The translations under genes and the position numbers were made by a program. From the NCBI RefSeq assembly GCF_029962835.1, contig NC_080573.1, positions 36,201,001-36,265,000 of the forward strand: a stretch of 64,000 nucleotides of DNA. Direction: 5' to 3'. This document shows, one piece after another, positions 1 through 64,000 of this stretch. How positions within the stretch are numbered: the first letter of the stretch is position 1; every line of letters starts with the position of its first letter. A model generated the notes under the pieces. That model was not told the DNA's origin. It did not search any database and saw nothing but the letters and a program-made list of their open reading frames with translations. Origin of the DNA: Magnolia sinica (lineage: Eukaryota > Streptophyta > Magnoliopsida > Magnoliales > Magnoliaceae).

Positions 1-1815
1 CGACAATCATCGTGCGACCCAGATTCGTTAAATTTTCTCAAATGTGACGTGACTAATTCGGCCACCCGAACAAGGATTGTTATTGATTGCCTAGACTATG
101 TTGTAATGCCAATCTTACTCAAATGTAGTAAATAAATACATGTGATAATCATTTCAGCATTTGACAAATAATCCAAGCAAATACTTCATTTTAGCATTTT
201 ATCAAACACCTTGAACATGTTAACAAACACTTGCATTTTATCTATAAATTATGTAGAGGCAAATATGATTACATGAAATAAATTATACATACATACAAGG
301 TAATGCAAAATCCTATCTTAATACTCGTAATAAGTACAAATCATCAACAATTTCTCATTCAAACAATTCAACAAACACTTAGACTACGCTATACCAAATA
401 CATAGACTAGGTTAGTTACAACACATATCTTAATGATTCATTATACGGGGAGATCAACGTACATGTGACGATGATTTACCCTAGATGAGTAATCATGTTA
501 AGCTCAAATCATATTCAAATGCTCATTCAAACATTTCAACAAACACATGGAATGCATTTTTTGCCTAACACAGTTCACACATGTATATTATGCAGAAATC
601 GGCATATCTACGACAACATGAGAACAATCAAGTCAGACATAAATCATTAGATGACATTGAAAGCATTGAAAACCATAAACTAAACGTTTATAGTCCTCAC
701 CTTTCATCGGAAAGCTCGATTTGGACTCGGTTCAACTATACGTTTCCCAAATACAAGACGTTAAACACCTAGACGACGTAATAGGTTAGCTAGCTCGAAA
801 ACTACCAACCTGGATCTCTATAACGAGATTAGGGTTAGGGTTTCTTACCTAAATTCGTAGCTGAAACAGGTCGGATAGCAAAAGGAAGCGGCGATCTAGC
901 ACGTAAAGTCGTGTGGGAAGATTCCTACAACAATCTCCCTGAACCTCACTTCTCTCCCTCCTCTTTTCTCTCTTCTCTCTCCTAGGGTTTTGAGAAAATT
1001 CGTATGGGAGAGAAATGAGGTGAAATAAGGGCTTTATATAGGCTCAGAAGTGATGCAAATGGCCTCAGGGCCACTATATACATATGTTGTATCCTTTGGG
1101 TGGTTGTTTTTGACAAACAGGGCTCATAGGGAGGGCCAATACTCTCCTACATCACAGGGTATACTCCCTGACAATGGATCTATGCTAGAACTGTGTTTGT
1201 AGTGCGATCGGATGGGCTGATCGACTGTGGAGGACCTGTGTCAGATCAATAGTCATACTTACTCGATTGGGGCAACAGTTTTATATATATGAGCAATGAA
1301 ATTTCCTTTTATCATGGGTGAAGTTTGGTCAGAAACTGACGGTCCAAAATCCTCAATTTCGCATGTGAGCGAATGGCCCAGTTCACTTAAGTTTCAACTC
1401 ATTTTTTAAACATATTCTCGTTTCTCACACACTTCACTTGGGGCTCAAGTTGTGCATTTCTGGACACCATCTGGGCTCGATTCCCGTGATGGTTGTTAAG
1501 CCCAGTAGGAGAGATATAACCCTATAGTTTCGCAAACATCAGACTTCCGACATGTGGTCTGGGTCCGATACAAGGTTTCAATGTACTCTCGAGAGTGACA
1601 GGCTCTTGGGATTTCTCCTAGGTCATTATACTTTGTTAAGTCAATGGTATTAATGGTTTTAGGCCTTCTCATTTATGAGAATGGTGGCCCGAGCTAAATT
1701 CAACAATTATTCAGTTTAGTACTTAACTAAATTCTACCTAAATTATGACGGATACAGTCCTTGGGTGATTCTGCTTGAGGTGATACTCGGGTCCTTGTAT
1801 GGATATTTCCAGGAC
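1..1815 (-). repeat. 3' LTR of element A, left part outside the window
   Basis: The sequence aligns throughout with the LTRs at 43154-46344 and 54910-57310. Base 1 corresponds to roughly 44583 in the B1 LTR, so about 1.4 kb is missing beyond the window edge. The right end is taken at the CA at 1814-1815, next to a polypurine tract. No gene is supported inside it; the short ORF at 581-772 is chance. Confidence 0.85.
1031..1040 (-). promoter_or_regulatory. TATA box of element A 3' LTR
   Basis: The minus strand reads TATATAAAGC. The equivalent place in the B1 and B2 LTRs has TATAAATA, and a CT/GA-rich stretch follows at 940-990 as in B2. The conserved position supports a Pol II core promoter. 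Confidence 0.6.
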
Positions 1816-1816
1816 A

Positions 1817-3260
1817 TTATAATCTACCCCCCTTAAAGAAAAATTTCATTCCTGAAATTAGTACCTTTTCGTACTCCTCGAGGATCTGAGGGTAGTTCTT
1901 ACGGACTTCAGCTTTTGTTTCCCAAGTAGCTTCTTCCTCAGTGTGGTGTGTCCATAGTACTTTCACAAGTGGGATAACCATGCTGCATGGGACTTGTTCC
2001 TTCCTATCTAGGATATGCGTGGGCCACAACACATAAGTAGTGTCTTCTCCTAGCTGCACTTGTTCCCACTTAATAATATGGGTAGGATCAGGAACATATT
2101 TCTTCACCATCGGTACATGAAAAATGTTGTGCACGCCTTCGAGTTGTGTAGGCAAGGCGAGATGCTATGCTACTACACCCACTCGGTCTAAAATTTGGAA
2201 CGGGCCAATGAATCTTGGTGTGAGTTTTCCTTTCGTACTAAAACGAAGCACTCCTTCATTGGGGAAACCTTAAGGAATACATGGTCCCATCATCAAATTT
2301 CAGCTGTCTTCGTCTCGTATTGGCGTAACTCTTTTGTCTACTTTGGCCCGCAAGGAGTCAACGCCTGATAATGTCGATCTTGTCTGAAGTCGCCTGAACC
2401 AAATCTAGGCCAACTAAGATTTTCTCACCAACGTCTGCCCAACAGTGTGGGGCTCGACACGGGCGTCCATACAAGGCTTTGTAAGGAGCCATGCCAATGC
2501 TTGTTTAGAAGTTGTTGCTATAAGAAAACTCGGTATAAGGGAGACAATCATCCCAGCTGTCCTTGAAGTCGAGTACGTATGCTCGTAACATGTCCTCAAG
2601 TATTTGATTTAACCATTCTGTCTGCCCATTGGCCTGAGGGTGGAATGCGGTACTGAATTTCAATTTCACCCCCATCACTTCTTGCATTCGGGTCCAGAAT
2701 ATAGACGTGAATCGTGTGTCTCGATCTGATACAATCTCTAGAGGTACCCCACGCAATCGTATTATCTCCTTGATGTACAGTTTGGCCAAATCATCTGCTG
2801 AATTAGAAATTCTAATCGGAAGGAAATGAGCTGATTTCGTCAATTGGTCCACAATTACCCAAATGGAGTCATGCCCCTTTCTCATCTTTGGTAACCCGAA
2901 AATGAAATCCATAGATATGAAGTCCCATTTCCACTCTGCTATAGGCATGGGCTGAAGTAAACCAGGGGGTCGACAATGCTCGGCCTTAACCTACTGGCAC
3001 GTGAGGCATCGTGACACAAAGTCAACTATCTAAGCCTTCATATTATCCCACCAGTATGAATGCTTTACATTTCGATACATTTTCATACTACCAGGATGCA
3101 TTGCCAACTTCGAATTGTGAGAGGCCTTTAAAACTTCTCTCCTCAAGTCGTGACGGTTCGGGACACATAAGTAGCCACGATATCGTAAACCTCCATCCAG
3201 GCCAACTCTCCATTCCAATTCTTCATTGTCGCTTGCACATTGTCTCATTTTTACTAGCAG
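1817..3260 (-). pseudogene. Element A integrase, broken
   Basis: Three integrase modules can be read on the minus strand. At 3030-3248 is the zinc-binding N-terminal part, with GLDGGLRYRGYLCVP and a downstream H-x-G-type segment. At 2505-2948 is the catalytic core, with the first Asp in SMDFIFG, the second in SDRDTRF and the Glu in GQTEW. At 1817-2155 is the C-terminal tail ending in a chromodomain-like PLVKVLW...EEATWE. In chromoviruses this tail directs integration to heterochromatin. The modules are separated by stops and frame changes, so the gene is dead. Order and strand agree with RT further right. Confidence 0.88.
1825..1834 (-). other. Polypurine tract of element A
   Basis: The minus strand reads AAGGGGGGTA just inside the 3' LTR, the expected plus-strand primer. 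The same tract stands at 46349-46358 in B1. Confidence 0.65.
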
Positions 3261-4000
3261 CTCATCTTCTCCTTGTGCTATAATAATTCGGTCATCAATG
3301 AGTGGCTACATGTGGAAGTGTGCAACACTCTCGAATGGCTCCTCTACTATGAGCTTTTGTTCAAAATCTCACACGAACTCCACCATATTCCACTCTTCTA
3401 TCATCAATGGGGCTACAAATTCCACCATTTTCTTATGACTCAATGCATCAACCACAAGGTTAGCCTCGCCAAGATGGTAGGAGACTTCAAACTTAAAGTC
3501 ATTCAAAGTCTCCATCTAACGTCGTTGCCTCATATTCAAGTCCCTCTACATAAAAATGTACTTGAGGATCTTGTGGTCGCAGAAAAACTCGAACTCTTCT
3601 CCATAGAGGTAATGTGTCCAGAGCTTTAATGTGAAGATGACAGCTGGTAACTCCAGGTCGTGAGTAGGATAGTTTTCTTCATGCTTCCTTAACTGTCACG
3701 AGGCATAGGTGATCACCCTATCCTTTTGCATAAGTACACAGCCCAAACCGATGTGAGAAGCGTTGTTATAAATGGTATATCTAACCACTTATTCTGGCAA
3801 TACTAGCACGGGTGTAGATGTAAGCTTGTCCTTTAATTCATGGAAGGCTGCCTCTGCTTTCCCATTCCAAGCGAACTTAAGGTCCTTCCGAGTAAGTTGA
3901 GATATTGGTCGGGCTATCTTGGAGAAGTCTCTAATGAATTGGCGATAATAGCCATCCAAACCGAGGAACTCCTCACTTCAGTGACTGAGTCGGGCTGCCT
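3261..4000 (-). pseudogene. Element A RNase H region, badly decayed
   Basis: This lies between the RT and integrase remains of element A and aligns with the RNase H stretch of B1 (47880-48600). Only scattered family words survive on the minus strand, such as the segment before integrase that answers to the VADALS region. Plus-strand ORFs at 3011-3629 are antisense shadows. RNase H would remove the RNA template during reverse transcription; no functional reading frame remains. Confidence 0.6.
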
Positions 4001-4679
4001 CTAGTCCTGTACTATGGCCACCTTTATAAGGTCCACAACGATTCCCTCCTTGGAAACTATGTGTCCTAAAAACTTGACTTCTTCCTTCCAGAAGTCGCAT
4101 TTTTTATATTGGGCAAACAACTGATTCTGCCTGAGGGTATCGAAAACGACTCGCAGTTGTTCCTTATGATCTTCCCGACTCTTTGAGTATATTAAGATGT
4201 CGTCGATGAATACGATGACGAATCGATAGAGATACGGCCGGAATACCTGGTTCATGAGATCGATGAATATGGTCGGTGCATTCGTAAGCCCAAACGACAT
4301 TATGAGAATTCGTAGTGCGTGAAACTGGTCATGAAAGCTGTTTTCAGCACGTCTTCACCCTTGACGCCAACTGATGATACCCAGAATATAGATCTATTTT
4401 AGAAAAATACTATGCTCCCTTCAACTAGTCAAATAGGTCATCTATCCTGGGAAGAGGATACTTGTTCTTTACTGTGAAGTGATTTAGCCTGCGATAATCT
4501 ATACACAACTGCAGCGATCCATCCTTCTTTTTCACAAATAATATAGGTGCTCCCCAAGGAGATACGCTCGGTCGTATAAAACCTGAGTCCAATAGATCGT
4601 CAATCTGTTTCCTCATTTCCTCCATTTCACATGGAGGCATGTGATACGTTGGTAAAGAGATCGACATCGCACTAGGCAC
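4001..4679 (-). pseudogene. Element A reverse transcriptase, broken
   Basis: The minus strand carries RT in two open pieces. At 4425-4679 is the fingers/palm part with [19 protein letters not shown] and [14 protein letters not shown]. At 4001-4300 is [20 protein letters not shown] followed by the catalytic FIDDILIYS, which is the YxDD box in its usual gypsy form. The link between them, around 4301-4424, has lost the frame. The active-site aspartates are present, so inactivation came from frame loss rather than from active-site change. Confidence 0.9.
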
Positions 4680-5163
4680 AAGGTCGATGGTAAAATCAAT
4701 CTCGCACTAAGGAGGTAGTCCAGGGATAATTTTGAACACATCCGTGAAATCTTGGACTACTGGGGTGTCCCCAAGTGACGTATCATCATGACTTTCTAAG
4801 ATGGAAGCGTAACTACGAATGCGGTAGGACCAACTGACCTGAACTAGGAAGGTAAAGGTCATGCCCTCTGGTCCATGGGTTGTCACCAATCTTGTTTCAC
4901 GGTCAATCTCTGCCTTCATATCGGTGAGCCAATCCATGCTAAGAATGATGTCATAATGGTATATCTTGGTGACGATCAGATCAACGCACACCATTCTGCT
5001 TCCTAAGTCTATCGAGCAATTCTCACATAACTTGGTGGCATTAGAGAAAGTTCCTGCTGCTGCGATGACTCTCATCCCAACCCTAGGGGTAGTGTTTAGC
5101 CCTAATCACTTGACTGTAATGCATGCAATCATTGAAATAGTGGACCCAGTGTCCACTAACTAA
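4680..5163 (-). pseudogene. Element A aspartic protease region, broken
   Basis: An open piece at 4707-5075 contains YDIILSMDWLTDMKAEIDR, the second conserved block of chromovirus proteases (usually D-x-I-L-G-M-D-W-L). The catalytic D-T/S-G should lie just upstream at about 5140-5165, where 'GHWVH' type sequence is degraded and no clean DSG is readable. The enzyme would cut the Gag-Pol polyprotein. Position between gag and RT is as expected. Confidence 0.7.
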
Positions 5164-6521
5164 AATATTGGTGTACCTTGGATGTGGGCAGTAACTTCAA
5201 ATGCCCACGGTACTGTAATCGCAGACTTAGATACTTCAGTGGCGAGAGCATGTACACACGCTTGTTGTGGATGATTCGGTTGCGCTTCCATAGGTCGTTG
5301 AGGTGGCCTATTTTAGGGTGCAGGAGGTCAGTTAAATGGCAGTGCCGATGGTGTAGATCACAGAGGTGGAGCTAAAATAACATGTGGTGCCTGGCTGTTA
5401 ACTCTATGAGGTGGCGTGAAGCTGTTGTCCCTCATCTTGGTAAAATAATAAGTCTCAGTGGCTCACTTTCTGGTAGTAAGTGCACTAAAGATCCGATCGC
5501 CTCTATTGAGTCGAGGGAGCCATTGGCCCGGGAGGGGAGTCCACATGCGACCTCTTGCCAAGAAATGGTCGGTTCGACAATTCAGGCCTAGGCCTCGGGC
5601 CCACTAGCATGCATGTCTGAGACACTCTCTCACCACCCTGCTCAGCTCGTAGGGACATGCTCACTAGCTCAGCATAGTTGGGTATGCTAGCACAGCACAT
5701 CTTGGTGTGGATATCGGGTCTCAACCCTTTTGAAAATCACCGCATCTTCATCGGCTTGTTTGCAAAGATTAAAAGAGCATATCTTGCCAGCTCCGTGAAA
5801 TGGTTCTCATACTCTGCCACAGTCATTCCTCCCGGTCAGATGTGGAGAAACTAACTCTCCTTTTCATTACGGTAAGTGAGGGGAAATTACATCTCGTGAA
5901 AGTGCACTTCAAATTCGTCCCAGGTCCATGCAAATCCTGCTGGAACGGTTCGCAATACGCTATCCCACCACAAGCTACCTTCTTTCTCTAGCATATATAT
6001 GACTAACTCAACCTATTCCGCTTCAGAACAGTGCAATGGCCTCAGCATTTGGAAATGAGGTCTAACTAGTACTCAGCCTCTTCGGGTCTATGAGTACCCA
6101 CAAAAGTGGGAGGACGGAGGTGCTGAAATCGTTCGAACATGCCACTTGTAGTCACTACCCTAGTAGGCTGTACGGGTGGCAGTAGCGGGACTGCATTCAT
6201 GTTCTGTGCGATAGCCCCCTCTATAGTGGCCAGGACTTGTTGTTGTTGTTGCATTAGGAGCATCATCTACTCTAACTTATCTGGGGACGAGGCTGCTTGA
6301 GGCATGTGTGGCGTCGATGAAGACACATGGTTCTGTCCCAGAACCGGTGGTGCACTCGGTGTTGGCCCATTTGTGGGGCCAGTGGCCGGTTGTGATTCCG
6401 GCATCACCTCGCCACTCGGACCCAGAGTAGGGTCCGTTTGGCTATCACTCGGGTAAGGGGCCTCGTCAATCATTCCGCCAAGTGGGAGACGGATCGTGCT
6501 CCAAGTAGTTTTAGGAGGCAT
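5164..6521 (-). pseudogene. Element A gag, broken
   Basis: The nucleocapsid/capsid gene starts at 6521 with MPPKTTWSTIRLPLGG, the same start as the B2 gag at 52525. The piece at 6066-6266 holds the capsid lead-in HLRPPTFVGTHRPEEAEY, a hallmark of Retrotrans_gag proteins. The CCHC knuckle expected near 5440-5500 is too damaged to read. Stops divide it into short pieces. A glutamine run (codons for QQQQQ, about 6237-6253) precedes the capsid domain. Confidence 0.8.
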
Positions 6522-6797
6522 TCCCTATATACAACAGAGATCATAACATTCATTGGATTAGGATAACATCATCCATTCTTTCTAAGCATTGTACACATTT
6601 CTAACAAAGAAGTTCTATGCATTCCATTTAACAAAATTTGTCACAATACATATAACGTAACATTACATGAATCATGACAAAGAATGCATGTGAGCGAATT
6701 TTAACAAAAAGGCTTCAACACTTACTAACCTAACATCGAAACTAGGCCTAACTAAGGTCATTACAAAAAGAACCAGAAAACAACTACAAGCACATGA

Positions 6798-7982
6798 CTA
6801 GTCCTCTGATTTTGGTGAAGGCGAAGGCGCTCCCTTATCCTGCATATAACACAGGAGGGCCTTAAGGGTGTGAGACATTCTCTTGAACTTTTGTTTGAGC
6901 TAGGCATGGTTTTCTTCAATCTTGGCCATGCGAGCTTCTAGGGCGGCCCGATCATGGCGATCCTCATGAGCCGTAGGAGGTCCCCCATCTGAACCTTGGG
7001 CCTCTTCTTCTTCTTCTGCCTACTTCCTTACTGCTTTCCTCTTCTTCATTTCCTTCCTCTTCTTTTATGTCATCCCCGTACTCATCAAGCCTTGCTTGTC
7101 GTTGCCTGGGGCCTATACCCATATTGTTGAGTGTAGTTTCACTAATGAAGTGAATTGGGGCAAGGTTATCCATATGGAGTCTGAAGCCAAAATTTCAGGT
7201 GAACTTACAAATGAGTTGACCGAAGGGGAGTGAGGCGTCTCCTTAAATAGATCGCGCGTTGTTAACTATCTGAGATAAGGCGAGAGTAGGCAGGCATAAC
7301 ATGTCTCCCTGTCCAGCTCTATATAGGAAATCCATCATGAATCGAGTGCATTCTATGCGATTACTCCACCTAGGATACATGTTGTATGTGCATATATGGT
7401 GGAGCAGACAAAATTCGTCCATCATACTAGTCGATGCGAGGCTATTCCCTCGCCTCCACTCAATAAGTTGGCCGTAAAGGAACCTTGTGCGACGATTTCT
7501 CTTCGGCTCACTAGCAAGATTAGTCTCATTGTTATGTACCGAACCATGTTCTATCCCCATGATGCAAGCCACGACATCCACATCAACTCTGGCCTTAGTC
7601 CTTCCCAACAGGATGATGAACTGGAGAGGCTCGAGAGTTGGGTCCCATATGTGAGCATGGAAGTCTCGTACAGTGCCTTCACTTGCATGAGTTTTCCCTT
7701 CAAATATGGGACCCCACCTATTCTCTAGGAGAAGATCAATCACAGGATATAATCCAAACAACTTCTCATCGACATGCGCTTCAAATACAACTTTGCGATC
7801 AACAAACTTACCGAGCTCGGTGCCCACTGGTAGAGACCTTTCTACCAGGATTCAGGGATCAAGGTCTTGTTTTGACCTCCCCTCGGCGCTTGCGCCTGAC
7901 TCGGCACCTGGCTTCTTCGTTGTACGGCATGGACGGCTCGACTCGGCCCGGCCTCATCCGGGGCCGCTCTCTTCTTTCCCAT
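6798..7982 (-). pseudogene. Extra ORF of element A, between leader and gag (plant-transposon-protein-like)
   Basis: The start at 7982 (MGKKRAAPDEAGPSR) is shared with B2. The protein opens basic, then has a domain with the words DRKVVFEAHVDEKLFG, LLLENRWGPIF, LLHHICTYNMYPRWSN, ECTRFMMDFL and CLPTLAL. An acidic stretch with KEEEGNEEEESS follows, then a coiled coil (LEARMAKIEENHA) and a tail ending PSPSPKSED before a stop at 6798-6800. The first part and the tail share a frame, but the middle (7827-6964) is shifted and has further stops. Read whole it is about 394 codons. The domain resembles the 'putative plant transposon protein' family (Pfam Transposase_32); that link is inference. It is homologous to the copia ORFs at 21998-23130 and 38451-39608. 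Confidence 0.75.
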
Positions 7983-8843
7983 GAGAGAAAGAAGTGTTGA
8001 GATGGAGAAGACGACGGTGACAATCTCAAAGAACACCATTGAGATGGAAAACATGGAGGATTGAAGTGGGATTTGAAGAGATCAAGGTTATGAGACACAA
8101 AAAAGGGTTTTTATGCTCAAGGGAGTAGGAATGCTAGGAAATGGAAGGTGTAATGGGTAGGTTTTGAGAAATAGTGGTGGAGTGTAGAAAATAGAAGAAA
8201 TGGAGGATTTAAGAGAGAAAGAGGGTGTTTAGAGGGTTTGGGGGTGTTTGTGGGGTAGGAAATAGGTGAAAATGAAGAGGGATAGGGTTAGGAAGGTCTT
8301 AAGGGGGGTTCCCACATATGGGAGGGACCCACTTCATCCGGCCAGCGGCAATGCACCACCGATCTGGCTGTGGCACTACGCCCTGCTGGAGTGGGCGGTG
8401 GTGTGCACCGATCTGGCAGTGGCACCGCCCCACTCTGGGGTGTATGACGGGGGCCCCGCCCCCCCCCCCCCCCCCCCCCTCCGGGGTCAGGTTTGATGCA
8501 CGGGACCCACCTAGGTCCCACCATATTTTGTGCCTTGGGGTTTTAGGCCTGCATGGTCCATTTTCTTTACTGTATGCGATCATATTCATGACTTTTTGGG
8601 TATGTTTTAGGATTGGAATTTGTCGACCAAGTTAGACATGTCGACAGATGGCTTAAAGGTGACTGAGATCAATTCAAGTGGTTCATGATATACATAGGCT
8701 AATCTACACTATTCATTCTTGCCCGTCGATGAATCTTGGGATCCTAATTGTGGTTTCTAAATTCCATCACTCCCTTCCTAAATCAGAGTGTGTCAGAGTG
8801 CATCGTGTTACCTATAACCCAGGTTCAGTTCAATCTAAATCAT
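7983..8843 (-). other. Untranslated leader of element A
   Basis: This lies between the primer site and the extra ORF. It is GC-rich near 8290-8530 and holds a twice-repeated GATCTGGC-GTGGCAC module and a 21-base C run. No protein is supported; the ORFs over 8266-8635 come from the low-complexity run. The B2 leader (54028-54894) has the same layout. Confidence 0.6.
8459..8479. repeat. Homopolymer of 21 C (G on the sense strand)
   Basis: An uninterrupted C run within the element A leader. The matching place in B2 has 11 C at 54518-54528. On the RNA-sense strand this is a G tract able to form quadruplexes. Confidence 0.95.
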
Positions 8844-8855
8844 GATCTGATACCA
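8844..8855 (-). other. Primer-binding site of element A
   Basis: The minus strand reads TGGTATCAGATC next to the LTR, close to the usual initiator tRNA-Met primer site TGGTATCAGAGC. Confidence 0.8.
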
Positions 8856-8858
8856 ACT

Positions 8859-9610
8859 TGTAACACCCCGAATTTCGAGGGTCGAGCAAAACTCTACTCC
8901 CGAGGTCCAGCACATCACTTATGCAATATGGATAATGATGTTCAGATTTCATCCATATTAATGAGTCAAACATGAGTGAGATTATACTAAAACAACATAT
9001 CATACTCCGGATATAATTAAATTAAGCAAGCGAAAGACTAAAACATATATATTTAAATATGTTTGCATTTTATCGAGTTCAGAGTATAAGTGTGTCACCA
9101 GGGTAAACATATACAAGTATTGTTTCAAAATATACAAAATGGGGATATGTAAAGTGTTTAACTAAGCCAAAAATCCCAGTATCCTTGCGTATCAGCATGA
9201 AGTCTACATCGACCCGCCTGATAATTGAACATCGGAGAATTCCTCCTCCTCATCCATGTAGTCCTGCTCCATGGCACAAACATCATTCGCACCTGTATTT
9301 AAACCATAGTCTAGTTGGTGTTTTCAAACACCGTCCTAAGGTGGGAGTGAGTGATTAACTCAGTGGTACTATAAGGCATAGGTTAACATGTTATCAAGTC
9401 AATCAAGTAGAAATGATAAAGCAGTACAACAATCACTTCCTAACTACTCTTCTTAATGCAGGAATGGTGTGCAAGTAATGATGTATGCCCTCGCACAAAG
9501 CTCCCTCACAAGCAACTCTGTCAACCTAATTCGCGCATGGCAACCTCCCTCAAGTGCCCTTCCTCGCCAAACGCACCTCTTGTTTTGCCTTTCATCGTTT
9601 TCTCATATCA
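8859..9610 (-). repeat. 5' LTR of element A, truncated
   Basis: It begins TGTAACACCCCGAATTTCG, the LTR edge also seen at 49257 and 54910. It can be followed with B1 and B2 to about 9610 and then stops matching, so roughly 2.4 kb of a 3.2 kb LTR, including the TATA region, is missing. Confidence 0.8.
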
Positions 9611-9803
9611 TTTTAGAGTATGATCTGAAAAATGAGACAGATCCGAACAAAAATTGGACTACCCCACTGAAAACAGTGGGAATAATAACACCCACCATTG
9701 AAAGCTTCATATGGCCACGATGTATATTTTCATCGCTTATACGGACTTAGATGAAGAAAAAACACACATACCTTACATTATTCCTGTCCATCCCCATTGT
9801 CAC
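9611..9803. mobile_element. Scrap of a non-autonomous DNA transposon
   Basis: The stretch holds GAAAACAGTGGGAATAATAA and a CACCCACCATTGAAA word, then AGATGAAGAAAAAACACACA. The last part matches the reverse complement of 17620-17660 and of about 30770-30800. I take it as part of an interspersed hAT- or Mutator-like family; no terminal repeats were found. Confidence 0.4.
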
Positions 9804-9923
9804 TGTTGGGGGAAAAAATATAACAAGTCCAGAGACTTGGATATGGAATGGACCATCTCTACTAATACCACCCAAAAATTCGAGGCAAGAAGTCAAACCG
9901 AGGCAAGTAAACTAAATGCCTAA

Positions 9924-10332
9924 GGGCCCATTTGGCCAGGTGGATTAGAAGGGATTGAATGGTATTAAGGTGGATGGCACGAATTTCTAGGTAATGGTGT
10001 TGTCAGTGGATTGTCTTAAGATCCATAGGATTGTTATATTCCTGGATTGTTATACCTAGTCTGTTTGGCACACTCAGCCAATCTCGGGATTAAACCTTCC
10101 CATCCCTTCCAATCCCTCAAACCAAACACATCCCAGGTAAATTTGAACAGATTAGGGTGGATTAGATGGGATTTAAAGGTAATGATGGTGTTGTTAGTGG
10201 TTTGTCTTAAGATCCATGGGATTGGGATCAGATCACGACTCTGTTTGGCATGCCTGGCCTATCCCGGGATTTAACTTCCAATCCCTTCCAATACCATCCA
10301 ATCCCTTCCAATCCGACCGGCCAAACGGGCCC
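9924..10332. mobile_element. Tourist-like (PIF/Harbinger) MITE with an internal duplication
   Basis: The ends form inverted repeats of about 40 bp: GGGCCCATTTGGCCAGG on the left against GGGCCCGTTTGGCCGG read from the right. The element is flanked by TAA on both sides (9921-9923 and 10333-10335), the trinucleotide duplication of PIF/Harbinger elements. It is 409 bp and non-coding. Inside, a block with TTGTCTTAAGATCCATRGGA and a CTGTTTGGCA word occurs twice, about 185 bp apart, so the MITE has a duplicated core. Confidence 0.88.
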
Positions 10333-10826
10333 TAAAGGAGAGACTTAGCTCAGATTGTAGGAAATGAATCCCAACTGAGACTTGTAAAGTCATGATCCAC
10401 AAGGCAAAGTATACAAGATGCATAAAGTTGACTCAGTAAACGAGGCAGCAACATCCAGAGAGGCCAATAAGGGCCCGAAGCTCAGTAGCCACTCGACTGA
10501 CCATAAAACTGACCCATATTTAGGTCGATTACATAGTTGGTATCAGATTAAGAAAGGATATCAATTACGGATCGGTTCCATTTCACCCGACAGATGGCGA
10601 GCAATTTTATCCTTGCAGCTGGTCGAGACTAACTCATCATTAGAGTCAGTTGGGACTGAGCGAAGCAAGGGAAAGATGGAGCAAATGAGAACACTGTCCC
10701 AAAAATCTAGTAAAAGGATCCCTGATCCTGAAGATCTCGGGATCGGATGGAGACCAAAAATGGATTGATACCGAATTTCCTAGATATCAGGAGAAGAATT
10801 CTTGAATGATGGGGCCCTCCCATTCC

Positions 10827-10834
10827 TATAAATA
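10827..10834 (+). promoter_or_regulatory. TATA box of element T LTR
   Basis: TATAAATA stands about 175 bp before the LTR end, after a GC-rich patch. The spacing suits transcription starting near 10860. Confidence 0.65.
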
Positions 10835-11082
10835 CCTGAGACCTCCATGGTGAAAAGTACGCAGAAAACACTCATCAAAAACCTTTCGTCACGATCCTAT
10901 CACTGACTTAAGCATCAGAGGGTCCCCGACTCTAGCCAAGGTCTTCGTGGTCTTCTTCTTTGTGCAAGAGGTAGGGCGAAGGAGGACGCATCAGTTTTTT
11001 ACACCAACAGATTGGCACCGTCTATGGAAACGATACTAAAGTCATTTTCTAGGCTCTATCGAAAAGCCTCAAAAAGGTTTTA

Positions 11083-12720
11083 ATGGCAAGGACTAGAAGA
11101 ACTGCACTAAATGAGCCTAATGAGCCTAATGAGGTCATTGTCACTGGGCCTCCGGCAACTGAAGGTCCACCGGGTACGAATGAAGCCTAAGGGGCCTAGA
11201 ACCGACCCGATAACCGACAAGGTTTTGCCGCCCATCCAGCAACCTCCGTTTCAACCAGGCAAAGTCAACGGAACCGAGGGAACGGTTGGTTAGACAAGGA
11301 AGTTCAAGAGCTCAAGACCGATTTGAACTATATGAAGTAGATGTTGAAGCAGATCTATCGCCAACAAGTTCTGCCTCAGTATGATAATGGCTGGGTAAAT
11401 GCTTCGCAATAATTCGCTGATCCTCAGCTTGTCCGTCCGCGGTGTATCCCTCAGCAAAGTCAGCACCAGGGTCCGCCAGAGCCTACACCCGCTCATTTTG
11501 TGATTGCCCCTCTGCCTGCCTCCGATCTAAAGCATGAAATAGATTGGAGAAGGCACAGCAGGCCTTCGGTTGAGGGCACAGCTGATAGTGACGAACCTTG
11601 AAATGCTAACCTTTAGGATTTTAAGAGGGAAATGTAGGAAAAGATCACCAATATGAGACGAAACCAAAATCTGACCCAGACAAGGCCCGAGGCAAAGGCA
11701 TCTCCATTTATAGAGGAAATCATGCAAGCTCGGTTGCCAGAGTGATTCTGTCTACCCCAGATTACGCCATTCATTGGTAAAACTGACCTAATAGAGCATA
11801 TCGAATCCATTCGAACGTATATGGAATTGCATGATGCCTCAGACGCCGTTATGTGCCGAACTTTCTCTCTCACTTTGGCCGACGTAGCTCAACTTTGGTT
11901 CAAATAATTGAAACTAAAATCCATTAGCTCGTTCACAGAGCTCATTGATGCTTTTCTCACCAATTTCATCGGTGGGAAGAAGAAATTAAAGCCGTCTACA
12001 CATTTGAACAATATAGTTCAGAAGGAAGGAGAGTTACTGAAAGATTATATTAAGTGCTTCAACTTCGAATCGCTACAGGTCCGAAAGCACTCGGACAAAA
12101 TGACACTTAACTCAATCCTACAAGGCATTAGAGACAAGATGTTTCTGGCTTCTTTAGACAAGAACCCACCTACCACTTTAATAGAATTCATGGATCGGTC
12201 TGATAAATATGCGGACGTCGAAGAAACTCGGATCTTGAGTGAAGCCACTCACAATGTAAAAACCCCAGCCAAAGAGTCAGCAAAAAGGGAAGTTGACTCG
12301 GCTGGTGATAAGAAGCATATGGAGGATCGGTCTCACGACAATCATAAGATAAATAAGTAGCCCAATAACAAGTTTTTAACCTATACTCCGCTCAATAAGT
12401 CACGAGAGCAAGTCCTTATGGAGATAAAAAATGAAAGGTTCATAAACTGGCCCAACAAGCTCCGTGGCAATCCCAACTGACAGGCCAAAGACAAATACTG
12501 TCATTATCATCGCGATCACGGGCACAATACAAGTGATTGGTACCACTTAAAGCAAGAAATTGAGAGTCATCCGAGAAGGCCATCTCAAAGAGCACATTGA
12601 AAGAACCGGGACAACGAAAGAGCGTTCGAGAGACAACCAACCTATAGAGGAAATTCAGACCATTGTCGGTGGTCCCCAAGGTAGGGGCGACTCAAACAAT
12701 GCTAAAAAAAAATCACACTA
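11083..12720 (+). pseudogene. Element T gag, broken
   Basis: The frame from the ATG at 11083 (MARTRRTALNEPNEP) continues to the zinc knuckle with several stops. The longest open part, 11908-12360, has the capsid text SFTELIDAFLTNFIGGKK and KEGELLKDYIKCFN, which is typical of Tat-type Retrotrans_gag. A nucleocapsid knuckle KYCHYHRDHGHNTSDWYHL follows near 12490-12550. Upstream, 11700-11907 reads as the capsid lead-in (PFIGKTDLIEHIESIRTYM). Many stops look like CAA/CAG to TAA/TAG or CGA to TGA changes. Confidence 0.85.
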
Positions 12721-13560
12721 GGAGCATCAGTCAACCTGAGTCTGAAATCTTGATTTTAGCTTGGCCTTCGAAAGAAAAGGAAAGGGAGAAGTACTGATAT
12801 CATTTACCGATGAAGACACTCGGGGCATTCATCATCCACACTATAACACATTGACCATCACCTTCATGATAACAAATCACAGAGTATTTCGCATCCTCGA
12901 TGACACTGGATCATCTATAGATGTACTATTCACTCAAGCATTCGACAAAATGGGTGCCAAACAGTCGGCTTTATGGCCGATTCATACCCCACTGATTAGA
13001 TTCTCAAGCGGACAGATCCTCCCCGAAGGAGTCATCTCACTGCCCCTCACTGCTGGAAACTCTCCACATCAGGCGATAGTAATGGTCGACTTTCTGATAG
13101 TTGATCAACCATCAGTTTACAATGCTATACTCGGCCGACCCTCTCTATGCCTTCTCCAAGCTGTAGTATCGACTTACCATTTTTCTATGAAATTCCCAAC
13201 CGAGTCATGAGTAGGAGTCGTCAAAGGTGACCAGCAGGACTCAAGGCATTACTATGCAATAGTTGTGAAAGTTCCAGCTGAGGTAACCACGATCAAATCA
13301 TTGGACCCTCGAGCCGAGACCCTCGAGCGAGGACAACCAGTAGAAGACCTTATTCCTTTACCCCTGGTCGAGACAGACAAGTCTAAGACAGTCTAGATTG
13401 ACTTGTCTCTATAATCACCCCTGAAGGATAAGCTGATATCCCTACTCTGATGATACACTGGTGTGTTTGCATGGAGCCATGAAAGTATGCCTGGGATAGA
13501 TCCATCGGTGATGACTCACCGACTCAACATCGATCTGACCTACCAACTGATTGGATAGAA
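12721..13560 (+). pseudogene. Element T aspartic protease and linker, broken
   Basis: The open piece 12761-13210 contains VFRILDDTGSSIDVLF with the catalytic D-T-G, and further on VYNAILGRPSLCLLQAVVST, the conserved flap-distal block of gypsy proteases. It would process the Gag-Pol polyprotein. After 13210 the linker to RT (with MPGIDPSVMTHRLNI-like text near 13490-13530) has stops. Confidence 0.85.
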
Positions 13561-14345
13561 ACGACGGCCACTCGGCCCCAAAAGGTACGCCATCATTGAA
13601 GTAGAAGTTAGCAAGCTCCTCAAGGCCAAATTTATCGAGGAAATATACTATCCGGAATGGTTAGCTAATGTCGTACTCGTTAGGAAAGCCAATAGGAACT
13701 GGCGAGTCTGTATTGACTATACTGACTTAAACAAAACCTGCCCAAAGGACAGCTTCCCTCTTCCAAGGATCGATTAGTTGGTGGATAGCACAACATGACA
13801 CAAACTTCTTAGTTTTATGGATGCATATTCTGGATATAATCAAATTATAATGCACAAATCAGATAAATTTAAGATTACTTGTGTCACCTACAAAGGACTT
13901 TATTATTACCGTGTGATGTCATTTGGTCTAAAGAATGTTGGGGCGACTTACCAACGATTGGTAAACAAAATGTTCGCTCGGCAAATCGGCCGAACCATGG
14001 AAGTATACATTGATGACATGCTTGTCAAAAGTATACACGCGGCCAATCATATTACTAACCTAGAAGAGATGTTCCTCATCCTTCGAAAATACTAGATGAA
14101 GTTGAACCCGAGAAAGTGCACATTCGGGGTAAGCTCGGGTAAGTTCCTCAGATTTTTTGTCAGCAAGCGAGGGATTAAAGTGAATCTGGAAAAAATAAAA
14201 GCATTGCTTGACATGGAATCCCTGAAAATGATCAAAGATATATAAAGGCTGACTGGACGAGTAGCCGTACTCAACCGCTTCCTCTCCCAAGCTACTGATA
14301 AGTGCCTCCCATTCTTCAAACAACTAAAAGGACGACAAACAGTAG
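13561..14345 (+). pseudogene. Element T reverse transcriptase, broken
   Basis: Reading on from VVLVRKANRNWRVCIDYTDL near 13670 come DSFPLPRID, then 13817-14095 with MDAYSGYNQIIMHKSDKFK, VMSFGLKNVGATYQRLVNKM and the catalytic VYIDDMLVKS. The thumb region to 14340 is interrupted. The two active-site aspartates are intact. The stop after PRID and a TAG at 14092-14096 break the frame. Confidence 0.88.
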
Positions 14346-14770
14346 AGTGTACGGAAGAGTGTGAAGCAACATTCCAGCAGTTGAAGTCTTACCCTGGATG
14401 TCCACCTATCTTATCGAAACCTGAGCCTGGGGAAGCTTTACTATTGTACCTGGCGGTCTCTAACATAGTAATAAGCTCAGCTTTGATACGCAAACATGAA
14501 GTAAAGCAATTGCCAGTCTATTACGTCAGCAAAGCATTATTGCCGGCAGAGACCAGATATTCCTCTCTGGAGAAGGTGGCCCTAGCCCTAGTGGTCTCCT
14601 CATGGTGTCTCCGGCCATACTTCCAGGCTTATACTATCGTCGTTATGACCGATTTCCAACTACGTTAGGTCCTTCAGAAACCGGAAGCTTTAGGACAACT
14701 GACGAAATAGGCGAACGAACTCAATGAATTCGACATCCAATATAAGCTAAGGATATTAATTAAAGGACAG
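14346..14770 (+). pseudogene. Element T RNase H, broken
   Basis: The piece 14381-14668 has LYLAVSNIVISSALIRK, PVYYVSKALLPAETRYSSLEK and YTIVVMTDFQL. This is the Tat-type RNase H in which the first strand starts LYLAVS. It lies directly after RT as usual. A TAG after the TDFQLR block ends the open piece. Confidence 0.8.
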
Positions 14771-14773
14771 GTT

Positions 14774-15273
14774 GTGGCCAACTTCATAGTTGAAGTTACA
14801 CCACAAATTGACTCATCTACTGAGCTTATAGATGAGCCAACCAAACAACTGACTGCTTCTCCCGACTCATCGCCCTACCCAACCCCCTGGAAGCTTTATG
14901 TCGACGGCTTATCCAACTCTAAGGCAAGCGGGCAGGAGTCATCTTGGAAACTCCCGACTAAATCTACATGTAATATGCCTTAAGACTTGGATTTCAAGCC
15001 TCGAACAATGCAACAGAATATGAAGCCTTGTTACTCGGCCTCCGACTAGCCGCCAGTCTGGGTGTTACTCATATCAACGTATTCAGCGATTTACAGTTGA
15101 TCGTCAATCAGGTCACTAATGTGTATCAAACACATAAAGAGCAATTGAAAGCATACATGAAAAAAGTAAAAGAGTTGATCAATGGTTTTGAGCTATGTAT
15201 TGTCACTCGGATTCCTCGAATAGAAAATGCTAAGGCCGACCTTTTCGCAAAGTTGCCTGAGGAGCATGCCTAG
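14774..15273 (+). pseudogene. Element T second (archaeal-type) RNase H, broken
   Basis: After a linker, PWKLYVDGLSNSKASG (the first Asp in YVDG), then 15028-15273 with MLLGLRLAASLGVTHINVFSD and LIVNQV show a second RNase H fold. The final acidic residue is in NAKADLFAKL. An additional RNase H of this kind is the defining feature of Tat elements. A frame change near 14930 separates its two halves. Confidence 0.8.
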
Positions 15274-15950
15274 GCTCAACGATTGAAGATCCGAACCTCT
15301 CGTTACACCATACTCAATGGGGTATTGTACAAGAAAGGATTTTTCACTCCTCTTCTACGTTGCCTAAATCATCATGAAGCTGATTATGTACTACGGGAGA
15401 TCCACGAAGGGATTTACAGAAATCACTCAGGAGGACGGTCACTCGCACAAAAGTCTTATAACAAGGGTGTTACTGGCCGACTATCCAGCATGATGCTCAC
15501 AAGCTCGCCCAGAGTTGTGATAAGTGTCAATGATTCAGGTCCATTCCGAGACAACCTCCTGAGGAACTAACCCCTATGGCCGGCCCTTAGCCCTTCACAT
15601 AGTAGGGAATCAACATCATTGAACCATTTCCTTTGGGGAAAGGTCAGAACAAGTTCGCTGCTGTTATGGTAGATTACTTCACAAAGTGGGCCGAAGCCGA
15701 GCCATTGGCTAGGATAACTGAACAAAAGATCATGGGCTTCATATGGAAAAACACTGTCTGCCAGTTTGGGATACCTCAGACCATTGTCACTGACAACGGG
15801 AAGCAATTCGACAACAGGCGGTACCAGGAGATGTGCGATAATCTCATAATTAAAAATGTCTACTCGTCCCCCCATCATCCCCAGATGGACACCAAATTGA
15901 AGGCTTCCAACCACCATAGGTAGGATCGGTCGGATCTATCCCAGCAGTAA
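15274..15950 (+). pseudogene. Element T integrase, truncated
   Basis: The N-terminal zinc-binding region is seen at 15283-15530 (YVLREIHEGIYRNHSGGRSL), with later cysteines in a shifted frame. The core at 15633-15923 has AAVMVDYFTKWAEAEPLARI with one Asp and PQTIVTDNGKQFDN with the second. The text stops at HHPQMDTKLKASNHH, where the catalytic Glu (normally NGQ-x-E) should come, so the third catalytic residue and the C-terminus are missing. Unrelated gag sequence of G follows at about 15950. Confidence 0.82.
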
Positions 15951-17255
15951 GAATTGTAACACAAGAGGAAATGCGGCAAGTCATCAAGGAGGCTGTCAGA
16001 ATAGAGAGGGAGTGTGAGAATGTTAGCTGGTTCAGATATCAAACGCCATACCCGTGAGAGGTAGAAGATGTCCCGTTCCTAGTTAATTTCAAGCACCCAG
16101 ATTTTTAGAAGTTTAATGGAGAGGGGTTGCTAGAGGAACACTTAATGCATTTTATTACTAGCATGGGGAATTTCTCTACAATACCGCAATATTGCCTGTA
16201 ATTGTTTGGATCATCTTCAACAAGTAAAGCATTCTGGTGGTATTTTAGTTTAGCTCCCGGATCGATACGCACTTGGGAGCAAATGCAAGATGCTTTCATG
16301 TCGAACTTCTTCTCTTCAGAGCGCAATGTCAGCATCATGGAATTGGCTTCTGTACGACAGAGAGAAGGGGAACCAGTGGAGAAATTTATAGATAAATGGA
16401 AGACATTGGGAGCCTCTTGTAGGCAGCTGCCGGAAGAGAACAAACAGGTTAAGATGTGCCTAAATTCTATGGAGACGAGAATCGCATTTGGGCTTACTAG
16501 TCCTGATATTAAGACTTTCCGTGACTTGGCCACTAAGGCCCATGCCTTAGAGTTAATGACTCAGAAGATGCCAACATTTCAATATGAGACAGTTAGGAGG
16601 GGACCCAACGGGATGATCTCAAACACTGTAAATCATGAGAAGAAGTGTCAAGAGATGAGAGATTCAGGAGGAAAAAGGTCAGAACGGAAGGAAGAGTTAA
16701 AAAGGCCTAGAAGCAGATTCAGTGAAAAAAGGCCTAGATTGCTCAATTCTCACGAAGGGTTTGCATTCGATAAGGAAGATGTTGTCCCTATGATGAACCA
16801 ATTGCTAAAAGCTGGTACGATAGAATTACCTACACCTAAGTGCCCTGAAGATGCGACGAGAGAAAGAGAAAGAGATTTCTGCCACTCTCATCACCTGGTG
16901 GAACATCTGATAGAAAATTGTGATACGTTGAAATGCATAATACAAAGGATGATAAATAGAGGTGAAATAGTAATAGGAAAAGAACAGGAAAGAGATGTGA
17001 AGGCAGCAATGCAAATGCTGACAATCTAAGAAAAGGCTCAAGAAAGAATAGGGAAAGAAGATTGTAAGACAGCAAGAAGGTAGTAGTGATTACACTACGG
17101 TTTGGAAAAAGGACAATAAGCCCCGCGAAGTAGAAAATAGGGGTTACAAGAAAAGAAATCGTCGAAGGTTAGCACGATGGTGATAAGAGAGAAGGGAAGA
17201 GTGAGATAACGAAGGTAACTTACGATGTGGTAAGTCACTTGAAAGCCATACCAGG
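15951..17255 (+). mobile_element. Fragment G: gag-only remnant of another gypsy element
   Basis: It abuts the broken integrase of T in the same direction but encodes the start of a different element. It carries one gag reading frame and a short tail, with no LTR, protease or RT. The tail at 17030-17255 shows no readable domain. The right limit is where the minus-strand LTR of F begins. Confidence 0.7.
15971..17029 (+). pseudogene. Gag of fragment G, with three early stops
   Basis: One frame runs from 15971 to the stop at 17027-17029, with stops at about 16057, 16108 and 16199. The capsid domain reads FKHPDF-KFNGEGLLEEHL before 16202, then FWWYFSLAPGSIRTWEQM and LASVRQREGEPVEKFIDKWK, typical of Retrotrans_gag. 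A knuckle-like CHSHHLVEHLIENCDTLKC (about 16877-16935) follows. The last 275 codons are open. Which gypsy clade it belongs to is not clear; it differs from the T gag. Confidence 0.82.
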
Positions 17256-17945
17256 CCCCATGCATAGACGGATGGTGTGAATACAACACTTACATCATGG
17301 TGGGCTCCACATCCAACTCATCTGGATGGATGACATGGGTAAAACAAATACATCATACGGGGTTCATGGATGGACGGAGTGGATAAAACACATATCATAG
17401 CGGGCCCCACCGTCTAGGGTCTTGGCGGTGTGAGATACATAACATATATCATGGCAGGCCCCACACACGGGTGGTTCCCACCATCCAGGATGTTGGACGG
17501 TGTGGATATACCACACATACATCACTATAAGCTCCACCGTCCAGGGATTGGACGGTGGATGGCATGGATGAAACGTATACATTAGGTGACTCCACCTGTG
17601 TGGACCACCAATAGCTTTGAATAAAGCTGATATTTGTGTTTTCTTGGTCATCCAGGCCTACTGGATGTCCAGCGATGGACGGCCTGGATGAAACACTACA
17701 TCAAGGTAGTCTCACGTCCATGCCCTCAACAGACAGCCTGGATAAAGCTCTGGCATCTGGTGGGTCCCACGTGTAGGTGGCCCACCACAATTGGATCAAA
17801 GTGATATTTATTATTTCCTTCATCCAGACTAGCCCAAAATGGATAGCGAAGTGGGCTCCACCAACTAGTCGTCCAAAAAAAATCTGGACAGTCTGGATTT
17901 GTTGAACACATTAGGTGGGCCACACACATCATCATCACCATAAAA

Positions 17946-17981
<36 letters not shown>

Positions 17982-18952
17982 GGAGAAACATGTGATGGAG
18001 GGGCCCCGCCACTATGGGCCCCTCTAGTACATACATCAAGATGGGTCCCAAATGTGTGGTCCCATAAACAAAATCAAGGGTGGAGATTTCCTTTCCACCA
18101 TGAATCAGGGCCTAGATGGCCTTCATGCACTAGGAAATTAAATCAAACATCATGGTGGGGTCCATGGAGAATGGCCCCACCATGGATACATGCATACAAA
18201 CTTGGTGGGCCATTGGCCACACCTAGAGACCAAGATGGGATCTCCACTATTGAGTAGTGGGTCTCACTTGTCCCATGCACAAAATAAGCAAATCTATCCT
18301 AAAGAAATCACCTACCTCCAATCTTCAACTCCTTCCTCCTATAGGTTTTAGAGCTCCAAAAGGGTTGTTTTGATGGTTGAGATGGGTCTTTGATGGGTGG
18401 ATTGAGAAGGATCTAAGTTGAAAGGGGCTGGATTTTCTCTAAATGGTGGGACGTCAAGCTCTTGTAAGAATGCAGAAATGAAGAAGAAAGAGGATGGAGA
18501 GAGATGTAATCATTAGTTGTAAGGTAATGATGATAGGCGTAAGAAAGCATGGCTAGCTAGCCATCATAGCTTACAAGAGGCATGGGGCTATGGTGTAGGG
18601 TGATGTCATCCTAACCTAGGTAGGTTATGGTGATGTCACCACGATGATTGCTTTATAGAGAAATGCATTTGGACACCTCAGGTTCCACAATCACATAATC
18701 AACGGTCAGGATGATGCGGGGGCCACATCTCACAATCTAAGCGTCAGATCGATGCATGAGATGCGACGTTGGAACCGCGGCGATGACGCGGTTGCAATGG
18801 CATGTGTCTTAGGTTGAGTTGGCTTGGGTTGACAGGATGTAACTCAAGGTCACTCACAAATGCTATCAACAGGTTACAGGTCTCCGAAATTCGACCATGA
18901 GGACCGCGAGATCCTACGGAACGGAATGGTCACTACGACACAAGCTTGATAG
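17256..18952 (-). repeat. 3' LTR of element F, left end missing
   Basis: It runs up to a polypurine tract (GAGGAGGGGAGAG on the minus strand, about 18953-18966). Stretches at 18770-18950 match 42170-42359 of E. The left half is packed with GTGGGCCC/TGGGCC words and carries a scrap of the same DNA-transposon family as 9611-9803 at about 17590-17660. No coding sequence is supported. Confidence 0.65.
17950..17984. repeat. (GA)n microsatellite
   Basis: A run of GA dinucleotides with two A interruptions inside the F LTR. A shorter one lies at 30974-30990 in the E LTR. Confidence 0.9.
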
Positions 18953-19079
18953 CTCTCCCCTCCTAATAAAAATTTCATCCTCGAAATTTACTATCACGCA
19001 AAATAAGATAAGAAAGAAGAAGAATCATCGCATCGCATATATATATATATATCAAAGATAGAATACAAGGCATAACAAT

Positions 19080-20440
19080 CCACATAAAGATGGGGATAAC
19101 ACTATCTAATCTTAGCCTCGTGGTCCCAACATGCCTCCTCGACACTATGGTGACCCCACTGCACTTTCACTAAAGGAATGACCTTAATTTGGAGGACCTA
19201 CTCCTTCCAATCAAGGATGCGAACTAGCTACTCAATGTAGAAAGCATCCTCACAACCTCAAGTGGCTGGCAATTAATCACGAAAATAGTGTTTAACCCAC
19301 ACTTTTGTAACATAGAAACATGGAAAACGTTATGATATCAGTTGAGAAGGTAAGGCAAGCCTATATGCCATGACGCCAACGTGCCCAGTGATCTCAAAAG
19401 GTCCAATAAATCTTGGGGCAAGCTTACCCTTTACTCCAAACCGAACTACACCCTTCATGGGTAAGACCTTGAGATACACTCGGTCCCCTACTACAAACTT
19501 CAAGGGATGACGCCGACAATCAGTAAAACTTTTCTCTAAGCTCTGAGTTATGCGCATCCTCTGCCTGATGATATCGATAATATCTGATGTCTGTTGCACA
19601 AGATCGAGACCTATAAGACGATGCTCTCCAATCTCGGCCCAACAACTGGGAGATCTACATGGCCTGCTATACAAGGCCTCAAAGGGAGTCATACCAATAG
19701 TCACCTAATAGATATTATTATATACAAACTCAGTCAAGCGCAAATGCTCATCCCAACTACCTAAGAAATCAATCACATAAGCTCTGAACATATCCTCCAG
19801 GATCTAATTGACCCTCTTAGTCTGCCCATCAGTTTGCAAATGATACGCAGTGCTGAACTGCAAGGCAGACCCCATCGCCTTCTACAAGCTCCTCCAAAAC
19901 TGAGATGTGAACCTTGGGTCTTGGTAAAAAATGATTAAAATAAGAACACCATGTAGTCTTACAATCTCATCAATAAATAATCTGGCAAGCTAGTCCAAAG
20001 GCCAATTCGTACGAATCGTGAGAAAATGTGCTGACTTCATCAGGCGATCCATGACAACCTAGATAGCGTCATGACCGCACTGAGTCCTCAATAAACCCAT
20101 AATGAAATATGTGAATACGTGCTCCCACTTCCACATTGGGACACTCAATGGCTGTAATGGACCTGGGGGTCTCTGATGATCAGCCATGACACGCTGACAA
20201 GTATCACACTCGGCCACAAAACAAGCGATCTGGCACTTCATCCCTGCCCAAAAATACTGTCGCATCATATCGTGATACATCTTTGTCGAGCCAGGGTGGA
20301 TAGAAAACCTCGATCGATGTGCCTCGGTCGTAAGATCTCTGCGCAACTCTGGAACATCTGGGATACATAATTGACCTCTAAAGTGAAGTCCACCATCAGA
20401 ACCAATCTTCCAATTTGATTGACTTTCAAATGCCACCTCT
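19080..20440 (-). pseudogene. Element F integrase, broken
   Basis: The N-terminal zinc-binding region at 20059-20436 has [32 protein letters not shown] and CDTCQRV. The core is badly broken. The C-terminal part at 19330-19704 has MTPFEALYSRPCRSP, FVVGDRVYLKVLPMKGVVRF and PRFIGPFEI. These are the words of chromovirus integrase. Stops and shifts separate the pieces. Confidence 0.85.
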
Positions 20441-20990
20441 ACTCGATAACTCTAAAGTGACTCGTTTGACTGATGAGCCTCGATCACTCTTGCAACAAGA
20501 GAGGGTTAAATCGACAGGCTCGATAACTGAACGATAGAAGATTGTAAGTCAAACTCGAAGTCATATGATGCCACATCCTCAAGTATCTTCCACTCCTGAA
20601 TCATCATATGTGCCACCAGGCCTCATGACTGATGGTTAAGGGCATCCACCACCACATTTGCCTTGCCCGGGTGGTATTGGAGATTGAAATCATAGTCCTT
20701 CAGAAGCTCCATCCAACATTTTTGCCACATGTTCAACTCGGACTGTGAGAAGAGATACTTCAAGCTCTTGTGGTCGGAGAAGAGCTCGAACCTGACCCCA
20801 TAAAGATAGTGCCTCCACACCTTCAGTGTGAAGACGACTGCTGCCAGATCCAAATCATGCGTGGGGTAGTTTAGCTCATGGACCTTGAGCTAGCGAGACA
20901 CATAAGATACTAAGTTCCCGTGCTGCATCAGAACAGCACCTAAGCCAACATGTGAGGCATTAGTAAACACTATGAATACATCACTCCTAG
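20441..20990 (-). pseudogene. Element F RNase H, broken
   Basis: The open piece 20623-20853 shows [17 protein letters not shown] (the Glu that should precede it is replaced or out of frame), [14 protein letters not shown] with the third acidic residue, and [13 protein letters not shown] with the last Asp. Order and distance to integrase fit a chromovirus pol. The first strand near 20900-20960 is degraded. Confidence 0.8.
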
Positions 20991-21480
20991 AGGGAAGAGT
21001 GAGGACAGAAGCGCACATGAGGTGGTCATTCATCTCTATAAATGCTCGCTCACAGGCGTCAATCCACATAAACTTTGCGCTCTTCTAGGTCTACCTGGTC
21101 AACGGTGCTGCGATACGGGAGAATCCCTCAACAAAGCGTTGATAATATCCTACCAAACCAAGGAAACTGTAGATCTAAAACGCATTTGTGAGTTGGCCCC
21201 ATAGATGCACTGCGTCTATCTTTGAGGGGTCCACTGCGACACCCTCCCTCGTCACCACGTGACCGAGGAACTTCATCTCCTCCTGCCAAAACTCACACTT
21301 CTCCATCTTTGTATACAGCTAGTGGGCACGAAGGGTATACAACGCAATCTCCAGATGTTCTCATGGTGCTCGCAAGTCCTCGAATATATCAGAATGTCAT
21401 CAATGAAGACCACAACAAACTGATTGAGATAAGGACGGAAGACCTTGTTCATCAACTGTGTGAACATGGTGGGCGCATAA
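20991..21480 (-). pseudogene. Element F reverse transcriptase, C-terminal half only
   Basis: The piece beginning near 21479 reads [20 protein letters not shown] and [13 protein letters not shown], the catalytic box of gypsy RT, then decays through the thumb. Everything before APTMFT is gone, replaced by the 3' end of copia element C. The junction is therefore inside RT and fixes the broken end of F. Confidence 0.82.
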
Positions 21481-21997
21481 TGAAGCCTTGTACTCTTGTT
21501 GTAGAAGATTTTTGAAGATTTCAAAATATTACTACTCCCCCTCAATTAGTACTTAGTACTTCCCTTGTATCATTTCATTACACAAAACATTCCGTTGCAT
21601 ATATAGAATTCCAATTAAACATAACATGCAGAATGTAATTCCTATGCATTCATGCATTCTCTAAGCAACTCCATACATTCATCAAATAACATACATTCTT
21701 CAAGCAACCAACTCTCCCCCTTTTTGTCACAAGTTGACAAATGAAGAATCAGATAACTATCAAGTAAAGTAGATAGATAAGGAAATAATCAGCAAATAAA
21801 CTTGATAGAAGAAGAAACAAGCATATGAAGAAGAAGTATATAACAAGGAGATAATAAAAATCAACATATGAAATTGTAAATATTAAGAAAATAACATGAA
21901 AGAGTCAAAGAGAGCCTAAAGAACTCATCCAAGCACCAAAGTAAAGATTAAGTTTACATCTCCATAAACATAAGTTCTTATAAAAAGATAAATGATC
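21480..21997 (-). other. 3' untranslated region of element C
   Basis: About 520 bp, AT-rich, with two G-rich blocks on the minus strand (GACAAAAAGGGGGAGA, about 21713-21728, and TGAGGGGGAGTAGT near 21530). Both are also present in D at 39817-39833 and 39905-39918. The LTR expected next is missing. No ORF is supported. Confidence 0.65.
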
Positions 21998-23130
21998 TCA
22001 ATCCAATCTAGATGATGAAGGAGCAGGCATAGACGGGTCATGTTGATTCAAACTCTAGCTGATGCGATGGAAGTACTTCTTATGTACTTCATTATAGATT
22101 TTTGGGTTTGAACCAAGTTGTCTTGTGAGACCTGCAATGCATCGACCTTCTCCTCTAAAGATTTGAGACGATCATCTACCTAAGAAGGATGATAATCGAG
22201 ATCTTTTGGATCATTAGATTCATCTAGTTCAGTAAAAATGTCATCCATGGAAGTACCTTCAGGTTCATGTGCTTCCTCCTCTTCTTCACTTTGGTCAAGA
22301 AAAGGTTTCAGGTCCATCTTATTCAGGTTAGTATTATTAAATGGTAGTTCTGATTCCAATGCCTCAGATGAAAGAACGGTGACATTACATTGTAAAGTGT
22401 TGCAAGTCACAAGGTAAGCAAACGGAATCGGTCCATGTCCAGGATGCAAACGAAATTGAATAATGATGTAACAGATTAAATAAGGAAGACAGACTTGAAT
22501 GCCCAACACAACAGAATGAAGAACTGGAGCCATAAAGGAAGTAAGTTCAAACTTATTCCCTGATCTAGGATAAACATTGGAGGTAAAAATCCTATGTAAA
22601 ACTCGATACTTTGGGAGCATTTGGTTAGCGGGGAGGGCATTACCCAATTTTCATTAGGCATTAAAGCAACACAATTTACGTGTAATCACTTGGCGCTCAG
22701 TATTAACCATTTTATCGGTCGGATTGGCAATAGGAATTGCATCTTCTGCAATAGCAATCTTAGTCAATGCCAAAATAACATCACGAGTGACTGTGAAGGT
22801 CCCTTCTACAAATTTAATCGTGAATGTGAGATCTTCAAGGGACACATCACAAATGGAAGCATACATTCCTTGTGCAATGGAATGGTGAGCCATTCTGCCC
22901 CAACCAAAGATGCATTCCCAACTGACTTATGTAAGAATTGAAATAAGATCGAAGGGCGCGATGTGATCGTTAACTGTTCTCTCAATGATTATATCTCTTG
23001 TGCAGAAATCCCTAATGTGCTCCTAATCTTCATCAGTGGCCCATAGGGTTCTCACACCTAATGGAGTTGATCGAGAAAATGAGCTACCACGGCTCTTGCG
23101 TGGTGCTATTCTCTTTGAATGATGCTCCAT
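21998..23130 (-). pseudogene. Extra ORF of copia element C, downstream of pol
   Basis: The ATG at 23130 opens MEHHSKRIAPRKSRGSS, a basic start. The same frame runs on through IAPFDLISIL, SIAQGMYASICDVSLEDL, GNALPANQMLPKYRVLHRIF and SNVYPRSGNKFELTSFM to CLPYLIC. An acidic stretch (QSEEEEEAHEPEG) and a coiled coil (LKSLEEKVDALQ) follow. Stops occur at codon 36, after SIL, in a TAA-TGA pair at 22651-22656, and after DYHPS. A late frameshift precedes the tail DPSMPAPSSS, ending at 21998-22000. It is clearly the counterpart of 38451-39608 in D and a more distant relative of the gypsy ORFs. No signal peptide or membrane segment is visible, so it is not an obvious env gene. Confidence 0.78.
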
Positions 23131-23418
23131 TATGATTAGCACAAGAAAGAAATCAAAGAGAATGAGTGAAATGAAGCTAGATCAGATTTTGACCAAAACC
23201 CACTACAAAGAGGGTTTGAAATAAAAAAAATACAACCCAAAAATGAGATTAACTAGCAAAGATATACCCAATACTTGAAGGAAATTGAAAAATAAACACT
23301 TACAATCAAAACTAAGTGATGGGTTAGTCAAGTGAGGCCCCGGCTAGTTGAGGAAGATGATGAAAAATGAAATAGAAAAAGTGGTTTCCCCCCTTTCAGA
23401 GTGAAATCGCGTGTTCTT

Positions 23419-23485
23419 CGGTCGGTCGAGCATGTACTCGACTGGTCGAAGGTTCGGCCAGTCGAGTGTGTACTCTGACTTGTCG
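23419..23485 (-). promoter_or_regulatory. Cluster of four palindromes upstream of the element C extra ORF
   Basis: Sites CGGTCGGTCG (23419), CGACTGGTCG (23439), CGGCCAGTCG (23455) and TGACTTGTCG (23476) are spaced 20, 16 and 21 bp apart. They lie about 290 bp before the ATG. The same arrangement occurs in D at 38091-38155. No TATA word is left here. Confidence 0.65.
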
Positions 23486-23599
23486 AAGAAGCATAAAATC
23501 TTATTTTTGAATTATTTTTTTAATTTTATTACCAAGTTATGCATTTAATCAAAATAAACATAAAAAAATAAAAAGAAATGCATAAATAAGATAATTAAT

Positions 23600-26425
23600 T
23601 AATTAATAATACATAAACCAATATCATGCTTTAAGTTAGAAAATCTATTTTTGTCGAGTGGTTTGGTCAATATGTCTGCAATCTGGTTCTCAGTTTGAAG
23701 GTATTTTAGCATAATACTCTTGTCTTCAACTAATTCTCGAATTATTGTAGTATAGTGTCATTGTATCTTGCACAATGTCATAATCAGCAATCATTTTTTT
23801 CATCCAAATAAGCTAAGTGCAAGCATTACCAGCTGCAATGTATTCAACTTCAGCTATCGAAAGAGATACTAAATTTTATTTCTTACTGAGCCAGGAAACT
23901 AAACAGTTCCCTACGTAGAAACATCCACCACTGGTAGATTTTCAATCGTCAGTATTTCCTACCCAATTTGCATCAATATATCCAGCAATTTGGATAGAAG
24001 TATTATGTGGATACTAAAGTCCTAAGTTAGTAGAACTTGCGACATATCTGATTATCTGTTTAACAATAAGTAGATGTGATTCCTTAGGATTACATTGATA
24101 TCTAGCACATCTTCCAACACTAAAAGAAATATCAGGTCTACTAGCAGTTAAGTATAGAAGACTACCAATCATACTTTGATATAAGCGGGAGTCTACACTT
24201 TTACCTTATTCATCCTTTGAGAGTTTAAGAGTTGTACTCATTAGAGTATCAAACTTTTTCCAATTCTCAAACCCAAATCTTTTTACAAGATTTAATGCAT
24301 ATTTGGTTGGTGAGATGAACATTTCATCTTCAAGTTGTTTAACTTGTAATCCAAGAAAATAGTTTAGTTCGCCAACTATACTCATTTCAAACGTGGATTA
24401 CATTAGATCTCCAAATTCAATAGATAAGTTCGTGCATGTAGATCAATAAATGATATCGTCAACCTAGATCTGAACTATCAGTATATGATCATTATATTTC
24501 TTGATGAATAAAGTTTTATCAACACTACCCATAATAAAGTTATGACTAAATAAAAATTTAGCTAGTTTTCCGTACCATGCCATGGGAGCTTATTTCAAAC
24601 CATAAAGTGCCTTTTTAAGATAGTACACATGATTTGGAAGTTTAGGGTCTTCAAAACCCTTCAGTTGTTCAACATATACTTCCTCATGCAAGTCACTATT
24701 TGGAAACGTACTTTTGACATTCATTTGATATATTTTGAATTTCTTATGACATGTAATCAAAATAAATAATCTTATGGATTTAAGGCGCGCAACTGGTGCA
24801 AAGGTTTCATCATAATCAATACATTCTATTTAAGTGTACCCTTCTACAACCAGTCAAGCCTTATTTCTGATAATATTACCCATTTCATTAGTTTTATTCT
24901 TAAGAATCTATTTGGTTCCAATTACATATTTGTCATTAAGTCTAGAAACCAAGTATCACATATCATTTCTAACAAATTGATTTAATCCTTCTCGCATGGC
25001 AATTATCTAACTTTCATCGATAAGTGCTTCATTTATATTAGCTGGTTCAATTTGGAAAGTGAAGCAGGCATAATTACAAATATTTTCTAGTTATCTTCTT
25101 ATCTGAACACCAGTACGAGGGTTACCAAGTATTTTATTAGTCAGATGATCTTTGACTAATCTTATTTCAGTATTAATTGATTTAGATGAAGAGTCAGGTA
25201 TATCAATTACATTGACTTCATTATCATCTTGATTTGGAGTGTGTGTAATTTGTTGATCATCAATCACTACACTTATAGATTCCTAAATCACCCTAGTTCT
25301 TTTGTTAAGAACTCGATATGCCCGGCTATTTAGAGCATATCCTAAGAATATTCCCTCATCACTCTTTGCTTCAATTTTTTCTAAATTTTATCAATCACGT
25401 AAAATAAAACATTTGCTTTCAAAAGTTTAAAAATATTTAACTGTGGGCTTCTTATTAAATCATAATTCATAAGCTATTTTGTTTTTAGCTTTTCTAATGT
25501 AAACACAATTTATGATATAGCATGTAGTACTAACAGCTTCAACCCATAATTTTTTTGGTAGATTCATGCTATTTAGCATTACACTAGCCATTTCTTGTAG
25601 AATTCTTTGTTTCTTTCAACAATTCCATTTTGTTGAGGTGTTGTAGGTGCAGAGAATTCATGCGATATACCATGATCATTGCAATACTTCTCAAAATTGT
25701 TATTCTCAAATTTGGTACCATGATCACTTATAATTTTGACCATAAATAACTCTTTTTTAGTCTGTATATACTTTAAAAAAAATTTAACTTCATCAAGAGT
25801 ATCTGATTTTTCTCTTAAGAAGGCTACCCATGTATATTTGGTATGATCATCAACAATGACCAGAAAATACTTCTTTCCACCTCTCCTCTCCATTCTAGTT
25901 GGTCTTATTAAATCCATATGGAGTAGTTCTAAAGGTTTGTCCGTGGCTAAGGAGTTCACCTTTTTACGACTACTCCTTATCTGTTTGCCAATTTGACATG
26001 CACACAAACTTTTTCTATCTTTTTCAGCTTTCGGAAGCCACGTAAATGATCTCTTTTGCTCAATTTATATAAATCTCTATAGTTCACATGTCCAAAATAT
26101 TTATGTCAAAGTTCAGTCTTGTCAGTTTGGACCATGTAACATGAATGGTTTGATGAGCAAGAGTTATCAATTATATAGCAATTCTCAGATGTCTTGCGAC
26201 CATTTAATATTACACTACCCTTCTCATTCATAATCTTAGATCCATGATATGAAAATTTCATATTGTGTTTATTATCACAGATCTAAGATATGCTCAAAAG
26301 GTTATGTTCTAACCCTTCAATATAAAACACATTTTCAAAGAGAGGTAAGTTAGGAAGTTGTATATTACCTTGGCCTATTATTTTACAGTTGCTTCCATCT
26401 CCGAAAGTGACTAAGCTGCCATTTA
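23600..26425 (-). pseudogene. Element C integrase, RT and RNase H, heavily broken
   Basis: The best piece, 25579-26007, is copia integrase: LLHMDLIRPTRMERRGGKKY, FLVIVDDHTKYTWVAFLR (second Asp region further on at KIISDHGTKFEN) and PQQNGIVERN with the catalytic Glu. RT and RNase H words can be followed leftwards, for example DDIIY near 24440-24460 and PLDKN at the end near 23650, but no long frame survives. Co-linear with D 35400-37990. Stops are too many to list by eye. Confidence 0.8.
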
Positions 26426-26426
26426 C

Positions 26427-27399
26427 TCATTTGATATTGGTGAATATCGCCTTATCAGCTGTCATGTGTCTAGAACATCCACTATCCAGGTACCATCTTG
26501 AGTCGCTAATAGCTTTGAAAGTTGTGTTGGCTACAAGACCTGTAACCTTTGGAACCCATTTCATTACGGTTCTAGGTTTAAGAGTATCTCTTGATTTTTG
26601 TTGCATTTGGGAGTTAGGATTTCTCCTTTTTCTATTAGCTTCAATTTCATCTGAGTTGGATTTCGGAAGCTCTTTGAGCAAGTCTACAATTTTTCCAGCT
26701 ATAGGTAATTTATTATTCCTTTGATGTTTATAGCTGATGGCATTATTATTTATTTTAGGAACTTGAAAGATTTTTGAGTTTTTGAAATCATTACGATTGA
26801 AACATCGTAAAGTCTTATCTTTAGAGTTTGTGGATTCTCCCTCTTCTTACGAAGATAGGAGCAGAATCCTTGGATTTCAAAAAATTATCTTTAATATAAC
26901 CCAGATCAGACTTGTCACCACATCGTTTTGATGAAGTTAACAATTTTTCAAGATTTTGGTCTCCAATGGCATATTTCCAAGTGTCCTTTGAACTCAGAAG
27001 GGAAGAAACTTCGAATTTTAGTTTCTCATTTTTTGTTTTGAGTTTTTGCAATTCAAAATATTCAAAACTTAAATCTAATTTTGAATTTTCAAATCAATCA
27101 GAAAATTGAGATTTTTCTAAAACTACTTTTTCAAGTTCTTCTTTTAGTTTATCATATTTTTCTTTTTGAATTTTCAACTTGTTGCAATTTTATGACTCTC
27201 TCTATATAGGGCATTGTAGGCATCTTAAAGATTGTCTTCATTTTGATTTTTAGGATCACTTCTGAGATTTTCATAGTCAGATATATTACAACTATCTGAA
27301 GAAGTGACTCTAGCTTGAATCATAAAGGCTTTCACATCATTTGTATTTACATTTTCTTAGTCTGTTTCATCAGACTCAAAAGTACTTTCGAAATCAGAT
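26427..27399 (-). pseudogene. Element C protease and 3' part of gag, truncated
   Basis: The piece 26427-26681 has TFKAISDSRWYLDSGCSRHM, the copia protease site with D-S-G, and is preceded by the KPRTVMKWVPKVTGLVA linker that D also has. To the right, 26821-27051 matches the coiled part of the D gag (DTWKYAIGDQNLEKLL against DTWRYAQGDPKLEKLL). Gag is cut at 27399, where the LTR edge of E begins; the zinc knuckle and start lie beyond the cut and are lost. Confidence 0.82.
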
Positions 27400-27885
27400 T
27401 GTCACACCCCAAACTCAAAAACCAGACTCACATAATTTTTGATCGCCGAATCCGGTGCCGACAACCTCCGTAATACCCCATTCTCGGTTCTTAGCGCCCA
27501 TACGCCAGATTCTGATCCTAAGATCTTACAAGGAGGATTTTGCAATATACATTTAACTTGTAATAAGCATCCACAAGTTTACCCAAATCACAAAGGCAAC
27601 ATCATCATCACATATCCACTAATATAAACAGTTGAATATAATGTTGAAAGGAAAATACATATATCGAAAATCAAAGCTCCAAAAGACTGATGCATGCTCC
27701 AAGCTCAACACTGTTGCGACCTAACGTCACTTGCATGCATCTATCATGCATAAGCTTATAGAAAGCTTAGAGGGTGGTGCAAGTGTGTGCAATGCAGGTG
27801 CTAAGCATATAAATATCAGAGTAAGCAGAAATACTGGCAATCCAAAAATGGTACAATATCTTAGTAATGCGAAAACATGCTGGTA

Positions 27886-28140
27886 AGTCCATAAATATCA
27901 TCAGCCTTATCCAGTTTATGCGATGTAAAAACATAATAAGCCAATATCATACACTGAGGAAGCAATGTGGATCAACTATATAATGCGAATACATAGTAAA
28001 CCAAATATCACATACTGAAGACGCAATGCAATATGCAAATCCCGATGAGTCCACGAATATTGTCAACCTCACCTAGGCTATACAATACAGAAGCATAGTA
28101 AACCAAATGCTATGTGCTGAGGATGCAATGCAATATGTGG
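27886..28140. repeat. Imperfect 162-bp duplication in the E LTR
   Basis: GTCCATAAATATCATCAGCC at 27887 returns as GTCCACGAATATTGTCAACC at 28049, and the ACATAATAAGCCAATAT word at 27931 returns as GCATAGTAAACCAAAT at 28093. Both offsets are 162 bp. A third partial copy starts at 27991. Confidence 0.5.
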
Positions 28141-29107
28141 TGTGAATAAAATGACCAAGTTGAAGTGTGAAGACGGGATTACATTACGTAGTATCGCAGG
28201 TTATGGGGTCCATCACAAGAGACTTCTATCCAAACCAATCACATACCTAAATTTGGATAGATAGACTCAATGTGGTAAACTCATAATCTCAAGTTGGTCA
28301 CATGCCCCAATCGAAATCCTAGCCATTATGAAGGTACACATAACAATTAGTTACGCACCACTAACCCAAGTGGAGAGTGAATGAATGAATGAATGAGTAA
28401 AATACTAAGTATACAACTCTTGCTCAATAAGTCCACATATCAGTACTGTACATCTCTGGGATCATCACCGTGGTCTAGTACACTCTACACGTGATCACCG
28501 CCCACTGGACACCCAACCATGCAAGTGGAAGAGACCTCACTATCCGCCTCGATAGTAGTCAGCCAATATTTACTTAGCATGTCGATAGCAGACCCATTTA
28601 TGAGCTGGTCAAACTCAGCCTAACTATGCCCCTACCCCCTAGCGGGTAAGGCCACACCCCCTTCCAAATGACCACGACACAGTGGGAGATACGGCCTACT
28701 AGTATTTGGCACTCGGGCGCTCGTGTATCTACTCGGTCTAGACGTTGGAGCATCTTCTGGCCACGGAGGTTTATGGACTTCACCTAGGGACATCTATGGC
28801 ACCCCATGTAGAAAAAGATTTCTAGTGTCCCATCTGGCCATCCACGATATGCCTGTAGAGGCCACAGCCCTGATGTTGCTAGGGCGTACAGTAGTCACAT
28901 CACAAAATGCAAGATGCATGTGTCACACACTCCAATTATGCATCTATCCTACGCATACCATGCATTTATGGGGGATGACTCCGCTTATCAGGGAGTCCCA
29001 TAAACAACCTGCCCTATAGCATATTTAATAGTCAATCACATCTCATAACAAACATGAAGATGATGCATAAGGGCATGTATCATGATGCTATGTTGTCACA
29101 TACTTAT

Positions 29108-29233
29108 AATCGGTATTGATAACCAGTATTAATAATCGGCCTCTACAATCTGCCTCGATAATCGGCATAATTGGCTTCGATAATTAGCCTTGATAATCGG
29201 CCTCGACAATCATCCTCGACAATTAGCCTAAGG
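29108..29233. repeat. 13-bp minisatellite, about 10 units
   Basis: Units of the form AATCGGCCTCGAY start at 29108, 29121, 29134, 29147, 29160 (9-bp partial), 29169, 29182, 29195, 29208 and 29221. The period is 13 bp except for the one short unit. It lies in the E LTR. Confidence 0.88.
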
Positions 29234-29308
29234 GAAGGTCACAATGTGGACATTTAAACATTGTTACCCATCAATGTAGGCATTCAACCAACATTGCTCC
29301 CAAGGAGT

Positions 29309-29740
29309 GGCCCTTATAGGGCCGAACATATAGTGGGCACATGGCCACACACAAGGGCCTAACATATATCATAATAGGCCTCACTCAAGGGCCACATATA
29401 CATCTCATCGGGCCTCACCATATGAGCCTCATATACTTTACATTGGGCCTGATATCTGGGCCTTAAATACATCACAATGGCTTGCATCACATGGGCCTTA
29501 CACATTGTAATGGGCCACATCTCATGGGCTTAATTTACATCATAATGGGCCACTCACCTGGGCTTCATATACTACTCGTCGGGCCTCACTCATGGATCGC
29601 ATATACAACACATCAGGCCTCACTGATAGGCCGCATATACATTAAAGTGGGCCTCACAGATGGGCCACAAAATACATCAAAGTGGGCCCCAAAGATATGT
29701 AATACATGCATCACGGAGGGCCGCACAAATGGACGGACGA
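29309..29740. repeat. 34-bp minisatellite of TGGGCC units, about 12 copies
   Basis: GGCC words recur at 29343, 29377, 29411, 29446, 29479, 29513, 29548, 29582, 29616, 29650, 29685 and 29719, that is every 33-35 bp. Each unit follows GGGCCTCACNCATGGGCC, then CATATACATCACAAT. Most units hold two GGCC words about 16 bp apart. The first copy (29309) is offset by 7 bp. Confidence 0.9.
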
Positions 29741-31725
29741 TGTGTATAAAACACAAACACCACGATCGGCCCACACATACATCCATCGATGTGGGTCCCA
29801 CCTGTCTAGAACGAATGGAGGACAGGGATGCAGAATACATAAATCAAGGTCGGTCCCATCCCACACGTGCAACATGTGTGGGGTGGGCCCCACACATCTG
29901 CCAAATGGAGGATGACAGTGGCAAAACACATACCTTGTGAGCAGACCATAGAACTCACTGGTGTAAGTACAGCAGCTAAGCAACTGCGTGCTAATCTGCA
30001 TCGTTGTAGATGAATGGCTGGAAGATCACATATATCATGGGTCCCACAGAATTTGCAGATGTCATACAGCAGCTATACCGCTGGTTTGATAGACCAGCCC
30101 ACCTGCTTCCCACCGTCCATGGATTGGATTGTGTGGATACAACACATCATGTAAGCCCCATGTGCTGGAGGCAACACGTTGTCCAGGTGGGCCCCACCTC
30201 CAGTGACCACATGTGTCACCAAGGTGGGCCTTACATGGATGGACAGGGTGGATTAAAACCCCTACATCATGGTGGAATCCCACGTGGGGCCATTATATAT
30301 AACATATATATATATATTATATTGTTTTTTTGTTTAAACATGTTAGCATCTAGCTTCCTAGATGGACAGCTTGGATGCAAGGCATATACATCAAGTGTGG
30401 CCCCACACGTGGGGTGGGTCCCACCGTCCAAGCAATGGACACTGTGGATGGAGGGTGTGGATATAATACAACAAGGTGGGTTCCCACCGCACCGTCCAGA
30501 GATCTCTAGACGGTGGGGATATGAAATAAATTCATCAAGGTGGGTCCCACCCCCACACATGTCGGTGGGCCATGCCTCCAAATGGGTGGATGATTTTAAT
30601 ATAACATATAACACGTGATGGGGTCAAAACTTGCTGACGTCACTAGTAGTGGGGTCCACTGTCCTAGCTTGTTGGACGATCGACTAGGATGAATCCCACA
30701 CATCACATGGGCCCCACATGGATGGGCTGCGTACTTCAGGGGTGGGTCCACACGTGTGGGACCCACCAGCTTGTAATATTAAGCTGATATTTGTATTTTC
30801 TTTCATTTGGGCCTATCCAGACAAACAGGCAGTAATCCCATCCGCTGGACAGTCCAGCAAGGTGGGCCTAACGCATGGACGACATGGACATGATACATAC
30901 TTCATAGGTGGGCCACACACACACACACATCAGGTGGGCCACACCTCATCATCATCAACGTCATATAAAAAGGAAGAGAGAGAGAGAGAAGGAAATGGCA
31001 AAGATGGGAGGAGCTCTGCCACCATGAGCTCCTCCATGTACATACATCAAGATGGGTCCCGTCACAAGTGGGCCCTCAATGAAAATCAAGAGTTGGATAT
31101 TCTAAATCACCCACCATTTACTCTTCTTCTTAGATCTGTGGAAAACTAAGCTCCTTGGCTCCTTCTTTGACAGTTGATGATGAAGATTGAAGGGTTGAGA
31201 TGAGGGATTGGGTGGTAAGGAGTGGGCCACACCTTGCTTCTCCTCTCCTTAGGATTTTTCTCTCATGGTTGCTTGGGATTTGGTGGAGAATGGGATGGGA
31301 TGGAGTGATGTATGAGAGAGAGGGATGGGTGTTGTAAGAAAGTGTTTGTAAGTGTTATAGTTTATAACCCTTTTGTTGTCAAATTTGTGGTGCCAAAGAC
31401 ACTGTTATGAAGCTTGCATCTGTGAAGAACAATGCTCTACTCAAGATTAGCTTTGTTTGACAAGCACTGTTCACAAGTCAAGAATCTCAAGAAGCTTTCA
31501 AGTTCAACCTCAAGATCTCAAGAAGCTTTCAAGTTTGAGCTCCATCAAGACTTCAAGCCTTGCTACTTCAAAGGTCTCTTGTCTCCTATATTCAATGTCC
31601 TTACTTCACTATTGAGGTATGACTGGCCTTAGGTTGACCTTTAGAGTAGGTAATTCTGAATACATAATTCATATGTTTTATATAAGTGAGTTTAGGCTGT
31701 TCTAAGGCTAGTCTTAGACTTTGTT

Positions 31726-32039
31726 CGACTAGTCCTAGTACTGCTTCGACCTGTCTAAGAATTTCCTAGATCAGTCATAAGTTTGTCGCAAAATTCAGAT
31801 ATTTTCTATTTGGCTTCGACTAGTCGTACGAACAGTGTTGACTGTTTTTTCGACCTGTCGTAGAGCTATGACTCAATGTATAGTGTTAAAGATTGGCTAG
31901 CTTTGACTAGTCGTGTGAAACCTACGACCAGTCGAAGGGGACCTACGACCAGTCGTAAAACTGCCAGATCTTATTGCGCCCGAATTTTCAAATATCTGTT
32001 GGTTCTACGACCAGTCGTAGAGGTCTTTAGACCAGTCGA
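31726..32039 (+). promoter_or_regulatory. Array of CGACYAGTCG palindromes in the U3 of element D
   Basis: Sites or near sites are at 31726, 31747, 31817, 31851, 31904, 31925, 31946, 32008 and 32029. Neighbours are often 21 bp apart (31726-31747, 31904-31925-31946, 32008-32029). The best copies extend to TACGACCAGTCGTA. The array ends 19 bp before the TATA box, which suits binding of a dimeric activator. Confidence 0.75.
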
Positions 32040-32057
32040 AGACGTGATTTGTTCACC

Positions 32058-32065
32058 TATAAATA
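32058..32065 (+). promoter_or_regulatory. TATA box of element D 5' LTR
   Basis: TATAAATA in the context CACC-TATAAATA-GAGC; the 3' LTR has the same box at 40889-40896. Confidence 0.8.
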
Positions 32066-33154
32066 GAGCACGAATCTTAAAATTAAATAACGAAATTGAA
32101 GCTAATTTAATTCAGCCTTCTGAGAGATAAGTCTGTGCTCCATTTTAATCTAAGTGTGCATATTTAATATTCTCTTTCTTTAGCTTTCCTTATTTGATTT
32201 TGTTCCTGTATTCCAATCTTATTTGAAAAGTGGAATTGCTGTATTCCGTCTTCTTAGAATCAAAAACATATAGAGCTACGCCCAATTTGGTTTAATTTAA
32301 AATCTATTAGAACCTAGAACCATTATTAAGAGAGTATTGGACATTAAACTTTAACATTTAAATCTCTACTCCAACTTGGTTCTTCTAGGCTACTACAATG
32401 AAGGAGAAATTCAGGTATTTTACATTTATGTCATTTACTTTCATTTGATTTTTCTTTTGGGATTTTCCAGAAAAACCTCATTGTATTGGTTATCTGAGCA
32501 GAGCTAGGAAAACTCAGAAGAGGGGTTTTTTAAATTGTGTAAGCCCACAAAGAAAAATAAAATTGTGAAGGTTTTTTGGTGGACCTGGAAAACCTATCTT
32601 TGATAGTGAACGCTGATATCACCTGTGTGAGGATATTAGGAGTGGAGTAGCGCTGTGTGGCTGTTGTTGAACAGTTGGTGTGCACATAGGCGAACCACTA
32701 TAACTCTTTGTCTTATGGTTTGAATGCTTGCTTAAGTTTTTATCTTTTTTCATTTAAATTTGTGGAATGTATGTGTGGATGTGAATGTTGTAAAATTTAC
32801 ATTTCAAGCACAGGGGGAATGTTGTAATAATTTAGTTTTAAATTCTTGCAATTTATATCAATTCCTTGCTATTTATTCATTCCTCTCTGGTTTGAGTTTT
32901 TGATACAAAGGACATTCTAAAAATAAGGTTGTCCTGCCATAAACCCTTGGTTTTTATGGTGTAAGGTTGTCCTTAGAACTGAATTCGTATCAACTTCTCA
33001 ATACTTGTTTAGTGAGGTTGCTTTTATTTCAGCATTGTGATTTGATTTAGTTTATTTGGCTATCTATCTTTCTTTATTCCGCCGTTAAAGTTTTATTTTA
33101 GCATCGTCCTATTCACCCCCCCCCCTCTAGGACGTATAGCTAGGCCATTTCAAG

Positions 33155-33167
33155 TAGTATCAAAGCC
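33155..33167 (+). other. Primer-binding site of element D
   Basis: TAGTATCAAAGCC lies two bases after the LTR end. It differs by two G-to-A changes from TGGTATCAGAGCC, complementary to initiator tRNA-Met. Confidence 0.8.
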
Positions 33168-33236
33168 TAATAGCTTGCTCTTATTGCTTTTTATTTGGAT
33201 TTAATTCCTGAGCTAACGATCTAAGCTATATAGAAG

Positions 33237-35010
33237 ATGTCAAATTTTGATATCCTATCAGTCACTAGGCCTCCACCCTTTAATGGCTCCAACTATACCT
33301 ATTGGAAAGCCAAGATGAGGATCTTCCTCAAATCAATGGATGAGAGTGTGTGGCAAGCCACAATGACTGAATGGAACTCACCTACCACTGAAGTGATTGG
33401 TATTGATGGTTCAAAATCAATGAGAGTAACACCATATTTCTCATGGACTAACCTTCAGAAAAATGAGAGTAGTGTTAATGCAAAAGCACTAAATGCAATC
33501 ACTTGTGCACTATCACCGGATGAGTTTAAAATAATCATATCCTATGATCCTGCAAAGCAAGAGTGGGATATATTAGAAATGACACACGAGGGTACTACAA
33601 TTGTCAAAAAATCTAGAGTCTAACTCCTCACAACCAAATTTGAAGAAATTCATATGGAGGAAAATGAAATGTTTATAGACTTTTACACTAGATTAAATGA
33701 CATTGTAAACTCAATGTGGGGTCTTGGTGATAAAATCCCAGAAAGTAAAGTGTGTGCAAAGATACTATGCTCACTTCCTGAACGGTTCAACTCTAAGGTA
33801 ACCGCGATCTAGGAACTTCGTGATACAGACAATATGAGGGTAGAAGAACTAGCTAGTTCTTTACAAACCTATGAGTTAAACTTTAAAGCTCCTAAAAGTA
33901 AATCTATCGCTCTTAAATCTTCTAAAGAAAATTCTGATTCTGAAGATGATATGGCTCTTTTAGCGAAAAAGTTTTACAAGATTTTCAAGAGTAAAAAGAG
34001 GGTTGATTTTCAAAAATCAAATGATAAGAAAAGATCAAAACCCAAATCTAAAACTTGGAAGTCTTTGAAAGATAATCAATGTTACAACTGCCAAGAATAT
34101 GGGCATTTAGCAAATAAGTGTCCTAAAAAGGACAAACCCAAAGGGAAGGGTATGTTGGCTACTTGGGATGAATCATCTGATTCTGAATCTTCTTCTAAAT
34201 CAGAAGATTTTGAAATCGAGTCGGGCAGTGAAGTTAAAGCCCTTATGACTCTAGTCAAATTCACTTTTTTAGATCATGGTGATTCAACTAGCGAAGAAAA
34301 TCTGAATAGTGATTATGAAAATGAAGATGATCTTCAAGATGCTTACAATACCCTATACAAGGAAAGTTGTAAAATTGCTGTCAAACTTAAACTTCAAAAA
34401 GAAAAGTTTTTTAAACTTAAAGAATGTTTTGAATATCTTGTTTTAGAAAAAATTCAAATTTTAGATTGTTTTGAAAAATTAAAATGTGATTTAGAGTTCA
34501 AAACCTCCCTGATTGAAAATCTGAAATCTGAAAATGAGAGACTTAAAAATGAAGTATCTTCTCTTCTAAATTTAAAGGATACATGGAGGTATGCCCAAGG
34601 AGATCCAAAGTTAGAAAAACTTTTATCTGGATCTAGAAAATATGGCGACAGATCCGGGTTGGGCTATGATAAAAATGTTCCTCTTAAACAAAAGTATCCT
34701 TCTCCTAAGTTTGTGAAAGGAGAGTCCTCTAACTCAAAAGGGAAAAATACTAGTCGAGGTTTTTTTAAAAATACAAAAGCTTTTCAAAAACCTAGAGGTA
34801 GCTATGTCAACTTCAAAAATCAGAACAGAAACCCACTAGCTAAAAAGATAGTGGATTTACTCAAGAAGCTCTTAAAATCTAACTCAGTAGGTCATTCTTA
34901 TAACAACAGTCAGAAGAAGACCAACTATACTCCTAAACCCAAAACAGTTCTAAAATGGGTTCCTAAAGTTGCCTGCTTGGTTGCCCACACTACTTTCAAA
35001 GCAACAAGCC
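33237..35010 (+). pseudogene. Element D gag, with a few stops
   Basis: The ATG at 33237 begins MSNFDILSVTRPPPFNGSNY and YTYWKAKMRIFLKSMDES, the DUF4219/UBN2-type gag of SIRE/Maximus elements. A stop at 33620 (a glutamine codon in relatives) and one near 33808 break it. From 33834 it is open for 436 codons, with the knuckle CYNCQEYGHLANKC at 34080-34121, an acidic stretch and a long lysine-rich coiled region. The protein forms the particle and binds RNA. Confidence 0.88.
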
Positions 35011-35150
35011 ATTTAAAGTGGTACCTAGATAGTGGATGCTCCAGTCATATGATAGGCGATAAGGCCTTATTCACCGATCTTAAAGATATGACTGATGGGT
35101 CAGTTACTTTTGGTGATGGAAACAATTGTAAGATTATGGGCTAAGGTACG
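35011..35150 (+). pseudogene. Element D protease
   Basis: HLKWYLDSGCSSHMIGDK near 35015-35065 is the copia protease site, with D-S-G in WYLDSGCS. The frame is open from gag and ends with a TAA at 35142-35144, where relatives have a glutamine. The protease releases the mature proteins from Gag-Pol. Confidence 0.85.
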
Positions 35151-36465
35151 GTTCAACTCTAGAACCTTCCTTTGTTTAAAAATATTTTATTTGTTGAAGG
35201 ACTGAAACATAATCTTCTAAGCATATCACAAATTTGTGATAATAATCATAGTGTTCGGTTTTCTAATCAAAGTTATGAGATTCTAAACAACAAGGGTTCA
35301 GTAATACTAACTGGACGTAGAATGTCTGAAAACTGCTATATTATTAGTGAATCCGGCTCATCTAATCAATCATGTTACATGGTCCATACAGACAAGACTG
35401 ATTTGTGGCACAAATGTCTTGGACATGTAAACTACTGAATTCTATATAGATTGAGCAAACGAGAACTTATAAGAGGTCTACCCAAACTATAAAAGTTAGA
35501 TAAAATATGTGGTGAATGCCAAATTGGCAAACAAACGAGGAACTCACATAAAAAGGTGAATTCTAATACCACATCAAGACCACTCAAGCTTCTCCATATG
35601 GATCTTGTAGGACCTACTAGGACGGAAAGTCGAGGTGGCAAAAGATATATCTTGGTAATAGTAGATAACTTTACCAGATATACATGGGTTGTCTTCTTAA
35701 GGGACAAATCAGAAACCTTGGAAGAAGTGAAAAAGGTTCTTAAAAGGATTCAAACTGAAAAAGGTTCTCAAGTTAGTAAGATTCATAGTGATCATGGATC
35801 TAAATTTGAGAATAACAGTTTTGAGAAGTTCTGTAGCGACCAGGGAATATTACATGAATTCTTAGCGCCCAAAACTCCACAATAAAATGGAATCGTTGAA
35901 AGGAAAAATAGAGTGCTTCAAGAAATGGTTAATGTCATGTTGAATAATATGAAGCTCTCTAAGAATCTTTGGGCTAAAGCAGTCAATACAGCTTGCTATA
36001 TCATTAACCGGGTTTACACTAGTAAAGGTAATAATAAAACGACTTATAAAATGTGGTTCGATAAAAAGCCTACTATAAAAAACTTTCAAGTTTTTGGTAG
36101 CAAGTGCTATATTTTACAAGATCGTGAATATCTGGGAAAGTTTAATACGAAAAGTGATGAAGGGATCTTTTTAGGATACTCTTTAAACAGTTGAGCTTAT
36201 ACGGTTTTGAACAAAAGGACCGGTGTGATTCAAGAGTCTATCAATGTAGTCATTGATGATCACTTAAACACACCAGTCTCAAGTTCAGATAATGATGAAA
36301 TACTAGTAATTGATAAATCTGATACTTCATCTAATCAGACTGATTCTGAACTAAGGACTGTTAAAGATCATCCAATCACACAGATTCTTAGAAACCCTCT
36401 CACTGGTGTTCGTACCCATAGACAACTTGAGGATATATGTAATTACATATATTTTACATCTCAGA
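35151..36465 (+). pseudogene. Element D integrase, several stops
   Basis: The zinc-binding part is LWHKCLGHVNY followed by CGECQIGKQT (35400-35540). The core at 35556-35885 has LLHMDLVGPTRTESRGGKRY, with the first Asp, and KIHSDHGSKFEN, with the second. The third residue is in NGIVERKNRVLQEMV, just after a TAA at 35882-35884 that replaces the second glutamine of PQQNG. The copia-type KPTIKNFQVFGSKCYIL block follows at 36067-36115, and a TGA at 36192-36194 replaces an arginine. All catalytic residues remain. Confidence 0.88.
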
Positions 36466-37550
36466 TAGAACCATCTAACGTAAAAGAAGCTCTTGCTGAT
36501 GAAAACTGGATTGTTGCGATGCAAGAAGAACTTAACCAATTTGTGAGAAATGATATTTGGTATCTCGTACCTAGACCTAAAGATAAACACATCATTGGAA
36601 CCAAATGGATTTTCAAAAATAAGTCTGACGAGCTTGGCAATGTTATTAGAAACAAGGCTAGGCTAGTGGTACAAGGTTACACTCAAATTGAAGGCATTGA
36701 TTTTGATGAAACCTTCGCACCAGTAGCACGTCTTGAATTAATTAGACTCTTTATATCCATTGCGTGTGTTAAAAAGTTTAAGATTTACCAAATGGATGTG
36801 AAAAGTGCTTTATTAAATGGTGATCTACATTAGGAAGTCTATGCTGAACAACCGATGGGTTTTGAAGATCCCAAAAATACTGATCATGTGTATTGCCTTA
36901 AAAAAGCACTTTACGGTTTAAAACAAGCTCCTAGGGCATGGTACGAGAAACTAACAAAGTTTCTATTAAGACATAATTTTCAAATGAGATGTGTTGATAA
37001 GACTTTGTTTATCCAAAAACATGATGATCACATTTTAATAGTACAAATTTATGTTGATGATATCATTTATGGATCTACCTGTACTGACATGACTATTGAG
37101 TTTGCAGATTTGATGAAATCTCAGTTTGAAATGAGCATGGTTGGAGAATTGAATTATTTCCTTACGTTGCAAGTAAAGCAAAAATCTAAAGGAATGTTTA
37201 TTTCTCAATCTAAATATGCTATGAATTTGATTAAGAGATTTGGATTTGAGAATGGTAAGAAATTTGATACTCCTATGAGTACAACTTTGAAACTCTCAAA
37301 AGATTCTACAGGTAAAAATATGGATCCAAAATTATATCATAGTATGATTGGTAGTTTACTGTATTTAACTGCTAGTAGACCTGATATCGCTCTAAGTGTT
37401 GGTATTTGCGCTAGATATCAGTCTGATCCTAAAGAGTCGCACTTGATTGTTGTCAAGCGGATTATACGATATGTCACAAGTACTGTTAATCTTGGTCTCT
37501 GGTATCCTCATGAGACTAGTGTTCAATTAGCTGGGTACTCGGATGCTGAC
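36466..37550 (+). pseudogene. Element D reverse transcriptase, one in-frame stop
   Basis: Copia RT in order: [68 protein letters not shown] (stop TAG at 36831-36833), KKALYGLKQAPRAWYEKL and the catalytic QIYVDDIIYGSTC near 37050. The open piece 36855-37553 goes on to GSLLYLTASRPDIALSVGIC. All motif residues are intact. It is the best-kept pol part of D. Confidence 0.9.
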
Positions 37551-37995
37551 TAGGCTGGTAATCTTGATGATAGAAAATCAACCAGTGGTGGTTGCTTCTA
37601 TATTGGAAACTGTTTAGTTTCTTGGTTTAGCAAGAAACAAAGTTCTATATCACTTTCAACAGCTGAAGCTGAATATATCGCAGCTGGTAATGCATGTACA
37701 TAGCTAGTTTGGACGAAACGTATGCTAAGTGATTATGGAACTAAACAAGATTCTATGTTATTATATTGTGATAATTCCAGTGCCATAAATATTGTAAAAA
37801 ATTCAATTTAGCATTCTCGTACTAAGCACATTGACATTAGATTTCATTATATTCGAAAATTAGTAGAAGCAAAAGGTTATATCTTTGGAATATATTCCTA
37901 CCGAGAATTAACGTGCTAACATTTTCACTAAACCGCTCGACAAAAGCAGGTTTAATAAAATGAAATTTGATCTTGGCATGTGCATTTTAAAGTGA
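37551..37995 (+). pseudogene. Element D RNase H and end of pol, several stops
   Basis: GYSDAD then a TAG in place of Trp (37551-37553), then DDRKSTSGGCFYIGN, SLSTAEAEYIAAGNA and KHIDIRFHYIRKLVEAK, the copia RNase H words, and a final IFTKPLDKSRFNKMKFDLGM before the stop TGA at 37993-37995. Stops at about 37700 (TAG), 37809 (TAG) and 37910 (TAA) all fall on expected glutamines. A one-base frame change lies near 37870-37890. Confidence 0.85.
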
Positions 37996-38090
37996 TTATT
38001 TATGTCTATTTGTATCAGTGTATACAATTGCTTGATTTGTTTTTAAATTTTTAAATATAATGCTGGAAATCAGTTTTTCTGGCCGGTACT

Positions 38091-38155
38091 CGACCAGTCG
38101 TGAATCTACATGACCAGTCATGCTACGACCGGTCGTGTACATCCACGACTAGTCG
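38091..38155 (+). promoter_or_regulatory. Cluster of four palindromes upstream of the element D extra ORF
   Basis: CGACCAGTCG (38091), TGACCAGTCA (38111), CGACCGGTCG (38126) and CGACTAGTCG (38146) are spaced 20, 15 and 20 bp apart. The last two are perfect palindromes. A further TGACCAGTCG lies at 38237. Element C has the same spacing at the same distance from its ORF. Confidence 0.7.
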
Positions 38156-38173
38156 TGAATCGCGTGAATCTCT

Positions 38174-38181
38174 TATAATTT
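38174..38181 (+). promoter_or_regulatory. Candidate TATA box for the element D extra ORF
   Basis: TATAATTT stands 18 bp after the last palindrome; in both LTRs the gap from last palindrome to TATAAATA is 19 bp. A pyrimidine-rich stretch follows, as at many plant start sites. The box is not conserved in element C. Confidence 0.45.
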
Positions 38182-38450
38182 GGGAAAAATGCTTCTTCTT
38201 CTTCATTTCTTCTTCACTCTCCAACGGGCCGACGCATGACCAGTCGAACCCATCCTTCAAATCTTTAAGGTTAGTGCTCATTTTACATTTTTCTTGTAGA
38301 TTTGAGTCTATATTTCTTCTATTTGACTCTTGAAGTTTTCTATTTTAAATTTTGTTGAGATTTGGAGTTTTTCTTGGGTAAAATCTGATTTGAGAAAACC
38401 CACTTCTCAATCCTTTGCAACTCTCTATTTCCTTGAAATCCTTGTTGCAA

Positions 38451-39608
38451 ATGGCATTTAGAGGTAGAAAAACAACATCCTGTGGTCCTTCTTCTTCCTC
38501 TAAATCAGCCCCTATTACTAAGCGTCATCTTCGGGCTCCCAAGGATGATCCATCCTATGTTCGGGACTTCAGATTACGTAATGTTATTGTTGAACATCCT
38601 ATTGACATTAATCATGTTGCTCCATTTGAGATCCTTCCTATGCTCCAAGCTGTAGGTTGGGATAACTTATTACATTGGGGTGGGCCAGCATACCAGTCTA
38701 TTGCCCAGTCCATGTTTTCATGCATATGAGATTTTTCATTGGAAAATTTATCTTTTAAGATAGCCACTAAACAAGGACCATTTGACGTTGATCGTTATTT
38801 GATTTCAGCTCTTATGGAAATTTCTGTGAATGATGAGGGCATTCTTATCCATAACTTATCTGAAAAACCCTTTGTATCTGAAAAACATATGATCACTAAA
38901 GATTTATGCAATTTGGATGTTCAATGGACTCATAAAGGGAATGCGCTTCCTTCAAAATATCTGTTACCCAAATACAGAGTTCTTCACAAAATCTTTGTGT
39001 CTAACTTGTATCCTCGTTTGGGTAATAAATCTGAATTGACTTCCTTCATGGTCCGTGTTCTTCATGATATTGCTAGCGGTGCTCATGTTTGTCTACCATC
39101 CTTGATTTGTCACTCCATTATTTACTTTCGACTCCATCCTGGTCACAGTGACATTCCTTTTGGTTATTTGATGACTGTGTTGGCTACGCATATGCTAGTC
39201 GATATGCCAGTTGGAGAGGCCCCCATCCATCATCTGATATTTAACAATTCTAATATCAATAAGATGAAGCTTGATTTCCTTCCTGGTCAAGGTGTTGGTG
39301 GTGGCAATATTGAATCTGAATGTGAGGAAGAAGCTAGTGATCTTCCTTCTGATGATATCAACATGGATGATATATTTGAAGAACTTGAATCTAATTCTAA
39401 AAATGATCCAGATTATAAGCCTTCTGAGTTTGATGCATGTCTGCGTGCATTGGAAGATAAAGTTGAGAATATGAATGTTAAGATGGAAAGCATGTCTGTT
39501 GCCCATGATTTACAATTCAAGTATATGCGCAAGTATCTTAGGCGCTTGAACAAGGGCTTGCATCAACTTGATCCTTCCATCCCTGCTCCTTCAGCTGGTT
39601 CAGATTAG
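38451..39608 (+). pseudogene. Extra ORF of copia element D (385 codons, one in-frame stop)
   Basis: The ATG at 38451 gives MAFRGRKTTSCGPSSSSK. Residues 1-35 are basic; about 38-245 form the shared domain (FRLRNVIVEHPID; ILPMLQAVGW; DFSLENLSF; YRVLHKIFVSNLYPRLGN; SELTSFM; CLPSLIC; IPFGYLM). About 285-322 are acidic, 326-368 a predicted coiled coil (LRALEDKVENMNVKM) and 369-385 a tail HQLDPSIPAPSAGSD. The only defect is TGA at codon 93 (38727-38729), where CGA is the likely original. It sits where Sireviruses carry an env-like ORF but has no signal peptide or membrane segment. The domain pattern resembles the 'putative plant transposon protein' family; function unknown. I chose the ATG at 38451 over the earlier in-frame ATG at 38415 because the basic start then matches C, A and B2. 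Confidence 0.82.
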
Positions 39609-40133
39609 TTATTTTAAGTTAGTTGGTTTGTTATAACTTTATTACTCTTGTGTTAGCTTAGCTGGTTTTGAGACTATAGCTATTTTTGACTTAGCTCCGT
39701 ATATGAATTATGTGGGCTGTTTGTGCTGGTTAATCATATCTTGTCTTATTTCCACTCATATATCTCTTTCCTTATTTCTCCTCAGCCATTTGTTCTATGC
39801 TTCCTTTGTCCTATTGTGACAAAAAGGGGGAGAATGGATATGAATGTGATGTGTGTCTAATGAATGATTATGTTATGAGGAGGGAGTAGCATTATATGTT
39901 ACTCAGGGGGAGTATGTGCAGAAGTGGACTGTATTGACTATTGAGTTACAGGTTTACATGATCATGTATGTTATGTTAAATATTAATTTACAGGTTTCCA
40001 GGATCACATATACTGGTTGATAACAACTGGTACATGATAAAACAACTGGTGCATGATTCTTTAATAAGATATTCTGTGTTATGTAACATATCTTAGGAGT
40101 GTGTTTTGTCACTAATTTGACAAAGGGGGAGAT
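39609..40133 (+). other. 3' region and polypurine tract of element D
   Basis: No coding sense. It has two G-rich blocks (39821-39833 and 39905-39914) shared with C, and ends with the polypurine tract CAAAGGGGGAGAT at 40121-40133, directly before the 3' LTR. Confidence 0.75.
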
Positions 40134-41946
40134 TGTAAGTGCTATAGTTTATAGCCCCTTTTGTTGTCAAATTTGTGGTGCCAAAGACACTATTATGAAG
40201 CTTGCATCTATGAAGAATAATGCTCTACTCAAGATCAGCTTTGTTTGATAAGCATTGTTCACAAGTCAAGAATCTCAAAAAGCTTTCAAGTTTAACCTTA
40301 AGATCTTAATAAGCATTTAAGTTTGAGCTCCATCAAGACTTCAAGCCTTGCTACTTTCAAAGGTCTCTTATCTCCTATGTTCAATGTCCTTACTTCACTA
40401 TTGAGGTATGACTGGCCTTAGGTTGACCTTTATAGTAGGTCATTCTAGATATATAATTCATATGTTTTATATAAATGAGTTTAGATTGTTCTAAGACTAC
40501 TCCTGGACTTTATTCGACTAGTCCTAGTACTGCTTCGACCTGTCTAAGAATTTCCTAGATCGGTCGTAAGTTTGTTGCAAAATTCGAATATTTTCTGTTT
40601 GGCTTCGATTAGTCTTAGGGTTTGTTCGACTAGTCATATGAACAGTGTCGACTGTTTCTTTAACCTGTCGTAGAGCTACGACTCAATGTACAGTGTTGAA
40701 GATTGGTTAGCTTCGACTAGTCGTGTGAAACCTACAACCAGTCGAAGGGGACCTACGACCAGTCGTAGATCACCTACGACCAGTAGTTAAACTGTCAGAT
40801 CTTATCGCACCTAAATTTTTAAATATCTGTTGGTTCTATGACCAGTTGCAGAGGTCTTTAGACTAGTCGAAGACATGATCTGTTCACCTATAAATAGAGC
40901 ACTAATCTCAGAATTAAATAACGAAATTGAAGCTAATTTAATTCGGCCTTCTGAGAGATAAGTCTGTGCTCCATTTAAGCTAAGTGTGCATATTTAATAT
41001 TCTCTTTCTTTAGCTTTCTTTATTTGATTTTGTTCCTATATTCCAATCTTATTTGAAAAGTGAAATTGCTGTATTCCGTCTTCTTGAAATTATAATCAAA
41101 TAGAGTTACGCCTAATTTGGTTTAATTTAAAATCTATTAAAACCTAAAACCATTATTAAGAGAGTATTGGACATTGAACTTTGACATTCAAATCTCTACT
41201 CCGACTTGGTTCTTCTGGGCTACTACAACGAAGGAGAAATTTAGGTATTTTACATTTATGTAATTTACTTTCATTTGGGTTTTCTTTTGGGATTTGCCAG
41301 AAAAACCTCATTGTATTGATTATCTGAGGAGAGCTAGGAAAACTCAGAAGAGGAGTTTTTTTAATTGTGAAAGCCCATAGAGAAAAACACAATTGTGAAG
41401 GTTTTTGGTGAACCTGAAAAACATATCTTTGATAGTGAATGCTGATATCCCCTGTGTGAGGATATTAGGAGTGGAGTAGCGTTGTATGGCTGTTGTTGAA
41501 CAGTTGGTGTACACACAGGTGAACCACTATAACTCTTTGTCTTGTGGTTTGAATGCTTGCTTAAGTATTTATCTCTTTTCATTCAAATTTGTGGAATGTA
41601 TGTGTGGATGTGAGTGTTATAAAATTTACATTTCAAGCACAGTGGGAATGTTGTAATAATTTAGTTTTAAATTCCTGCAATTTATATCAATTCCTTGTTA
41701 TTTATTTATTCCTCTCCGGTTTGAGTTTTTGATACAAAGGATGTTCTAGAAATAAGGTTGTCCTGCCATAAACCCTTGGTTTTTATGGTGTAAGGTTGTC
41801 CTTAGAACTGAATTCGTATTAACCTTTCAATACTTGTTTAGTGAGGTTGCTTTTATTTCAGCATTGTAATTTGATTTAGTTTATTTGGCTATCTATCTTT
41901 CTTTATTCTGTTGTTAAAGTTTTATTTTGGCATCATCCTATTCACC
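40134..41946 (+). repeat. 3' LTR of element D, last 36 bp missing
   Basis: It starts TGTAAGTGCTATAG and matches the 5' LTR to TTCACC at 41946 (33117 in the 5' copy), then breaks off. To that point it is exactly 42 bp longer than the 5' LTR, accounted for by two extra 21-bp palindrome units (near 40606-40626 and 40764-40785). A palindrome array spans 40515-40870 and a TATA box lies at 40889-40896. Confidence 0.88.
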
Positions 41947-41978
41947 TTATGCTCGACCCCCGAATTTCAGGGCGTTAC
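41947..41978 (+). repeat. Residual edge of an opposite-facing Tekay-type LTR
   Basis: GCTCGACCCCCGAATTTCAG then GGCGTTACA is the reverse complement of the A/B-type LTR edge (TGTAACACCCCGAATTTCG). About 30 bp remain between D and E sequence. It marks a deletion junction at the end of D. Confidence 0.6.
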
Positions 41979-42359
41979 AACTTGGGTGATGGAAAAGAGA
42001 TGGGGGCCATGCCTTATTGGTGAGAGAGGGATGGGTTGTGTACTTGACTTGTGATTAATTGATTGATGTGATGGGTTGTAGAGATTCTCTCAAAATTCAC
42101 AACACGTGGATTTTCTTCAGAAAATACACGAGCCCACAACGTCTGGCCTGGGTATCACATAGGTGCGCAGGACGGTGCATTGGAACTGCGACGATGGTGC
42201 GGTCACAATGGTACAAGTCTCATGTCAAGGCGACTCAGATCTTCAGGATGCAACTTATGGTCACGCGCAAATGGTGATACAGGTCACGGTTTTTCGAAAT
42301 TCGACCTGGAGGACGACGGGAGTGTACAGAATGGTATGGACTAGGATACAGGCCTTACA
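41979..42359 (-). repeat. 3' LTR of element E, right part
   Basis: It continues the E LTR on the right of D and ends with CA at 42358-42359, next to the polypurine tract (GGAGGGGAGAG on the minus strand, 42361-42371). It matches F 18770-18952. Confidence 0.72.
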
Positions 42360-42768
42360 ACTCTCCCCTCCTAATAAAAATTTTGTTCTCAAAATCTAAA
42401 CCACAATACAACCAATACAGAGCTCACGAGGGAGGAAATCCTATCACTATAGATATAATCAGAACACAACATATACCAACATAATCAAACACTTAAGAGA
42501 TGGGGATGATGCCCATGAATCTCAGCCTCTTGCTCCCAAGATGCCTCACCAGCACTATGATGACCCCACTGATCCTTGGATTCTACTCAGAAACGAACGA
42601 GACTGGAATACTATGCAACCTCACAATCATAACGGTAGGGAGCTATATCAGAAAATCTCTAAGTTATTCAAAATTAGGGATCTAATCATTCTAGGTTCTC
42701 AACAATCACAGAGTGAAGGGTAGTTATCGGCAAATATGTGATGTTATCCTCAAGTATTCCAAATTATG
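42360..42768 (-). other. Remaining interior of element E
   Basis: About 410 bp that join a polypurine tract and a short end-of-pol stretch (about 42480-42600, alignable with F 19085-19200) directly to a leader next to the primer site. Gag and nearly all of pol are absent, so a large internal deletion is inferred. No ORF is supported. Confidence 0.6.
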
Positions 42769-42781
42769 CTCTGATACCAAC
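42769..42781 (-). other. Primer-binding site of element E
   Basis: The minus strand reads TTGGTATCAGAGC, matching the initiator tRNA-Met primer site. Confidence 0.82.
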
Positions 42782-42784
42782 TTC

Positions 42785-43153
42785 TATCACTCCCCAAACT
42801 TAGAAACTGAACTAACAAAATTTTTGATCACCGAATCCGGTGTCACCAGCCTCTGTAGTACCCCATTCTTAGCTCTCAGTGCCCATACGCTAGATTCCGA
42901 TCATAGGATCCTACAAGGAGGATTTTCCAATGAACATTTAACTCGTAATATGCATAACCACAAGTTTACCCAAATCACAAAGGTAATATCATCATCACAT
43001 ATCCACCAGTATAAATAGTTGAATATAATGCTAACAGGGAAATACATATATCACAAATTAAAGCTCCAAAAGACCGCTGCACGCTCCAAGCTCAACGCTT
43101 CTACGACCTAACGTCACCTACACACATCTATCATGCATAAGCTTAAAGAAAGT
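42785..43153 (-). repeat. 5' LTR of element E, first 369 bp
   Basis: It begins TATCACTCCCCAAACTT (TG changed to TA) and follows 27400-27770 closely, including the CTACAAGGAGGATTTTCCAA-type block. It stops at 43153, where B1 begins. Confidence 0.8.
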
Positions 43154-44063
43154 TATAACGTCCTGAATTTCGAGGGTGCAAAGCTCTACTCCCGAGATTT
43201 AGAACATCACTAATGTATTGTAGATGATGATATTCAGATTTCTTTCATGTTCACGAGTTAAGCATGCATGGGATTATACTAGACAACATATCATTCTCTG
43301 GATTTGATTAAGTTAAGCATGTGTGAAATTCTAAACATGTCTATATAAGTATGTAGATGTTTCACAAGGTTTCTTCCAAAGTATGAGTACGTAACTGGGT
43401 TCAATATATACATATATCATTTCAAAATAAACAAAATGTGAAAATGTAAATGTGTCCAACTAAGCCCGGATGCCCCAATGATCCCCGCTTAACGATACGT
43501 GGCCTAGATTGACCCGTCTGAGAGTTGGAAGTAGGAGAATTCCTCCTCCTCATCCAAGAAGTTCTACTCCATTGCATAGATGTCATTTGTACCTGCATTT
43601 ACATTAGAGTCTGGTTGGTGTTTTAAAACACCGTCCCAGAGTGGGAGTGAGTGATCAACTTAGTGGTTCTATAAGATAAAAGTTACACATGTTATCAAGT
43701 CAATCAAAGCAGTAATGATAAAGCAGTCATAGAAATCACTTCCTAACTAGTCTTTTTAATGTAGGAATGGGGTGCAAATAATGATGTATGCCCTCACCCA
43801 TCAATGCTCCCTCAACACGTAACTCTGATTACTTATTTCGCATATGACAATACTTCCTCAACTTTGCGACTCCAACACCTTTTTGGCATATCCTAACTAA
43901 TGCAGTGTGATGCATGATCGTGTTATCCAAGTAATTAATTAAGCTCATTTGTATAGTAAGTTTGAGAAGCTAGGGTACCTCCCTTTATATCATTGACCCA
44001 AATCAAACATTTGGCATCGGACAACTGCAGTGGTCCTACTCTTATGTTCTGGATCTATCTAAG

Positions 44064-44192
44064 TCCATCACTCCTAGTTAAACACATACAATAGGCAAGT
44101 TATAGGTTCATCACTCCTGGTTAAACACATACAATAGGCAAGTTGTAGGTTCATCACTCCTAGTTAAACATATACAATAGGCAAGTTGCAAG
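44064..44192. repeat. 43-bp tandem repeat, three copies
   Basis: CATCACTCCTAGTTAAACA recurs at 44066, 44109 and 44152, exactly 43 bp apart, each followed by ATACAATAGGCAAGTT. The B2 LTR has only a diverged single or double unit at 55765-55840. Confidence 0.9.
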
Positions 44193-44211
44193 AAGTTGTG
44201 CTCGCGTTCAC

Positions 44212-44395
44212 TATGGGGAGGCTCGTCACCCCAGCGTAGGCTGACAGCATGAACATGGTGTCCCATACCACCATGCCCGGCTCACAAGTCTTAATTGCTC
44301 ATGGTCACTACAGGGAGGCTCCTCACCCTAACATAGGTCGACAGCTCAAACACGGTGTCCCATACCACCATGCCCGGCTCAGGAGTCTCATGTGG
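44212..44395. repeat. 97-bp tandem duplication
   Basis: A GAGGCTCGTCACC...CATACCACCATGCCCGGCTC block at 44218 returns at 44315, 97 bp later. B2 has a single copy at 55870-55940. Confidence 0.85.
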
Positions 44396-45565
44396 ATCAT
44401 GGTACCATGGTTAAAGTGGGTCTTTACATTGGTGAGGGGTACCTTAGATTCAAGCAAACATGTCCATACATGGTAAACACACAATACGCCAATCGGTTCA
44501 TTAGGCAAGATCGATTGGTACAGGCGTATGCTGACTTAATCGACATGAAGCGCGTGAACACCACTTGTGGCCTATCCACTGTCGACAATCATTATATGAC
44601 TCGGATTCATCAAGTTTACCTAAGGTGGTGAGACTAATTTGGCCACCTAAACAAGGACTTTTACTAGTTTCCTGGGCTACGTTTGTAGCCTTAATCCTAC
44701 TCAAATACGGCTAACAACCAGATGTAATATTTATCCTAGCATTCAACAAACAATCCATGTGGATTTCTCATATGGGCATCTCATCAAACACATAAACCAT
44801 GCTAATACAACATGCATTTGTCAGTTGATTTCATAGAGGAACATATACATACGGATAAAACAATGAAGAATCCTACCTTAATACTCGTAGTAAATACAAT
44901 TCATCAACAATTTCTCATTTAGTCAATTTATCAAACACATAGACTATGTTAGTTACAACATATGTTTTATCAATTCTTTATACGGAGAGATCTACATGCA
45001 TATGATAATGATGAATCCTAGATTAGTAATCATGGCAAGCACAATTCATTTCAACTGCTCATTTAAACATTTCAACAAACACAGATTGCATCATTTACTC
45101 ATTATAGTTCATAGGTGTATCTCATATAGAAATCAACGTATCTAAGACAATATGGTAGTAATCAAGGAAAATATAAATCATTAACTGACATGAAGGCATT
45201 GATAAACCGTAACCTAAACATTTATAGTCCGCACCTTTCATTAGTACGCTCGACTCGGACTCGGTCCAAGTTCTATGTTTTCAAAAATAAAACGTCGGGC
45301 ACCTAAATGATGAAACTAGTTAGCTAGGTTGACAAAAAACTATCTAGGAGTTTTAAATCGATATTAGGGTTGGTATTTCTTACCCGAAATCATAGCTGAA
45401 AGAGGTTTGGTAGTGCAACAGGGTGGTGATTTGGCACGTGGATTCGTGGGAGCCGATTCCTGCAGCGATCTCCCAAAATTTCTCCCTCTCTTTCCTCTTT
45501 TCTCCTCTCTCTCCCTCTAAGGTTTGTGAAATTCGGATATGGGAGAGAGGGGGTGGATTGAAGGC

Positions 45566-45573
45566 TATTTATA
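45566..45573 (-). promoter_or_regulatory. TATA box of element B1 LTR
   Basis: The minus strand reads TATAAATA, at the same place as 57195-57202 in B2 and 1031-1040 in A. Confidence 0.7.
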
Positions 45574-46379
45574 ACCTCAAACGTGATGCAAATGGCCCCA
45601 GGGCTACTTTATACATGGTTGATACCCCATGGGCGGCTATTTCTGACGAATAGGGCTCATAGGGAGGCCCATGACTCATCTACGATAGAGGGTACACTCC
45701 CTGACAATGACTCCTTGGTAGGACATGATTTTGGTGTGATCGAATAAGCCAATCGACTGTAGAGAGCCCGTCTCAGATCAACGGTCATACGTATCCAATC
45801 GGGGCCATGGTTATAAGGATAAGTGCAGGGAAATTTCCTTTCCCCATGAGTGGAGTTTGGTCACAAACTAACGGTCTGAATTCTTCAACTTTGTGTAGAA
45901 GTGAATGGCCCAATTCACTTAAGTTTCAATTCATTTTCTAAAGATATTTGCGTTTCTCATACTCTTAACTCATGGGTCAGGTTGGGCGTTTCTAGACACT
46001 AGCTGGGCTTGATTCCCGCAATGGTTGTCAAACCCAAGAGGACGGATGTCCTCCTGTAGTTTCGCGGTCATTAGACCCCCGACGTGTAGTTTAGGTCCAT
46101 TACCAAGTTTCACTATACTCCCGAGAGCGACAGGCCCTTTGGATTTCTCCTACGTCTTAAGATGACATTGGGTTAGTGGTACTCATGGTTTTAAGCCTCC
46201 CCATTTGTGAAAATAGTGGACCACGCTTAATCCACCAATTACTTAACTAAATTCCATCTAAGTTATATAACCGGACGCGGTCCTTGGGTTGCTCCGCCTG
46301 AGGTTGTACTCAGGTCTTTGTATGGATTTATCCTAAAAGTTACATTCTAACCCCCCTTAAAGAAAATTTTGTCCCCAAA

Positions 46380-47875
46380 ATTTGTACCTTTTCGTACTCC
46401 TCGAGGATTTATGGGTAGTTCTTACGGACTTCAGCTTCCCTTTCCCAAGTAGCTTCCTCCTCGATGTGGTGTGTCCATAACACTTTCATGAGTGAGATGA
46501 CCTTGCTGCGCAATACTTGCTCTTTCCTATCTAGAACACGTGTTGGCCGCAATACATAAGTAGCATCTTCCCTTAATTGTACTTGCTCCCACTTGATAAT
46601 ATGGGTAGGGTCGGGAACATATTTCTTCAGCATTGACACATGAAACATGTTGTGTACGCCTGCGAGTGGTGTGGGTAAGGCTAGACAGTATGCCACCACA
46701 CCCACTAAGGTCTAAAATTTGGAACGGGCCAATGAGCCTCAGCCTGACTTTTCCTTTTCTGTCAAAATGAAGTACTCCTTTCATTGGAAAACTTTAAGGA
46801 ATACATGGTCCCTAACTTCGAATTCCAACTGTCTCTGTATCAGTGTTACTCTTCTGCCTACTTTAGGCCGTAAGGAGTCAATGCCTGATAATATTGATCT
46901 TTTCTGAGGTCACCTAAACCAGATCTGGGCCAACTAAGCTCTTCTCGCCAATTTCCACCCAACAATGCGGAGCTTGACATGAGCATCCATAGTAGGCTTC
47001 GTAAGGAGCCATGCCAATGCTTGCTTGGAAACTATTGTTATAGGCAAATTCAGCATAAGGGAGATAGTTATCCCAGCTGTCCTTGAAGTCAAGTAAGCAC
47101 ACATGTAACATGTCCTCAAGTATTTGATTCACCTGCTCCATCTACCCATCGGTCTGTGGGTGGAACGCGGTACTAAATTTCAGCTTCACCCCCATTGTTT
47201 CTTGGATTCGAGTATAGAAAATAGACATGAATCATGTGTCTCGGTCCAACACAATCTCTAGAGGAATTCCATGCAGTCGTACTATCTCCTTAATGTATAG
47301 CTTGGCTAGATCATTTGCCGAATTAGAAACCCGAATCGGGAAGAAATGGGCTGACTTCGTCAACCGATCCACAATCACCCAAATGAAGTCATAGCCTTTC
47401 CTCATCTTTGGTACTCCGAAAATGAAATCCATAGATATGAAATCCCACTTCCACTCAACTATGGGCATGAGCTGAAGTAAACCCAGGGGTTGGTGGTGCT
47501 CGGCCTTAACTTGTTAACACGTGAGGCATCGGGACACAAAATCTACTATTTATGCCTTCATGTTGTCCCACCAGTATGAACGCTTCATGTCCCGATACAT
47601 TTTTGTACTACCCGGATGCATTGCCAACTTTGAACTGTGAGAGACCTCTAAACTTCTCTCCTCAAGTTATGAAGGTTCGGGACGCATAAAAGGCCGCGAT
47701 ACCTCAAACCTCCATCCAGGCCAATTCTCCATTTTGATTCTTCCCCATCGCTTGCATAGTCTCTCATCCTTAACAATAGCTCATCTTCTTTCTGCGCCAT
47801 AATGATTCGATCATTAATAAGTGGTTGTACGTGGAGGTGTGCGATGCTTTTGAATAGCTCTTCCACTATCAACCT
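46380..47875 (-). pseudogene. Element B1 integrase, broken
   Basis: The N-terminal part at 47648-47872 reads RIGLDGGLRYRGLLCVP. The core at 46914-47468 has WDFISMDFIFGVPKMRKGYD with the first Asp, EIVLDRDT with the second, and MEQVNQILEDML where the catalytic Glu follows a damaged NGQT. The tail at 46409-46705 ends VISLMKVLWTHHIEEEATWE, the chromodomain-like end. The parts are divided by stops near 47145, 47225 and 47525. Same family as A 1817-3260. Confidence 0.87.
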
Positions 47876-48600
47876 TTGTTCGAAGTCTCACACGAACTCC
47901 ACCATATTCCACTCTCTTACCATCAGTGGGGCTGCAAATTCTACAGTTTTCTTGTGGCTCAATGCATCGGCCACAAGGTTGGCCTTGCTAGGATGGTAGG
48001 AGACTTCAAACTTAAAGTCTTTCAAAGTCTCCATCTAATGTCATTGCCTCATATTTAGGTCCCTCTGTGTAAAAATATACTCGAGACTCTTGTGGTCGCA
48101 AAAGAACTCGAACTCCTCACCGTAGAGGTAATGTCTCCAAAGCTTTAGTGCAAAAATGACTACCGCCAACTTCAGATCATGAGTGGGGTAATTTTCTTCA
48201 TATTTTCTCAACTATTGAAAGGCATAAGCGATCACCCTATCCTTCTGCATAAGTACACAACCCAAACCGACTTGAGAGGCATCGATGTAAATAGTATATT
48301 TAACCCCTTACTCTGGCAGCACTAATATGGGTGCAGACGTCAGCTTGTCCTTTAATTCCTAGAAGGCTGCCTCTACTTTCTCATTCCAAGCAAATATAAG
48401 ATCCGTCCAAGTAAGTTGGGATAATGGTTAGGCTATCTTGAAAAAATCTTTAATGAATCGGCGATAATAGCCAGTAAGTCCGAGGAAACTCCTCACTTCT
48501 GTGACTGAGCCGGGCTGCTCTCAGTCCTATACCGCGGTCACCTTGGCAAGGTCCACAGCAATTCCTTCCTTGTAAATTATGTGTCCCAAAAACTTTACTT
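47876..48600 (-). pseudogene. Element B1 RNase H region, decayed
   Basis: It lies between RT and integrase and is co-linear with A 3261-4000. Fragments of the family survive on the minus strand (for example the HDLKL and [13 protein letters not shown] words near 48090-48180), but no frame longer than a few dozen codons is left. Plus-strand ORFs here are antisense. Confidence 0.6.
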
Positions 48601-49256
48601 CTTCATTTCAAAAGTCGTATTTTTGGCACTGTGCAAACAACTGATTCTGCTTAAGAGTATTAAGGATTGCTTGGACGTGTTCTTTGTGGTCTTTCCGACT
48701 CTTTGAGTATATCAAAATGTCATCGATGAATACGATGATGAATCGGTAAAGATACAGCCGAAATACCCAGTTTATGAGATCCATGAATACGGCCGCTACA
48801 TTTGTAAGTCCAAATGGCAACTGATGATAGTTCTAAAAGCTATTTTCTACACATCTTCATTCCTAACGCGTAACTAATGATACCCGGACTATAAGTCTAT
48901 CTTGGAGAAGTACTGAGACCCCTTCAATTGGTCAAAGAGGTCATCTATCCTAGGCAGAGGATATTTGTTCTTTATTGTAACGTGGTTCATCTTACGATAG
49001 TCTATACACAATCGTAGCGATCCATCCTTCTTTTTCATGAATAATATTGGAGCTCCGCAAGGAGATACGCTCGGTTGTATAAAGCCCGAGTTCAATAAAT
49101 CATTGATCTATTTCCTTAATTCCTCCATCTCACATGGAGGCATGCAGTACGTCAACAAGGAGATAGGTGTTGCGCCTAGCACAAGGTCGATGGTAAAGTT
49201 GATCTCGTGCGGGAGAGGTAGTCCAGCGATCGTTCTAAATACGTTCGTGAAATCTT
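48601..49256 (-). pseudogene. Element B1 reverse transcriptase, broken
   Basis: The pieces are 49108-49256 (end of protease linker and [15 protein letters not shown]), 48889-49095 ([17 protein letters not shown] and [14 protein letters not shown]) and 48608-48820 (MPFGLTNVAAVFMDLINWVF and the catalytic FIDDILIYS). Active-site Asp residues are kept. Frame changes occur near 48830-48890 and 49096. Confidence 0.88.
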
Positions 49257-49962
49257 TGTAATGCCCTAAATTTCGAGGGTCAAGCAAAGCTCTACTCCCG
49301 AGATCCTGTACATCACTTATGCAATATGGATAATGATGTTCAGGTTGCACCCATATATAATGAGTTAAACATGAGTAGGATTATACTAAAACAACATATC
49401 ATACTCCATATATAATTAAACTAAGCAAGCGGGAGTCTGAAACATATATATTTAAGCATGTAAGTATTTCACAACCTCCAGAGTATGAGTATGTAACCGG
49501 GCTAAATATATACATGTATAGTTTCAAAATAAACAAAATGGGGAAAAGTAGATGTGTCCAACTAAGCCAAATATCCCTATAGTCCCTGAGCATTGGTACG
49601 AGGTCTATATAGACCTGCCCGAGAGCTAGAAGTAGGAGAACTCTTCCTCCTCATCCATAAAGTCCTGCTCCATCACATAAACTTCATCAACACCTGCATC
49701 TAAACTAGAGTCTGGTAGGTGTTTTAAAACACCATCTTAAAGTGGGAATGAGTGGCCAACTCAGTAGTACTATAAGGCAAAAGTTAACATGTTATCAAGT
49801 CAAACAAGTAGTAATGATAAGCAACATAACAATCACTTCCTAACTACTCTTGTTAATGTAGGAATAGAGTGCAAGTAATGATGTATGCCCTCACATCAAA
49901 GCTCCCTTACAAGTGACTCTGACAACCTATTTCGTATATAACAGCACTCCCTCAAAACAGTG
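49257..49962 (-). repeat. 3' LTR fragment of element B2
   Basis: It starts TGTAATGCCCTAAATTTCG, the LTR edge, and follows 54910-55615 closely, then ends abruptly at CTCCCTCAAAACAGTGCTAA and goes into a scrambled junction with pol sequence. Confidence 0.82.
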
Positions 49963-49974
49963 CTAATGCAATTC

Positions 49975-50720
49975 CTTCCTTAGAAATTACATCCCTGTGT
50001 AAGTACGAGGAAACTCCTCACTTTTGTGACTGAGCAGGGCTGCTCCCAGTCCTGTACCGTGATCACCTTGGCAAGGTCCATGGCAATTCCTTCCTTAAAA
50101 ATTATGTGTCTCAAAAACTTGACTTCTTCCTTCCAGAAGTCGCATTTTTAGTACTATGCAAATAATTGATTCTGCCTAAGAGAATCAAGGACTGCTCATA
50201 GGTGTTCTTCATGCTCTTTTTGACTCTTTAAGTATATCAAAATGTCATCTATGAATATGTTAATGAATCGGTAAAGATACAACCGAAATACCTGGTTCAT
50301 GAGATCCATTAATACGGTCGGTGCATTTGTGAGTCCAAACAGCATCACGAGGAATTCATAGTGCCCGAAGCTGGTTCTGAAAGCTATTTTTTGCACGTCT
50401 TCATTCCTGACATACAACTGATGATATCTGAAATGTAAGTCTATCTTAGAGAAATACTGCGCCCCCTTCAACTGGTCAAACAGGTCATCTATCCTGAGTA
50501 GAGGATACTTGTTCTTTACCATAACGTGATTTAGCCTACGATAATATATACACAACCGCAGTGATCCATCCTTCTTTTTCACGAACAATACAGGTGCTCC
50601 TCAAGGAGATACGCTCGGCCGTATAAAACCCGAGTCCAATAGATCATCAATCTGCTTCCTCAATTCCTCCATTTCACATGGAGGCAAGTGGTACATTAGT
50701 TAGGAGATTGGCGTCACACC
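49975..50720 (-). pseudogene. Element B2 reverse transcriptase, partly intact
   Basis: The open piece 50196-50588 spans [58 protein letters not shown] and the catalytic [11 protein letters not shown] in one frame of 130 codons. It is the longest RT frame among the three chromovirus copies. It ends left of 50000 in the start of RNase H (VTEVRSFLG-like text near 50010-50030). CIDYRR has become CIYYRR, a change in a strongly conserved word. Confidence 0.88.
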
Positions 50721-51239
50721 TAGCACAAGGTCGATGGTAAAGTTGATCTCACACTGAGGAAGTAATCCAAGGATCATTCTGAACACGTCCTTGAAATCTT
50801 GTACTACTGGCGTGTCCCCAAGTGATGTATCATCATGACTTTCCAACAGGGAAGCATAACAACTAATGCGGTACGGACAACTGAACTAAACTGGGAAGGT
50901 GAAGATCGTGCCCTCGGGCTCATGGACTGTCACCAATCTGATTCCACAGTCAATCTTTGCCGTCATTTAGGTGAGCCAATCCATGCCGAGGATGACGTCG
51001 TAATGATATATCTTGGTTACGATCAGGTCAATGCATACCATTCTAATCCCTAAGTCTATCGAGCAACCCTGACAAAGCTTACTGGCGTCTGTGAAGGTTC
51101 CTACAGCAGCGATGATTCTCACCCCAACCATAAGGGTAGTGTTCAGCCCAAATCACTTGACTGTAGAGCATGCTATCATTGAAATAGTGGACCCAATGTC
51201 CACTAACAGAATATTGGTGTACCTTGGATGTGAGCAGTG
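50721..51239 (-). pseudogene. Element B2 protease region, broken
   Basis: Co-linear with A 4680-5163. The SMIACSTVK-type end of the catalytic strand (about 51150-51200, with the second Cys region) and HDVILGMDWLT-like text at 50970-51000 can be read in pieces on the minus strand. The catalytic Asp lies in a short VDIGSTISMI-like text near 51170-51200. No open frame exceeds 60 codons, so the gene is dead. Confidence 0.62.
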
Positions 51240-52525
51240 ACTTTAAAAGCTAGTGGTACTACAACTGGAGATTCAGATGCTTCGGCAGCGAGCTCATGTA
51301 CTCGAGCTTGTTGCAGACGATTAAGTTGCGTTGTCATAGGTCGTTGAGGAAACCTATTTTGAGATGCAAGATGTCGGTTGAATGGTTGTGCTGGTGGTAC
51401 AGATCATAGAGGTGGAGCTGAAATAACATGTGGTGGCTGATGGTTGACCCTCTGAGGCGGCGTGAAGTCGTTGTCTTTCATCTTGGTAAAACGAAAGGGG
51501 TCAATATGGCCTGCTTTATTACAATAAGTACACCAAAGATTAAATCGCCTCGATTGAGCCAGTGGAGCCATTAGTCTGGGAGGTGAGTTCATACGCGGCT
51601 TCTTGCCGAGAAATGGTCAGTTCTGCAATTTAGGCCTAGGCCTCGGGCCCATTGGCATGAGTGTCCGAGACACTCTTTCACCATCCTGCTCATCTCACAT
51701 GGGACATGCTCACAAGCTCAGCATAGTTGGGAATGCTAGCGCAACACATCTTGGTGCGAATATCAGTTCGCAACCCTTCTGAAAATTACCACATTCTCAT
51801 TCGATCGTCTGCCAAAATCAAAGGAGCATATCTAGCCAGCTTCGTGAAACGGTTCTCGTATGCTGCTACTGTCATCCCCCTGTTGAAGGTGGAGGAATTT
51901 TCCCTCCTTTTCATTACGGTGAGGGAGAAATACTTCTCATGGAAGCGTACCTTCAAAGTACATTGTCCCACCACAGGCTAGCTTCCTTTTCAAACATGTA
52001 TGTGACTAGCTCAACCTGTTCCGCCTTAATACAATGTAACGGCCTCAACATCTTAGAGATATGATCTAACCAATACTCAGCCTCCTCAGGTCTATGAGTA
52101 CCCACAAAAGTGGGAGGACGGAGGTGCTGAAAGCTCTCGAACGGGCCACTTGTAGTCATAGCCCCAGTAGGTTGTATGGGTGGCATCGGTGGGGCCACAT
52201 TCATGTTTTGTGCGATGGCCCCCACTATAGTTGCCAGAACTTGTTGTTGTTATTACATTAGGAGCATCATCTACTCCAACCTACCAAGGGGAGAAGCCGC
52301 CTAAGGCATCTGTGGCATTGACGAAGACATACAGTTCTGACCCAAAATCGGTAGTACACTCGGTGTTGGCCCATTTATGGGGCCAGTGGCCGGTTGTGAA
52401 TCTGACATCATCTTGTTACTTGGACCCAAACTAGGGTCCGCTTGGCTATCACTCCGGTGAGGGGCCCCCTCAATCATTCCGCTAAGTGGGAGATGGGCCA
52501 TGTTCTGAGTAGTTTTAGGAGGCAT
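51240..52525 (-). pseudogene. Element B2 gag, broken
   Basis: It starts at 52525 with MPPKTTQNMAHLPLSGM. The capsid lead-in at 51953-52225 reads HLRPPTFVGTHRPEEAEYWL and FEKEASLWWDNVL; capsid text goes on at 51786-51974 (AYENRFTKLARYAPLI). The knuckle at 51500-51540 reads CTYCNKAGHIDPFR, so the last zinc ligand is Arg instead of Cys. Stops break it into four pieces. Confidence 0.84.
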
Positions 52526-52797
52526 TCCCTATGTACAACATGGGGCACAACATTTATTGGATCAGGATAACATCATCCACTCTTTTTAAACATTCTACAC
52601 ATTTCTAAACAAAAGAAGCTTCATGCATTTCATTTAACAAAATTTGCCATAGTTACATATGATGCGATATTACATGAACTATGACAGAGGATGCATGTAA
52701 GCTAATTAACGAAAGGCTTTAACACTCACTAACCTAACATCTAAACTAAGCCTATCTAAGGCTATTACAAAAAGCAAGGAAAACAACTATAAATATA

Positions 52798-54027
52798 CTA
52801 CCAGTCCTTTGATTCTGGTGAAGGTGGAGGTGCTCCCTTTTCCTGCATATAGCATAGGAGGGCCTTTAGGGTGCGAGACATTTTCTTAAATTTTTACCTC
52901 AAGTAGGCCTGGTTCTCCTCGAACTTCTGCTTTAAGTAGGCCTGATTTTCCTCAATCTTGGCCATGCGGCCTTCTAGGGCGGCTCGGTCATGGTGGTCCT
53001 CACGAGGAGTAGGAGGTCCCCTGTCTGAATCCTAAGCCTCCTCTTATTCTTCCTGTCCCTCTTCTCTGCTGCCTTCCTCTTCTTCACTGCTTTCCTCTTC
53101 TTCGGTCTTTTCTTCTATCTCATCCCCGTACTCATCAATTCTAGCTTGGCATTGCCTGGGGCCTATCCTCATATTGTTAAGTGTAGTCTTATTGATGAAG
53201 TGGATAGGCGCAAGGTTGTCCATATGAAGCCTGAATCTGAAGTTATGGGCGTTCTTACAGATGAGTAGGCCGAATGGGAGTGAGGCGTCCCCCCGATTAG
53301 ATCGTGCAATATTGATTATCTGAGTCAAGGCAAGAGTAGGTAGGCACACTTTTTCTCCCTGTCCAACTCGGTATAGGAAGTCCATCATAAATCTAGTGCA
53401 TTCTATGTGGTTACTCCACCTAGGATACACGTTGTACGTGCATATATGCTGGAGTAGGCGGAAATCTTCCATCATATGTGTCGATGCAAGACTGTTCACT
53501 CGCCTCCAATCAACCAGTTAGCTGCAAAGAAAGTGGGTGTAGCGATCTCTCTCCTGTCTACTAGTGAAATTTGTATCGCTGGCATGCACCGCACCACACT
53601 CTATTCCCATGATACGGGCCATGACATCCACATCGACCCTAGTTTGAGTCCTTCCCAATGGGATGGTAAACTGGAGAGGCTCAAGAGTTGGGTCCCTTAT
53701 GTGTGCATAGAAGGCTCATATGGTGCCTTCACTAGCATGTGTTTTTCCCTTAAATATGGGACCCCACCCATTCTTCAGGAGGAGATCAATTACTAGATAT
53801 AAGCCAAATAACTTCTCATCAACATGAGCTTCAAATACAACCTTGCGATCACGGAACTTACCGAGTTTGGCACCCACCGGTAGAGACCTCTCTATTAAGA
53901 TTCGAGGGTCGAGGTCCCGTTTCAACCTTAGCTCGGTGCTTGTACTTGTCTCAGCACTCGTCTTCTTTTTAGAATGGCGTGGACGACTAGGCCCAGCCTC
54001 ATCCGGGGCCACTCTCTTCTTTCCCAT
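52798..54027 (-). pseudogene. Extra ORF of element B2, between leader and gag (410 codons)
   Basis: One frame runs from MGKKRVAPDEAGPSRPRHSK at 54027 to a stop at 52798-52800, with in-frame stops at codons 104, 170, 328, 332 and 378. Codon 170 is TAA where A has glutamine. Residues 1-50 are basic. The domain spans about 55-270 (RKVVFEAHVDEKLFG; LLLKNGWGPIF; LLQHICTYNVYPRWSNH; ECTRFMMDFL; CLPTLAL; SLPFGLLIC). An acidic stretch with EEEESSEEEEG follows, then a coiled coil in which an 11-residue unit is doubled, and a tail GAPPPSPESKD. A 272-bp gap separates it from gag. Same protein family as A 6798-7982 and the copia ORFs. Confidence 0.8.
52888..52953 (-). repeat. 33-bp tandem duplication in the extra ORF of B2
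   Basis: The unit coding for EENQAYLKQKF occurs twice in a row (52921-52953 and 52888-52920). Element A has one copy. The unit length keeps the frame and lengthens the coiled coil. Confidence 0.88.
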
Positions 54028-54894
54028 AAGAGAAAGGAGCATTGAGATGGAGAAAGTGGTGGTCACAATCTCAAAGAGAGCCATTGGGATGGAAAAACTT
54101 TGAGGATGAAGTGGATTTGAAAGTATGAAGGTTACAAGACACAAAAAGGAAGGTTTTATGCTCAAATGAGTGGGAATACTATATATGAGAAGATGTAAAG
54201 GGTAGTTTTAGAGAAATAGTGGTGGAGGGGTGTAGGATGTAGAGAAAATGGGGAATTTAAATGTATAGAAATGAAGTTTTAAGAGAGAAAGAGAATCCTT
54301 GGAGAGTTTGGAGGGGTTGAAAATGGGTAAAATGAGAGAAATATGGTGATAGGAGGGTTAAAAGGGGATCCCCACATGTGGGAGGGACCCCACTTGGTCG
54401 GCCGACGGCGGCGCGTTGCCAATCGGGCGGTGCCACTGTGCCCCACTAGACTAGGCAGTGGTGCGCCATTGATCCCGTGGTGCCACCATGCCCGTCTGGG
54501 TGGTCCAGCAGTGGCCACCCCCCCCCCCATGGGGTCATATTTTGGTGCGTGGGACCCCCTAGGCCCCACCAAACCTCGTGATTTGGGTCCCTAGGCCCGT
54601 AGGACCCATTTTTCGTGATCCAACGCGCTAGTATTCGCGCCGCTTTGATCCATTTTAGGTTTGAAATTGTCAACTAACTACTCAAACCCGTTGACTGACG
54701 GCTTAGAGGCGACTTGGGTCGATTCATGTGGTCTAAGATACGTTGTGGACTAAACTACAGCGTTTAGTCTCACCCGTCGGCAAAACTTTGGGATTCTAAT
54801 GTGGTCTCTAAATTCCATTGATCCCTTTCTAAGTCAGAGTGCGTCAGAGTGCGTCGTGTTACCTATAACCCAGGTCCACTTTAATCCAAATCAT
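54028..54894 (-). other. Untranslated leader of element B2
   Basis: Matches the leader of A, with a GC-rich part near 54360-54550 and an 11-base C run at 54518-54528. ORFs there are shadows of GC-rich sequence. Confidence 0.6.
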
Positions 54895-54908
54895 GCTCTT
54901 ATATGAAC
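54895..54908 (-). other. Decayed primer-binding site of element B2
   Basis: GCTCTTATATGAAC on the plus strand stands where A has the complement of the tRNA-Met site (GATCTGATACCAAC). It is placed by position next to the LTR edge. Confidence 0.5.
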
Positions 54909-57114
54909 TTGTAATGCCCTGAATTTTGAGGGTCGAGCAAAGCTCTACTCCCGAGATCCAGCACATCACTTATGCAATATGGGTAATGATGTTTAGGTTG
55001 CGCCCATATTAACGAGTTAAACATGAGTGGGATTATACTAAAACAACATATCATACTCTGAATATAATTAAACTAAGCAAGCAGAAGTCTGAAACATATA
55101 TATTTAAGCATGTAAGTATTTCACAACCTCCATAGTATGAGTATGTAACCAGGCTAAATATATACATGTATTGTTTCAAAATAAATAAAATGTGGAAAAG
55201 TAGATGTGTCCAACTAAGCCAAATATCCCTGTAGTCCCTGTGCATCGGTACGAGGTCTACATAGACTCGACCGAGAGCTGAAAGTAGGAGAACTCTTCAT
55301 CCTCATCTATAAAGTCTTGCTCCGTCGCATAAACTACATCAGCACCTGCATCTAAACCAAAGTCTGGTTAGTGTTTTAAAACACCGTCCCAGAATGGGAA
55401 TGAGTTGCCAACTTAGTGGTACTATAAGGCAAAAGTTAACATATTATCAAGTTAAACAAGTAGTAATGATAAAGCAACATAACAATCACTTCCTAACTAC
55501 TCTTATTAATGAAGGAATGAAGTGCAAGTAAAGATGTATGCCCTCACATCAAATCTCCCTCACAAGCAACTCCGACAACTTATTTTGCATAGACAACACT
55601 CCCTCAAAACTGTGCAACTTCATCATCAAAGCATATCCTAACTAATGCAATGTAAAGTATGGTCATGTTAACCGAGTACTTACTTAAGCTTATGCAGCAG
55701 GTTTGGGAAGCTAGGGTACCTCTCTTTTTATCATTTACCAGAACCAAAGGATCCATCTAGGTTTGTCACTCCTAGTCAAGCACATACGATAGGAAAGTTG
55801 TAGGGTCATCACTCCCAATGAAAAGCAGTTGACAGGAAAATTCAAAAGTTTATACTCGCTGTCACTACGGGGAGGCTCGTCACCTCAGCGTAGGCCGACA
55901 GCATGAACACGGTGTCTCATACCACCATGCCCGGCTCATGAGTCTTAACGGATCGTGGCATCATGGTTAAAGTGGGCCTTTACATTGGTGAGGGGTACCT
56001 TAGATTCAAGTAGTAGTATCCATACATGGAAAACACATAATAGGCTAATCGGTTTCTTAGGCGAGTTTGATTGGTACGGGCATAGGATGACTTAATCGAC
56101 ATGGAGTGCATAAGCACCCCTCGTGGCCTAAACACTGTCAACAATCTTCGTGCGACTCGGATTCGTCGAATTTTTCTAATGTGGCGTGACTAATTCGGCC
56201 ACTCGAACAGGGACTGTTACCGATTGCTTGGGCTACGTTGTAGCCCCAATCTTATTCAGATGCAGCAAATAAACACATGTGACAATCATTTCAGCATTTA
56301 ACAAACAATCCAAGTGAATTCTTCATTTGAGCATTTCATTAAAAACATTGATCATGTTACCAAACACTTGCATTTTATCCATAAATTTGCGTAGAGGCAA
56401 ATATGATTACATGAAAGAAACTATACATATGTATAAGGCAATAAAGAATCCTATCTTAATACTCATAATAAGTACAAATCATCAATAATTTTTCATTTAG
56501 AAAATTCAACAAACACTTCGACTAAACTTCACTAAATACATAGACTAGGTTAGCTACAACATATGTTTTAGCAATTCCTTATACAGAGAGATCAACGTGC
56601 ATATGACAATGATTAACCCTAGATCAGTAATAATGGCAAGCACAAATCATATTCAAATGCTCATTCAAACATTTCAACAAACACATGGAATGCATCTTTT
56701 ACTCATCACAGTTCATGTGTACATTTCATATAGAAATCGACGTATCTAAGACAATATGGCTACAATCAAGTTAGACATAAATCATTAACTGACATTGAAA
56801 GCATTGATAACCATAACCTAAGCATTTATAGTCTACACCTTTCGTTGGGATACTCGATTCGGACTCGGTCCAAACTCTTATGTTTCCGAAAACGGAACGT
56901 CAGGCACATAAATGACATAATAGGTTAGCTAGTTTGACGAACAATCAACCTGGATTTCTGCAATGACATTACGGCTAGGTTTTCCTATCCCAAATCATAG
57001 CTGAAACAGGTTGTGTAACGTAACGGGACGGAGATTCGGTCCATGGCATCGTGGGAGAGGATTCCTGCAATGATCTCCCAAGATCTCTCTTCTCTCTTTA
57101 CTCTTTTCTCTTCT

Positions 57115-57139
57115 TCTCTCTCTCTCTCTCTCTCTCTCC
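57115..57139. repeat. (CT)n tract near the LTR start site of B2
   Basis: A CT run, GA on the sense strand, 56-80 bp downstream of the TATA box. A and B1 have shorter CT-rich stretches in the same place. Confidence 0.85.
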
Positions 57140-57194
57140 CCCCCTTAGAGTTTTAAGAATTTTGTATATGAGAGAGGTGGGGTGAAATAAGGGC

Positions 57195-57202
57195 TATTTA
57201 TA
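57195..57202 (-). promoter_or_regulatory. TATA box of element B2 5' LTR
   Basis: The minus strand reads TATAAATA, conserved in B1 and, slightly changed, in A. It is the promoter that would have driven B2, including its first gene, the extra ORF. Confidence 0.72.
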
Positions 57203-57310
57203 AGCCCAGAAGTGATGTAAATGGCCCCAGGGCCACTATATACATAGGTTATATCCTTTGGGCAGCTGTTTTTGATAAAAGGGGCTCACAAGGAGGCCCA
57301 CTACTCAACC

Positions 57311-58677
57311 CCCAACCAGCATTTTACTAGTCCCGAGCAAAACATGCGAAAAATAATTTTAGAAATACTTGACAATTCCTGTGAACCCGAGTGACTTGTG
57401 AACAGATCGTCGAGGCGCGAGAATTCTAAGATTCATGAATGGTGTATAGAATTTTTTTTCTTTCTGGAATCAAGCTCACGATAAACTTCATAATCAATTT
57501 CAAAAAATTAATCCATTAATTAGAATATTCTAAACATTGAGTTCCATGAGTGTAGAGTGTAATCTCGGCTTACTCTCATAAAGAGATCCAATTGTCAATT
57601 TCATGATATCCTTAGTAATTAACAACAGAATGCATGACAACTGAAACCAACACTTGCCTGATAGGTTAACTTTTCATTCTACTAGCCTTTACTTTTCTTT
57701 ATGAATAGTAACGCCAAGGAAGGGAATCAAGTCCTCACTTATAGGGAGCAAACCTATGGCGAAAACTTGTCGCCTAACTTTTTCAAATGACAACCATAGG
57801 GAATCGAATCTACACCTATAGGGAGCAAACCTATGGTGAAGATTATATGACTTACGCTTTCTCTCAATTCTTAGTTATAGACCGAAGCTAAAAATTTCAG
57901 GCTGGTTCCTTTCATGCTTAGTGATTACCAAGTTAATCATTCAATGTTGAAACGAAACCTTCATGTGCAACCGAGATGTGATATGTGAGATCATGACTCA
58001 ATCAATGTCTAAAAGTTCTAATTATGGGTTAACAATTCAAACTTAACTATGAAATCTAACGGATGGCTGAATCCAAGAGTTATAAATTACCGACATTCTG
58101 TACCTTGCAATGTTAAAATCACCCTTATCCTTCACAATCACTTCAAATGCATAAGAAATTCCAGAAAAATTTAAAAATTTTCACAATTTGTGCTCAAGAC
58201 CAAGAAAATACTGATGAGGTAATCTAATCGCCCACCCCCAACCTAAAATCTGCATTGTCCTCAATGTAAAAGAAATAAGCATGCAATGCATATGGGACAA
58301 CGAAAATAAAAGAGGAGTGATGGACAAATAGTACATGTATGAAAGAATCTAGAGGCTTTCCAAAAAAAATATCCATGTAAGAGTGAGTCAGCATAAGAGA
58401 GAAATTAACAAAAGCAAAATGATAAAAACGCAAAAAGAAAATCCTATCTATACCACTTTCGCAGGTGCTCTCGATTGCATTTAGCGTATGCAACAAGCCT
58501 TTAAACCCCTAGGTTACCCCTAGTGGACGAGTTGTATTCTCGTGAGGGTTTGTAGTAATGCTACCCACAAACATTGACTAATGAATGAGAAAAGTGAAAT
58601 GGAATGAAAAACTGGGTTGCCTCCAAGGAGCGCTAAGTTTAACGTCTTCAGCCAGACAAGAATGGATCATGAACTAA
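57311..58677 (-). other. 3' region of element H
   Basis: About 1.4 kb after pol, with no readable env-like gene. It holds the words AACCTAAAATCTGCATTGTC and GGTTGCCTCCAAGGAGCGCT that I recognise from Athila-type 3' regions. The small ORF at 58224-58496 has no known domain words and I do not call it. Confidence 0.6.
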
Positions 58678-61230
58678 TCAATCTTGATAGCCTAGGTCTG
58701 CCAAATAAATTTCCTCCACATCTTTGTTCATCAAATCATCTAAATATGGTTTCAGCCGTTGACCATTTACTTTGAAGATATTCCCGTCTGTTAGATTTTG
58801 AATCTCAACTGCTCCATGAGGAAATACTTTTACTACTCGATATGGACCATACCATCGCGAACGTAGTTTTCCAGAAAAGAGGCGTAGCCTGGAATTGTAC
58901 AATAATACTTTCTGGTTCGGTTCAAATGTCTTGGGAAGAATTGATTTGTCATGGAAAATTTTTGTCTGTTCTTTATAAATTTTTGCATTCCCATATGCCT
59001 CATTTCGAATTTCTTCTAACTCATTGAGTTGAAGTTTACGATGTGATCCAGCCTTGTTCAAATCAAAATTAAAAGTTTTGATGGCCCAATAAGCATGATG
59101 TTCTAATTCCATAGGTAAGTGACAGGCTTTCCCAAAAATAAGCCTGTACGGAGACATTCCAATCGGGGTTTTGAAAGCCATACGATATGCCCAAAGAGCA
59201 TCATTCAAATGTTGCGACCAATCCTTACGATCGGGGAGAACCGTTTTCTCTAAAATTTGTTTAATCTCCCAATTTGACACCTCAACCTGACCACTTGTTT
59301 GTGAATGATATAGCGTTGTAACTTTATGAGTGATGGAATATTTCTTCATTAAAGATTCAAACGGTTTATTGCAAAAATGAGTACCCCCATCACTTATAAT
59401 TGCTCGAGGAGTGCCAAAATGAGAAAAGATATTCTCTTTTAAGAAACGGACCACAACTTTGTGATCATTCATTTTACATGGCACTGCTTCAATCCACTTA
59501 GAGACATAGTCGACGGCCACAAGGATATACATATAACCGAATGACGGGGGAAATGGGCCCATGAAGTCAATACCCCAGACATCAAATATTTCAACAATGA
59601 GAATATTGGTAAGTGGCATCGCGTTCCTGTGGGAAATATTACCCGTACGTTGGCATTTATCACATGTTGAGCAAAAGGCATGGGTGTCTCGAAACAGTGT
59701 AGGCCAATAAAATCCACTTTGTAAGACTTTCGTAGCTATTTTCTTTGAACCAAAATGACCACTACATGCATGATTATGACAAAAAGAGATTATACTATGA
59801 AACTCACTCTCAGGCACACATCTCCTAATAATCTGATCAGGACAAATTTTGAATAAGTATGGGTCATCCAAAAAGAAATGTTTAACCTCAGCAAGAAATT
59901 TGGATTTATCTTGTTTAGTCCAATGAGAGGGAAGTTGACCTGTAATAAGATAGTTTACAATGTCCGCATACCAAGGTAATTGAGAAATAGTTAGAAGTTG
60001 TTCATCAGGGAAAGACTTGTTCATTGGCAAAGGATCCACTATGGACTCTAAGACAAGTATAGACAAATGGTCGGCTACCACATTTTCGGAACCCTTTTTA
60101 TCTCGAATTTCAATATCGAATTCTTGTAGCAAGAGAATCCACCGAATCAATCGAGGTTTAGCGTCTTTTTTAGAAAGAAGATATTTCAATGCTACATGAT
60201 TTGAGAACACTATAACCTTTGATCCTATGAGATACGACCTGAATTTATCTAGAGCAAATACCACCGCCAACAATTCTTTTTCAGTGGTAGAGTAGTTGAG
60301 CTGTGCATCATTTAGAGTCCTACTAGCATAATAAATGACATGAGGCATTTTGTTCAATCTTTGTCCTAGGACGGCTCCAACAGCATAATCCGAAGCATCA
60401 CACATAAGCTCAAAAGGTAAACTCCAGTCAGGTGGTTGGATGATTGGAGCAAAAGTCAGTAAATGCTTCAACTTATCAAAAGCTTGCCGACACTCATCAT
60501 TAAGAATAAAAGCAACATCTTTAGCTAGTAAATTGCATAAGGGTCGAGAAATTTTGCTAAAATCCTTAATGAATCTCCTATAGAATCCCACATGCCCTAA
60601 GAATGATCTAATCTCCTTAACCGTTCTGGGTGGAGGAAGACTAGAAATTAAATCAATCTTGGCTTTATCAACTTCAATGCCTTTACTTGAAATAACATGC
60701 CCGAGTACAATCCCTTTTTGAACCATAAAATGACACTTTTCCCAATTCAATACCAGGTTCATTTTTTTACATCTTTCCAAGACTAGAGATAGATGGTATA
60801 AACATTCATCAAATAAAGATTCAAAAATTGAAAAATCATCCATGAAAATCTCAAGGAAATGCTCAACCATGTCTAAAAAAATACTCATCATGCATCGTTG
60901 GAAGGTTGCAGGCGCATTACACAACCCAAATGGCATACGCCGATAAGCATATGTGCCAAAGGGACATGTAAATGTGGTTTTCTCTTGATCCTCGGGAGCA
61001 ATGGGAATCTGATTATACCCGAAATAACCATCCAGGAAACAATAATAGTTGTGCCCTGCCAATCTCTCAAGCATCTGATCTATGAAAGGAAGAGGAAAGT
61101 GATCCTTCCTTGTGACCAGGTTTAGTTTACGGTAATCAATACAAACTCGCCAACCCGTAGTCATGCGAGTTGGCACTAACTCATTATCCTCATTCTTTTT
61201 CACCGTAATCCCAGACTTTTTGGGAATAAC
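58678..61230 (-). pseudogene. Element H RT, RNase H and integrase (841 open codons)
   Basis: Open from 61203 to the stop at 58678; upstream a TAA at 61231-61233 divides it from protease. Residues from 61203: RT 1-200, with [28 protein letters not shown] and catalytic FMDD at 120-123. RNase H is at 264-380, with D269, E308 and D378, but Asn at 335 (VFSNHVALK) where the third acidic residue is expected. Integrase has the zinc part near 476-517 (H476, H483, C514, C517) and a core with D545 (GIDFMGP), D605 (IISDGGTHF) and E641 (GQVEVSN). The C-terminal part has [18 protein letters not shown]. It has no chromodomain, as usual for Athila. Confidence 0.93.
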
Positions 61231-62580
61231 TTAAACTGGGCTGACCCATGTGCTATCCGAAATGGGGTAAATGATACCCACATCTAACAATTTTAGCACC
61301 TCAGCCCGAACGACCTCTTTCATGTTAGGGTTAAGCCTCCTTTGCATTTCACGTGATGTTTTTACATTTTCTTCAAGATGAATACGATGCATACACACCG
61401 TGGGGCTTATTCCCTTTATGTCCACTATTGTCCACCCAATAGCTGCCTTATGTTTTCTAAGAACATTAAGCAACTTACCCTCCTGTTTTTTATCAAGGTT
61501 AGCAGCTATGATGACAGGCAGGGTTTCAGAAGGTCCTAAAAATGCATACTTGAGAGTTTTAGGTAATTGTTTAAGGTCGACTTTGGGTGGTTTCTCAATA
61601 GACGGGACCAGTTTAGACTCAGAAGGTGGAAGAGGTTCCACTCTAGCTTTCCATTTTGTTGTATTCATTTCTGGATTAGAGTCAAGCAATGCATTAACTT
61701 CTTGGATAGAACTTTCTATGTCAAAATTTCTGCCAAAATGTGCTAAACAAGTCTCAAGAGTATTTTCGGAAGATTCAAGGAAAGAGTCATGCACTAGACT
61801 CTCAATCATGTTCACTTCAAATATATCATCCCAGTCTGACATTTGTTGTCCAGCATTAAAAACATTGAGTTTAATCTTCATGTTACCAAAAGATAGCTTC
61901 ATAACTCCATTCTTGCAATTTATAATTGCATTGGATGTGGCCAAGAATGGACATCCTAAGATAACCGGGATTTGACTTGTAGGATTCTGGACAGGCTGAG
62001 TATCTAGAACAATGAAATCCACTGGAAAATAAAACTTGTCAACCTGGATTAGCACATCCTCAATAATACCACGGGGCACCTTGATAAATCTATCAGCTAG
62101 TTGTAATGTTATTTTAGTTGGTTTCAGCTCACCAAGTCCTAGCTGCTCATAGACCGAATATGGTAACAAATTAACACTGGCCCCTAAATCAAGCAACGCT
62201 TTCTGAACCTTATGCTCTCCTATGACACAAGAAATGGTAGGAGCTCCTGGATCCCTAAATTTAGGAGGGGTGTTGTGTTGAATCATGGAGCTGAGTTGCT
62301 CCGCAAGGAAGACCTTCTTATGAACATTCATCTTACGCTTTTGAGTGCATAAATCTTTAAGGAACTTAGCATAAGCAGGAACTTGCTTGATGGCATCAAG
62401 CAACGGAATGTTGATTTGCACTTGCTTAAACATGTCTAATATCTCATTAAAGTTGTTTCCTTTCTTAACCGGTGCCAGACGTTGAGGAAAAGGTGCTTTA
62501 GGCACACAAGATGGCACATGAGTGGTTTCTGGAGAGTCAGAGTGTTGTTGGACTTTGGATGCACTAGTATGGCTTTCCAT
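61231..62580 (-). pseudogene. Element H protease and start of RT (449 open codons)
   Basis: The piece reads from a gag-protease linker (LDMFKQVQINIPLLDAIKQV) into the protease: ALLDLGASVNLLPYSVYEQL, with the catalytic motif as D-L-G where D-S/T-G is usual in gypsy elements and D-L-G is known in Athila, then IPVILGCPFLATSNAIINC. The RT approach KEVVRAEVLKLLDVGIIYPI and STWVSPV follow. The stop TAA at 61231-61233 falls at the VSPVQ-V place, where glutamine is expected. The frame is the same as the RT piece. Confidence 0.88.
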
Positions 62581-62586
62581 TTCATT

Positions 62587-63444
62587 TTAATCTTCCGTAT
62601 TGGACTTTAATTCTTCCCTAGGCATCTCTACTTTGTTCTCAATCTGTTTACCGGACCTAAGGGTAATGGTTGATTTGGCTTGCTCATGATATTGTTCTTG
62701 GTTTGAATTAGAGCCAATCTCATACTGTCCTTTTAGATTTACCACAGGTTGACTAGGGAACTTGCCCTTCTCTCTCTCACTCAATGTGACAGCAAGTTGA
62801 CCCAACTGTACTTCCAGCTTAGCAATGGATTGTGCATTTACATGTACACTCTGCTAGTTAGCTAGTAAAGTATGTTGGGTGTCTTTTTGAAATTGAAGTG
62901 AACTCTGCATAAAAAGATTAAGTGCATCCTCAAGAGATGGTTTCCTAGATTGTGGAGGTACTTGTTGATACTGTGAGAACTGCTGAGGTTGTTGACTGCC
63001 AACTTGGGAGTAAGGTTGCATAGGAGGATTTCCAGATGGTCCTCCTTGTTGTGGTCCTTTTGCCCAAGAGAAATTTGGATGTCTAGCCCATCCTGGATTG
63101 TAGGTGTTTGAGTAAGGATCATTCTCAGTTCTCCGAAAGGTGTTCATAGCATATACTTGTTCAGAGAGAAATTCTGGAAATGCTGAACTAGATGGACAAG
63201 ACTGCGTAGGATGGGCGAGACTAGAACATATGGTACATAACTCGACTTGAGTTGTTGGTGGAGGTCCATTGTTTAACATTAAAGCATCCACTTTCTTTGT
63301 CAGGCTATCAATTTTGGCATAAAGATCTGGCGTGACTCCTACCTCATATATACCCCCTTTCTTCAGTGGTTGAGGACTTCTTTTACCTCTATTTGAATAG
63401 TCCCATTGCTGGGAGTTTTCACACAAGGTTTCAAAGAAATTCAA
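62587..63444 (-). pseudogene. Element H gag, 3' half
   Basis: The same frame as pol holds 63444-62854 and 62805-62587, split by a TAG at 62854-62856 and closed by TAA at 62587-62589. It contains a knuckle-like CTICSSLAHPTQSCPS, a PQ-rich stretch (PPMQPYSQVGSQQPQQFSQY) and a short coiled stretch. This is the nucleocapsid part of Athila gag. Confidence 0.84.
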
Positions 63445-64000
63445 GCTTTGACATCACTTTTGGTCATGAATGACCCTCCACTGGTGGCGTTAACCATGCG
63501 ACGGTTTTGGGGTGTCAAACCGTCATAGAAGTATTGAACCTGTTGCCACTTTTCAAAACCATGGTGTGGACATTTAAGAAGTAAATCCTTCCATCTTTCC
63601 CAACATTCATGAAAGTGTTCACCCTCTTTTTGTGTGAAATTCGTAATTTCTCTACGGAGAGCATTAGTTTTGTGAACCGGGAAGAACTTATTTAAGAACT
63701 TCTTAGACAGTTGGTCCCATGTAGTGATAGACCCAACTCCTAGAGAATTCAACCATGCTTTCACCTTATCCTTCAAAGAAAAAGGAAAGAGGCGCAAACG
63801 GATCGAATCGTCTGAAAAGTTTTGGAACTTAAAGGTGGAGCAAATGTCTAAGAATTCTTTCACATGATGATATGGATCCTCCTTATCTAAACCATAAAAG
63901 GAGGGCAACAATTGTATGACCCCAGGTTTAAGTTCAAAGTGTGCTGCCGTGGTGGCAAGCAACACTATACATGAAGGCGCATTGAATTGGATAGGAGCTG
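63441..64000 (-). pseudogene. Element H gag, 5' part, cut by the window edge
   Basis: The frame is open from the right edge. It has LLPSFYGLDKEDPYHHVKEF, FPFSLKDKVKAWLNSL and WDQLSKKFLNKFFP, the Athila Retrotrans_gag domain. The frame ends in TGA near 63446, where the next frame continues in sense; a one-base deletion in a Trp codon (VKA-W) explains this. The first residues lie outside the window. Confidence 0.88.

Follow-up and report, generated by a model that had tools for sequence, protein, structure and literature searches.

Four retrotransposons lying within 64 kb of Magnolia sinica DNA (64,000 nucleotides, termed the window below), two of the Ty1/copia and two of the Ty3/gypsy superfamily, carry an extra open reading frame (ORF), and alignment of the encoded proteins indicates that the copia and gypsy versions are almost certainly homologous. 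The best overall explanation, to which a probability of about 60% can be given, is that this ORF encodes a homologous, selected and non-enzymatic accessory protein which spread between the two superfamilies long ago. An earlier note on this DNA had proposed that one module was taken up by two superfamilies; this is supported both by a match between copia and gypsy sequence profiles and by a common match to one protein family, PF20167 (Transposase_32).

The copia element termed D carries its ORF at 38451..39608 on the plus strand (385 codons plus stop), as supported by tblastn, alignments and a PF20167 match. It had been described as a single open frame, a description contradicted by an in-frame TGA at 38727-38729. 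Its homologue in the second copia element, C, lies at ~22006..23085 on the minus strand, is decayed, and was found by tblastn with D and by its PF20167 match. The gypsy ORFs were located by tblastn, profile search and PF20167, and both occupy the minus strand. That of element A spans 6903..8039, with approximate ends and a longest unbroken piece at 7246-7851, and that of element B (B2 in the earlier note) spans 52897..54084, in pieces at 53719-54207, 53521-53715, 53047-53517 and 52897-53031. Stops or frameshifts break all four ORFs. An unbroken relative of the copia ORF, protein P0001, is 297 amino acids long and 65% identical to the D piece 38730-39605, which it covers fully; the N-terminal part is absent from it.

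All four ORFs are in sense orientation, but their location differs between the superfamilies. In D and C the ORF follows pol on its 3′ side, while in A and B it lies 5′ of gag, a placement taken from one weak gag match in B and from the A protease lying beyond the ORF.

Element D has long terminal repeats (LTRs) at 31347..33152 (5′) and 40134..~41946 (3′), both on the plus strand and ~90–92% identical. The K2P distance between them is 0.083, an approximate value since the 3′ LTR end that was used runs slightly beyond the true LTR. At 41946-41985 this LTR appears to be truncated, its end giving way to sequence like that at the end of the gypsy LTR. No target-site duplication was found for D, as the five flanking bases on either side differ. 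The gag and pol pieces of D (33234..37550, plus strand) match Retrotran_gag_2, zf-CCHC, Pol_BBD, rve and RVT_2 in copia order, with the integrase (rve, 35493-35882) before the reverse transcriptase (RVT_2, 36195-37550), as is expected of Ty1/copia. The copia pol region of C (23736..27339, minus strand; rve at 25582-26064) is 71% identical to D at the DNA level.

In addition, the linker between the D ORF and its 3′ LTR contains the octamer AGGGGGAG, the polypurine tract motif described for Sireviruses (PMC2829016), at 39825..39832 and 39905..39912, and once more at 40124..40133, where it is followed by AT and stands immediately 5′ of the TG that opens the LTR, all on the plus strand. This terminal AGGGGGAG-AT/TG junction agrees with the Sirevirus attachment site as given in the same source. 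The octamer occurs five times in the 64 kb, three times in this linker and twice behind the C ORF, at 21535..21542 and 21714..21721 on the minus strand. Neither of the two tracts 3′ of the C ORF is followed by AT/TG, and the LTR junction of C is not delimited. D bears Sirevirus hallmarks and C bears some of them.

The pol pieces of gypsy element A (1820..5105, minus strand) comprise protease, reverse transcriptase, integrase core, SH3 and chromodomain in gypsy order. The succession RVT_1, rve, Chromo is that of a Ty3/gypsy chromovirus, with a marginal chromodomain whose match (E 2.8e-5, 24.4 bits) falls just below the 25.1-bit cut-off. B is ~77% identical to A at the DNA level, and the single B piece that was scanned matched SH3_Tf2-1 alone. 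The LTRs of B, at 43142..45678 (3′) and 54898..57307 (5′) on the minus strand with approximate ends, are ~2.4–2.5 kb long. Of the five pieces of A and B considered as gag candidates, only B 51789..51977 on the minus strand, which lies between the extra ORF and pol, gave a gag match (Retrotrans_gag, E 2.9e-4, 21.4 bits against a cut-off of 24.1 bits). From these domain matches A and B look like chromoviruses. An Ogre-type identity was rejected in view of the chromodomain in A. Their putative assignment to the Tekay clade is based on the chromodomain together with the 5′ ORF.

Two other features of the window were noted. Within B, an LTR-like piece (49256-49963) is 90% identical to 54909-55615 and is flanked by two 0.8 kb copies of pol sequence (48474-49256 and 49999-50800) that are 80% identical, so the region 48474-50800 is possibly an insertion or a recombination product. 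Beyond B, at 58681-63998 on the minus strand, lies a gypsy element labelled Athila-like by eye, with open frames that are unusually long (850 and 451 codons) beside heavily decayed neighbours. Nothing convincing that resembles a Transposase_32 ORF was found in the short stretch downstream of its pol, and a weak match at 61382-61972 on the plus strand (E 0.065) was discarded because it runs antisense within the gag-pol of this element.

The first of the motifs on which the earlier note had based the kinship of the four ORFs is present as LHKIFVSNLYPRLGNKSE in D, LHRIFTSNVYPRSGNKFE in C, LHHICTYNMYPRWSNRIE in A and LQHICTYNVYPRWSNHIE in B, and in each of them it is followed by T.FM, CLP.L and PF..L in that order. 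D, A and B match PFG.L exactly, where C has PFAYL, and they also match F..R.V..E...D exactly, where C has FCTRDIIIERTVN.

The likeness extends well past these motifs. Within the window, tblastn with the D piece 38730-39605 finds C (42% identity, E 4e-60), B (30%, E 8e-18) and A (28%, E 3e-14), and the N-terminal piece of D finds C (39%, E 5.5e-17). When each ORF is read in one frame with X at stops, all four copia-gypsy pairs are significant over 239–268 positions, at 25–29% identity, E values of 2e-19 to 3e-25 and bit scores of 75.5, 92.8, 74.7 and 87.8. An HMM-HMM comparison of the two groups, which the earlier note had recommended, gives a probability of 99.5% and an E value of 2e-22 (single pair) over 238 columns, from two shallow profiles, one of D, C, P0001 and P0002 for copia and one of A and B for gypsy. 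The lack of a significant HMM match, which that note had named as a refutation, was therefore not observed. In aligned columns, identity is 25–31% between the superfamilies, 71% between A and B, and 43% between D and C. The N-terminal third is weak by itself. The C piece 22657-22926 reaches E 4.5e-4 against the gypsy profile, and the D piece 38394-38726 does not appear among the matches at E up to 10.

Since the copies contain stops and frameshifts and have acidic tails of low complexity, the similarity might be suspected to reflect chance, biased composition or an artefact of translating decayed DNA. The probability of this is negligible. The copia profile scores 120 bits with B and 91 bits with A, against 4.9 bits for the best of 2000 shuffled sequences, none of which came near the real scores. 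The match is collinear along the domain and the tail is not its sole contributor. Moreover, the copia ORF has an intact relative in P0001, and the ratios of nonsynonymous to synonymous change reported below are well under 1.

PF20167, described as a putative plant transposon protein, is the nearest named family and matches one piece of each ORF in the window: D 38730-39605 (28.6 bits, E 1.6e-6), C 22183-22650 (22.4 bits, E 1.2e-4), B 53047-53517 (21.7 bits, E 2e-4) and A (16.3 bits, E 0.0095). The related proteins P0001, P0002 and P0004 score 30.7, 33.6 and 29.4 bits. Every match scanned is below the curated cut-off of 45 bits, and the ORFs are therefore described as related to PF20167 and not as members of it. 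The matches are collinear with the profile, covering 3-150 of its 177 positions in A and 3-144 of 177 in P0002, and coverage by the broken pieces is shorter (D 74-176, C 92-168, B 86-167). The N-terminal pieces D 38394-38726, C 22657-22926 and B 53719-54207 gave no Pfam match.

PF20167 is matched by nine of the 16 alignment members at E up to 10, with 4.5e-8 as the best value, and at that limit a second Pfam family was found for none of the 16. The plant mobile domain (PF10536), a second candidate of the earlier note, is likewise absent from these matches, in a search whose HMMER filters drop weak ones. PF20167 is the only Pfam family matched by the copia and gypsy groups, at scores below its cut-off. 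Protein database annotation agrees, with PF20167.4 on five of the eight proteins found with the mixed alignment. It should be noted that the sole basis for a putative transposon source of the module is the label of this family.

Some of these database proteins have unexpected origins. P0002, P0005, P0006, P0008 and P0009 were deposited as Mycobacterium kansasii and yet are closely related to the plant copia ORF; most likely they stem from plant DNA that contaminates bacterial assemblies. P0003 (Magnolia sinica LOC131244136) resembles the gypsy extra ORF with the middle of its domain lost and is 62% identical to B over 124 amino acids (window 53719-54084), which suggests that genes annotated in plants include some retrotransposon ORFs.

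The D ORF is arranged as a basic, serine-rich N-terminus, a Transposase_32-like domain, an acidic linker and a helix-like C-terminal tail. In D, C and B alike, the conserved domain is preceded by a basic N-terminal stretch and followed by a strongly acidic one; the acidic part is weaker in A. Residues that are invariant in both groups are of a structural type (W, N, Y, P, C-L-P and P-F). In AlphaFold models, both of them poor (mean pLDDT 56.5 and 46.2), a piece of a gypsy ORF and P0001 agree in the succession of structural elements along the part that they share, two strands and then helices. A fold comparison gave nothing usable. A long C-terminal helix is predicted in P0001, and a similar helix looks likely in B, as judged by eye. 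Neither a catalytic signature nor a consistent membrane helix was found in the extra ORFs.

These features bear on two readings that would give the protein a familiar function. It is highly improbable that the ORF encodes a real transposase or nuclease from a captured DNA transposon, as the name of PF20167 would have it. In six sequences, some of them fragmentary, only five acidic residues are unchanged across both groups, E48 close to the N-terminus and, within or beyond the acidic stretch, E288, E294, E313 and E335, so that an acidic triad with catalytic spacing is not visible in the core, and no other Pfam family was detected in the 16 members at E up to 10.

A genuine retrovirus-like membrane envelope protein is also very unlikely, even though D and C carry the ORF where env would lie and the 3′ ORFs of Sireviruses have traditionally been termed env-like and credited with transmembrane and coiled-coil domains (PMC3414828). 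The maximal Kyte-Doolittle mean over 19 residues is 2.24 in C and 1.62 in P0001, but this hydrophobic stretch is part of the conserved domain and reaches no more than 1.38 in D and 1.21 in B. No window above 1.6 occurs in D, in B or inside the A ORF, where the maximum is 1.21; the value of 1.52 for A comes from windows at 9-12, upstream of the ORF. Furthermore, the same protein is encoded 5′ of gag in the gypsy elements. The ORF lies at opposite ends of the copia and gypsy elements, and whatever the protein does cannot require the ORF to stand in the envelope position.

The ORF appears to have been maintained by selection. Its dN/dS values (0.10–0.21) are comparable to those of pol in the same elements (0.10–0.32), with dS saturated in the copia pair. 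Between A and B, two pieces of the extra ORF give 0.17 (95% CI 0.11–0.27) and 0.10 (0.03–0.24), and pol gives 0.14, 0.13, 0.20, 0.20 and 0.32 in five comparisons, in two of which a single A piece is set against duplicated B segments. Between D and C, where dS is very high throughout, the extra ORF gives 0.21 (0.10–0.35) and pol gives 0.27, 0.10, 0.13 and 0.10, with one further piece undefined. Because decay after insertion raises dN/dS, any bias in these values is towards understating the constraint that acted before insertion. It is well supported that purifying selection preceded the decay of the copies, which is clear in the gypsy pair and less sure in the copia pair given its saturated synonymous sites. 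Selection on the ORF within the elements is thus very probable, and the idea that its retention suggests use by the element, put forward in the earlier note, is strengthened.

How one ORF came to be in both superfamilies is a question of ancient events. Recent copying between the elements was rejected, as protein identity between copia and gypsy is just 25–31% in aligned columns. Vertical descent from a common ancestor of copia and gypsy is implausible in light of the differing position of the ORF and of the patchy presence of ORFs of this kind in surveys (PMC6317226). With such descent unlikely, the module would have entered both superfamilies long ago, either by transfer from one retrotransposon to another or from one common source. 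A substantial but lesser possibility is that two separate captures took place, of host genes related to each other or of a single DNA-transposon gene, and that the retrotransposons exchanged nothing. The labelling of PF20167 as a plant transposon protein would fit such captures, as would the differing location of the ORF, which suits independent insertions, and a large survey regards ORFs of this kind as fast evolving or independently acquired (PMC6317226). On the other hand, the copia and gypsy ORFs score 75–93 bits with each other against 16–29 bits with PF20167, hinting at one shared subfamily, in a contrast that is not decisive since pairwise scores from whole frames are set beside profile scores from pieces. 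No third-source gene outside elements turned up in the limited set of sequences compared.

Under the preferred reading, that of an accessory protein spread long ago between superfamilies, the product would be mostly helical in its domain, with a strongly acidic linker and a potentially oligomerising tail behind it, and would be neither a transposase nor a membrane envelope. The function of such a protein must serve two elements with different replication machinery. Since the elements that carry it have different gene orders and replication proteins and place the ORF differently, a shared step in the host is likelier to be its target than an envelope or transposase function. A tentative best guess is a nuclear or ribonucleoprotein (RNP)-associated accessory factor, non-enzymatic in nature, that may aid the element's own RNA or cDNA. 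Candidate tasks are evasion of silencing, RNA export, handling of the integration complex and nuclear entry, a role that might be likened to that of retroviral accessory proteins.

Extra ORFs are known from some plant LTR retrotransposons. The D and C ORFs resemble the env-like ORF of Sireviruses (eORF-3′F, SIRE clade) in lying between pol and the 3′ end with AGGGGGAG behind them. Neumann et al. 2019 report a 3′ ORF in 74% of SIRE elements and consider such extra ORFs to be either very fast evolving or independently acquired (PMC6317226). The SIRE ORFs that have been published were sorted into 19 groups that bear little resemblance to one another, and section 13 of that paper was not found to state a link to gypsy ORFs. 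The origin of the env-like gene in Sireviruses and in some gypsy elements is called unknown in the covered text of the MASiVEdb paper (PMC3414828), and the env-like proteins of the Athila/Calypso lineage are described as sharing little primary sequence (PMC1142308).

The A and B ORFs resemble the 5′ ORF of Tekay chromoviruses, in that they precede gag in sense orientation in elements with a chromodomain pol. In sunflower, this ORF is present in 500 of 523 Tekay elements (PMC11728184). It is described in the covered parts of that study as being without similarity to known domains, while the A and B ORFs weakly match PF20167, and its authors saw no amino acid similarity between the sunflower and grass Tekay ORFs. 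The same study reports partial similarity to PF20167 (at 133-312) for the sunflower Athila 3′ ORF, which it calls related to PF03078. PF03078 is Athila ORF-1, and Athila is a different gypsy lineage from that of A and B. Compared with PF20167 itself, the ORFs in the window add an acidic linker and a tail outside the model.

A link between copia and gypsy extra ORFs was not found stated in the literature searched, of which coverage was partial, so an earlier report is possible. PF20167 itself turned up in a single paper of that literature. A screen of 121 genomes (PMC9289625, as far as covered) did not see plant copia elements gain any domain, extra ORFs are reviewed by Vicient and Casacuberta 2020 without such a link in the covered portion, and the portions of PMC11963269, PMC3599292 and PMC13013560 that were covered contain nothing on it. 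The presence of a homologous ORF under selection in both superfamilies favours a single family, along with gene exchange between the element classes or a capture that they share. It is conceivable, though the balance leans somewhat against it, that the Sirevirus env-like gene, the chromovirus 5′ ORF and the Athila 3′ ORF are one circulating family of accessory genes that encode a host-interaction factor and not an envelope. If true, this portable cassette would give a common origin to genes that have long been treated as unrelated.

Outside plants, the ORF3 genes of bdelloid rotifers offer a point of comparison (PMC5408684). They are found in animals and encode enzymes (a GDSL esterase and a DEDDy exonuclease), unlike the ORF in the window. 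They are nevertheless a precedent for one type of accessory ORF that is carried across unrelated classes of retroelements.
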